40,327 nucleotides of DNA from positions 1-40,327 of the forward strand of contig CAUJEL010000118.1 of the NCBI GenBank assembly GCA_963169875.1, written 5' to 3'. The notes beneath the pieces are model-generated. The model saw only the letters and a list, made by a program, of their open reading frames with translations. It had not been told where the DNA came from and ran no database searches. This document shows positions 1 to 40,327 of the stretch, piece by piece (positions within the stretch are counted from its first letter, which is position 1; every line of letters starts with the position of its first letter). This DNA comes from Candidatus Zhuqueibacterota bacterium. Its GTDB lineage: Bacteria > Zhuqueibacterota > Zhuqueibacteria > Residuimicrobiales > Residuimicrobiaceae. The position numbers and the translations under genes were made by a program.

Positions 1-1
1 C

Positions 2-874
2 GGCGGCATCATGCGGCTCGGCGAAGATGTTGCGCAGAGCAAAAATTATCAGATTGTCGGCATTGACTATGATTTCGCCGGACTGTTCGATCTCAAGGTG
101 GTTGCCGGCCGCAATTTTTCGCGCGAATTTCCCGCTGACCAGGATGCCCTGATCTTAAACGAAACCGCGATGCGCTGGATGGGTTTTCCGGACGCTGCCA
201 GCGCCATCGGACAGCAGGTGGATTATTGGGAACATGTCTATACCATTGTCGGCGTGTTCAAGGACTATCACCAGCAGTCGCCCAAGGTCGGATTTGAACC
301 GCATATTTATCGATTGATGTCTTATGGCAGGGATGTCCGCGGTATGATCGCCATCAAATTAAACGTGGAGGACGTGTCCGGGATCATGGATGAGGTGGAG
401 GAGCGTTACAGTCAGTTTTTTCCGGGCAATCCGTTCGATTTTTTCTTTCTCGATGATTATTACGACCAGCAATACAAGTCGGAGCGCCAGTTTGGCCAGG
501 TTTTCTCCGTGTTCTCGCTGCTGGCCATTTTGATCACCGCCCTGGGAATTTTTGGATTGTCCTCCGCCGCGACGCTGCAGCGCACCAAGGAGATCGGCAT
601 TCGCAAGGCGGTTGGCGCCAGTGTTGCCAGTATTTTATTTTTATTATGCAAAGATGTTTTGCGGCTGCTCGTCCTGGCCTTTGTCCTCGCGGTGATGCCG
701 GCGCTGTGGGCGATCAACCGCTGGCTCGATACCTTCGCCTATCGCATGAATCCGAATGCCTGGCTTTTTCTGCTGGCCCTGGGTATCGTCCTTTTTGTCA
801 CGCTTTGGGCCATCAGCGGCCATGTGGTCCGGGCGGCCCGGGCCAATCCGGTGCAATCGCTGCGCTATGAATGA
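2..874 (+). CDS. ABC transporter permease, FtsX/MacB family (5' truncated by window edge)
   Basis: The reading frame is open to the left edge, so this is the C-terminal part of a larger permease; the first in-frame ATG at 11 is not a believable start. About 290 residues are visible: the end of a periplasmic MacB_PCD-like domain (ending in the segment 'VGVFKDYHQQSP'), then an FtsX domain with a membrane segment, the cytoplasmic coupling motif 'QRTKEIGIRKAVGAS', two further hydrophobic segments, and the family-typical ending 'ANPVQSLRYE'. Proteins of this family work with a separate ATPase and move lipoproteins or peptides, or transmit mechanical force across the envelope; the substrate here cannot be told. 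The next gene is a paralogue on the same strand about 95 bp away, so the two are probably co-transcribed in a permease array. Confidence 0.9.
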   Translation, partial: GGIMRLGEDVAQSKNYQIVGIDYDFAGLFDLKVVAGRNFSREFPADQDALILNETAMRWMGFPDAASAIGQQVDYWEHVYTIVGVFKDYHQQSPKVGFEPHIYRLMSYGRDVRGMIAIKLNVEDVSGIMDEVEERYSQFFPGNPFDFFFLDDYYDQQYKSERQFGQVFSVFSLLAILITALGIFGLSSAATLQRTKEIGIRKAVGASVASILFLLCKDVLRLLVLAFVLAVMPALWAINRWLDTFAYRMNPNAWLFLLALGIVLFVTLWAISGHVVRAARANPVQSLRYE

Positions 875-970
875 ACCGGTCTCTTTTACTTTGCGACGGT
901 TTCTAACCTTCGCAAGGGTATCTGTGTTTATTGTCAACCCCGGCACCCATTTCACATGAAGGAGATGAAT

Positions 971-3355
971 ATGCTCGTCAATTATCTCAAAACCGCGTGG
1001 CGCAATCTCGTCCGCCACAAGGGCTATGCCTTCATCAATATTTTCGGGCTGGCCCTGGGACTGGCGCTGGCCATCCTCATCGCCCTGTATGTTGAACTGG
1101 AGTTGAGCTTTGACCGGTTTCATACCCACTACAACCGCATCCATCGCGTTGAAGTCAATTACGACAACAAGGAGCGCTTTCTTGCTTTTTCGCAAACGCC
1201 CATTGGACCGGCGCTCGCCAGGGACTATCCCGAGATCGAGCGCTATACCCGCTTTCTCAACATGGCCAATCAGGTTTTGTTGTACGCTTCGGAAGAGAAA
1301 AAATACTATGAGAACAGCGGCTGGTGGGCGGATTCGCAGTTTTTTCAGGTGTTCTCGTACCGTTTTCTCAGAGGAGATGCCGAGAGTGCCCTGGCCGAGC
1401 CCAATTCGATCGTCCTCTCCGCCGTGTTGGCGGCCAAGTATTTTGGGTCTGAAAATCCCATTGGCAAGACCATCCGTTACGAAAACACCATCGACTGCAA
1501 GGTCACTGCGGTGGTGCAAGATTGTCCCGCCAATTCCCATATCCAGTATGGCTTTTTTATCTCTTATGACTCTTATAAAGCCATCGCAGGGAATGATTAT
1601 CTCGAAAATTGGGGACGCATCGCCAATTATACCTATGTGATCCTGTCTGAAAAAGCTTTGTTGCCGGATGTGAATGCCAAAATTCGCTCCCTGCTGCAGC
1701 CGCATTTGCCGCCGAATATCGAGATGCCGGTATATCTGAAACCCCTGGCGCAGATTCACTTCAGTCCCAGGGTGCTGGGTGAGCCGGGACCGACCGGCGA
1801 CCGGGGGCGTATTCGTTTCCTCATTCTGATTGGCGCTGCCATTCTCCTCCTGGGCTGCATCAATTTCATGAACCTGGCAACCGCCCGGTCCGCGCGGCGG
1901 GCGCGGGAAGTGGGCATCCGCAAAACAGTGGGCGCCAGCCGCGCCGGTTTGATGCGCCAGTTTTTCAGCGAATCGCTGGTGGTGACCCTGGGGGCACTGG
2001 TGCTCGCCCTTATTTTTGCGCAGCTTTGTCTGCCGCTCTTTAATACCCTGCTGGGACGTCAGTTGGCCTGGACGTGGCAGAATATTCCGGTGTTGCTGCC
2101 GTGGATTCTGGCGCTCACGCTGGTGATCGGGGTGGTGGCGGGCAGCTATCCGGCGCTTTTTCTCTCTTCGCTGCAGCCGACCGCCACGCTCAGGAGCACG
2201 GTTGGCAGAGGACACCAGGCCGTGATCCGCAAACTGCTGGTGGTGTTCCAGTTCGTGATTTCCATCGTCCTCATTCTCAGCACCTGGATCATTTACCGGC
2301 AGATCCATTATATGCAAAACAAGGATTTGGGCTACAATCACGAGCAGATTCTGACAACCACCTTCCGGCGCATGGATGCCGCGACCATCAGCAAGTATGA
2401 AACCCTGAAAAACGAGTTGCTGAACCATCCCGCGGTGCTCACGGCCTCGATCTCCCGTTTCACCCCCAGCTTTAACGGCAGTTCCACCGCCATCCGCGGG
2501 TGGGAAGGATCGGCTCCCACGGACCAGCTGCTGGTCAATCTCAATCTGACCGATGAAAAGTTTCTTGAGACCTATGGCATTCCGCTTCTTGCGGGAAGAG
2601 GATTTTCCGGTGTGGCACGGGAAGATACCAACCATTATTGCCTTATCAATGAAACCACGGCGAAGCGTCTGGGGTGGAGCGATCCGGTCGGCAAAAGGAT
2701 TGGACCGGCGCTGATCGTTCTCGGTCTTGTGAAGGATTATCATTATGCCTCACTGCGGTTCGGGATCGAGCCCATGCTGCTTTTTCCCATGCCGCGCACG
2801 CCGCAGGCCTCCCGCGCCTATAACATGCTGTCACTCAAATTGTCCGGAGAAAATATCAAGGAGACTGTTACGGCCATCAAGGAAAAGTATGAACGGATTT
2901 TTCCGGGTGATGTGTTCGAATACCATTTTTATGATGAGAGTTTTGAGTGGATGTATCGCGATGAAATGCGCATGGCCCAAACTGTGGCCTATTTCACACT
3001 GCTCGCCATCTGCATTTCGCTGCTGGGACTGGTGGGTCTGGCCTCTTTTATGGCAGAGCAGCGCACCAAGGAGATCGGCGTGCGCAAAGTCCTGGGGTCA
3101 TCAGTCGCGGGCATTGTCCTTTTGCTCAGCAAGGAGTTCAGCAAGTGGGTGGTGCTGGCGGCGCTGATCGCCTGGCCCACCGCTTATTTCATCATGAAAA
3201 ACTGGCTGCAGTCGTTCGCCTATCGCAGTGAGATCACGGCGGATGTTTTTCTGCTGACCGCTCTGCTCGCCCTGGTGCTGGCGCTGACAACCGTGGCCTA
3301 TCAGTCCATCAGGGCGGCGCTGGCGGATCCGGTGAAGAGTCTCAGATATGAATAG
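971..3355 (+). CDS. ABC transporter permease, FtsX/MacB family
   Basis: A complete inner-membrane permease of about 794 residues. ATGs at 956 and 965 are possible, but the GGAG at 961-964 sits 6 nt before the ATG at 971, giving the family-typical N-terminus MLVNYLKTAWRNLVRHKGY. Layout: N-terminal membrane helix, MacB-type periplasmic domain, FtsX block with the motif 'REVGIRKTVGASRAG' and three helices, a second periplasmic domain, then a second FtsX block with 'QRTKEIGVRKVLGSSVAG' and the ending 'DPVKSLRYE'. The double MacB_PCD-FtsX architecture is common in FCB bacteria. No ATPase lies in the window. It converges with the porin-like gene at 3425 with only about 70 bp between them; no convincing terminator hairpin was seen there. 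Confidence 0.93.
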   Translation: MLVNYLKTAWRNLVRHKGYAFINIFGLALGLALAILIALYVELELSFDRFHTHYNRIHRVEVNYDNKERFLAFSQTPIGPALARDYPEIERYTRFLNMANQVLLYASEEKKYYENSGWWADSQFFQVFSYRFLRGDAESALAEPNSIVLSAVLAAKYFGSENPIGKTIRYENTIDCKVTAVVQDCPANSHIQYGFFISYDSYKAIAGNDYLENWGRIANYTYVILSEKALLPDVNAKIRSLLQPHLPPNIEMPVYLKPLAQIHFSPRVLGEPGPTGDRGRIRFLILIGAAILLLGCINFMNLATARSARRAREVGIRKTVGASRAGLMRQFFSESLVVTLGALVLALIFAQLCLPLFNTLLGRQLAWTWQNIPVLLPWILALTLVIGVVAGSYPALFLSSLQPTATLRSTVGRGHQAVIRKLLVVFQFVISIVLILSTWIIYRQIHYMQNKDLGYNHEQILTTTFRRMDAATISKYETLKNELLNHPAVLTASISRFTPSFNGSSTAIRGWEGSAPTDQLLVNLNLTDEKFLETYGIPLLAGRGFSGVAREDTNHYCLINETTAKRLGWSDPVGKRIGPALIVLGLVKDYHYASLRFGIEPMLLFPMPRTPQASRAYNMLSLKLSGENIKETVTAIKEKYERIFPGDVFEYHFYDESFEWMYRDEMRMAQTVAYFTLLAICISLLGLVGLASFMAEQRTKEIGVRKVLGSSVAGIVLLLSKEFSKWVVLAALIAWPTAYFIMKNWLQSFAYRSEITADVFLLTALLALVLALTTVAYQSIRAALADPVKSLRYE

Positions 3356-3424
3356 CAGGATTCAGATTTGGCGCCGTGCTGTGAATTCAACCGCTGCTAA
3401 ACTGGTGAGTACTCTGCATAGCGC

Positions 3425-4147
3425 TTATTTCGAGATCGCGACGCCGAGGAACAGGGTATTGTCATAGGCACGGCTCAATGCCGCCTGGTAGTACACATTC
3501 ACGGCAAAAAACGCACTTTTATCCAGTATCAGCGACACTTTGAAGAGCATGGCGCTCCACACTCTTTCCTGCCGCAGATAATTCGCGGTGATTTCACTTT
3601 CCATGGTTATTGTGCCGCTGAGCGGCTGCGCGTGACTCAGAGCGGCCTCAAAAGATGAACCGAAAAAAAAGTCCTTATAACATGTGAATGTGGGCGCACC
3701 GGGCAAGCCGAAAGAGATGCCGAGCGACACCTCCGGGGAGTAACTATGCACGCCCGGCGTGCGATAGAGGAGCGGATAGGTATACAGGGTGAATCCCGCA
3801 TCCACGCTCAGTATTTCCAGATGGGGCACCTCCTTACTGTACTCAATATAGGGATAGAGGTCCGACAGTCCCGGCGTGCGCTCCGGGCCGCGTCCGATGT
3901 TATAACTCGCCCACAGGCCGGCGGTCCACGGATCTCGCGTAAGTTCCAGACCAGGTTGCAGGGCTGGGCCATCATGCATCATGGCGCCGCGCCAGAGGTA
4001 TTTGCTGACGCCTTCGAGGCTAAGCGCGCAGCACCATCCAGGGATTTCCGAATCCTCTTGCGAGTGTACCGGATTGGAAAAAAGTAGAGGATAGGTAAGA
4101 AGGATGCAAGTCAGAGTTGAAATCCTGCCCAGTTTGGGAAGGCGCAT
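3425..4147 (-). CDS. TorF-like putative outer-membrane porin
   Basis: A protein of about 240 residues. I chose the ATG at 4147 over the longer frame from 4210, because GGGAG lies 8 nt upstream and the protein then starts MRLPKLGRIS with a normal signal peptide ending near 'NPVHSQ'. The mature part opens with 'SLEGVSKYLWRGAMMHDGPALQP', which resembles the start of the TorF/TIGR02001-type putative porins (a beta strand, aromatic-Arg-Gly, then a conserved Pro-x-x-Gln-Pro). Alternating hydrophobic strands follow to a C-terminal strand 'LFLGVAISK'. It is the last gene of the minus-strand set, 77 bp after the heparinase-like lyase, so it could help uronate oligomers cross the outer membrane. Family assignment is by motif only; the substrate role is inferred. 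Confidence 0.6.
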   Translation of the reverse strand: MRLPKLGRISTLTCILLTYPLLFSNPVHSQEDSEIPGWCCALSLEGVSKYLWRGAMMHDGPALQPGLELTRDPWTAGLWASYNIGRGPERTPGLSDLYPYIEYSKEVPHLEILSVDAGFTLYTYPLLYRTPGVHSYSPEVSLGISFGLPGAPTFTCYKDFFFGSSFEAALSHAQPLSGTITMESEITANYLRQERVWSAMLFKVSLILDKSAFFAVNVYYQAALSRAYDNTLFLGVAISK

Positions 4148-4224
4148 TCTTAACACTCCCGAATTGAACGGTTTGCCCGCTGATTGATGAGAGGTGTCTG
4201 CATCTTCCACAACCGGGTGATGAC

Positions 4225-6396
4225 TTAATTCTGTTTCATGCGATGCAAATTGTCCTGCTCGCAGGCGTCATTTTTTTGCGGCACAGCCATGAAAGAGTCC
4301 TTTTGGATTCGCAGCAGGACTGTACCGGCTGCATCCATGAGCACGATGTTTTCGTTTTTATCCGTTCTGATTTGTGTGCCCGCTATGGTCAACCGCAATT
4401 CATCACCGCTTTTTTTAAACCTGGTTTCCTCTCCCGGCTGAAAGGGATACAGCAAGGTGGTGAAAACATACTCTTTCGCCGCGGATTTTTCAAAAACGAG
4501 GTTTCCCTTGTCGCGAAATCCGGACCGTGACACCCTGTCGGCCGGTCCGTTGAGCTGGATGATCTGCAGACCGGTTTTATCGGTAAATACAGCGCGGACC
4601 TGTTGGCTGTCGATGACATCATAAACTCCCTGCCAAACCTGCTGATAGCAATGCGGCGTCGTACTGCTGAAATGATCCCGTACAATCCAGAAATCCGGTT
4701 TTACGAACAGCACTTCGCGGACAGAGGTCACGCCCAGGGAATCGTAGCTGTTGTGGCTGCCGCGGAAATAATCATATTTGTCCGTCGTCATCCAGGTCTG
4801 TACCTGCGGTTGCGGGAGGTGCCCCCATTTGCCGAATCCCGAACCGCCTTCGTTGGGCTTCCAGCCGCGGCCCAGCGGCAGGCTGTCAACCAAAGCGACA
4901 TTCTTGACCCAGGAATTTTTCCAGAAGGCGAAATCGGGGTCATTATATTTGACCTGATAGTTGGGGAGGATTTCGCGGCCGTTGGCATAGGCGACAATCC
5001 CCAGCATGTCGCCGTGCTGATGGTCGGGTTTTTCGCCGGACAAGCCCGCGGAAATCGTCAGATAGAGATCGTTTTTATCCCAGCCCGAGCGCATGCAGTA
5101 ATAGCCGGTCTGCTCCAGGGCCAGAGAACCAATATCCGGCTGCTTTTTGTTCATGTTATGGAATGCTTCGATCTGCTGTGGCTGCAGGCGCCAGTAGAGT
5201 TCAGGGGGAACCTCGTCTGAGGAGAAATAGCGGAAAACCGGATCCGGGAAAATCAGCGCGCCGATGGTCATGGGAAAGTCGATGGCGTTGTTTTCGCTGT
5301 AAGGGGCATCGGTGTCATCCTGGAGCACCGGCAGGCGCCGGTTGGGCTGGGCCAGCTGTACCAGGGCGGTGAAGAGTCGGCGAAATTTTTGATGAAAGGC
5401 ATCGGGCAAATCGATATGATTTATTTGCGCCAGCTGATAGACGCGGAAATAATTATCGATGTCGCCGATGTGGTAATGCACCGAGCGTTCGAACTGGAAT
5501 CCATCTTCATTGACTTCTCGCTGCAGATGCTGCACCAATCCCGCAATGGCCTGGTTCCTCCATTTCTCCGAAATGGAAAAATCCGCAAAGAAAACAGAGA
5601 GTTCAAAGAGGGCGGTCAATCCTTTGGTATGGTGATTGCCGGAGCGGTAGCGTTCCGTGCGCTTTTGCAGCTGGGCGCCGTGGTGCAGCAGGGTCTTGAT
5701 CACCAACAACTGTGACGGATCGTTGTAGGTCTTTTCGGAGAGCCAGGCATGATGGCAGAAGAGCCAGTTTTGCACGCGCATGCCGCCGCGCAGGTTTTCA
5801 TAGATGCCGTTGCCGGCATCATCATAAGCGCCCTCGGCAAAGGCGCGGTTGAGATCAGCCACCTGGCGCAGCCAGTAATCCAGATAGTTCGCCGGATTAT
5901 TTTCATAATAGGCCATGAGCGTCATGTCAACTGATTTATGCTGCCGGGCGAGATGGCGCAGTTCATAGGCGGTGACTTGATCACCTTTCAGATTTTTAAA
6001 CGGCAAGATCCACTGCGTTTCCGGCGGATAGGTGTTCATCTGTGAATCGGCGAGGACGTTATGTCTGGCGCGCTGCCCGGGATATATTTTTTGGTAGTCA
6101 CTGAATCGCCGCGGGAACTCATTCCAGTTGAAATAATAGCGCAGCGCGGATTTTTCCCGCAGGTACGCCAGCAGCTGTTGCAAGGCTTGTGTCTGGTCGC
6201 CCTGTTGCCGGTGTTTCTGTATCGGCTGCAATGCAGCGATACCGGGTTTGAGATTCTCCAACACATCCTGGTCCGTCGGGATTTTATCCGCGCTGATGGC
6301 CGAGCCCCATGATGGGATCGCCGCAAACAGCAGGAGCAGAGCCAGCCGCAGGCTTCTTTGCAGGGTTTTTTGCATGTACCTGTCCAATGATACCAT
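4225..6396 (-). CDS. Heparinase II/III-family polysaccharide lyase, probable oligoalginate lyase
   Basis: 723 residues, with an N-terminal signal sequence ('LRLALLLLFAAIPSWGSA'). A second start at 6375 (MQKTLQRSLRL) would give a tighter signal peptide and is equally possible. The architecture fits the alpha/alpha toroid plus beta-sandwich lyases of the PL12/15/17/21/39 fold: a helical region to about residue 400 with the Asn-His-His cluster near 254-256 and a Tyr in 'RSVHYH' near 308, then a beta part with 'DHQHGD' (His459/His461) and Tyr480 in 'LPNYQVKY'. These Asn/His/Tyr positions match the usual catalytic layout for beta-elimination of uronates. It differs clearly from the PL17 enzyme at 8393, so it may act on another linkage or chain length. 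It lies 145 bp downstream of kdgF. PL family number uncertain; a heparinase-like enzyme on another uronan is possible. Confidence 0.8.
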   Translation of the reverse strand: MVSLDRYMQKTLQRSLRLALLLLFAAIPSWGSAISADKIPTDQDVLENLKPGIAALQPIQKHRQQGDQTQALQQLLAYLREKSALRYYFNWNEFPRRFSDYQKIYPGQRARHNVLADSQMNTYPPETQWILPFKNLKGDQVTAYELRHLARQHKSVDMTLMAYYENNPANYLDYWLRQVADLNRAFAEGAYDDAGNGIYENLRGGMRVQNWLFCHHAWLSEKTYNDPSQLLVIKTLLHHGAQLQKRTERYRSGNHHTKGLTALFELSVFFADFSISEKWRNQAIAGLVQHLQREVNEDGFQFERSVHYHIGDIDNYFRVYQLAQINHIDLPDAFHQKFRRLFTALVQLAQPNRRLPVLQDDTDAPYSENNAIDFPMTIGALIFPDPVFRYFSSDEVPPELYWRLQPQQIEAFHNMNKKQPDIGSLALEQTGYYCMRSGWDKNDLYLTISAGLSGEKPDHQHGDMLGIVAYANGREILPNYQVKYNDPDFAFWKNSWVKNVALVDSLPLGRGWKPNEGGSGFGKWGHLPQPQVQTWMTTDKYDYFRGSHNSYDSLGVTSVREVLFVKPDFWIVRDHFSSTTPHCYQQVWQGVYDVIDSQQVRAVFTDKTGLQIIQLNGPADRVSRSGFRDKGNLVFEKSAAKEYVFTTLLYPFQPGEETRFKKSGDELRLTIAGTQIRTDKNENIVLMDAAGTVLLRIQKDSFMAVPQKNDACEQDNLHRMKQN

Positions 6397-6456
6397 TCAA
6401 TACCCAAACCCGGATAAACCGGAATTAGTATCGCGCGAACAGCCTGCTCGCGCTAC

Positions 6457-6485
6457 TTTTCTTCGCCATTTAGCGTATAAGAAAA
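6457..6485. other. AT-rich stem-loop between kdgF and the heparinase-like lyase
   Basis: TTTTCTT-CGC at 6457-6466 pairs with GCG...AAGAAAA ending at 6485, with a 3-nt bulge. It sits inside a slightly larger inverted segment bounded by TTAGTA (6425-6430) and TACTAA (6495-6500). It could be an intercistronic RNA structure or a remnant of a small repeat. Confidence 0.3.
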
Positions 6486-6541
6486 TTGTTACGCTACTAA
6501 CCGCATTCATCCCCACCGATTCGCGGCGGGAGGGTGTTGTG

Positions 6542-6874
6542 TTATTTCGTCAAAAAATCCAGCCGCGCCGGCGAAAAAGTATCGATGAGCACGCCGGCTT
6601 CGAGGCATTGGGCGCCGTGCATCTGATCCGAAGGGATGATGAAGCAATCCCCCGGATGCAGCACCTCTTTGACGCCGTTGATTTCCACCTCAAAAACGCC
6701 GCTCTCCACACAGGTGATCTGCTGATGCGGGTGTGCATGACGGGCGGCGATGGCACCGCCGTCGAAGTGTACGCGCACCAGCATCAGATGGGTATCATGG
6801 GCCATGATCTGACGACGGATGCCCGGAGCGGCCTCTTCAACGGGCACGCTGTTGTTAAAAATATGTGTTTTCAT
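6542..6874 (-). CDS. kdgF: KdgF-like cupin, unsaturated uronate ring-opening protein
   Basis: 110-residue single-domain cupin. KdgF proteins speed conversion of the unsaturated monouronate released by alginate and pectin lyases into its linear keto form (DEH/DKI). The metal site is visible as His46, His48, Gln52 in 'RHAHPHQQ' and His86 in 'DQMHGA'. The C-terminal trio Asp98, Phe100, Arg104 keeps the spacing (+2, +6) of the catalytic Asp-Phe-Arg described for characterised KdgF proteins. Length is normal for the family. Its ATG overlaps the stop of the upstream MFS gene as ATGA, implying translational coupling. Together with the PL6, PL17, transporter and SDR genes it completes the path to DEH. 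Confidence 0.88.
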   Translation of the reverse strand: MKTHIFNNSVPVEEAAPGIRRQIMAHDTHLMLVRVHFDGGAIAARHAHPHQQITCVESGVFEVEINGVKEVLHPGDCFIIPSDQMHGAQCLEAGVLIDTFSPARLDFLTK

Positions 6875-8148
6875 TTTGATCTCAGCTCCACGCGTTTGAT
6901 GATGCCACCCAAAACATAGACAGATATGATGGACAGGGGCACGAGAAGGGCGGCCAGTAAAAAGACGGAGGTATATCCTGTTTTGGAGAGTATTGGCACC
7001 ATATTGGTGACGATGATGACGCCGAGGGCGGCGCTGGTGCCGCCGAGTCCAGCCAGCGAGCCAACGGATTTTCCGGCGAAAAAGTCGCTGGGCAGGGTCT
7101 GGATGTTGTTGATGCTGATCTGGAACCCGAAGAGGATCACCGTGATAAGCAGGATGGCGCTGACGGGCGTACTGGCATAGGCGGCCAGAAGCAGACAGGG
7201 CAGCATGAAGGCACCGCCGAGCACGATGGCCGTCTTGCGGGCGCGGTTCGCGCTCCAGCCTCGATGGATGAGGTGACCGGAAAGCCAGCCGCCGAACAGA
7301 CTGCCAACCGCGGCGCCGACATAGGGCACCCAGGCCGACAAGCCGATCTGCTTGATGTCGAACTGGAACTTTTCATTCAAATAAATCGGCAGCCAGATCA
7401 CGAACAGCCACCAGATGGGGTCGAGGAGAAAGCGTGAGACGATGACGGACCATGATTCTTTGTAGGTGAGCATCTCACCCCATCCAAGCGCTTTTTCTTC
7501 ACTGTTTTTTGGAACATCAGCGGACTGCTGTCCCTTCAAGATGTATTCTCTCTCGCGGTCGGTCAGCCATGGATGCTGGCCGGGCAGGGCGCGGTTAAGG
7601 AAGAGCCACGGGATGATCCACAGCAATCCCAGAACACCGATGACGACAAAGGTCAGCTTCCAGCCCATGAGCAGGTAGAGTACCGCGATGAGGGGGGGAG
7701 AGATGACCGAGCCGATGGAGGCACCGGCGTTGAAAATGCCCTGGGCAAAGGCGCGCTCCTTGATGGGAAACCATTCGGCATTGGATTTGGTCGCGCCGGG
7801 CCAGTTGCCCGCTTCGCCCAGTCCCAGCATGAAACGGAAGAAGCTGAAGCTGAGCACCCCGCGGGCGAGGCCATGAAACGCCGCGGACAGCGACCACACC
7901 ACAATGGAGATGACAAAGCCCAGGCGGGTGCCGATCCAGTCGTAGAGTTTGCCCGAGAGACTCTGGCTGATGGCGTAGGCGATCATGAACATGGTCATGA
8001 TCATGGCGTACTGGTCTTTTTGCAGACCGATGTCCTTGTTGATGTCGGGCCACATGATGGCCAAAGCGCTGCGGTCGATATAGTTGATGACGGTCGCAAT
8101 GGCCACCAGGGTGATGATCCACCAGCGCAGTCCTGTGATTTTTTTCAT
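6871..8148 (-). CDS. MFS transporter, hexuronate (ExuT/ACS) type
   Basis: 425 residues from the ATG at 8148, which has GGAG 7 nt upstream. A longer in-frame extension to 8262 runs through intergenic hairpin repeats and is rejected. Twelve hydrophobic segments are visible. The N-terminus 'NYIDRSALAIMWPDI' and the following 'GLGEAGNWPGATKSNAEWFP' are typical of the anion:cation symporter branch that includes ExuT. It is an inner-membrane carrier, most likely taking unsaturated mono-uronate or DEH from periplasm to cytoplasm by proton symport. The stop overlaps the kdgF start by 4 nt, so import and ring opening are co-produced. Substrate is inferred from context; galacturonate or glucuronate are alternatives. 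Confidence 0.88.
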   Translation of the reverse strand: MKKITGLRWWIITLVAIATVINYIDRSALAIMWPDINKDIGLQKDQYAMIMTMFMIAYAISQSLSGKLYDWIGTRLGFVISIVVWSLSAAFHGLARGVLSFSFFRFMLGLGEAGNWPGATKSNAEWFPIKERAFAQGIFNAGASIGSVISPPLIAVLYLLMGWKLTFVVIGVLGLLWIIPWLFLNRALPGQHPWLTDREREYILKGQQSADVPKNSEEKALGWGEMLTYKESWSVIVSRFLLDPIWWLFVIWLPIYLNEKFQFDIKQIGLSAWVPYVGAAVGSLFGGWLSGHLIHRGWSANRARKTAIVLGGAFMLPCLLLAAYASTPVSAILLITVILFGFQISINNIQTLPSDFFAGKSVGSLAGLGGTSAALGVIIVTNMVPILSKTGYTSVFLLAALLVPLSIISVYVLGGIIKRVELRSK

Positions 8149-8185
8149 CCTTTTGCTCCATTTGTAGTTAATGGGTACTACTTGT

Positions 8186-8213
8186 GGTCTCCAGCTTTTT
8201 TCGTTGGGCCCCA
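8186..8213 (+). repeat. Hairpin repeat, copy R1 (decayed)
   Basis: 28-bp unit matching R2 at 21 of 28 positions: GGtCTCCA arm, T-rich loop, TGGGcCCCA arm. Lies between the PL17 gene and the MFS gene in the same orientation as R2, 68 bp from it. Confidence 0.55.
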
Positions 8214-8251
8214 TCTTTACTGCTGTCAGGCTTCGTTGTTGTGCCCTGCCA

Positions 8252-8282
8252 TTGGGCTCCACCTGCTTTTGCTGGGGCCCAA
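8252..8282 (+). repeat. Hairpin repeat, copy R2
   Basis: Imperfect inverted repeat with arms TTGGGCTCCACC and GCTGGGGCCCAA around a 7-nt loop. It pairs over 12 positions, with one T·G wobble and one C/C mismatch on the plus strand. It is in the opposite orientation to R4-R6. Confidence 0.7.
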
Positions 8283-8379
8283 CAGTTTTGAAGTCTCGGA
8301 CACCTGGTCACATGGTCGACTGGCTATTCCAATGGATCTGAGATGTCCAGCACTTTCTCAAAGGCACCACAACAGCAAC

Positions 8380-8390
8380 TGGAGCCCATC
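8380..8390 (-). repeat. Hairpin repeat, half copy R3
   Basis: The sequence TGGAGCCCATC is identical to one arm of R4/R5 and begins 2 nt after the PL17 stop codon at 8393-8395. The second arm is not recognisable, so this is a half or decayed unit. Confidence 0.4.
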
Positions 8391-8392
8391 AG

Positions 8393-10579
8393 CTAGCGCA
8401 TCTCCACTTTGTAATTCCCCGTCCAGGTGTAAGAATTGCCGGAGAATGTCACCTCATGCTTTTTATCCACAGAGGCTTCGCCATTATTGACCATGATCAC
8501 CCAGCGCAACTCCTTTTCGCCGCTCACCTCGATCACCGAGCCGGTCTCATTGTGGCCGATGACCTTGATCCCGGTCAACCTGCCCCTGGCGCCATTGGAC
8601 TGCTCGCGCGCTTCGTTGAAATGGCCGTGCGATTCGATGACCGAGGCGAAGAGATGATCCTGCGCCTGTGTACGGATCAGGAACAGGGGTTCGGAGAGCA
8701 GGTTGTAGTTCGGATCGTTGGCGCCGCTGCGGCCGAACAGAACCTCGCTGCCCGCTGCGGCTGCGGCGAGCAGGGTATAGTAGCGATTGCCATCGAGCCA
8801 GGTGATCTTGACAGGACCTTCCACCCGGGCCGATGCGGTGCGCCAGATATGCTGATAGCCGAAATCCGCGCCCAGCGGCGACTGCGCCGTGACATCAGGC
8901 TGATACTCGAAATTGGCCGTGATGAATTGTCCCTGATGATGGATCGGATAATCATAGACATGCATCTGATCGCTGTTGATGCGATAGAGATCGACCACCA
9001 CGGGATGGGGCAGGCGCTCATCCTGGATCAGAAAGAGCGTGCGCTGCATGGCTGTGCCGGGATAATAGCCTTCCGCATGGGCGCTCATGACCTGAACATC
9101 CGGATTGCTGGAATCGAAGAAATGGCGCTTCGCGGACATCTCATCGGCCTGCTTGCGGTTGGCAAGATTCTGACTCGTCTGATCCACGGTGACCGTGTTA
9201 TGGGCGATGGTCTGCATGGCGTAGGATTTGTTTTCCGGCAGATAACGGCCGCCCATTTTGGGCTCGATGTTGATCCAGCGGCAGAATCCATAATCCGGGA
9301 TGACCGACCGTCCCTGATCGTAATAGATAAAATGCAGTTTGTCGAAATGACCATGCCCTTCCCCGTGCACGCCGTATTTCATCAGCAGCATGGATTGCTT
9401 TTCCCCGGCGCCCAGGCGCAGAATCCCCAGTCCGCCTTGCCGACCATCATGTCCATCCGTGAACTCGATGCTGCCCCAATCCATGGGGGCGATTTTTTCC
9501 TGTGCGGCAAAGTCACGCGCCACCATCAAACCGGCGCCATTGATGATCACATCCTTCTGGATTTTTTTTACCGCCAGCAGATTGGGATCAGCGCCGTAGC
9601 GGCTATGGACCAGGTCATTGGCCATGATCATGCCGCTGTCGCGGATGTCCATGGTGCGCGAGGCATCGTTGATAGGCGGAAAAACGCCGTCCGGGAAGGT
9701 TGTCTGAACCGCCGAATAATAGGCTTTTTTGAGTATCTGATCGCGATAGGCATAAATTTTCAATTCGGGTTGATTGCGTTCGATGGCCTCGGCAAAGATG
9801 AAAAAAGGCTGCAAGGCATAGCGCGCATAATAGGGACCCTCCATGTAGTAGCCATCGGGTGAAAAGAGTAGGTCGAGCTGTTTGAGAAAACCGCCCACCC
9901 CGTCCTTGCGCGTCCCGTACAGGGCCATGTCGACCAGGTTTTTGTCTTCCAGTACATAGCCGATCAAGCCGATGGAGCAGACCGTCCAGGTGCCGTGATT
10001 GTGGATACGGTCGAATTCCTTGTGGTTTTCTGTGGTGAACCAGTCGATGATGAGGCGGAAGACATTTTTTTCAATGCGAGCGCGTGTTTCCGCGTCGAGC
10101 CAATCATAGATGCAATCGTAGGCCATGCTGGTATAGGTGAGCCAGAGGGTCTCGTTGAGCATCTGGTGAAACAGCTTGCCGGGCGCCTGGTCGCGGGATT
10201 GCGGATGTTTTCCCAGGGTTGGATAAAGCTTGGCATATTCCAACAGCATATCACGGATGAAGCGGGCATATTTTTCTTCACCCGTCAATGTGAAGCAGAC
10301 GCCGGCCTGGTACATCTCGCGGTAATTCTGTTTGTGACGCTCGTGTTCATAGCCGCCGCCTTCACCGGGCGGGGGAACCACGATGGGACTGGAAACTGCT
10401 TTATCCGCCGCTTTTTTCAGTTGGCTCAAGGAGTGATCAAAGAGCGTATATTTGCCGGTATTATTGTTTATCACGGCGGCTTCTTTTTTGTCGATGATCA
10501 GATTGGGCCGCTCTCCGGCAACAAGAGCAGTGCCAGTTGCGAAAAGGAATAAAAATAAGGAGGTATAAATTCGCCTCAT
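8393..10579 (-). CDS. PL17 oligoalginate lyase
   Basis: 728 residues with signal peptide MRRIYTSLFLFLFATGTALVAG. Exolytic lyase that cuts alginate oligomers by beta-elimination to 4,5-unsaturated mono-uronate, probably periplasmic since it lacks a T9SS sorting domain. The alginate-lyase toroid domain carries Asn194-His195 ('HNHGTW') and Tyr251 in 'EGPYYARYALQPF'. The heparinase II/III-type C-terminal domain carries 'GVHGEGHGHFDKLH' (His405/409/411) and Tyr446 in 'GRYLPENKSY'. Spacing agrees with the Asn, Tyr258, His and Tyr450 site known from Saccharophagus Alg17C. Length fits the family. GGGAG lies 9 nt before the ATG. Hairpin repeats R3, R2 and R1 follow the stop codon before the MFS gene. 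Confidence 0.94.
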   Translation of the reverse strand: MRRIYTSLFLFLFATGTALVAGERPNLIIDKKEAAVINNNTGKYTLFDHSLSQLKKAADKAVSSPIVVPPPGEGGGYEHERHKQNYREMYQAGVCFTLTGEEKYARFIRDMLLEYAKLYPTLGKHPQSRDQAPGKLFHQMLNETLWLTYTSMAYDCIYDWLDAETRARIEKNVFRLIIDWFTTENHKEFDRIHNHGTWTVCSIGLIGYVLEDKNLVDMALYGTRKDGVGGFLKQLDLLFSPDGYYMEGPYYARYALQPFFIFAEAIERNQPELKIYAYRDQILKKAYYSAVQTTFPDGVFPPINDASRTMDIRDSGMIMANDLVHSRYGADPNLLAVKKIQKDVIINGAGLMVARDFAAQEKIAPMDWGSIEFTDGHDGRQGGLGILRLGAGEKQSMLLMKYGVHGEGHGHFDKLHFIYYDQGRSVIPDYGFCRWINIEPKMGGRYLPENKSYAMQTIAHNTVTVDQTSQNLANRKQADEMSAKRHFFDSSNPDVQVMSAHAEGYYPGTAMQRTLFLIQDERLPHPVVVDLYRINSDQMHVYDYPIHHQGQFITANFEYQPDVTAQSPLGADFGYQHIWRTASARVEGPVKITWLDGNRYYTLLAAAAAGSEVLFGRSGANDPNYNLLSEPLFLIRTQAQDHLFASVIESHGHFNEAREQSNGARGRLTGIKVIGHNETGSVIEVSGEKELRWVIMVNNGEASVDKKHEVTFSGNSYTWTGNYKVEMR

Positions 10580-10848
10580 GTTGCATTTCTCCCGTATTCG
10601 ATTTTTCTTGTTTGTCTATAGCGTTTGTCACTGTTCGCCAAAAATTGCCAGTGCGCTGCCATCATCGGCGATGATGATGTGTTTTAAAAAATCCAACGTC
10701 CTTCATGTACTGATAATTGCGACGCTGAATGGCAGCTTCTGCAGTGTATGTATCAGTTCGAGCGTCTGACTCAGTCCAGCGGAGCGCAAGCGCAGGCTCG
10801 AGATGTTTAAATTCGCGTTTCAGCCCGAGCCAATAAAAACAGGGATTT
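10580..10848. other. 269-bp intergenic stretch without a supported gene
   Basis: Lies between the SDR stop and the PL17 start on the minus strand. No ORF with a ribosome binding site was seen. Minus-strand frames give short protein-like fragments interrupted by a stop (for example 'LNISSLRLRSAGLS' then 'RTLDFLKHIIIADD'), which may be gene debris, but this is weak. No member of either repeat family was found. It may hold an internal promoter, but none was convincing. Confidence 0.5.
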
Positions 10849-11610
10849 TCAAGGCATATACAATCCGCCGTTGATCTCCAGTGACTGGCCTGTCATATAG
10901 TCGGATAGTGCGGATGCGAGAAAGAGGACGATTTTGGCCACATCGTCCGCGCTGCCGGCCCTGCCCAGGGGAATGACGGAGGGCATTTTGTCCTGCGCCT
11001 CCTTCGAAGTGAAGGTATTATGAAAAGCGGTTTGGGCGATGAATCCGGGCGATACCGCATTCACAGTGATGCCAAAGGGCGCCAGTTCCTTGGCCAGCGA
11101 TTTGGTGAAGGTCCAGATGGCGCCTTTGGAAGCCGCATAGGCCGCGGCGCCGGGGCCGCCGCCGTCATGGGCCGCCTGCGAGGAAAAGTTGATGATTTTT
11201 CCCGCGCGCTTTTCCTTCATGTGCGGCAGGACCAGATGAGACATGACAAACGCGGTCTTCAAGTTGACATCCAGAACGGTCTGGAAATGGTCTTCATCGA
11301 AATCAGCCACCGGCACGCGTTTGACCAGGCCGCCGGCGTTGTTGATGAGAATGTCGATGCCGCCGAACTCCAGGGCCGCCTCCACCAGTTTTTGCGCCTC
11401 CTGTTTGCTGGTGACATCGGCGATGACGGCTTTAACCCGGCCGCCTCTCTCGCTGATGCCCTGCGCCACTTCTTCCAGTTTGGCCGGATTTTCATGATTG
11501 TTGATGACCACGGCCGCGCCGCTGGCGGCCAGCGTCTCCGCCACCGCCCTGCCAATGCCCTGGATGCTGCCGGTGACAATGGCTACCTTGTCTGTCAATG
11601 ATAATTCCAT
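10849..11610 (-). CDS. SDR-family oxidoreductase, probable DEH reductase
   Basis: 253 residues, classical short-chain dehydrogenase. The cofactor loop is 'TGSIQGIG' (13-20), 'NNAGG' is at 90-94, and the catalytic set is Ser144, Tyr158, Lys162 in YAASK. In alginate catabolism such enzymes reduce DEH to KDG with NAD(P)H. KduD-like enzymes of similar size do a related step in pectin catabolism, so the exact substrate is inferred from the neighbouring alginate lyases. 'VVINNHE' after the second strand lacks an obvious Arg for NADPH, so the cofactor is left open. AAGGAG sits 6 nt before the ATG inside the 13-bp gap after the PL6 gene, so the two are almost certainly co-transcribed. The ending 'LEINGGLYMP' is family-like. 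Confidence 0.85.
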   Translation of the reverse strand: MELSLTDKVAIVTGSIQGIGRAVAETLAASGAAVVINNHENPAKLEEVAQGISERGGRVKAVIADVTSKQEAQKLVEAALEFGGIDILINNAGGLVKRVPVADFDEDHFQTVLDVNLKTAFVMSHLVLPHMKEKRAGKIINFSSQAAHDGGGPGAAAYAASKGAIWTFTKSLAKELAPFGITVNAVSPGFIAQTAFHNTFTSKEAQDKMPSVIPLGRAGSADDVAKIVLFLASALSDYMTGQSLEINGGLYMP

Positions 11611-11623
11611 GATCGACTCCTTA

Positions 11624-13795
11624 TTAGTTGATCAAAATCATTTTTTTCATCACTGTGTATTCATTGCAACTCAATTGGTACAGATAGACGCCCGAGGCCA
11701 ACCGGGCGTTCGTGAAAGTGGAGACATAATCGCCAGGCTGCAGCACACGGTCCAGCAGCGTGGTTACTTCGCGGCCATGGGCGGTGAAGATGCGCAGAAT
11801 GGTGCGACCAGGTTTCCGGATTGAAAAGCGTATCTGCGTGCTTCCATTGAACGGATTGGGATAGTTTTGCTGCAGTTGATATTGCTGCAGCAGCGGCACT
11901 TGCCCCTGTACCTGACTGGTCTGCGAGAAAACGGCCAGGACCATTTTATCCCCATCCAGGACGAGACTATCCGGATTGGCCGTGCTGACCAGGTCGCCAT
12001 CAAATTGAACAAAGCGCCATCCTGAATCCGGGATGGCCGTTACATGCACCATTGTATGCGGCGGATAGTTCCCGCCGGGCGGATCCATCTCGACGCGGCC
12101 GCCGGAGGAGAAGACGAACACCGTGAGTTTATACAAAGTGGGCGTATCCGCCGCAAAGACCGCGCGCAGGGTGGTGTCGGCTTGCACAGAGATTTGCAGG
12201 GGATTTGCCGTGTCGTAATTCATGCCTTCCCAGCGCACAAACTTCCACCCGGCATTCGGGGTGGCTGTCAGCGTCACCGGAGTTCCTTTATCATAAACGC
12301 CTCCGGGCGGATCCAGGGCCACGTTCCCCGCGCCGGTTTTGAGAACCGTGACGACCAGGGGGATGGGATTTTTCATCCATTCAGGCATGACATCCTGCGC
12401 GGTGAGCGGCCGACGGTTCAGTGGATCCGCGCTCAACTGGTCGGCGCCCGCATCTTTTGGCATGCTCCGCGCCTGGCCATCCATGTCGTCCGCGATATAA
12501 TCGTATGAACCCGCGGCGGCGCCATACACCGGACTGCTGCTGCCCGGTCTCCACAAGGCATCCGTTGCGACCTGCAGTTCTGGATTGATGAAAGCGATTC
12601 CCGCAGGCTGCGAAATGCCCAGGGACGATCCCCAGAAAATATTGCCTTGCCAGGTCAGATTGACGGGTGCGTCCTCCTGGGTGACTACCTTATACTCCCC
12701 TTGCACGACGTTGTTGGCAATGATGCAGTCCTGCGGCGGCAGGCTGCGCTCACTGTCATGGCCGGCGCCGAGGATGAGCGGATAGCGGCAGTCGACAAAA
12801 GTGTTGAAGGCGACCACGGCTTTTTTGACCTGGAAATAGCGGTTCAACGGCGAATCGGGGACGCCGTTCATGATGGGCAGCGCGGATTTGAGGCTGCTGC
12901 CGTAAAGGCCTTCAAAGTAGTTGTTGTAGACCAGATGCTCTTCGCCGATGATGCGAACGCCGCCGGTTTCACTGCTGCGGTGGCCGAAAAAGAAATTGCC
13001 GGCCACGGTGCAGCGGTTGCCGTGGCGCAGAGTCAGGGCGCCTTCGCAATCGACAAAGGTGTTGTAGCGGTAAATATTTTCGCAGCTCTTGTTGGAGATG
13101 ACTTCGATCTCGCCGTTGCACCGTTCAAAATAGTTGTATTCCACGATGGTGCGCGAATTTTCCATGGAATAATCGCTGGTGCCGATGCGGATGGTCTCGC
13201 CGCCGTTTTCGCCCAGAGGCGGCCGATAAGCGAAATAGTTGTGATCGATGCGATGATGATGGGGATGATAGGGAAACCAGACCACCAGGGTGGTGCCCAT
13301 ATGGTTCTTGCCGGCGAAGTAGCAATGGTCGACCCGGTTGTAGGCGCCATAGAGCGACACCCATTTGTAATCCGTCGATTTGCTGGATGGATTATAGTTG
13401 ACGATGGCGCTGTTGGTGAGGCGGCAGTAGTTGGCTGCCGCGCCGGAGCGGAATTCCACCACCGCTCCGGAGGGGCTGTAGCCGCCCACGAAGCGCAATC
13501 CGTCCGCGATCAGATAAGAGCCGGAGAATCTCAGCGTCGAGGTTCCCGTGAGAATGACGGCGCCGGGTTTCTCGGCCCGCAGGACGATGGGATTAGTTTC
13601 GGTGCCAACACCTCTGAAAACAATGGCGGCATTGTTCCAGACGCCCGCGGCCATCAGGAGCGTGTCGCCGGGTTGGGCCTTGGCAAGTGCTGTGGTGATC
13701 TCCGCAACTGTTTTTACCGGATAGTTGGTGGCCTGGCCTGGGACAGTGACCAAGAGCATCAGGAGGAGTAGTGTTTTTATCAGAAAATGGTTCAT
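11624..13795 (-). CDS. PL6 (chondroitinase B-type) alginate lyase with two InlB-type repeats and T9SS sorting domain
   Basis: 723 residues. A signal peptide (to about 'PGQA') is followed by a right-handed beta-helix of roughly 430 residues typical of PL6. The key site is complete: calcium ligands Glu229 and Glu231 in 'NGEIEVISNKS', catalytic Lys236 and Arg257 in 'TLRHGN', spaced exactly like Glu243, Glu245, Lys250 and Arg271 of chondroitinase B. After the helix come two 'divergent InlB B-repeat' modules (about 480-625; motifs 'GGVYDKGTPVTLTATPNAGW' and 'RFVQFDGD'), then a T9SS C-terminal domain with 'QNYPNPFN' ending 'MKKMILIN'. It is therefore predicted to be secreted or cell-surface and to make oligomers for the TonB receptor. 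AAGG lies 6 nt before the ATG. Specificity (M, G or mixed) cannot be read from sequence. Confidence 0.93.
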   Translation of the reverse strand: MNHFLIKTLLLLMLLVTVPGQATNYPVKTVAEITTALAKAQPGDTLLMAAGVWNNAAIVFRGVGTETNPIVLRAEKPGAVILTGTSTLRFSGSYLIADGLRFVGGYSPSGAVVEFRSGAAANYCRLTNSAIVNYNPSSKSTDYKWVSLYGAYNRVDHCYFAGKNHMGTTLVVWFPYHPHHHRIDHNYFAYRPPLGENGGETIRIGTSDYSMENSRTIVEYNYFERCNGEIEVISNKSCENIYRYNTFVDCEGALTLRHGNRCTVAGNFFFGHRSSETGGVRIIGEEHLVYNNYFEGLYGSSLKSALPIMNGVPDSPLNRYFQVKKAVVAFNTFVDCRYPLILGAGHDSERSLPPQDCIIANNVVQGEYKVVTQEDAPVNLTWQGNIFWGSSLGISQPAGIAFINPELQVATDALWRPGSSSPVYGAAAGSYDYIADDMDGQARSMPKDAGADQLSADPLNRRPLTAQDVMPEWMKNPIPLVVTVLKTGAGNVALDPPGGVYDKGTPVTLTATPNAGWKFVRWEGMNYDTANPLQISVQADTTLRAVFAADTPTLYKLTVFVFSSGGRVEMDPPGGNYPPHTMVHVTAIPDSGWRFVQFDGDLVSTANPDSLVLDGDKMVLAVFSQTSQVQGQVPLLQQYQLQQNYPNPFNGSTQIRFSIRKPGRTILRIFTAHGREVTTLLDRVLQPGDYVSTFTNARLASGVYLYQLSCNEYTVMKKMILIN

Positions 13796-13882
13796 GAGAA
13801 ACCTTGTTTATCATCTGGTGCCAGGAACGGAGTGCCGGATCGATCGCAAAAGCGGGTGCAGCCTGTCCGAGCACGAGTTGCG

Positions 13883-13915
13883 GATGGACCCCATCAGGAG
13901 CAGGTGGAGCCCATC
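13883..13915 (-). repeat. Hairpin repeat, copy R4
   Basis: 33 bp. On the minus strand the arm GATGGGCTCCACC, a 7-nt loop TGCTCCT and the arm GATGGGGTCCATC pair over 13 positions with two G·U wobbles and one mismatch. It is the second unit of a 48-bp-period tandem pair with R5. A much decayed third unit may lie near 13840-13870. Confidence 0.8.
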
Positions 13916-13930
13916 CGTACACATCTTTCA

Positions 13931-13963
13931 GATGGACCCCACCAGGAGCAGGTGGAGCCCATC
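13931..13963 (-). repeat. Hairpin repeat, copy R5 (best copy)
   Basis: Begins 13 nt after the stop of the 1416-aa gene. In minus-strand RNA all 13 positions of GATGGGCTCCACC and GGTGGGGTCCATC pair (two as G·U) around loop TGCTCCT. On the plus strand the same positions give two A·C mismatches, so the structure favours RNA made in the direction of the operon. No T-tract follows, so it is not a standard terminator; mRNA processing or 3'-end protection is more likely. Confidence 0.82.
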
Positions 13964-13976
13964 CATTTTACCAAAA

Positions 13977-16900
13977 TTACTTGACCATGGTCATTTTGCG
14001 GATCGAGACAAAATCACCGGATTGGAGTTTGTAGAAATAGACGCCAGAAACCAGTTCCGGCACCTGCACCTGCATCGTATACCGCCCCGCTTCCATACGT
14101 TTGTCCACCAGCGTCGCCACCACGCGGCCCAACAGATCGAATATCTGCAATCTGGTTTGACCGGGATGCTTCAGGGCAAAGCTGATGGTCGTCGATGGAT
14201 TGAAGGGATTGGGATAATTCTGCTGCAGGGCATATTCCGTCGGCAGGCCCTCGGCCAGGTCGATTCCTGTGATCAGTTCGAATGCTGCCGTGATGGTTTT
14301 GCTCTGATCGAGCGTGACCTGAACCGGATTCTGTACGCTGCTGACGTCGCCGCTCCAGCCGACGAAATAGTGGGCTGAATCAGGCTCCGCGGTCAACGTG
14401 ACCACGGTATTCGGGTCATAGGTGTAGCCAATGGGCGGCGGCTCAACCACGATGTGTCCGGGGCCGGTGATGACAAGCGACAGTCCGACATGTGTCGGGG
14501 AATTGGTGGCCCAGCGCAGATCGCCCAATGCTTCACCGTCGTGGCCCATGCCATAGAGATGGGAGGATGGCAGCAGTGTGTAGTTGCCGTTGGCGGCATC
14601 TTCAAAGCGCGGGTCGATGCCCCAGATGGTGGACGCATCCACAACGCCATCGGTTGCCTTGATTTCCACTTTCGCCACCTGGAAGGTATCCACATCGGAA
14701 ACGAAACTGGGAATAGCGCCACTGCCCTGCACATCCATCAGATCGCCGTCGCGGCCGTGATTGGACAGGCGGCTGTTGGCGATGATGATGTCGCGCACCA
14801 CGGCGCCGCCGCTGTTCTTCAAATAGAACGCCCGCGTGGCCGAGTTGTTAATGGTGACATGTTCGATGATCACCGGCGCATCGGGGGTTCCTTCAGCCAG
14901 ATCGGAGTAGTAGCGCACGCACTCGGCATCGATGTTGGTGAAGGTGCAGTTGCGGACGATGAGCGAGTCGAGGCAGCGTTCGGTGACGTACTTTTCCGTC
15001 TCCGAGATGCGGATCGCCTCATAGCCGAAATTGGCGAACGTGCACTGCTCAAGACGAACCGTGCCCGCCACGATGTTGACATCAAACCGCACGGCATGAC
15101 CGTCCTTGTTGATGTCTTTCAATTCAAAAAAGTTCATCACATCGCAGTTGCGCAGCGTGATGTCGGTGCCCACTTTGACCTTTGTGCCATTGTCATAATC
15201 CCGCAAACGGATGGCGTATTTCATGCCGTGACTCTGCTCGTGACCGCCATCTATGACCACGCCGTCGATGGTTAAATCATCAAAGACGCGGAAGACGTCG
15301 AGATTGAGTTTTTCCGGATCGCTGTTGGTGATGACCGGTTTTTGCGCCAGACCCGGGGCCGCCACGATGGTCAACGGCGCCGTGACCGCCACGTCCTCGG
15401 TATTATAGGAAGTGTACAAACCGCCGCTGGTGGTCAGGATCAAGGTGTCGATTTTGCTGTTGTTGTTGGCGAATGCCACTGCATCGTAGAGGTCCCAGCT
15501 GGCATCGATCTCCAGGGCGCCGCGGGTGAAATCGATCTCTGCAAAGGTGGCGGTGATGGCTTTATCCGCATCCATGACAATCGAGTCCGGACTTGCAGCG
15601 GAGACGAGATCGCCGCTCCAGCCAACGAACTGCCAGCCGGGTGCGGCGGTTGCGGTCAGGTAGACCACGGCGCTGCTGTCATAGGTGCCGAGAATCGGCT
15701 GCGGATCGGCCGCCACGCTGCCCAGGCCTTCGGTTACCAGGTTAAGGGCGAACTGGGTGAAGACACTGGCAAAGGAGGCGGTGACGTGCATGGCCGAATC
15801 GACTGAAACCTGCACTGGATTGACAGCGCCGGCCAGATCGCCCTGCCATTCGACGAATTTCCAGTTATTCTGCGGCACGGCGGTCAGGGTCACCAGGGTG
15901 CCCTGAAAATACTGGCCGTTCACCGGCGCCGGATCGAGCATGACATGGCCGAGACCGAGCGTGTCCACCGTGAAGGCGACCTTGGGCGCCAGGTTTTCGA
16001 AAATGGCTTTGACGGTTTTGTGGTCATCCATGGTGATGGTGGCCACGGGATTGTCGGGCGGGAAAATCAACACGCCTTCCCAGCCCGCCAGTTTCCAGCC
16101 TGCGGCGGGATTAGCTGTCAAGGTGACTTCGGTGCCGGGATCATAGGCGCCGCCCGGCGGATTGAGCGCAACGGTGCCATTGCCTTCTAATTGAATCGTC
16201 AAGGTGAATTGATTGGGCGAGGCTTCCCAGCGCAGATCGCCCATGGCACGACCGTCATCGGCGGCGCCGCGGACCGGAGAATTGACCGCCAGCCGGTAAT
16301 CGCCCGTGGCCGGATCCTGGTACAGCGGATCGAGTTCCAGCATGCCGGCGCCGCTGACGGCGCTGCCTTCCAGTTTCACCGGTTTGGTGTTGAACAGATC
16401 CGAATAGGCAATGGACGAGTTCCCGTACAGCTGCACCGAGGCGCTGGCGGTTCCGCCCTGATTGGTAAAGATGCAGTTCTTGATCTGTACATCGTTGACA
16501 TTGGTGGGATAGAGGATGCGTTTGTTCTCGCGATAAGCGATGGAATCAAAGGTGCAGTGATTGATGCGTACCATGGGATCGCTGAATTCGAGATAGAGCG
16601 CTTCGCGGCCGATCTTGAAGAAAGAGCAATTGTCGATTTCCAGGTACTGGATGGTGGGGCCGCCGCCGGCGGTGCTCTCACGCAGCAGGATGGCCTCATT
16701 ATAGGCGCGCTGGAAGATCGTATTGGTGAAGACCAGGCTGTCGCCGATGGTCCAGGTGTGGCATTTCACCAGCGATTCCTTGGAGTCGTGCAACCAGCAG
16801 TCATCCACTTTCAAGACAAAATGGAAAGAGTCGGCTTCTGCGGCGATGTCCTCGGAACGGATGATGTTCTTCACAAAGGCCGCTCCGCCGTCGGCCGCAC

Positions 16901-18227
16901 GGCCGTCGAGGTCCAACCCTTGCAGATGAAGATTGCCGCCCTGGCGAATCTCAAAGATGCGCGGACTGCCGGCGCCCGGGGTCACGTTGCGGATGATGGG
17001 TTTCACCATCAGTCCCGCTGCGGCGCGGATGGTCAGCGTCTTGGTGATGTACATCTTGTCGCTGCCGTTGTAGGTGTAGAGGCCGCCGTTGTCGGTCAAT
17101 TCGATGATGTCGCCCGAATTGGCTGTATTGATGGCGTCGTTGAGGGTGTTTTCGCCCGCGGCCACATAATGGATTTGTTGCGCCGGTTCCTGCGGCGCCC
17201 AGCGCAGATCACCCAGGGCCAGGCCATCATCGGCCATGCCCAATACCGGAGAACCGGGCATCAGGGTGAAGTCCAGGTTGGCGGGATCGGCATAGAGCGG
17301 ATCCGCGTCCATCATGCCGGCGCCCATCACCGCGGTATCGTTCAACTTGACGGTGGCTACGTTAAAGGTATCACAATAGGAGATGGTCGAATTGCCAAAA
17401 AGTTCGACGGCTGTTGCAAAGGTGCCGCCTTGATTGGAAAAGATGCAGTTTTTGACTTCCACATCCGTGGCGCCCTTGGGATTGAGGATGCGCTTGTTCT
17501 GCCCGGAAGTGACGGAGACGGCATCAAAGGTGCAATGGTTGATGCGCACCACCGGATTGTTGCCTTCCGAATAGAGCGCCTCGCGTCCGATCTGCGCGAA
17601 GGTGCAGTTGCTGATCTCCAGATAATCGACGGTCGGGGCGGCCGTGGAGGATTCGCGCAGCACGATCGCTTCGTTGGTGGAGTGGGTCAAAAGGCAGTTC
17701 TTGAAAAGAATGGTATCCGCGATGGTGTACTGGTGACAGCGCAGCAGGGATTCCTTGCTTTCATGGAGCCAGCAATCTTCCACTTTGAGAACAAAGCGAA
17801 AGGAATCGGCTTCGCCGGCGACATCTTCGGAGCGGATGATGTTTTTGACAAAGCGCGCACCGTCGTCTGCAGCGCGGCCATCCAGGTTCAGTCCGATGAG
17901 ATGCAGATTCCCGCCCTTGCGGATCTCAAAAATGCGCGGGCTGCCCGCTGTCGGCGTGACATTGCGGACGATGGGCTTTGCGGCCAGGCCCGCTGCGGCG
18001 CGAATGGTCAGTGTTTTGGTGATATACATCTTGTCGCTGCCGTTGTAGGTGTAGAGACCACCACTGTCCGTCAACTCGATGACGTCGCCTTCGACGGCAG
18101 CCTCGATGGCGGCGAGCAGGGTGTTTTCACCGGCCGCCACCTGATGAATCGTCTGTGCCGGCGCTGCGCTCACAAAAAACAAAAAGGCGAGCAACAAGCA
18201 CGGCAGAATTCGTTGACACTGTTTCAT
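13977..18227 (-). CDS. Giant secreted triple beta-helix protein with InlB-type repeats and T9SS sorting domain
   Basis: 1416 residues from the ATG at 18227 (AGGAG 6 nt upstream; the frame from 18254 lacks this). Layout: signal peptide 1-25; beta-helix A (about 27-346); near-duplicate beta-helix A' (about 352-671); three InlB-type repeats (672-898); beta-helix B (about 899-1245), which is clearly homologous to the 553-aa protein encoded next door; one InlB repeat; T9SS domain with 'QNYPNPFN' ending 'IRKMTMVK'. The helix rungs carry 'KNCIF', 'INHCTF' and 'RNCTF' motifs like pectate-lyase and PL6 folds, and each helix ends 'ALGDLRW' or 'AMGDLRW'. No PL6 Lys/Arg catalytic pair is recognisable. 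Function unknown: a surface alginate-binding protein, a lyase of an undescribed family or an epimerase-like enzyme are all possible. Its place between lyase genes points to alginate. Confidence 0.85.
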   Translation of the reverse strand: MKQCQRILPCLLLAFLFFVSAAPAQTIHQVAAGENTLLAAIEAAVEGDVIELTDSGGLYTYNGSDKMYITKTLTIRAAAGLAAKPIVRNVTPTAGSPRIFEIRKGGNLHLIGLNLDGRAADDGARFVKNIIRSEDVAGEADSFRFVLKVEDCWLHESKESLLRCHQYTIADTILFKNCLLTHSTNEAIVLRESSTAAPTVDYLEISNCTFAQIGREALYSEGNNPVVRINHCTFDAVSVTSGQNKRILNPKGATDVEVKNCIFSNQGGTFATAVELFGNSTISYCDTFNVATVKLNDTAVMGAGMMDADPLYADPANLDFTLMPGSPVLGMADDGLALGDLRWAPQEPAQQIHYVAAGENTLNDAINTANSGDIIELTDNGGLYTYNGSDKMYITKTLTIRAAAGLMVKPIIRNVTPGAGSPRIFEIRQGGNLHLQGLDLDGRAADGGAAFVKNIIRSEDIAAEADSFHFVLKVDDCWLHDSKESLVKCHTWTIGDSLVFTNTIFQRAYNEAILLRESTAGGGPTIQYLEIDNCSFFKIGREALYLEFSDPMVRINHCTFDSIAYRENKRILYPTNVNDVQIKNCIFTNQGGTASASVQLYGNSSIAYSDLFNTKPVKLEGSAVSGAGMLELDPLYQDPATGDYRLAVNSPVRGAADDGRAMGDLRWEASPNQFTLTIQLEGNGTVALNPPGGAYDPGTEVTLTANPAAGWKLAGWEGVLIFPPDNPVATITMDDHKTVKAIFENLAPKVAFTVDTLGLGHVMLDPAPVNGQYFQGTLVTLTAVPQNNWKFVEWQGDLAGAVNPVQVSVDSAMHVTASFASVFTQFALNLVTEGLGSVAADPQPILGTYDSSAVVYLTATAAPGWQFVGWSGDLVSAASPDSIVMDADKAITATFAEIDFTRGALEIDASWDLYDAVAFANNNSKIDTLILTTSGGLYTSYNTEDVAVTAPLTIVAAPGLAQKPVITNSDPEKLNLDVFRVFDDLTIDGVVIDGGHEQSHGMKYAIRLRDYDNGTKVKVGTDITLRNCDVMNFFELKDINKDGHAVRFDVNIVAGTVRLEQCTFANFGYEAIRISETEKYVTERCLDSLIVRNCTFTNIDAECVRYYSDLAEGTPDAPVIIEHVTINNSATRAFYLKNSGGAVVRDIIIANSRLSNHGRDGDLMDVQGSGAIPSFVSDVDTFQVAKVEIKATDGVVDASTIWGIDPRFEDAANGNYTLLPSSHLYGMGHDGEALGDLRWATNSPTHVGLSLVITGPGHIVVEPPPIGYTYDPNTVVTLTAEPDSAHYFVGWSGDVSSVQNPVQVTLDQSKTITAAFELITGIDLAEGLPTEYALQQNYPNPFNPSTTISFALKHPGQTRLQIFDLLGRVVATLVDKRMEAGRYTMQVQVPELVSGVYFYKLQSGDFVSIRKMTMVK

Positions 18228-18280
18228 AGGGTTCTCCTGCATTTTGGGAAACATGGATGATTTAACCTGATCTATTAAAA

Positions 18281-18425
18281 CTTGCCGGGCACGCAGTGCC
18301 CGCCGGTCTGTTTCTGTTGGAATGATCGAACAAGTTTTGATAATAATTTGATCCCGGTTTTAAAATTCGCTGTCGATGCGATTTTTTTCTATTCTTTGTG
18401 ATTCTTTGCGTTCCAGGCGCTAAGT
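18281..18425 (+). repeat. Decayed copy of the ~163-bp dispersed repeat
   Basis: Shares 'gaacaagttttg', 'gtcgatgcgat' and 'tttctattctttg...tctttgcgttc' in the same order as the better copies at 20241, 29032 and 36292. The terminal inverted repeats have mostly decayed, so the limits are approximate. Confidence 0.4.
18287..18301. other. Short perfect stem-loop in the leader of the giant gene
   Basis: GGGCAC, loop GCA, GTGCCC, lying about 60 bp upstream of the 1416-aa gene. No T-tract follows on either strand. Could be a small regulatory hairpin; no known riboswitch was recognised. Confidence 0.3.
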
Positions 18426-18488
18426 ACTTCATCTCCTTGTCATGTTAACGGCTCAATCCCATCCGTTATGAATTTGACGGTATTCAGT

Positions 18489-18522
18489 TGGGCCCCACCG
18501 GGAACAGGTGCAGTCCAGCCCA
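18489..18522 (-). repeat. Hairpin repeat, copy R6
   Basis: On the minus strand TGGGC...GCACC, loop, GGTGgGGCCCA. It begins 3 nt after the stop codon of the 553-aa gene. The sequence AAGTAATTTTGG around that stop is shared with the stop region of the 1416-aa gene, so the hairpin appears to have been duplicated together with the gene 3' end. Confidence 0.65.
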
Positions 18523-18525
18523 AAA

Positions 18526-20187
18526 TTACTTCATCAGCACAAATTTTTTCGTGGCTGTGTAGGGACCAGAGTTGATCCGGTAGAAATAGACGCCTGAAGG
18601 CAGGTCCGAAGCCTGGAAAGGCACACGATATTCACCGGCAGCCATCTTTTGTTGCAGCACGGTTTTCACCATCTGGCCGATCGTATTATATACTTCCAGC
18701 GTCGTCATGCCCGGCTGTTTGAGCGAAAAGCTCAGGGTCGTCGAGGCATTGAACGGATTGGGATAATTCTGCTGCAGCGCATAGGCCAGGGGCATGCCGG
18801 CCGTCTGTTTCACGCCAGTTTCACCCTCCTGAAAGGTGGCGGTGAGTGCTTTGGCGCCGTCAACGGTGAGCGACAGCGGATTGTCGCTGCTGCTGATGCT
18901 GCCGCTCCATCCGGAAAAATTCCAGCCCGAGTCCGGAACCGCGGTGAGTGTGACCATTGTGCCCGGTTCATAGTTGGGTGCGATGAGCGCTGGATCGGCG
19001 GTGACTTTCCCCTTGCCCGTGACCGTCAACACAAAGGGCACGCGGGTGGGCGTCTGGGTCGCCCAACGCAGATCGCCCAGGGCGCTGCCATCGTGGCCGA
19101 TGCCATACGCAGGCGAAGCCGCGAGCATCGTGTAATCATCTTTGAAGCGGTCCTTATACAGCGGGTCAAATGCGTAGACAGTCGCTGCATCCACCTTGCC
19201 GCCCTTGCTGGCGCTGACACGGTTTGTATAGGGGATGGAGAAAATCAGATTGAGGGTGTCGAGATGGCTGACCATGGAACCGTTGCACTGCACCTGCACG
19301 ACATAATCTGCCCGCTCGGCGCGATAGGTTTTGGGGAGTTGGCTGTTGGTGACGAGAATGTTGCGAAAGATCGTCTTTTTATTGTTTTTAATGAACGCCA
19401 TGCGCGTGCAGCTGCTGTCGACGGTGAGATGTTCCATCAAGAGATAGGCATCCTCGTTGCTGGTGTCTATGTCGGCATAAAAACGGATGCATTCGGCAAA
19501 AACATTTTTAAAGGTGCAATTTCTCACGATCAAGGTATCCACGGCGCGGGTCACTTTATATTTTTCGGTTTCCGCGATACGAATGGCCTCGTCGCCAATA
19601 TTTCGAAACAAACAGTTTTCTATGAGCACCGTTCCAGCCTTGATGATGGGTTCACCGGACAGGGGGGCTAGAAAATAGATGGCATTGCCGCCGGCGATAG
19701 TCTGCCAGTCGGGCGGAAAAATGTCTCTGAATTCGCAGTTTTTGAAGATCAGGTCCAGGCCTTCTCTCGCGTACACCCGCGGGATTTGCGTGGCCGGGCC
19801 GTGTCCGACGCGCACCGCATACTTCATCGGACGTTTGGCATTGTAGCCGTCAAAGATGACGCCATCGAAGACGACGTCGTCATGGACGCGGAAAATTTCG
19901 ATGACGCTCGAGTCCACATCGCCATGACGGAATACGGGCTTTTTCGCCAGCCCCGGTTTGGCCATAATCACCAGCGGCCGTTTGATCTGCATGTGCAGCG
20001 TGTCAGTGGTGGTATAGATGCCGCCGCTGGTGATGAGGACAATCGTGTCCACTTTGGCGGAAAAGACATAGTCGAGCGCCAGTTTAAAGTCATACTGCGT
20101 GTCGACTTCGATTTTTTTTGCCGCCGCGGTCTGGGAAAGACAGAGCGCCAGCAGCAGTGCGGTCAGAAAAATTTTGGCAACTTTCAT
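18526..20187 (-). CDS. Secreted beta-helix protein with InlB-type repeat and T9SS sorting domain
   Basis: 553 residues. The ATG at 20187 is preferred over a GTG at 20193, because AAGGAG lies 5 nt upstream. A signal peptide ends near 'SQTAAA'. A beta-helix of about 360 residues follows, with rungs such as 'ENCLFRNIGDEAIRIAETEKY' and 'RNCTFKNVFAECIRFYADI'. Then come the block 'GHDGSALGDLRWATQTPT', one InlB-type repeat ('YEPGTMVTLTAVPDSGW', 'SGWSGSI') and a T9SS domain with 'QNYPNPFN' ending 'TKKFVLMK'. Throughout its length it parallels the last third of the 1416-aa protein. It lies 165-215 bp after the outer-membrane barrel gene, separated by a dispersed repeat. No catalytic residues can be named; the same functional options apply as for its larger neighbour. 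Confidence 0.85.
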   Translation of the reverse strand: MKVAKIFLTALLLALCLSQTAAAKKIEVDTQYDFKLALDYVFSAKVDTIVLITSGGIYTTTDTLHMQIKRPLVIMAKPGLAKKPVFRHGDVDSSVIEIFRVHDDVVFDGVIFDGYNAKRPMKYAVRVGHGPATQIPRVYAREGLDLIFKNCEFRDIFPPDWQTIAGGNAIYFLAPLSGEPIIKAGTVLIENCLFRNIGDEAIRIAETEKYKVTRAVDTLIVRNCTFKNVFAECIRFYADIDTSNEDAYLLMEHLTVDSSCTRMAFIKNNKKTIFRNILVTNSQLPKTYRAERADYVVQVQCNGSMVSHLDTLNLIFSIPYTNRVSASKGGKVDAATVYAFDPLYKDRFKDDYTMLAASPAYGIGHDGSALGDLRWATQTPTRVPFVLTVTGKGKVTADPALIAPNYEPGTMVTLTAVPDSGWNFSGWSGSISSSDNPLSLTVDGAKALTATFQEGETGVKQTAGMPLAYALQQNYPNPFNASTTLSFSLKQPGMTTLEVYNTIGQMVKTVLQQKMAAGEYRVPFQASDLPSGVYFYRINSGPYTATKKFVLMK

Positions 20188-20240
20188 GAGCACTCCTTAA
20201 TTTAGTTAAGTTAAGTTTGATCTTAGCCTGTTCTATTCAT

Positions 20241-20404
20241 AAACCGCCGAGCGCGCCGAGGCCGCCGAGCAATTTTTATTATGATTATCGAGATATTTTT
20301 GAACCGTATTTCATCTCATTCATCAAAGTTGTTATCGATGCTATTTATATGTTTTTCATGTCATTGCGATCCTCTGCGTCCTCGGCGGTGAATAATTCAG
20401 GTTA
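20241..20404 (+). repeat. ~164-bp dispersed repeat with terminal inverted repeats, copy 1
   Basis: Starts AAACCGCCGAG and ends CTCGGCGGT followed by GAATAATTCAGGTTA. The ends ACCGCCGAG and CTCGGCGGT are perfect inverted repeats. It fills nearly the whole gap between two genes, and its last three bases supply the TAA stop of the barrel gene at 20402. It has no coding capacity, which suggests a MITE-like or palindromic intergenic element. Confidence 0.7.
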
Positions 20405-21874
20405 AAATGTATAGGTGTATCCGAACAGGATATGGTTGAAGGCTTCGTGAACATAATTGGTGTTGCTGAAATACGAATCATAATAGTTCAATCGCTGCAT
20501 TTCATAGGCTATATCAAGTCTGCCGAGGTCGAACAGGCTCAGACTGGCGCCGAAGGATAAGGTGCTCGCTGCAGGACCAATATCCTTGATCGCTGCGCCA
20601 TCGGGCACAAAGGTCGCACTGCTGTAGCGATATCCGGCCAGGAGTGCCAAAAACTGAAAGGGTTTGAATTCCATGCCGCAACGAAGTTCGGTCAAATCCG
20701 GAACATGATGCAGGGCTGCGGTGGCATCTTCGGGCGTCATCTTGCCCTGGCTGTAGTTGCAGTATTCGTAATCCAGCATGAACCGGAACGGATCGATGGG
20801 CGTTACACTGGCGCCAAAAGAAAAGGCCGCCGGATGTTCAAAGGTTTGTTCTCCTGCAGTTGTCACAGCCGCCGCGCCGCTGATGCGGGTGGCATAATCC
20901 CATTTTCGCGTCACGGTATAAGGCAACCGTACGGCCATTCCCAGATTGAGCCGGTCGAATTTGTAGAGGACGCCGATTTTAAATTGGGCTGCGGAGAATT
21001 TGGACTCGCCTTCGACGGCTGTATCCAGGGTGTCGTAAGAGAAGCGGAAGCGGTTATCCTTGGCGATGTCGAAATACCCCACGCGGTTGAGCGATTGATG
21101 ATCGGTTGCGGTGGCCTGCATCCAGTTCATCTCTGCGCCGAGGTTGAGGCGTTCTCCCAATCGCACCGCCACGGCGGCAGTCAGATTTTGCATGTCTCCT
21201 TCACGCTCCCGCGTAAATCTGGACCACGAGAAGCGCACCGTGTCGGTTACGACGCGCGGCACGAAACCATAAGCATCGTAGCCGATGTGAGGATCGAGAT
21301 AGGTGTCGTTGCGATCGAAATCGAGAATCGGCTGGCTGGAATAGGCGGCTGACAGCACGGATTGCACCCCCGCCAACTTGAGCGGCAGGGCGATGCCCAG
21401 ATTGAGCGCGCGGGTCGCAGTGGTTTTTTTCTGCCAGTCCGCGGCTTCTTCACTGAAGGGTTCAAGCCCGGTAACCGGTGGGGTGACGTGATAAGAGGTG
21501 TCCTGGGCGATCTCATAATCCCATTTGCCGTTGTTTTTCGGATCGGGCGTATATAATCCCTCCAGATAAAAAGCCATGGTCCAGAACATGCGGTTGGGAC
21601 GATAGACCTGATTTTCACGCCACTGTTTGCCATAATGGTGGGCGGCGGCGGAGATTTGCAGCCTGGTGATATCGGACAGGCCAGCCGGATTATGATACAG
21701 GGATTCGAGGTCGCCGCTTCGGGCTGTGAACGCCTGTCCCATTGCGGTGGCTTTCACGCCGCTGCTGCTCAACTGCAGCCCTTGAAAGGCGAGATCGTCG
21801 CCGCGGTGTTGAGCCGTGGCGCAGATCGCTGCCATCAAAACTATTTGAAGTACCGTGAGCGCGTATTTAAACAT
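20402..21874 (-). CDS. Outer-membrane beta-barrel protein, FadL/PorV-like
   Basis: 490 residues from the ATG at 21874, whose start MFKYALTVLQIVLMAAICATAQ is a good signal peptide. The mature N-terminus has 'GQAFTARSGDLESLYHNPAGL', the conserved opening (Gly-x-Ala, then Asn-Pro-Ala) of the OmpP1/FadL and PorV/PorQ-type barrels. Many amphipathic strands follow, and the protein ends in an aromatic strand 'HILFGYTYTF' suited to BAM insertion. It is downstream of a shorter PorV-like gene in the same operon. It may be a channel for oligosaccharides or a T9SS-associated carrier; the operon position favours a role in alginate uptake or surface attachment. Substrate unknown. Confidence 0.75.
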   Translation of the reverse strand: MFKYALTVLQIVLMAAICATAQHRGDDLAFQGLQLSSSGVKATAMGQAFTARSGDLESLYHNPAGLSDITRLQISAAAHHYGKQWRENQVYRPNRMFWTMAFYLEGLYTPDPKNNGKWDYEIAQDTSYHVTPPVTGLEPFSEEAADWQKKTTATRALNLGIALPLKLAGVQSVLSAAYSSQPILDFDRNDTYLDPHIGYDAYGFVPRVVTDTVRFSWSRFTREREGDMQNLTAAVAVRLGERLNLGAEMNWMQATATDHQSLNRVGYFDIAKDNRFRFSYDTLDTAVEGESKFSAAQFKIGVLYKFDRLNLGMAVRLPYTVTRKWDYATRISGAAAVTTAGEQTFEHPAAFSFGASVTPIDPFRFMLDYEYCNYSQGKMTPEDATAALHHVPDLTELRCGMEFKPFQFLALLAGYRYSSATFVPDGAAIKDIGPAASTLSFGASLSLFDLGRLDIAYEMQRLNYYDSYFSNTNYVHEAFNHILFGYTYTF

Positions 21875-21926
21875 GTCAATCCTGCTCCTTATTAAGAGAA
21901 GGGCGTTCAGCAAATCCTTTTTTCAA

Positions 21927-22961
21927 TTAATCGATCAAGAAGCCAAATGAGAAGCGATGAATGGCATCCAGATAGTCACCAAAATCGCTGTACGCATAGT
22001 CCATGCGAATCTTGTGCCAGGCCAAACCAAATCCAAGTGAGAGGCCTTGTTCATCGTAATTCAATTTGTATCCCCCTCTGAGGAAGAGGAGATGGTTGAA
22101 GCCATATTCCAGACCGATGTTGTACTGCTGGTCGTAATCCCTGGGCTGTACGATATCGCAGGCGAGCAGCAGGGTCTGGGTGTCGGAGTGGAACAGGGCG
22201 TTTTCATCCGCTGAAAGCAAATAGGCGGCCAGGCCGATGTTGAAGGTTTGCGGCAGCGGATAACTTTTGCCGGTGTAACGCTTGTAGTAGGAGGAATCGC
22301 TGGAGGCATCATAGCGCGGCAGATTGACATTATCATAGAATTTCACTTCCGGGCCAAAGTGGCGCACCACAGCGGCGATCTTGAGCGATTTGAATCCGGT
22401 ATCATAGGTCAATCCGGCATCGAACATGAGATTCCCCGTGCTTTTGACGCCGAGATCTTCGCGGCCGTACTTGGCGGTGACGCCGAAGGAGAATTTGTCG
22501 GTGAGGTCGCGGGCGAAAGAGAGCCCAAAGACCTGGGAGCCGGGGTGAATGGTCTCGCCGGTGTAACCCAGATAGACGCCGTCGACAAAATCGAGGGCCT
22601 CCACGGTGGTCACTTTAATCGCGCCCACATCGGTCATGATGCCATGCACGGCGAAGGTGCCAATATTGGGGACGGTGCAGGCGGCCGAGAGCGAAAAATG
22701 AGTGACATCGAGGAAATAATCCATATAATCGACGGAGATATCCATTTTTTTCACCCGCGTGAGCGCGGATGGATTGAAATAGACCGCATCCGAATGATCA
22801 GCAGCCGCGGAGAAAGCCTCGCCCAGTGCCGTGCCGCGCGCGCTGGGCATGACTTTCAGGAACTGGAACGAGGTGGTTCCCACTTTGTCGAAAGCACAAG
22901 CGGCACCCGCCCAAAGAACGGCCAGAAGGATGGGGACTATGAAAACGCTCTTTTTATTCAT
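21927..22961 (-). CDS. PorV/PorQ-family outer-membrane protein
   Basis: 344 residues from the ATG at 22961 (GAGG 7 nt upstream; a TTG at 22967 is less likely). Signal peptide MNKKSVFIVPILLAVLWAGAACA, then 'FQFLKVMPSARGTALGEAFSAAADHSDAVYFNPSAL', which closely follows the PorV/UPF0164 N-terminal signature. It ends in barrel strands 'MDYAYSDFGDYLDAIHRFSFGFLID'. PorV carries T9SS substrates or docks them at the outer membrane. Family members are also often encoded with TonB receptors in FCB lineages lacking SusD. The gene lies between the 740-aa T9SS-tagged protein (41 bp gap) and the longer barrel (52 bp gap), so all are probably on one transcript. Confidence 0.82.
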   Translation of the reverse strand: MNKKSVFIVPILLAVLWAGAACAFDKVGTTSFQFLKVMPSARGTALGEAFSAAADHSDAVYFNPSALTRVKKMDISVDYMDYFLDVTHFSLSAACTVPNIGTFAVHGIMTDVGAIKVTTVEALDFVDGVYLGYTGETIHPGSQVFGLSFARDLTDKFSFGVTAKYGREDLGVKSTGNLMFDAGLTYDTGFKSLKIAAVVRHFGPEVKFYDNVNLPRYDASSDSSYYKRYTGKSYPLPQTFNIGLAAYLLSADENALFHSDTQTLLLACDIVQPRDYDQQYNIGLEYGFNHLLFLRGGYKLNYDEQGLSLGFGLAWHKIRMDYAYSDFGDYLDAIHRFSFGFLID

Positions 22962-23002
22962 GATCAAACCTCATTATTGACCTGATCAGGCATTTGCCCA
23001 TA

Positions 23003-25225
23003 CTATTTGACAATGATGAACTTGCCACTGGTTTTGCCTCCGTCCGGGGTGGTGACGATGTAAAAATAGATGCCGGAAGCGATTTCCTGTTCGTTGCGCG
23101 TCACCTGGAACCAGGCGGTGGTATATACAGGTGCGTTATGCTCGATGGTCTGGATGAGCTGACCCGCATAGGAAAATATCCGGATGGTGCATTTTTCCGG
23201 GAGTCCGTAAAAACCGATTTTGTCTTCAGCGCCGACCTTGCCGCCAAAACCCGATTCAATGTTGAAGGGATTGGGCGCCACAAAGATCTCGCCCATTTTT
23301 TCCACCGCAGCGATGTTTTTCTCATGGCGGGTGACATTGGGGCGGCCGCTGCGATTGCCCTTATCGTCCACGGAAACCACGGAGTAATAACGCTGCTCGC
23401 CGAGTTTGAAGACGGGATCATCATCCACATACTCGTAATTATTTTCACCGTTCACCTCGCCGGCGGGAATTGAAGCGAGGAGATGCCATGGGCCCATGCC
23501 CGCATCGCTGCGGAAGAGATCAAATTTGGCCAGGTTGCCCAACAGGCGCGGATGGCGGAATTCCTCGGCGCTGCGGTTCCAGGTGATCCTGACATTGCCG
23601 TCCGAGGTGTTCCGGACGGTGATGACCGGCGCGGGTACGGGCACCGGGATGCGGTAATCGCCGTCTTTGGGATTGGCTTCCGGCCATACCGGCAGTGCGA
23701 TCGAATCCGCGCCCAGATAGGCCTGGAACGCCTTGTGGGCCACGTCGGTCACTGTCACCACGCCGGAATTGATATAATCGGGATAGCCGAAATCGTCGAG
23801 ATAGTGTTCGGTGACAACGTCGCTGCCAAAGGCGACGCGCCGGTTCCAGGAGGGTGTGGCTGCCCACTGCTGCACGGTCTGGCCGCCTTCGACGATCTTG
23901 TTGGGTTGGGCGCCATAGCCGATCACCTCGGCGAGGGCATATTCAAGTTTATCGCCCGGACGCAGGGTATAGGGGCCGAAGACGATGTGTTTTTGTGCCG
24001 CGTCGTTGCTCTGGCGATAGTTATAGGCGGCACGGCCGATCCAGCGCTCACCGGGCGGCATGGGCCAGGTGGTGCTGCCCTCGCTGTAAACGCCGCTCCA
24101 GCGTTTGTCCAGATTCATGGCATCCACGGTCATTTTGCTGCTGCGGGTGTTGCCGGTGCTGACCTTATTGGACCAGGGCTGTTTGATGTGATTGTTCGCG
24201 TCCAGTTCGTAATAGATGCCCTCCGTGGTGCGCAGGACGTTGACCGCTTCCGATTCATTGCGATCGCTTTCGATGGTGTCAACAAATGCGAGATGGCTGG
24301 TGTCATAGTACAGGATGCAAAAACCGGGCGCCTGGGGGCTGCACAAGCCGCCGCCATTTTTCCCGGTATTGGCGTACTCGAGAAAAAGCTCCTTGTTGGG
24401 TTCGCGTTTGGCATAGATCGATTCGTCGGTGATGTTGGTGCGCAGGTTCAGATTGAAGGAGAGCCAGTAATCGGCATCCCAGAAATTGTTCTGGTCGCCG
24501 CGATACATCCCGCTTTCATATTTCCATTCCTGGTAATGGCGCTGGTATCCGTACATGGAGGGGGCAAATCCGTAAATGAACAGCGCCATGAAATCCTTGA
24601 GCACGGTGGTTTGCTCGATGGTGGCCGGAACACCGTCGGTGTCGCCGGTGTACTCCAGTTCATATTCATAGATGATGAGGTCGTCGTAATCGGGATAACT
24701 CCAGGCACGGGAGGTGCGGGTGACCGTCACGCCCAGCGGCGTGGCCCAGGAGGCGACGATGATCTCTTCGGCTTCGTCCGGATCGTAGTCGGGATTCAGC
24801 GTGCCGTCTTTCAGCAGGGGATAGTTTTCCGTCCGTGTCAGCTTGAGAGGAAAGCTCCAGCGTCCGACAACGGTTTCCGAGCCGCTGCCGGTGCCCACGG
24901 CGCCGCACAGTGCATAGATGCGGTTCTCCGTGCCCGGTTTGCCGTCGGGGTTGGCGGCCATGTACACGCCTGCACCGATGAGATTATGCTGGCCGCTGTA
25001 GCGGGTGCCCTGCACCACGGTGGCGGAACGCGATGGCCATTCCATGACGGGATTATTGGTCTTGTTGCCCTCATCGCCGGTGGTCCATGGACGGCCGATA
25101 TCGCCGGAATTGTAGACCGTCTCGTGGAGCATGCCGCGGCTGTGAATCTCAAATTTCAGTTCCTGTGCGGGCAGGTTCATAGCAGCGAGCCAGATGCCCA
25201 GGAGTATAAACAGCTTTCGTTTCAT
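23003..25225 (-). CDS. Large secreted T9SS-tagged protein, TonB-receptor partner of unknown function
   Basis: 740 residues. The ATG at 25225 has GAGG 6 nt upstream and gives signal peptide MKRKLFILLGIWLAAMNLPAQ. The N-terminal about 500 residues are rich in Tyr, Trp and Asp and match no family I can name. A fibronectin-III-like part follows ('PVITVRNTSDGNVRITWNRS' to 'RYYSVVSVDDKGNRSG'), then a T9SS C-terminal domain with 'VAPNPFN' and the end 'GKTSGKFIIVK'. It starts only 19 bp after the TonB-dependent receptor stop, the position SusD occupies in Bacteroidota. I infer that it is a surface glycan-binding or receptor-lid protein playing a SusD-like part. It has no lipobox, so anchoring would be through T9SS rather than as a lipoprotein. 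Confidence 0.8.
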   Translation of the reverse strand: MKRKLFILLGIWLAAMNLPAQELKFEIHSRGMLHETVYNSGDIGRPWTTGDEGNKTNNPVMEWPSRSATVVQGTRYSGQHNLIGAGVYMAANPDGKPGTENRIYALCGAVGTGSGSETVVGRWSFPLKLTRTENYPLLKDGTLNPDYDPDEAEEIIVASWATPLGVTVTRTSRAWSYPDYDDLIIYEYELEYTGDTDGVPATIEQTTVLKDFMALFIYGFAPSMYGYQRHYQEWKYESGMYRGDQNNFWDADYWLSFNLNLRTNITDESIYAKREPNKELFLEYANTGKNGGGLCSPQAPGFCILYYDTSHLAFVDTIESDRNESEAVNVLRTTEGIYYELDANNHIKQPWSNKVSTGNTRSSKMTVDAMNLDKRWSGVYSEGSTTWPMPPGERWIGRAAYNYRQSNDAAQKHIVFGPYTLRPGDKLEYALAEVIGYGAQPNKIVEGGQTVQQWAATPSWNRRVAFGSDVVTEHYLDDFGYPDYINSGVVTVTDVAHKAFQAYLGADSIALPVWPEANPKDGDYRIPVPVPAPVITVRNTSDGNVRITWNRSAEEFRHPRLLGNLAKFDLFRSDAGMGPWHLLASIPAGEVNGENNYEYVDDDPVFKLGEQRYYSVVSVDDKGNRSGRPNVTRHEKNIAAVEKMGEIFVAPNPFNIESGFGGKVGAEDKIGFYGLPEKCTIRIFSYAGQLIQTIEHNAPVYTTAWFQVTRNEQEIASGIYFYIVTTPDGGKTSGKFIIVK

Positions 25226-25244
25226 AGCGAACCTCTGGTTTGCA

Positions 25245-28118
25245 CTAAAAGTTGACAATCATGCCGATTCGGTAATGCCGTGGCTCATTGCTTAAGAGAT
25301 AAATCTCCTGGCTGGAGACATAGGGCGCGAATTCATCGTCGGTGAGGATGTTGGCGTTATCCGTGTGCCAGCGCACCGTGTTTCTGCCGTGGTTGAAGGT
25401 GCGGCTGTACTGCCAGGTCTCTTCATTTAGCAGGTTGTAGGCTTCCACATAGCCGGTGAGATCGCGGCTGCCGCTTTTGAAGCGTTTCTCCACGCGGATG
25501 CGCCAATCCCGTTCCACGGGCGTGCGTTTGCTGAATTTCAACGCCTGGCCAAAGGGATCGAGAGAGGGCGGCAGCGTATAGGGTCTGCCCGAGTAGAACC
25601 GGAAGGTGTTGCTGATGGAAAAATTAGCCAGCGGCCGGAATCCCCACAGGGAAAAGCCGGCATCAGCGCTCGTCAAATAACGCAGATTGCAGACCATTTT
25701 GTGGGCGCGGTCATAGTCGAGGTAGACATCCTCGGGGAAACGCTGTTCCGCGAGATCGGCCAGCTCTTCCTCGGAGGGTTGATAATTGAAAAAGGTGACG
25801 GGAACGGCGAGATTGTCGGGGTTGCTGTTTTTGCCCTTGGCGACTTCATAGTTATAGCGCACATAGCCGCGCAGGGCGCCGGAGACGCGTTCCAGATTGA
25901 CATGGAATCCCTTGATGTCCGCATAGTCGCGGTTGATGTAGGTGCGATATGATTCCCCGCCCTCGGTCTTGTAAAAGGCTGATTCGACGAGATTTTTGAC
26001 GTCTTTGTAATAGGCGCTGACGTCCAGTTGAAAGCCGCCGGGCATGCCGCGCACGATGCCGACGTCATAGGCGTTGGTGTTTTCGGGTTTTAATTCCGGA
26101 TTGCCGAGGGTGTAGAGCGTCATCACGCCGCCATCGTCGTTGATCTCATTATAAAAGAGCTGGAGAAAATTGGGGCGCTGCGTGAAGGTGCCGTAGTTGA
26201 GGTGAAAGACGGAATATTCCGAGACCGGGAATGAGATGCCGATGCGCGGCTGCAGACGTGTGTACAAGCCGGTCTCTTTTTTGAGATCGGGATTGCGCAA
26301 CGGATAAAATTTGTCGAGGTAGTAGCTGCTGTTGAGGTCGTAGAAATCGAAACGCAATCCGATGTTGGCGATGAGTCCTTCGAACTCCATTTTGTCCTGA
26401 AAGTAAAAGGCGCCTTCGAAGGGGTAATTGTGAAAGATCAGGTTCTGGATATTTTGTGCATTGGAGGCATTATATTCATAATCCACATCGAGATCGTAAT
26501 AGTAGAATTGCAGGCCGCTTTTGAGCAGATTGTAGCTATTGATCTGGCTGGTGAGGCTGGCGGCCAGGGAATAGGTGCGCGTTTTCTGGTCGCCGCGGTC
26601 GTCGTTGGTGCGGCCGACGCGATGACTCGAGGGCCCCGTGTAATCGACCCAATTGCGATTGTTGCCATAGTCATCGAGATACTGATCATCTTCCAGCAGT
26701 TCGATGCGATCCTGTTCCTTGACGTCGAGGAGCTTGATGTTGAGATCGGCAAAGCTGGCCGGGGAGATGATGTGGCGCCATTCGAGCCCGTACTGTAATG
26801 AGGTCTGGGAGTTTTTGGTGACGCTGAGGGTGCGATCAAACAACCACCGTTCCCAATTGCTGTCGAGATAATTTTCAAAGGCATAGTCGTACATGAACGT
26901 CAATTTGTATTTGTCGTTCGCCGTTGGCTGAAAGGTGACGTTCCCCATGATTTGCCGTTCCAGATCGGGGGTCGGTGTCGGCACCACGGGATTGGTGAGC
27001 GTCTGGCGCATGGCGAGAAACATCTGCGTGTTTTTGGCGATGGGGCCGCCGGTTGAAAAATCAAAACGGTAATCCGCCTTTTTTTCTGCAAGCCCGGCAT
27101 CCCGCACCGAGAGCAGCCACAGGTTCCTGCCCAGCGTCGCCATGCGCAGGGAATCCTTGTGATTCAGCGGATTGGGCGGCCAGACGATGCGTGGCGGCAG
27201 ATATTTGGTGACGCCATACCCCTGGTCCCACAAGGGAGAACCGGGGAGGATGGGATTCTCCTTGAGCCATTCTTCCGGGTTTTGCAGCAGGTTGTAGAAA
27301 TCGAGGTTGTCCGTCGCATAGGGGCTTCCGGCCCAGGATTTATAATAAGGCAGTGACCCTGAAAACTCGATGCGGGAGTTCCAGCTCGATTTGCCCTCCT
27401 TGGCGACCATGTTGACCACGCCGGATTGGGCGTTGCCGTATTCGGCGCTGAAGCCGCTGGTATAAACTTCGACCTGCTCCAGACCGGTGACGATCGGCAG
27501 AAAAGCCCGTTCATTATTGAGGGGATTGACGATGGCGGCGCCGCCGATGAGGTAGCTGGACTCGCCGACGCGGCCGCCGCGGAAATGGTCATCGACGACA
27601 TCTGCCTGAAGCTCGAGAATGTCCGCGATGCTCTGCACACCGGCGATGCTCTGGATTTCGCCGATATCATAGGTCAACTTTGTGGCGGTGAGGTCTTTTT
27701 CGACGTTTTCCGGGCGGTAGGCGGTCACCACAACCTGCTCGCCGGTCATCACCGTGGATTCGAGCTGGAAATCCAGGGGTGTGGTTTTGTCGATCTTGAC
27801 CTGAACCCGGGATTGCTTCTGGCTGGTGTAGCCGAGGATGGAAGCTTTGACAAAATAGTATCCCGGTTGCACGTTGAGGATGAAGTATTCACCGTTGAGG
27901 TTGCTGATCGCACCCAGCGGCCGTTCGAGCGGAATTTCACGCCCTTCAGTCCACACCGAGGTGACGATGATATTGGCGCCCAGGAGGGGCTGCCGGGTCT
28001 GTTTGTCGATGACTGAACCGGCGATTTTTCCGGTTTCACCGGCGATGAGCAATGGTGCGGCACACAGGAGTATCAATCCCATGAGCGATTTGAAACGTAG
28101 TTTTGATCTGGCGAACAT
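25245..28118 (-). CDS. TonB-dependent receptor (alginate-oligosaccharide uptake candidate)
   Basis: 957 residues. Signal peptide to about residue 26, a CarboxypepD_reg-like domain (about 29-115; 'GSVIDKQTRQPLLGANIIV', 'NGEYFILNVQPGYY'), a plug domain (about 130-240; 'SYLIGGAAIVNP', 'VEVYTSGFSAEYGNAQSGVVNMVAKEG'), and a long beta-barrel ending 'EPRHYRIGMIVNF' with a terminal Phe. It would import oligosaccharides across the outer membrane using TonB energy. GGAGG lies 6 nt before the ATG. It follows the GntR regulator gene by 56 bp and precedes the 740-aa secreted protein by 19 bp. Substrate is assigned from the lyases downstream, not from the receptor itself. Confidence 0.93.
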   Translation of the reverse strand: MFARSKLRFKSLMGLILLCAAPLLIAGETGKIAGSVIDKQTRQPLLGANIIVTSVWTEGREIPLERPLGAISNLNGEYFILNVQPGYYFVKASILGYTSQKQSRVQVKIDKTTPLDFQLESTVMTGEQVVVTAYRPENVEKDLTATKLTYDIGEIQSIAGVQSIADILELQADVVDDHFRGGRVGESSYLIGGAAIVNPLNNERAFLPIVTGLEQVEVYTSGFSAEYGNAQSGVVNMVAKEGKSSWNSRIEFSGSLPYYKSWAGSPYATDNLDFYNLLQNPEEWLKENPILPGSPLWDQGYGVTKYLPPRIVWPPNPLNHKDSLRMATLGRNLWLLSVRDAGLAEKKADYRFDFSTGGPIAKNTQMFLAMRQTLTNPVVPTPTPDLERQIMGNVTFQPTANDKYKLTFMYDYAFENYLDSNWERWLFDRTLSVTKNSQTSLQYGLEWRHIISPASFADLNIKLLDVKEQDRIELLEDDQYLDDYGNNRNWVDYTGPSSHRVGRTNDDRGDQKTRTYSLAASLTSQINSYNLLKSGLQFYYYDLDVDYEYNASNAQNIQNLIFHNYPFEGAFYFQDKMEFEGLIANIGLRFDFYDLNSSYYLDKFYPLRNPDLKKETGLYTRLQPRIGISFPVSEYSVFHLNYGTFTQRPNFLQLFYNEINDDGGVMTLYTLGNPELKPENTNAYDVGIVRGMPGGFQLDVSAYYKDVKNLVESAFYKTEGGESYRTYINRDYADIKGFHVNLERVSGALRGYVRYNYEVAKGKNSNPDNLAVPVTFFNYQPSEEELADLAEQRFPEDVYLDYDRAHKMVCNLRYLTSADAGFSLWGFRPLANFSISNTFRFYSGRPYTLPPSLDPFGQALKFSKRTPVERDWRIRVEKRFKSGSRDLTGYVEAYNLLNEETWQYSRTFNHGRNTVRWHTDNANILTDDEFAPYVSSQEIYLLSNEPRHYRIGMIVNF

Positions 28119-28174
28119 CAGTGACCTCCAGTGGAAGGCAGGAGTTTAGATGAACAATGGATCTCATATCAGCG

Positions 28175-28909
28175 TTATTTTTGATTCTTGATGGATTGAA
28201 TGAGCAGGAGCGAGTCCCGTTCAGCGATTTCGAGATGCATTTTCATGGCTGTGAATGCGCCCTGCTCATCCTGTGCCTGGATCATCTCGAATATTTTGCG
28301 ATGGTAATTGGGCGCGTTGTCACTTTTTGCTTCTTTCAGATAGGTGACGATCAGCGTTTTCACCCTGGGCAGCATGCTGAAAAGCGGATCCATGATGAGT
28401 GGGATCAGAGGATTTGCGCTGGCAGTGGTGATGGTCGTGTGAAATTCGACATCCAGCTGCGCGATCTCGTGCGCGTCTTTGCTGCGGTCGGCGAAGTCGT
28501 GCAGATTGCGCTCCAATTTGACCAGGTCATCGACGGTTCTGTTTCTGGCTGCCAGCATGGCAATATGGGGTTCGATCATCTGACGAATATGGACCAGGTG
28601 GAGGATGGAGTCGGTATCGAACTGCAGTTCCAGATAGAGGCTCATGGGTTTGCTGGCGTGCAGGGAGGTGAAATTGTTGACATAGATGCCATCGCCTTTG
28701 CGGACATTGAGCAGCCCCCGGGCGCTGAGCATTCTCAGCGCTTCGCGCAGCGCGGTGCGGCTGACGCCAAACATGATGCCGAGTTCTTTCTCACTGGGGA
28801 GCTTTTGTCCGGGTTCGAGCTTTTTTTGCCGGATTGATTCCTCGATCTTCAGCTCGATTTCCTCGCTCAGGGTGAGGGACTTTCCGATTTTGGCAAACAT
28901 TTCGTTCAT
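28175..28909 (-). CDS. GntR-family transcriptional regulator, FadR/FCD subfamily
   Basis: 244 residues. N-terminal winged helix: 'LEPGQKLPSEKELGIMFGVSRTALREALRMLSARGLL' (about 31-67) with the wing 'VRKGDGIYV'. C-terminal FCD all-helical domain with the metal-binding set Asp153, His157, His203 and His225. Regulators of this branch (ExuR, UxuR, KdgR-like) sense uronates or keto-gluconates. Here it heads the alginate gene set and probably represses it until a breakdown product such as KDG binds. AGGGG lies 4 nt before the ATG. A consensus promoter and a palindrome lie directly upstream. Ligand identity is inferred. Confidence 0.92.
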   Translation of the reverse strand: MNEMFAKIGKSLTLSEEIELKIEESIRQKKLEPGQKLPSEKELGIMFGVSRTALREALRMLSARGLLNVRKGDGIYVNNFTSLHASKPMSLYLELQFDTDSILHLVHIRQMIEPHIAMLAARNRTVDDLVKLERNLHDFADRSKDAHEIAQLDVEFHTTITTASANPLIPLIMDPLFSMLPRVKTLIVTYLKEAKSDNAPNYHRKIFEMIQAQDEQGAFTAMKMHLEIAERDSLLLIQSIKNQK

Positions 28910-28932
28910 GCTGGCCCCTGTTCACATGTATG

Positions 28933-28945
28933 ATATGTTACATAT
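28933..28945 (-). promoter_or_regulatory. Candidate operator for the GntR regulator
   Basis: Perfect 13-bp palindrome ATATGTTACATAT (arms ATATGT and ACATAT around one base). Partial outer symmetry continues to the CATG at each side. It lies just downstream of the predicted start of transcription and 23 bp before the gntR start codon, a classic repressor position. FadR-type sites also carry GT...AC cores, though usually with a 3-bp rather than a 1-bp centre. Confidence 0.55.
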
Positions 28946-28958
28946 TACATCATGGAGA

Positions 28959-28987
28959 AACATAGCCATATTTCACAGAAATGTCAA
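28959..28987 (-). promoter_or_regulatory. Sigma-70-like promoter of gntR and the alginate gene set
   Basis: On the minus strand, TTGACA (28987-28982) is followed after exactly 17 bp by TATGTT (28964-28959). Transcription would start near 28952, just before the palindrome and about 43 nt before the gntR ATG. It may drive the whole collinear set down to 4225. Confidence 0.62.
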
Positions 28988-29031
28988 GGATTTTTTGCTT
29001 TTTTTGCAGAAATTGCACCGGGGGTTACCTG

Positions 29032-29182
29032 CCTGAACTATTCACCGTCGAGAGCACAGAGACGCGCAAAGAAAAGAAAAACATCAGATAGCATCGATCG
29101 CCATTGTTATGACTGAGATGAAATTCAAAGCAAAACTTGTTCAATAATCCCAATAAAACCAGTTCGGCGGCCTCGGCGGTTC
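29032..29182 (-). repeat. ~151-bp dispersed repeat with terminal inverted repeats, copy 2
   Basis: Inverted relative to copies 1 and 3: begins CCTGAACTATTCACCGTCGAG and ends CCTCGGCGGTTCA. Shares internal blocks with the other copies, including 'atcgatgctat' (as its complement) and the Lys/Phe-like A/T-rich part. It lies in the divergent gntR-GH5 intergenic region, between the two promoters. Confidence 0.65.
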
Positions 29183-29302
29183 ATGACCCTGATCCGGTGT
29201 CAACAAATGGTATAATCCTGATTCAATTCACCCATGAGGTGCGGGCAAATAATCGCTGCGGGCAAGTTAACACAGAATCCGGGTGTGAATGGAACAGGCT
29301 TG

Positions 29303-29331
29303 TTGTTCATTACTTAATTTTTGCTTATATT
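29303..29331 (+). promoter_or_regulatory. Candidate promoter of the GH5 gene
   Basis: TTGTTC at 29303-29308, a 17-bp A/T-rich spacer, then TATATT at 29326-29331, about 53 bp upstream of the chosen GH5 start. Sequence match only. Confidence 0.42.
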
Positions 29332-29383
29332 AGTTTTTCAGTACTTGCGGTCGATGCGACGTTACTTCACAAGGAGGATTTTT

Positions 29384-31390
29384 TTGAGATCAAGGATCTG
29401 GTTCGCGTTGCTGTGTCTATTGTACAGCACGTCCCTTTTTGCCCAGGGCTTTTTGCGGCGGCAGGATAAAACCATTGTCAATGATCAGGGTGAGGTTCTT
29501 CTGCGCGGCATGGGGCTGGGCGGATGGATGCTGCAGGAAGGCTATATGCTGCAAACTTCCGATTTTGCCAATCCCCAGCACCAAATCCGGGCCAAAATCG
29601 AGGCTTTGCTGGGTCCCGGTGATACCGGGGCGTTTTATACGGCGTGGCGGGCCAATCATTGCCGCAAGGTGGATATCGACTCTCTGGCGGCCTGGGGATT
29701 CAACAGCGTGCGCCTGCCCATGCACTATAACCTTTTCACGCTGCCCATCGAGGAGGAACCGGAAAAGGGGGTAAATACCTGGCTGAGCACAGGGTTTGAC
29801 ATGATCGACCAGTTGCTGCAGTGGTGCGAGGTCAACCGGATCTATCTCATTCTCGATCTCCACGCGGCGCCCGGCGGTCAGGGCAAAGATGCGGCCATAT
29901 CCGATTATGACGACAGCAAACCTTCACTTTGGGAGAGCGCGGAAAACCGCGCCAAGACCGTCGCCTTGTGGCGCCGGATCGCCGAGCGCTACAACCAGGA
30001 GTCCTGGATCGGCGGCTATGATCTGATCAATGAAACCAACTGGGAGATGTCCGGCAACCTGATGCTGCGCAGCCTCTATCAGGAGATCACCAATGCCATC
30101 CGTCAGGTGGATAGAAACCATCTGATTTTCATCGAGGGAAACTGGTTTGCCAATGATTTCACCGGCCTTACGCCCCCCTGGGATGCCAATATGGCCTACA
30201 GTTTCCACAAATACTGGAGCAGCAACGACAAAGCCTCCATACAATGGGTGCTGGATATCCGCAATCGCCACAATGTGCCCCTATGGTGCGGGGAAGCCGG
30301 CGAAAATTCCAACGTCTGGTTCACCGACGCCATCCGGCTGCTGGAAGGCAATAACATCGGCTGGGCATGGTGGCCGCTGAAAAAAGTGGAATCCATCTCC
30401 TGTCCGCTCTCCATTGCCAAACCCGCTGGTTATCAGAAATTGCTCGATTATTGGGGTGCTAGCGGCCCGCGACCTTCCGCGGCGGAGGCCAGGACTACAC
30501 TGACCGCTTTGACGGAAAATCTCAAACTGGAAAACTGCAGATTTCAAAAAGATGTCGTCGATGCCCTGTTCCGGCAGGTGCGCAGCGATGAGGTTGTACC
30601 CTTTGCCGCGCATACCATTCCAGGACGCATCGCTGCCAGCGATTACGATCTGGGGCGCCATACGCAGGCTTATTTTGACAGCGATGTGGCTAATTACCAG
30701 GTCTCCACCGGCACCTGGAGCGCCTGGAACAGCGGCTGGCAGTACCGCAACGACGGCGTTGATATGGAGGCGTGTTCGGACCGGGACGCGGGCAGCGGCT
30801 TCAGCGTCGGGTGGATTGCAGCGGGTGAATGGCTGTCGTATTCCGCGCAGGTTGCACAGACGGGACTCTACGAAATTCTCTATCGCGTGGCTGCGCCAGC
30901 CGCCGGAGGCATCATGGAACTCTACCTTCAGGAGGGCACGCGGGAGAGGCTGCTGCACAGCGTTAAAGTCCCTGCCACGGGCGGGTGGCAGACCTGGCAG
31001 ACGATCTCTGACACAACCTCGCTGTCACGAGGAGATATCCGCTTGAAGCTGAAGATACGACAGAACGGCTTTAATTTCAACTGGTTGCATGCCAATCTCC
31101 TGCGCAGCCAGGAAGAGGCGCCGGCAACGGAAATCCGTCTCGATCCGGTTTATCCCAATCCCGGCCGCACCGTGGCCCATCTCCGCTACGATTTGGAGGC
31201 TGCATCGACAGTTTTCCTGGAAGTATATAATATTAACGGCGCACGCGCGACCACGCTGGCGGCCGGCCTTTGCGAGGCTGGGACGCGTGTGCAGGATTTG
31301 GACGTCAGCCTGTTGCCCAATGGTGTTTATTGGCTGCGATTGCAGGCAGGGGGGAAGACCGCGGTGCGCAAATTTACCGTGATCCGGTGA
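29384..31390 (+). CDS. Secreted GH5 glycoside hydrolase with CBM6 and T9SS sorting domain
   Basis: 668 residues from a TTG start at 29384. AAGGAGG (29371-29377) lies 6 nt upstream and the product then begins with a clean signal peptide (MRSRIWFALLCLLYSTSLFAQG), whereas ATGs at 29321 and 29354 lie before that Shine-Dalgarno. GH5 domain about 28-400: 'RGMGLGGWML', 'DLHAAPGGQ', acid/base Glu217 in 'LINETNW', nucleophile Glu304 in 'WCGEAGENS'. A CBM6-like beta-sandwich follows (about 440-590; 'NDGVDMEACSDRDAG', 'GWIAAGEWLSY'), then a T9SS domain with 'VYPNPG' ending 'VRKFTVIR'. Expected to cut a beta-glucan or related beta-glycan outside the cell, which may be a companion polymer of alginate in brown-algal walls. 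It is divergent from the alginate operon, so shared control is possible but unproven. Confidence 0.9.
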   Translation: MRSRIWFALLCLLYSTSLFAQGFLRRQDKTIVNDQGEVLLRGMGLGGWMLQEGYMLQTSDFANPQHQIRAKIEALLGPGDTGAFYTAWRANHCRKVDIDSLAAWGFNSVRLPMHYNLFTLPIEEEPEKGVNTWLSTGFDMIDQLLQWCEVNRIYLILDLHAAPGGQGKDAAISDYDDSKPSLWESAENRAKTVALWRRIAERYNQESWIGGYDLINETNWEMSGNLMLRSLYQEITNAIRQVDRNHLIFIEGNWFANDFTGLTPPWDANMAYSFHKYWSSNDKASIQWVLDIRNRHNVPLWCGEAGENSNVWFTDAIRLLEGNNIGWAWWPLKKVESISCPLSIAKPAGYQKLLDYWGASGPRPSAAEARTTLTALTENLKLENCRFQKDVVDALFRQVRSDEVVPFAAHTIPGRIAASDYDLGRHTQAYFDSDVANYQVSTGTWSAWNSGWQYRNDGVDMEACSDRDAGSGFSVGWIAAGEWLSYSAQVAQTGLYEILYRVAAPAAGGIMELYLQEGTRERLLHSVKVPATGGWQTWQTISDTTSLSRGDIRLKLKIRQNGFNFNWLHANLLRSQEEAPATEIRLDPVYPNPGRTVAHLRYDLEAASTVFLEVYNINGARATTLAAGLCEAGTRVQDLDVSLLPNGVYWLRLQAGGKTAVRKFTVIR

Positions 31391-31399
31391 GCGCCCGTC

Positions 31400-31448
31400 T
31401 GCGGCGCATCCATGGCCAACGCAGCCGCCTGCCGTTTGGCACAACGAT
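31400..31448 (+). repeat. 49-bp direct repeat, unit 1
   Basis: Begins tgcggcgcatcc and ends ttggcacaacgat; identical to unit 2 at 47 of 49 positions. Contains the small palindrome TGCCGTTTGGCA and GCGGC/GCCGC arms, so it can fold. It starts 10 bp after the GH5 stop. Confidence 0.75.
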
Positions 31449-31528
31449 GCCTACAGTGTTGTTTTTGCATCCGCCCCCGATGTCATTCTGCAGGAATCTT
31501 TTAGGTCCCGCGAATGGCATCTTCTGTT

Positions 31529-31577
31529 TGCGGCGCATTCATGGTCAACGCAGCCGCCTGCCGTTTGGCACAACGAT
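31529..31577 (+). repeat. 49-bp direct repeat, unit 2
   Basis: Second unit, 129 bp downstream of unit 1 (80-bp spacer). The two differences from unit 1 are C/T changes. No third unit, so it is not an array. Confidence 0.75.
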
Positions 31578-31588
31578 TTCAACTGGGA

Positions 31589-31613
31589 AAGGCCGGCATC
31601 AAATGCCGGCCTT
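31589..31613 (+). terminator. Perfect 11-bp hairpin, possible terminator of GH5
   Basis: AAGGCCGGCAT, loop CAA, ATGCCGGCCTT. Very stable and placed between GH5 and the DUF2892 gene, but no T-tract follows, so it may act as an RNA barrier or a factor-dependent terminator rather than a classical one. Confidence 0.45.
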
Positions 31614-31679
31614 GGAATATCCATCTAAAAGCCACTGTTGCAAGGGGATATAAGACGCATTTAATTCAAGGAGGCTTTT

Positions 31680-31889
31680 ATGAGATGTAATGTCGGCGGT
31701 TTTGACCGCACGCTGCGCATCGCAGTGGGCGTATTACTGGTGGGTGGCAATCTCTTCAATTATTACGTGTTGCATAATCCCTATTTGGTTTGGGCCAATA
31801 TCGGCTGGATTCCATTATTGACCGGTTTGTTCAAATTCTGCCCGTTTTATATCCCCTTCAAGATGTCAACGGCCACAAAAACCAAATGA
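31680..31889 (+). CDS. DUF2892 small membrane protein
   Basis: 69 residues. Starts 'MRCNVGGFDRTLRIAVGVLL', the standard opening of DUF2892 (YgaP-like membrane domain): a short Asn-x-Gly-x-x-Asp-Arg segment and then two transmembrane helices, with 'WIPLLTGLFKFCPFY' in the second half carrying the usual Cys-Pro. AAGGAGG lies 5 nt before the ATG. Function in this family is not settled; some members are fused to rhodanese domains. It stands alone between two strong hairpins, so it is probably a single-gene unit. Confidence 0.88.
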   Translation: MRCNVGGFDRTLRIAVGVLLVGGNLFNYYVLHNPYLVWANIGWIPLLTGLFKFCPFYIPFKMSTATKTK

Positions 31890-31899
31890 TCTCTGATTT

Positions 31900-31926
31900 C
31901 CTGGACCGCTGCTGCAGCGGTCCAGG
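31900..31926 (+). terminator. Perfect 12-bp hairpin after the DUF2892 gene
   Basis: CCTGGACCGCTG, loop CTG, CAGCGGTCCAGG, starting 10 bp after the stop codon. Only a weak A/T stretch follows (AATAT), so termination is likely but not certain. Confidence 0.55.
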
Positions 31927-32014
31927 AATATCCCCCTCTCCCCGTTACAACTACTTGGCTTTTTCCTTGTTTTTTGCTCTGTGAATCGCTATTTTTTCGA
32001 GTGATGTAGACGGA

Positions 32015-32809
32015 ATGCACAACACGCTTCTCCACATGAGTGTCACGTTTAGCAAGACCGGGCAAATCATGCATGCCAAAAAAGACATTCCTCTCAAGGC
32101 CTTGATCGTCGATGATGAGTGGCTGGTGCGCGAAGAGCTGAAAAAACTGCTCGCCGCCCATCCCGAGATTGAAATCCTCGGCGAAGCCGGCAGCGTGGCA
32201 CAAGCCGCTGATCTGCTCACGCGCCTGAAAGCGGATGTCATTTTTCTCGATATCCAGATGCCGGGCGCAACCGGATTCGATCTGTTGGAGCGGGTGGAGA
32301 TCACTTCCCAGATCATCTTTATCACCGCCTACGACCAATATGCCATCAAGGCGTTCGAAGTCAATGCCCTCGACTATCTGCTCAAACCCATCCAGCGCGA
32401 GCGGCTCGCGCAATCCATCTCACGCCTCTGCAGCCGCCAAGCACTGTCTACGTTGACGCCGGAGAAACTGGATTACCAGGATGTCGCTTATGTCATGGTG
32501 GCGGGTTCGCTTAAGTTTATCAAGGTGGCTTTGATCAAATGCCTCGTGGCCGAGGGCAATTATTCCTACCTCTATTATCACGACCGCAAGAAAGAGCTGG
32601 TTGCCAAGACCTTGCAGGAATGGGAAAACATACTCCCGGGCAGTCATTTTGTACGCATACACCGTTCCGTATTGGTCAATTTCGAGTATGTGGAAGGGGT
32701 GGAGAAATGCAGGAATTATACGCATATCGTCCATGTGCAGGGTCTTGAAGAGCCTTTTACCATGAGCCGGCGTTATGCGGCGCGGCTGCGGCGGGTATTG
32801 GCGTGGTAA
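32015..32809 (+). CDS. LytTR-family response regulator
   Basis: 264 residues from the first ATG; an internal ATG at 32069 (MHAKKDIPLKALIVDDEW) may be the true start, since neither has a good Shine-Dalgarno. The receiver domain has the acidic pair in 'IVDDEW', phospho-acceptor Asp79 in 'VIFLDIQMPG', Thr/Ala in 'FITAYDQYAIKAF' and Lys in 'LLKPI'. The C-terminal LytTR DNA-binding domain (about 155-262) has 'VAEGNYSYLYYHD', 'LPGSHFVRIHRSVLVNFEYVEGVE' and 'MSRRYAARLRRVL'. It converges with the LytS-type sensor kinase at 33099, its likely partner. A double site matching LytTR targets lies at 36520-36548, upstream of the receiver-TonB operon. Confidence 0.93.
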   Translation: MHNTLLHMSVTFSKTGQIMHAKKDIPLKALIVDDEWLVREELKKLLAAHPEIEILGEAGSVAQAADLLTRLKADVIFLDIQMPGATGFDLLERVEITSQIIFITAYDQYAIKAFEVNALDYLLKPIQRERLAQSISRLCSRQALSTLTPEKLDYQDVAYVMVAGSLKFIKVALIKCLVAEGNYSYLYYHDRKKELVAKTLQEWENILPGSHFVRIHRSVLVNFEYVEGVEKCRNYTHIVHVQGLEEPFTMSRRYAARLRRVLAW

Positions 32810-33098
32810 CGCCATGAGCTTGGGGCGGAGAAACGCTTCAGTGCCGTGTTTTCAAAGCGTCCCCAAAGCGGATAAACCGGAGGCAAATGCCGGATACGGC
32901 AAAGATGACCGGCAATTATGGACTGTTTTACGCAAAATAAAACCAATGAATGGCTTCAGACCCTTCCTTGATGTATCCTTTTCATGCTACGCTTTCTTCT
33001 GAAAATTGGGGATGCCGCCGGCCTTGCGCTTCAAGCCCTTTACGCGAAAAAAGTGCTTATCGTTTCCTCGGGATATTGACAAGTCGCCGCTTTCACCC
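32810..33098. other. Convergent intergenic region without a gene
   Basis: 289 bp between the LytTR regulator and the sensor kinase stop. No ORF with a ribosome binding site, no member of the repeat families and no clear T-tailed hairpin were seen. Confidence 0.5.
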
Positions 33099-36000
33099 TT
33101 AAGCCCCTTCCTCGATCGCGGTGTTTTTTAATCCCTGGCTCGTGATTCTGATTTTTGCATGCACCCATCCCGCTTCCTCATAGAGCGAAAAGCTTTGCTC
33201 TTGCTTGAACATGATTTCGAGACGCTGTTTTATATTCACGATGGAAGCCCCGTGGCCTTCAGTGATGCCCTGCCTCGATGATTCGCTCTCTTTGAGGTGG
33301 CCGCTGTTGGAGACATCGATGGAGAGCACCTCGTCGCGGTAGAGGATGGCAATATTGACCTGCAGCGGCATGGGGCTGGTCTGCATGCCGTACTTGATGG
33401 CATTTTCGATGAGTGGCTGGCAGATGAAGGCGGGTACCAGCAGTTGCCGCGCCGCGTCATCAATGGCAAAACTTACCTGCAGGGAGTCGCGATAGCGCAC
33501 TTTTTCGATGTTGAGATAATTGTTGACCGCGTTGATTTCATCATCCAGCAACGCCTCGGCCTTGTTGAAATTGAGCAACGAATAGCGCAGGAAATCCGAC
33601 AGGGCCGAAACCATGTCCCAGGCCTGTTCCTGGCTGATCAGGATCATGGAGCGGATCGATCCCAGGGTGTTGAATAAAAAGTGCGGATTCATCTGATAGC
33701 GCAGCAGTTTGAGCTGGGCGAGATTGGCCAGCGATTTGGTTTTGAGCAGATCCCGTTTCTGACGAAAATAGAAGATGTAATGGCGGATGATGCCCACGGC
33801 GACCAGGAGCAGCATGATTTTAAACCAGGTGGTCTGCCAAAAGGGGGTGGAAATGGTGATGCGGATCGCCGTCCCGTGTTCATTCCAGATGCCGTCATTA
33901 TTGGCCGCCTTGACGCGAAAGACATAAGCGCCGGGATTGAGGTTGGTGTAGGTGGCGAAGCGCCGGGTGCCGACCAGGTTCCATTCCTTGTCAAAGCCTT
34001 CCATCATATAGGCATATTGGTTTTGCTCGCTGATGGCGTAATTCAAGGCCGCGAATTCGAAGGAAAAAACGGTGTGCTTGTAGGACAGGGCGAGATCGTG
34101 CGTCTGGGTGATCACCTTGGTGAGCACCGAGGGAGCCTGACTGATTTTTATGCGGCGGTTAAAAATTTGAAACCCGGTGATGACCACCGGCGGGATGTAA
34201 TGATTCTCCTCCAGATTTTGCGGATAAAAAGCCGTGGCCCCGTTGATCCCGCCAAAAAAGAGTTCGCCAGCGCGCGTCTTGAGCGCAGAGCCATAATTGA
34301 ACTGATTGCTCTGCAGACCATTTTCTTTATAGTAACATTTAACCCGTTTTTTCTCCGCATCGAAACGGCACAATCCATTGCTGGTGCTGAGCCAGAGCGC
34401 GCCCATCTCGTCCTGCAATATGCCATGAATGATATTACTTGGCAGTCCGTCCCTGCTGGTGTAAAGTTTCAGGGAATCGTTTGCCGTGTCGAGACAGAAG
34501 AGCCCGGCGCCGACCGTGCCAATCCAGATTTTGCCATGCTCATCCTCGAGCAGACTTTTGACCTCTATGTTTTTATCGCTCGCATTCAGGGCATAGGACT
34601 TGAATGCGCCGTTATTGGGGTCGAGTCGGCCGATCTTGGCCTGGTTGGCGCCCATCCATATGTTGCCGCGACGGTCGCGGATGAGACAATGAATTGTATG
34701 AAATCCTTCGCCATGATAAGGCTTCAGCAGGTGGACAAATTCAGGGTTCTTGCGGTTGAAACGATCCAGGCCGCCACCATACGTGCCAATCCAGAGATAT
34801 CCCTGGTCATCTTCCAACAGGGAGAGCACGTTATCGATGGCCAGGCTGGCAGAATCACCGGGATTGTGCATATAGTGGATGAAATGGTGCGTACCACGGC
34901 GCATGAGATTGAGACCGCCATTGAACGTGCCGATCCAGAGATCTCCCTGGCTGTCCTGGCACAGGGCCTTGATGTTGTTGACGCTCAGGCTTTTGGGATT
35001 ACCGTACTCAAAGGTGTAATAGGTGAAAAGACCGCTGCCGCGGTCGAGATGGTTCAAGCCGCCGCTTTCGGTGCCGAACCAGAGATCGCCTTCGCGATCC
35101 TCCAGAATCGGATAGACATCCTGAGTATTGAGGCAATGGCGGTTACTCACCTCCGCACGGTAATGGATGAAGGGCTGATTGTTGGTGTTGAGGAAACTGA
35201 TCCCGCCACGCGTTCCGATCCAGAGATCGCCCTTGGCATCCTGGAAAATAGCTTGCACGGAATTCTGCACCAGACTGCGGGGATTATTGGGATCATGCGC
35301 ATAGCCGGTGATCTGTCTGGTCTTCTGGTTCATGCAGTAAAGGCCGCTACGGTTGCCGATCCAGAGGTTGCCGCGGCCATCGTCCAACAGGGCGCGGATG
35401 GTGGTGCTCTCGGGATTTTCGACCCCGGGGTGCCAGGCGTAAAACCACTGGTTGCGCCGGTCGAAGAGATTCAACCGGCCGCTGTTGGTGCCAATCCACA
35501 GGTTTTGTTCTTTGTCCTCATGAATGGAACGGATTTCGTTATCGCTGAGGCTGTTTTTATCACCCCTTCGATGACGATACCGCGTGAACCTTTGCGAAGG
35601 TGGATCAAAGGCGTAGAGTCCGCTGCTGTTGGCGCCGACCCAGAGCACGCCGGTGCGGTCCAGATGCAGGACCATGATGTCATTGCCACTTTGATCTGCG
35701 CCGGCATCACCCAGGGGGAAAAAATGATCGACGCGTTGCCGCTTCTGATCGATGCGGTCCAAACCCTTCTCATGGCCCACCCAGAGATGGCCGTCGTCAT
35801 CTTCAACCAGATCATTGATGTTCTGCCCGTGGAGGGTGCAGGAATCGACGCCCGCAGCGCCGAATCTGCTGAAGGTCTCGTCGCTGCGGTTGAAGCGATT
35901 CAGACCGCCATCCTCGGTGCCAACCCAGATATAGCCTTCCCGGTCCTGGAACATGCAGCGAACGAGATTGGCGGAGAGGCTGGCTGTATTTTCCGGATCC

Positions 36001-36263
36001 TGTTGAAAGATCGTAAAGGTATAGCCATCATAGCGGCTAAGGCCTTCGTTGGTGCCGAACCAGATAAAGCCATCATGATCCTGGAGGATGCAATTGACTT
36101 TGCTGTGTGAGAGGCCCTGGTCAATGGTGAAATTACGAAATTGTAATTCGCGCTCCTGGATGCGGAGGGGATCGGAGGCTGCCGCGGCGAGTTGGGTGGC
36201 CATGAAGAGAGCTGCGAGAAAAATCCCCATCCTGTTGAAGATGTGCAAGCGATATTGGTTCAT
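33099..36263 (-). CDS. Two-component sensor kinase with 14-repeat periplasmic propeller (LytS-type kinase)
   Basis: 1054 residues from the ATG at 36263 (AGGA 6 nt upstream). A longer frame to 36344 would run into a dispersed repeat and is rejected. Signal peptide, then fourteen 'G.[IL]W.GT..GL' propeller repeats (about 35-700) forming two seven-bladed propellers, a Y_Y_Y domain, a transmembrane helix ('WFKIMLLLVAVGIIRHYIFYF'), a His_kinase (PF06580-type) segment 'YQMNPHFLFNTLGSIRSMI' with His861, and a HATPase domain with the N-box 'QPLIENAIKYGM'. This is the sensor half of Bacteroides-type HTCS proteins, but not fused to a regulator. It probably senses a glycan fragment in the periplasm and phosphorylates the convergent LytTR regulator. 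Ligand unknown. Confidence 0.94.
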   Translation of the reverse strand: MNQYRLHIFNRMGIFLAALFMATQLAAAASDPLRIQERELQFRNFTIDQGLSHSKVNCILQDHDGFIWFGTNEGLSRYDGYTFTIFQQDPENTASLSANLVRCMFQDREGYIWVGTEDGGLNRFNRSDETFSRFGAAGVDSCTLHGQNINDLVEDDDGHLWVGHEKGLDRIDQKRQRVDHFFPLGDAGADQSGNDIMVLHLDRTGVLWVGANSSGLYAFDPPSQRFTRYRHRRGDKNSLSDNEIRSIHEDKEQNLWIGTNSGRLNLFDRRNQWFYAWHPGVENPESTTIRALLDDGRGNLWIGNRSGLYCMNQKTRQITGYAHDPNNPRSLVQNSVQAIFQDAKGDLWIGTRGGISFLNTNNQPFIHYRAEVSNRHCLNTQDVYPILEDREGDLWFGTESGGLNHLDRGSGLFTYYTFEYGNPKSLSVNNIKALCQDSQGDLWIGTFNGGLNLMRRGTHHFIHYMHNPGDSASLAIDNVLSLLEDDQGYLWIGTYGGGLDRFNRKNPEFVHLLKPYHGEGFHTIHCLIRDRRGNIWMGANQAKIGRLDPNNGAFKSYALNASDKNIEVKSLLEDEHGKIWIGTVGAGLFCLDTANDSLKLYTSRDGLPSNIIHGILQDEMGALWLSTSNGLCRFDAEKKRVKCYYKENGLQSNQFNYGSALKTRAGELFFGGINGATAFYPQNLEENHYIPPVVITGFQIFNRRIKISQAPSVLTKVITQTHDLALSYKHTVFSFEFAALNYAISEQNQYAYMMEGFDKEWNLVGTRRFATYTNLNPGAYVFRVKAANNDGIWNEHGTAIRITISTPFWQTTWFKIMLLLVAVGIIRHYIFYFRQKRDLLKTKSLANLAQLKLLRYQMNPHFLFNTLGSIRSMILISQEQAWDMVSALSDFLRYSLLNFNKAEALLDDEINAVNNYLNIEKVRYRDSLQVSFAIDDAARQLLVPAFICQPLIENAIKYGMQTSPMPLQVNIAILYRDEVLSIDVSNSGHLKESESSRQGITEGHGASIVNIKQRLEIMFKQEQSFSLYEEAGWVHAKIRITSQGLKNTAIEEGA

Positions 36264-36291
36264 CACCCATCCTTCTATCCTGATCCATTTT

Positions 36292-36453
36292 AAACCGCCG
36301 AGCGCAGAGCTCGCTGAGTGGTTTTCATTGGCATTGCTGACCAAGTCGTGATTTGAATTTCATTTCAGTCTTGCCATTTACAAGTGATGCTGTTTTATGC
36401 TTTTTTTTCTCTTGGCGCGTCTCTGCGTTCTCGGCGGAGAGAAGTTCAGGTTA
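36292..36453 (+). repeat. ~162-bp dispersed repeat with terminal inverted repeats, copy 3
   Basis: Starts AAACCGCCGAGCGC and ends CTCGGCGGAGAGAAGTTCAGGTTA, with the same end sequences as copy 1 and the same size within 2 bp. It lies between the sensor kinase start and the LytTR-type sites, and on the minus strand would be upstream of the kinase gene. Confidence 0.68.
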
Positions 36454-36519
36454 TTCGATTCCTAGCATGATTTTACGCTATTATTGCCATTTTTTCAAGC
36501 GGAAAATGCTTTTTGTATG

Positions 36520-36548
36520 ACCGTTCGCATCATGTATTAGCCGTTCGT
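36520..36548 (+). promoter_or_regulatory. Double LytTR/AlgR-like binding site
   Basis: Two direct repeats, ACCGTTCGC (36520-36528) and GCCGTTCGT (36540-36548), 20 bp start to start. Each matches 8 of 9 positions of the LytTR consensus [TA][AC][CA]GTTN[AG][TG]. The second plus its next base matches the Pseudomonas AlgR box ACCGTTCGTC at 9 of 10. They end about 10 bp before a candidate -35 box, as expected for an activator site. Confidence 0.58.
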
Positions 36549-36558
36549 CATTTTAGGG

Positions 36559-36587
36559 TTGTTTCGGTTTGATTTATCGTGTAAACT
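36559..36587 (+). promoter_or_regulatory. Candidate promoter of the receiver-TonB operon
   Basis: TTGTTT at 36559-36564, a 17-bp spacer, TAAACT at 36582-36587. A weak -10 box is consistent with a promoter that needs the activator predicted just upstream. Confidence 0.38.
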
Positions 36588-36680
36588 CTATTAATCGTGT
36601 GGGAAATACCCGCCCAGGCGCGCTTGTGCCGCTCCCATGCGGATAAAAACGGATCCGAATCTAACCAATTGCCGACTTCC

Positions 36681-37046
36681 ATGAGAGAGATCAAGACACT
36701 GATCGTCGATGATGAATGGCTCATCCGTCTGGAATTGAAACGGATGCTGCAGCCCCTGACGCACGTCCGTGTTGTCGCTGAAGCGTCGACCATCGCTGAA
36801 GCGGCCTCGTTGACAGAGGCGCATCATCCTGATCTGGTCTTTCTGGATTTGCAATTGGGAGACGGATTGGGGGTGGAATTTCTCAAACGGGCCAAACAAA
36901 AATTCAAACTCATTTACATCACCGCGTTTGAATGTGATTTACCCCAGGTGAAAAAATATCCCGCCCTGGCCTGCCTGTCCAAACCGATCAACCGTGAAAA
37001 ATTATACAGCGTTATGCGTACCGTAGCAAATGGCGAAGGAGCCTGA
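36681..37046 (+). CDS. Receiver-only response regulator
   Basis: 121 residues from the ATG at 36681 (start MREIKTLIVDDEW; the longer frame from 36597 would translate the predicted promoter leader). Single receiver domain: acidic pair in 'IVDDEW', Asp56 in 'LVFLDLQLGDG', 'YITAFE' and 'CLSKPI'. No output domain follows; the gene ends with the 'AKGEGA'-like tail and a stop. The N-terminal segment parallels that of the LytTR regulator, so the two probably share the same kinase. The TonB receptor starts 2 bp after its stop and has its Shine-Dalgarno inside this gene, so the two are translated from one mRNA. Likely a phosphate sink, a competitor of the LytTR regulator or a protein-interaction switch. 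Confidence 0.85.
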   Translation: MREIKTLIVDDEWLIRLELKRMLQPLTHVRVVAEASTIAEAASLTEAHHPDLVFLDLQLGDGLGVEFLKRAKQKFKLIYITAFECDLPQVKKYPALACLSKPINREKLYSVMRTVANGEGA

Positions 37047-37048
37047 AT

Positions 37049-40033
37049 ATGATGAAAACCGTGCAAATCGTGATCCTTGCGTTGCTGGCTGCTTTCACAG
37101 CAGCATTCGCTCAGGGAACCATTACCGGCGTTGTCAGCGACAGCGCCAAGGCGGATCCGCTCATTGGCGCCAATGTCTATCTGGTTGGCACGGCTCTGGG
37201 GAGCGTCAGCGATATTGAAGGCAAGTTCCGGATTGTCGGTGTGCCTGCTGGTTCCTATACCCTGCGCATCTCCTACATCGGCTACCGGACAAAAAATCTC
37301 GCCATTCAGATCTCCGGTGATCAGCAGGTGCAGCGCACGGTGCGTCTGGTGGCTGATGTGGCCAAGGGCATCAGCATCGATGTCACCGCCCAGGCCATCG
37401 GGCAGATCGCTGCCATCAACCAGCAGATTTCCTCCAACACCATCGTCAATGTGGTCTCCGAACAAAAAATCCAGGAACTGCCGGATGCCAATGCCGCGGA
37501 GTCCATCGGCCGTTTGCCGGGTGTTTCCATACTCCGCTCCGGCGGCGAAGCCAACAAGGTCATATTGCGCGGTTTGGAGGACAAGTTCACCAACATCACC
37601 ATCGATGGGGTCAAGATACCGCCCACGGATGCGACCAGCCGCGGCGTCGATCTCAGCACCTTGTCGCAGAGCTCTCTGGCGGGCATCGAGTTGTACAAGG
37701 CGCAGACGCCGGACAAGGACGGCGACGCCCTGGCCGGCAGCATCAATCTGGTCACCAAAAAGGCGCCGGAAAAACGCGAATTCAAGGCCAACCTGCGCGG
37801 CAGTTACAATGCGCTCGAAGCATCCGCGAACCAGTACGATTTCTCGTTCCATGCCGGTCAGCGCTTCTTCAACAACGTGCTCGGTGTGCAGCTGGCGGGT
37901 AACCTGGAAAAACGAATCCGCAGCAATGAGCGCATCGATGTCGACTATAATCAGAGTCTCAATTTTGGCAGGGATTATTTTATCAATAATTTTACGCTCG
38001 AGTACACCGATGAAATTCGCAAACGGGATGGTTTCAGCGTTTTACTCGATATCAATACGCCGGATAATGGCACCATCAAACTGAACAATGTTTTTGGCCG
38101 CACCAAACGGGATTATTTTCTCGCCACCCGGGACTTTCCCTCCAACGGCGGCGGTGACCAGCAGGGGGCGCCCACGTTCAATTATCACGACCGCGAGCAG
38201 GAGATCACCACCTTCACCAGCGCGTTGAGCGGCGACAACCATCTCATCGGCTTGAATCTCAAGTGGGGGCTCTCCTTTGGCCAGTCGCAGGGTGAATTCC
38301 CCTTCGACTATCAGACCCGCTTTGTCGGCGTGGATGCCATGGAGTATTCGCCGATGATTCGCACCAATCCCGAACAGCTCATCCAGTATGCCAAAACCAA
38401 TTATGAAGATTTCGGTCTCAGTTGGGCGTATAATCATGGCCAGCGCAATCTCGACAAGGAGCGCACCGCTTATATGGACATCGCCCGGCCCTATACGCTG
38501 ACCAGTTTTTTGTCCGGCGAACTCAAAATCGGCGGCAAATACAAGATCAAGGACCGCAGCAACGCCCGCTTTGAGGATTTTACCCCCTATTATCTCGGCA
38601 AGTGGCAGCCGTACGAATTGCTGCCCGATGGCACCTTCAGGAATAAAAATTTCGCCGGCACCGCTTTTGAGGAGTGGGCTGCAACCGCGATCAGTGGCAG
38701 CGGCATCGCCATCGACCGTTTCTTTCTGGATCCGGGTTCGAGAAAAATATATGACAAATACGGACTTGCTCCGATCATTGAAAAAGATTTCATGCGCCAA
38801 TGGTATGAGCTCAATCGATATGGCGTCGACGTGACGAAAAATGTGCATGAAGTCTGGAATAATCCCCTCTATGAATACGACGATTATGATATCACCGAGC
38901 GCGTCAGCGCCGCGTATATCATGAATACCTTCAATTTCGGCCAGTTCGCGACCTTGATCGCCGGTGTGAGATTCGAAGAGGAGGACAACGACTATATCGC
39001 GGCTTATATGCCCAGGTCCTCCTCGGGATTTCCCATTTCTCCGAATGCGGTCCGGGATACCACTTCCGACGCCTCGCAGAGTATAATGTTGCCCAATTTT
39101 AACCTGGCGCTGTCCCCCTTTGATTTCATGAAATTGCGTCTGGCCGCCTATAAAGCTCTGGCCAGGCCCGATTTCAACATGCGACTGGATCGCTATATCG
39201 CCGGCCGCGGCGCTGAGGTGGGCAGCAATTTCGAGGTGTTGGTCGGCAATCCCGAGCTGAAAACCGCGGAAGCCTGGAACTACGAAGTGAATCCGACCTT
39301 TTTCAGCAAGACCATCGGTTTGATCTCTTTCTCGGCTTATTATAAAGAGATCGATAACATGTATCATATGCTCAACGATTTCGGTACCCAGGGCGACACG
39401 CTGATTCAGCGTTTTGGTATCAACTGGGCCAGCCAGATGCTGGGCACTGCTTACAGTCTCACCCTGCCTTATAATTCGCCACATCCCACCAAGGTATGGG
39501 GTTTTGAGTTCGAGCATCAGGTCAATTTTAATTTTCTGCCGGGTTTGCTGAAGAATATCGTTCTGTCCTATAATGCCTCTGTCGTGCGTTCCGAGGGTTA
39601 CATCTATACAGCGCGTCTGGACTCGGTGTTTTACGATCCACCCGGTCCCATCAAGGGCTCCTGGAAGAAGTTTAATGTGCTGGACGAGGACAAACGCAAG
39701 CTGGAAAACATGCCCGAGTTTTTTGGCAACATTGCTCTGGGCTATGATATCGGCCGTTTTTCGGGAAGGGTTTCCCTCTATCATCAGGGAGAACATAACG
39801 TCTCCTATTCCGCCAGCGGATTGAGCGATGTGGTCACCAACGCCTTCACGCGTATCGATCTGGCGCTGAAACAGGGCATCAGCAAAAATATTTCACTCTT
39901 TTTAAACATCAACAATTTGACCGATGTTGAAGACGGCAGCTCAATTCGTAATCGCGTTTTTAATCGCACCTTGTTCAATCAAAGCGAAAAATACGGCACG
40001 ACCGCAGATTTTGGTGTTACCGTTGATTTCTGA
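37049..40033 (+). CDS. TonB-dependent receptor (second uptake system)
   Basis: 994 residues. Signal peptide 'MMKTVQIVILALLAAFTAAFAQ', CarboxypepD_reg-like domain (about 23-105; 'GVVSDSAKADPLIGANVYLVG', 'GSYTLRISYIGYRTKNL'), plug (about 125-235; 'ELPDANAAESIGRLPGVSI', 'VILRGLEDKFTNITIDGVKIP', 'KAQTPDKDGDALAGSINLVTKKA'), and barrel ending 'YGTTADFGVTVDF'. The plug type resembles the receptors often called TonB_Xanth_Caul and is different from the one at 25245. AAGGAG lies 7 nt before the ATG. Co-transcribed with the receiver gene and followed by a secreted protein, so it probably starts another glycan-uptake operon under two-component control. Confidence 0.93.
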   Translation: MMKTVQIVILALLAAFTAAFAQGTITGVVSDSAKADPLIGANVYLVGTALGSVSDIEGKFRIVGVPAGSYTLRISYIGYRTKNLAIQISGDQQVQRTVRLVADVAKGISIDVTAQAIGQIAAINQQISSNTIVNVVSEQKIQELPDANAAESIGRLPGVSILRSGGEANKVILRGLEDKFTNITIDGVKIPPTDATSRGVDLSTLSQSSLAGIELYKAQTPDKDGDALAGSINLVTKKAPEKREFKANLRGSYNALEASANQYDFSFHAGQRFFNNVLGVQLAGNLEKRIRSNERIDVDYNQSLNFGRDYFINNFTLEYTDEIRKRDGFSVLLDINTPDNGTIKLNNVFGRTKRDYFLATRDFPSNGGGDQQGAPTFNYHDREQEITTFTSALSGDNHLIGLNLKWGLSFGQSQGEFPFDYQTRFVGVDAMEYSPMIRTNPEQLIQYAKTNYEDFGLSWAYNHGQRNLDKERTAYMDIARPYTLTSFLSGELKIGGKYKIKDRSNARFEDFTPYYLGKWQPYELLPDGTFRNKNFAGTAFEEWAATAISGSGIAIDRFFLDPGSRKIYDKYGLAPIIEKDFMRQWYELNRYGVDVTKNVHEVWNNPLYEYDDYDITERVSAAYIMNTFNFGQFATLIAGVRFEEEDNDYIAAYMPRSSSGFPISPNAVRDTTSDASQSIMLPNFNLALSPFDFMKLRLAAYKALARPDFNMRLDRYIAGRGAEVGSNFEVLVGNPELKTAEAWNYEVNPTFFSKTIGLISFSAYYKEIDNMYHMLNDFGTQGDTLIQRFGINWASQMLGTAYSLTLPYNSPHPTKVWGFEFEHQVNFNFLPGLLKNIVLSYNASVVRSEGYIYTARLDSVFYDPPGPIKGSWKKFNVLDEDKRKLENMPEFFGNIALGYDIGRFSGRVSLYHQGEHNVSYSASGLSDVVTNAFTRIDLALKQGISKNISLFLNINNLTDVEDGSSIRNRVFNRTLFNQSEKYGTTADFGVTVDF

Positions 40034-40119
40034 TCGCATAATCCAGTCAGGAGGTGATGAAAAAACGAATTTGGGAGCAGTACCAATTCACAGATGATTC
40101 TTAAGTAAAGGAGGAACAC

Positions 40120-40327
40120 ATGCGCTTTCGAATTTTTACAGTTCTTGTTCTTGCGCTGCTGTGCAGTGCGGTTGCACTCTACAGTCAGGAGGTTGTGGTG
40201 CCGATGACGCCCTCTGATGGCGAAGCCGCCACCATGATCAATGCGCAAATCGCTGCGGATACGGTCGGTCACGGTTTTTCCGCGGACCGCGTTTACGAGT
40301 TCCAACGCGGAGAGATCTATCTCCAGA
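40120..40327 (+). CDS. Secreted protein, N-terminal part only (cut by window edge)
   Basis: Starts at the ATG at 40120 with AAAGGAGG 5 nt upstream. Signal peptide 'MRFRIFTVLVLALLCSAVALYSQ', then about 45 residues to the edge, including 'DGEAATMINAQIAADTV' and 'ADRVYEFQRGEIYL'. This kind of opening is common in secreted beta-helix proteins of FCB bacteria, but too little is present for a firm call. It lies 86 bp after the TonB-dependent receptor on the same strand and is likely its operon partner. Confidence 0.75.
   Translation, partial: MRFRIFTVLVLALLCSAVALYSQEVVVPMTPSDGEAATMINAQIAADTVGHGFSADRVYEFQRGEIYLQ

Follow-up and report, generated by a model that had tools for sequence, protein, structure and literature searches.

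Why should beta-helix proteins sit among alginate lyases when they carry none of the catalytic residues expected of such enzymes? The question is raised by 40,327 nucleotides of a Candidatus Zhuqueibacterota contig (CAUJEL010000118.1; this whole stretch is called the window), in which a 1416-aa protein with three helices and a 553-aa protein with one lie beside a PL6 lyase gene. A first-pass annotation had supposed that they might form an undescribed alginate-active or alginate-binding family. The helices are homologues of the non-catalytic C-terminal domain (CTD) of two-domain PL6 alginate lyases, and we found no published case in which this domain lacks a catalytic partner and is present once or three times in a T9SS protein.

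Architecture of the triple-helix protein

All features described here lie on the minus strand. The gene occupies an open frame at 13977-18254, 1425 aa as a mechanical ORF, and an ATG at 18227 with a well-placed AGGAG before it gives the same 1416-aa protein (13977-18227) as the first-pass annotation. With i denoting an InlB repeat and A, B and C the beta-helix modules, the ORF, start context and architecture yield the layout A-A-iii-B-i-T9SS, all three helices being PL6-CTD-like. The N-terminus, read directly from the sequence, resembles a signal peptide (MKQCQRILPCLLLAFLFFVSAAPAQ; 18150-18227). Module A1 (17193-18164) was assigned from profile and PDB profile matches and an AF2 model, and module A2 (16221-17189), 67% identical to A1, from the repeat, BLASTP, profiles, DUF5123 and the AF2 model. 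DUF5123 (PF17161) scores 118.4 bits over three stretches of the 1425-aa ORF (gathering cut-off 35.1).

Between A2 and B lie three InlB B-type repeats (Flg_new_2; 15543-16202), matched by PF18998 and positioned by the architecture analysis, which also places a fourth after B (14277-14483); the PF18998 score of 141.8 bits applies to the whole protein. Module B (14496-15524) is a divergent PL6-CTD-like helix, recognized through BLASTP, PDB profile and profile-profile matches and the architecture. The protein closes with a T9SS type A sorting tail (13980-14234), for which PF18962 and TIGR04183 are both above cut-off; the sorting-domain scores are 38.9 and 43.6 bits (cut-off 27).

An old internal duplication

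The internal tandem repeat of about 975 bp that had been noticed earlier is indeed present: a 300-bp direct repeat (16727-17026 and 17702-18001, 73% identical) has a spacing of 975, and more repeat blocks in the gene are spaced by 972-978. At the protein level A1 and A2 share 67-68% identity across 317 aa (BLASTP E 7e-161), so their resemblance is not due to chance. Describing them as near copies suits the proteins and is less true of the DNA, as third codon positions are only 53% identical. The duplication is therefore old, with protein-level constraint acting, and a recent duplication in the window gene is ruled out.

Block-wise comparison revealed recent conversion tracts in relatives' genes only. 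A first tree had pointed to a separate A-A duplication for every lineage; for most lineages the mosaic favours gene conversion of an older tandem instead, the single-copy genome G028 and the divergent pair of G046 being possible exceptions. Judged from the sequences, module A appears to have multiplied by old tandem duplication, and copies in related genes seem to have been kept alike in part through gene conversion.

Identity of the helices

Several comparisons converge on the PL6 CTD. In PDB profile searches, A matched only PL6 CTDs (7dmk, from BcAlyPL6, at 1.1e-28, also AlyGC, 8bwk and Patl3640), and the matches of B/C were likewise confined to CTDs of two-domain PL6 lyases (7dmk, 5.1e-10). 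Profile-profile comparison with CTDs from Bacteroidota and Gammaproteobacteria gave E 2e-29 (probability 99.8%) for A and 5.6e-15 (98.4%) for B/C, against merely 34% and 0.5%, respectively, with PL6 catalytic domains. By profile, A, B and C are homologous over their full length to the CTD of two-domain PL6 lyases. An AF2 model of A1-A2 (pLDDT 88.8) retrieved two-domain PL6 lyases as its top 12 Foldseek matches (3.8e-20 to 2e-10), the next match being at 2e-4; the fold assignment is based on this model for A1-A2 and on homology for B and C, and plasmid rows were left out of an alignment used for structure prediction. Among 72,556 plasmids, tblastn of A2 gave a match at a single site, which is the PL6 CTD encoded in an alginate locus of Bacteroides finegoldii that has the same core gene set as the window locus.

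A loop of the YRGGxDESTxGP / YAGDDVPYTPGP type occurs in 10/10 fused CTDs examined; B and C have it with one residue fewer, and none of the AAB-type A modules has it. We suggest from sequence comparison that it may serve as a defining mark of the PL6 CTD.

No PL6 catalytic site was found in A, B or C by HMMs or motif searches, in line with the missing Lys/Arg pair reported at first reading. The motif ExExxSxK ... LRHG (Ca2+-binding Glu pair, catalytic Lys, Arg) is absent from both helix proteins, and PF14592 (PL6 catalytic) matches neither the 1425-aa nor the 555-aa protein, the neighbouring lyase gene alone having a match; together with the failed profile comparison this rejects a PL6 catalytic identity. 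DPHD is the catalytic motif of mannuronan C-5 epimerase; motif search did not find it in the helix proteins and AlgE6 ranked low in Foldseek, so that an epimerase identity is rejected as well. PL31 was ruled out by profile and structure comparisons.

It is accordingly very improbable that the modules are weak alginate lyases, or enzymes that act on alginate in some other way through a new active site. Conserved charged motifs do sit on successive coils, and weak lyase activity of the BcAlyPL6 CTD is mentioned in a review (PMC8618178), both of which would suit an enzyme. These motifs nevertheless differ between the groups (LRES, GREAL and NKR in A; EAIRISETEK and AECIRFYAD in B/C), with no single charged set common to A and B/C, and the absence of both the PL6 Lys/Arg/Glu and the epimerase motifs, like that of any profile match to catalytic domains, argues in the same direction. 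Of the earlier interpretation, the duplication, the shared third helix, the lack of the PL6 Lys/Arg and the alginate locus stand, and the undescribed family does not: at domain level, the homologous PL6 CTD has solved structures.

The 553-aa neighbour and the B/C clade

The neighbour (18526-20187; ORF, profiles, architecture and start context) consists of module C, one InlB repeat and a T9SS tail. By BLASTP, PDB profile and tree, C (19048-20124) belongs to B's clade and is 39-41% identical to B (E 5e-80). Residues 909-1425 of the large protein, B plus tail, align with the entire neighbour at ~43% identity, which bears out the parallel drawn earlier for the last ~520 residues. A fusion with the neighbour's family, also proposed earlier, holds for the shared third helix but is not recent: in the tree B and C are each one clade across many genomes, and the A-InlB3-B arrangement is present also in a Neomarinimicrobiota genome, so the fusion of B is old.

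A conserved alginate locus

The alginate-lyase surroundings are as first described, with PL6, PL17, SDR, MFS, FadR and TonB-receptor genes present. The adjacent PL6 (11624-13795; profiles, architecture, motif search) is a single-domain lyase with two InlB repeats and a T9SS tail, its catalytic Glu229, Glu231, Lys236 and Arg257 intact and its second helix, the CTD, lacking. It is the one PF14592 match in the genome, where no CTD-like module follows a PL6 catalytic domain covalently. Profiles identify an SDR (10849-11610), by position a candidate DEH reductase and likewise found in the B. finegoldii locus, an MFS transporter (6871-8262) and a FadR/GntR regulator (28175-28909). The PL17-type oligoalginate lyase (8393-10579) scores 661.9 bits, under the curated equivalog cut-off of 1400. 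Profiles and synteny place two PorV/PorQ-family outer-membrane proteins (20402-22967), a 751-aa protein with a weak CHU_C-like tail (23003-25258) and the TonB-dependent receptor (25245-28118), which the 751-aa protein adjoins in every instance of the block seen. We found no SusD in the window, and PorV-like proteins take its place.

The order FadR, TonB receptor, PorV-like pair, helix proteins, PL6, PL17, MFS is conserved across families, and no published description of this locus type of Calditrichota and Neomarinimicrobiota was found. Among 82 genomes of the phylum, strong B/C modules occur in 10/10 PL6-positive and 2/72 PL6-negative genomes, both of the latter being incomplete assemblies (Fisher 3e-11, a figure that still includes phylogenetic non-independence). 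Clades of the AAB and C types are seen almost exclusively together with PL6, at one and the same place in the locus, which makes it very improbable that the helices are surface proteins with a structural or adhesive role that have no specificity for alginate and are simply carried along. Such a role would agree with the InlB repeats and acidic make-up common in surface proteins, and with the DUF4957/DUF5123 family in T9SS proteins beyond alginate loci (L051, L052, L122-L124). Against the alginate-binding function proposed below, A-type modules are also found in proteins with metallophosphatase domains (contig 346 of G002), and the wider family is therefore not restricted to alginate.

Fused and free modules in relatives

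In relatives the modules are also attached to PL6 itself: PL6-A-T9SS in L062 and L155, PL6-A divided between two frames in L063, PL6-ii-B-T9SS in L049, and the plasmid PL6s, whose CTD is fused to the catalytic domain. Within one PL6 clade (support 98/99) the C-terminal partner may be A, ii, ii-B or none. These fusions and exchanges, the co-occurrence of PL6 with the modules, and a sole PL6 that lacks a CTD and adjoins CTD-like proteins would all fit free modules docking in trans on the single-domain PL6, thereby rebuilding the closed cleft of two-domain enzymes. We nonetheless regard docking as unlikely, since G137, G138 and G140 each hold a PL6-A gene beside an A-iii-B or A-A-iii-B gene, the loop of all ten fused CTDs is missing from the free A modules, and a single-domain PL6 such as BcelPL6 works alone (PMC6879350). 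Genomes with both genes also weaken the idea that the triple-helix protein is merely a CTD lost from PL6. In the model of the fused L062 protein, the inter-domain orientation is unreliable (TM ~0.5, pTM 0.63).

Proposed function

We lean towards reading the 1416-aa and 553-aa proteins as T9SS-exported surface proteins whose free-standing PL6 CTD helices hold alginate for PL6. Computation establishes what domain this is, how the A modules fold, that the proteins end in T9SS tails, that the locus is conserved and that the modules co-occur with PL6, as well as the fused forms in relatives; alginate binding by the helices is plausible by analogy. The T9SS would export both proteins to the cell surface, with InlB repeats as spacers. 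There the helices would bind or orient alginate chains, much like surface glycan-binding proteins in Bacteroidota loci, and the chains would pass first to the open-cleft, single-domain PL6 and from there to the TonB receptor. With two A modules, B and C, binding would be multivalent, and the modules might differ in whether they favour M, G or MG blocks.

According to a review (PMC8618178), the CTD of BcAlyPL6 fixes the substrate in an appropriate conformation, and the enzyme without it has higher activity on long substrate. The role of the fused domain may not carry over, because the free A modules lack the loop of fused CTDs. Simple electrostatic binding of a polyanion is not favoured either, since the A and B modules are acidic (net charges -13, -12 and -21; pI 4.6-5.0); C is neutral. 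More speculatively, and with considerable doubt, PL6 in Calditrichota could be modular and in two parts, one a single-domain lyase and the other a carrier at the surface that displays several interchangeable CTD helices. The carrier's helices would dock onto PL6 or pre-orient the chain, and CTD identity (A, B or C) would tune in-trans cleavage of different alginate blocks.

The second helix is present in about half of all PL6 enzymes, and a 2024 paper describes its role as not known (PMC11381880). As the helix proteins hold only copies of this second half and the adjacent PL6 lacks it, its role can be studied on its own. The domain alone and in multiple copies, beside a CTD-less PL6, and fused to same-clade PL6s in relatives constitutes a natural domain-swap series.

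Comparison with known systems

The CTDs of BcAlyPL6 (7dmk), AlyGC (5gkd), Patl3640 (7o77) and 8bwk resemble the window helices in whole-domain profile, fold and alginate setting. Unlike them, the window helices have no catalytic domain and come one or three to a protein, next to InlB spacers and a sorting tail for the T9SS, and the A modules are missing the loop of the fused domains. The closest solved structure to the window PL6, as distinct from the helix proteins, is the single-domain Pedsa0632 (7o84, 7o7a; 7e-106). In B. finegoldii, an IPT/TIG gene in the surface glycan-binding position likewise stands between the TonB-receptor block and PL6, with a surface location implied; the window proteins differ from it in being of an unrelated domain type and T9SS-sorted. 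Pfam curates both DUF4957 (PF16318) and DUF5123 as of unknown function. In the window modules DUF5123 extends over the C-terminal half, C falling below its cut-off (26.2 against 35.1, searched as 555 aa), and DUF4957 was not called in the window proteins by Pfam profile search. In fused PL6 proteins DUF4957 lies on the N-terminal and DUF5123 on the C-terminal half of the CTD, so that each family can now be understood structurally as one half of that domain.

Domain architecture and identity of the helix modules

The gene for the 1416-aa protein (13977-18227, minus strand), delimited by its open reading frame, start context and domain searches, encodes a signal-peptide-like start, two beta-helix modules (A1 and A2), three InlB repeats, a third helix (B), a single InlB repeat and a T9SS tail. 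A1 and A2 share 67% identity across 317 aa (E 7e-161) with a DNA period of 972-978, bearing out the internal tandem duplication proposed in the first-pass annotation. The 553-aa protein encoded next to it (18526-20187, minus strand) comprises a helix (C), an InlB repeat and a T9SS tail and matches the final part of the 1416-aa protein at ~43% identity, a parallel that had also been claimed; every anatomical claim held.

The helix modules are homologous to the non-catalytic C-terminal beta-helix domain (CTD) of two-domain PL6 alginate lyases. When all PDB chains were searched with a profile built from eight A modules, the only matches were such CTDs; the best one spanned the whole domain of BcAlyPL6 (7dmk, 1.1e-28), and AlyGC, 8bwk and Patl3640 followed. 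The B/C profile matched the 7dmk CTD (5.1e-10) and otherwise only that of Patl3640 (E 0.045). Profile-profile comparison clearly told the CTD and the PL6 catalytic domain apart for the modules. An AF2 model of A1-A2 (pLDDT 88.8) consists of two beta-helices, and its top twelve PDB matches are two-domain PL6 lyases, with the next match six orders of magnitude weaker. The Pfam families DUF4957 and DUF5123 map to the two halves of the CTD in fused PL6 proteins. The CTD-type domain itself is already known; no description of a free-standing or multi-copy CTD was found in the open-access literature searched. The 'GH28 domain' reported for the 797-aa PL6 lyase MhAly6 (PMC12028748) stands at the CTD position of other PL6 enzymes and may be this CTD, differently named.

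PL6 enzymes and fusions in relatives

The only PL6 catalytic domain in the genome is encoded next to the 1416-aa protein gene. Glu229, Glu231, Lys236 and Arg257 occupy its catalytic and Ca2+ motif positions, it ends in a pair of InlB repeats followed by a T9SS tail, without a second helix, and its top PDB match is the single-domain Pedsa0632.

In relatives, PL6 is fused to these modules. PL6-A-T9SS occurs in a single frame in Neomarinimicrobiota (L062) and Calditrichia (L155). In the Calditrichota MAG G137 (L063:8537-11254, equal to L158:10639-13356) the PL6-A gene runs across two frames with one TAA within the A match, a split that may be a natural break or an assembly error; at locus L061 the A part is present and the PL6 part largely masked. 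G060 encodes a single protein made of PL6, two InlB repeats, B and a T9SS tail (L049). Adjoining this fusion, a protein with two B-type helices and no InlB repeats (L049:4539-7157) is a second, independent tandem. Bacteroides, Persicobacter and Catenovulum plasmids carry PL6 with a classical second helix, and the sole tblastn match of A2 against all plasmids was the CTD of the Bacteroides finegoldii locus PL6.

Fused and free A modules differ in one loop. In each of the ten PL6-fused CTDs examined, a loop of type YRGGxDESTxGP or YAGDDVPYTPGP lies ahead of the next coil, whereas every A module of the triple-helix (AAB) type lacks it and is several residues shorter at its site; B and C retain it in a version one residue shorter. 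PL6-A coexists with AAB in G137 and G138, and with an A-B protein having three intervening InlB repeats in G140, which argues that AAB is an additional component and not simply a replacement.

Evolution of the A-A tandem

The A modules of G002 are 89-95% identical in their first 220 aa and ~52% in the remainder, where each is nearest to the same-position module of the window genome. One 54-codon block of G137 reaches 98% DNA identity and 93% at third positions, and the block beside it 78%, compared with 37-46% in other parts. For the N-terminal part of A, a clade of all first copies was rejected (p-AU 0.0005); for the C-terminal part, which has few columns, it was not (p-AU 0.17). This mosaic is the pattern that gene conversion in an old tandem would leave; comparison of the window's A1 and A2 revealed no recent conversion tract. 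The single A of G028 has mixed affinities. In G013 (L045:9231-10160) and G006 (L047:5394-6326) an A-derived helix occupies the third helix position, held by B in others, a replacement of the module in place. Three adjacent T9SS proteins of G002 (L051:3-10170) have two A-type helices apiece, and two of them have metallophosphatase domains.

Function and comparison with known alginate loci

Among 82 genomes of the phylum, ten have PL6 and all ten have strong B/C modules; modules without PL6 occur in two further genomes, both of them incomplete assemblies in which a short contig carries the module. The locus order (FadR, TonB receptor, 751-aa protein, PorV-like pair, C, AAB, PL6, SDR, PL17, MFS) is wholly or partly common to genomes of several families. 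The locus is flanked by a GH5 with CBM6/35 and a T9SS tail (29321-31390) and by a sensor with Reg_prop, Y_Y_Y and His_kinase (33099-36344).

The analysis shows the domain identity of the modules, the export tails of their proteins, their place in this locus, their co-occurrence with PL6 and the fusions to it; binding or presentation of alginate at the cell surface is inferred. An exclusive dedication to alginate is harder to reconcile with the acidic charge of A and B and with the pairing of related modules with phosphatase domains. In its account of BcAlyPL6, a 2021 review (PMC8618178) describes a CTD that holds substrate in conformation and has weak lyase activity, and whose removal gives higher activity on long substrate; a 2024 paper calls the role of the CTD not known (PMC11381880).

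The 751-aa protein (23003-25258) has a CHU_C-like tail. Counting its own gene, 16 places in the genome match it (E <= 1e-8), mostly in its C-terminal part; judged by these sequence matches, it may be one of a family of surface partners. The Bacteroides finegoldii alginate locus (FadR, TonB receptor, SusD, IPT/TIG protein, PL6, PL17, cupin, MFS, SDR) has the same core gene set as the window. After the TonB receptor, many genomes here have the 751-aa protein and two PorV/PorQ-family proteins (20402-25258) in the place taken in Bacteroidota loci by SusD and a surface glycan-binding protein, an arrangement that looks like another type of uptake block.
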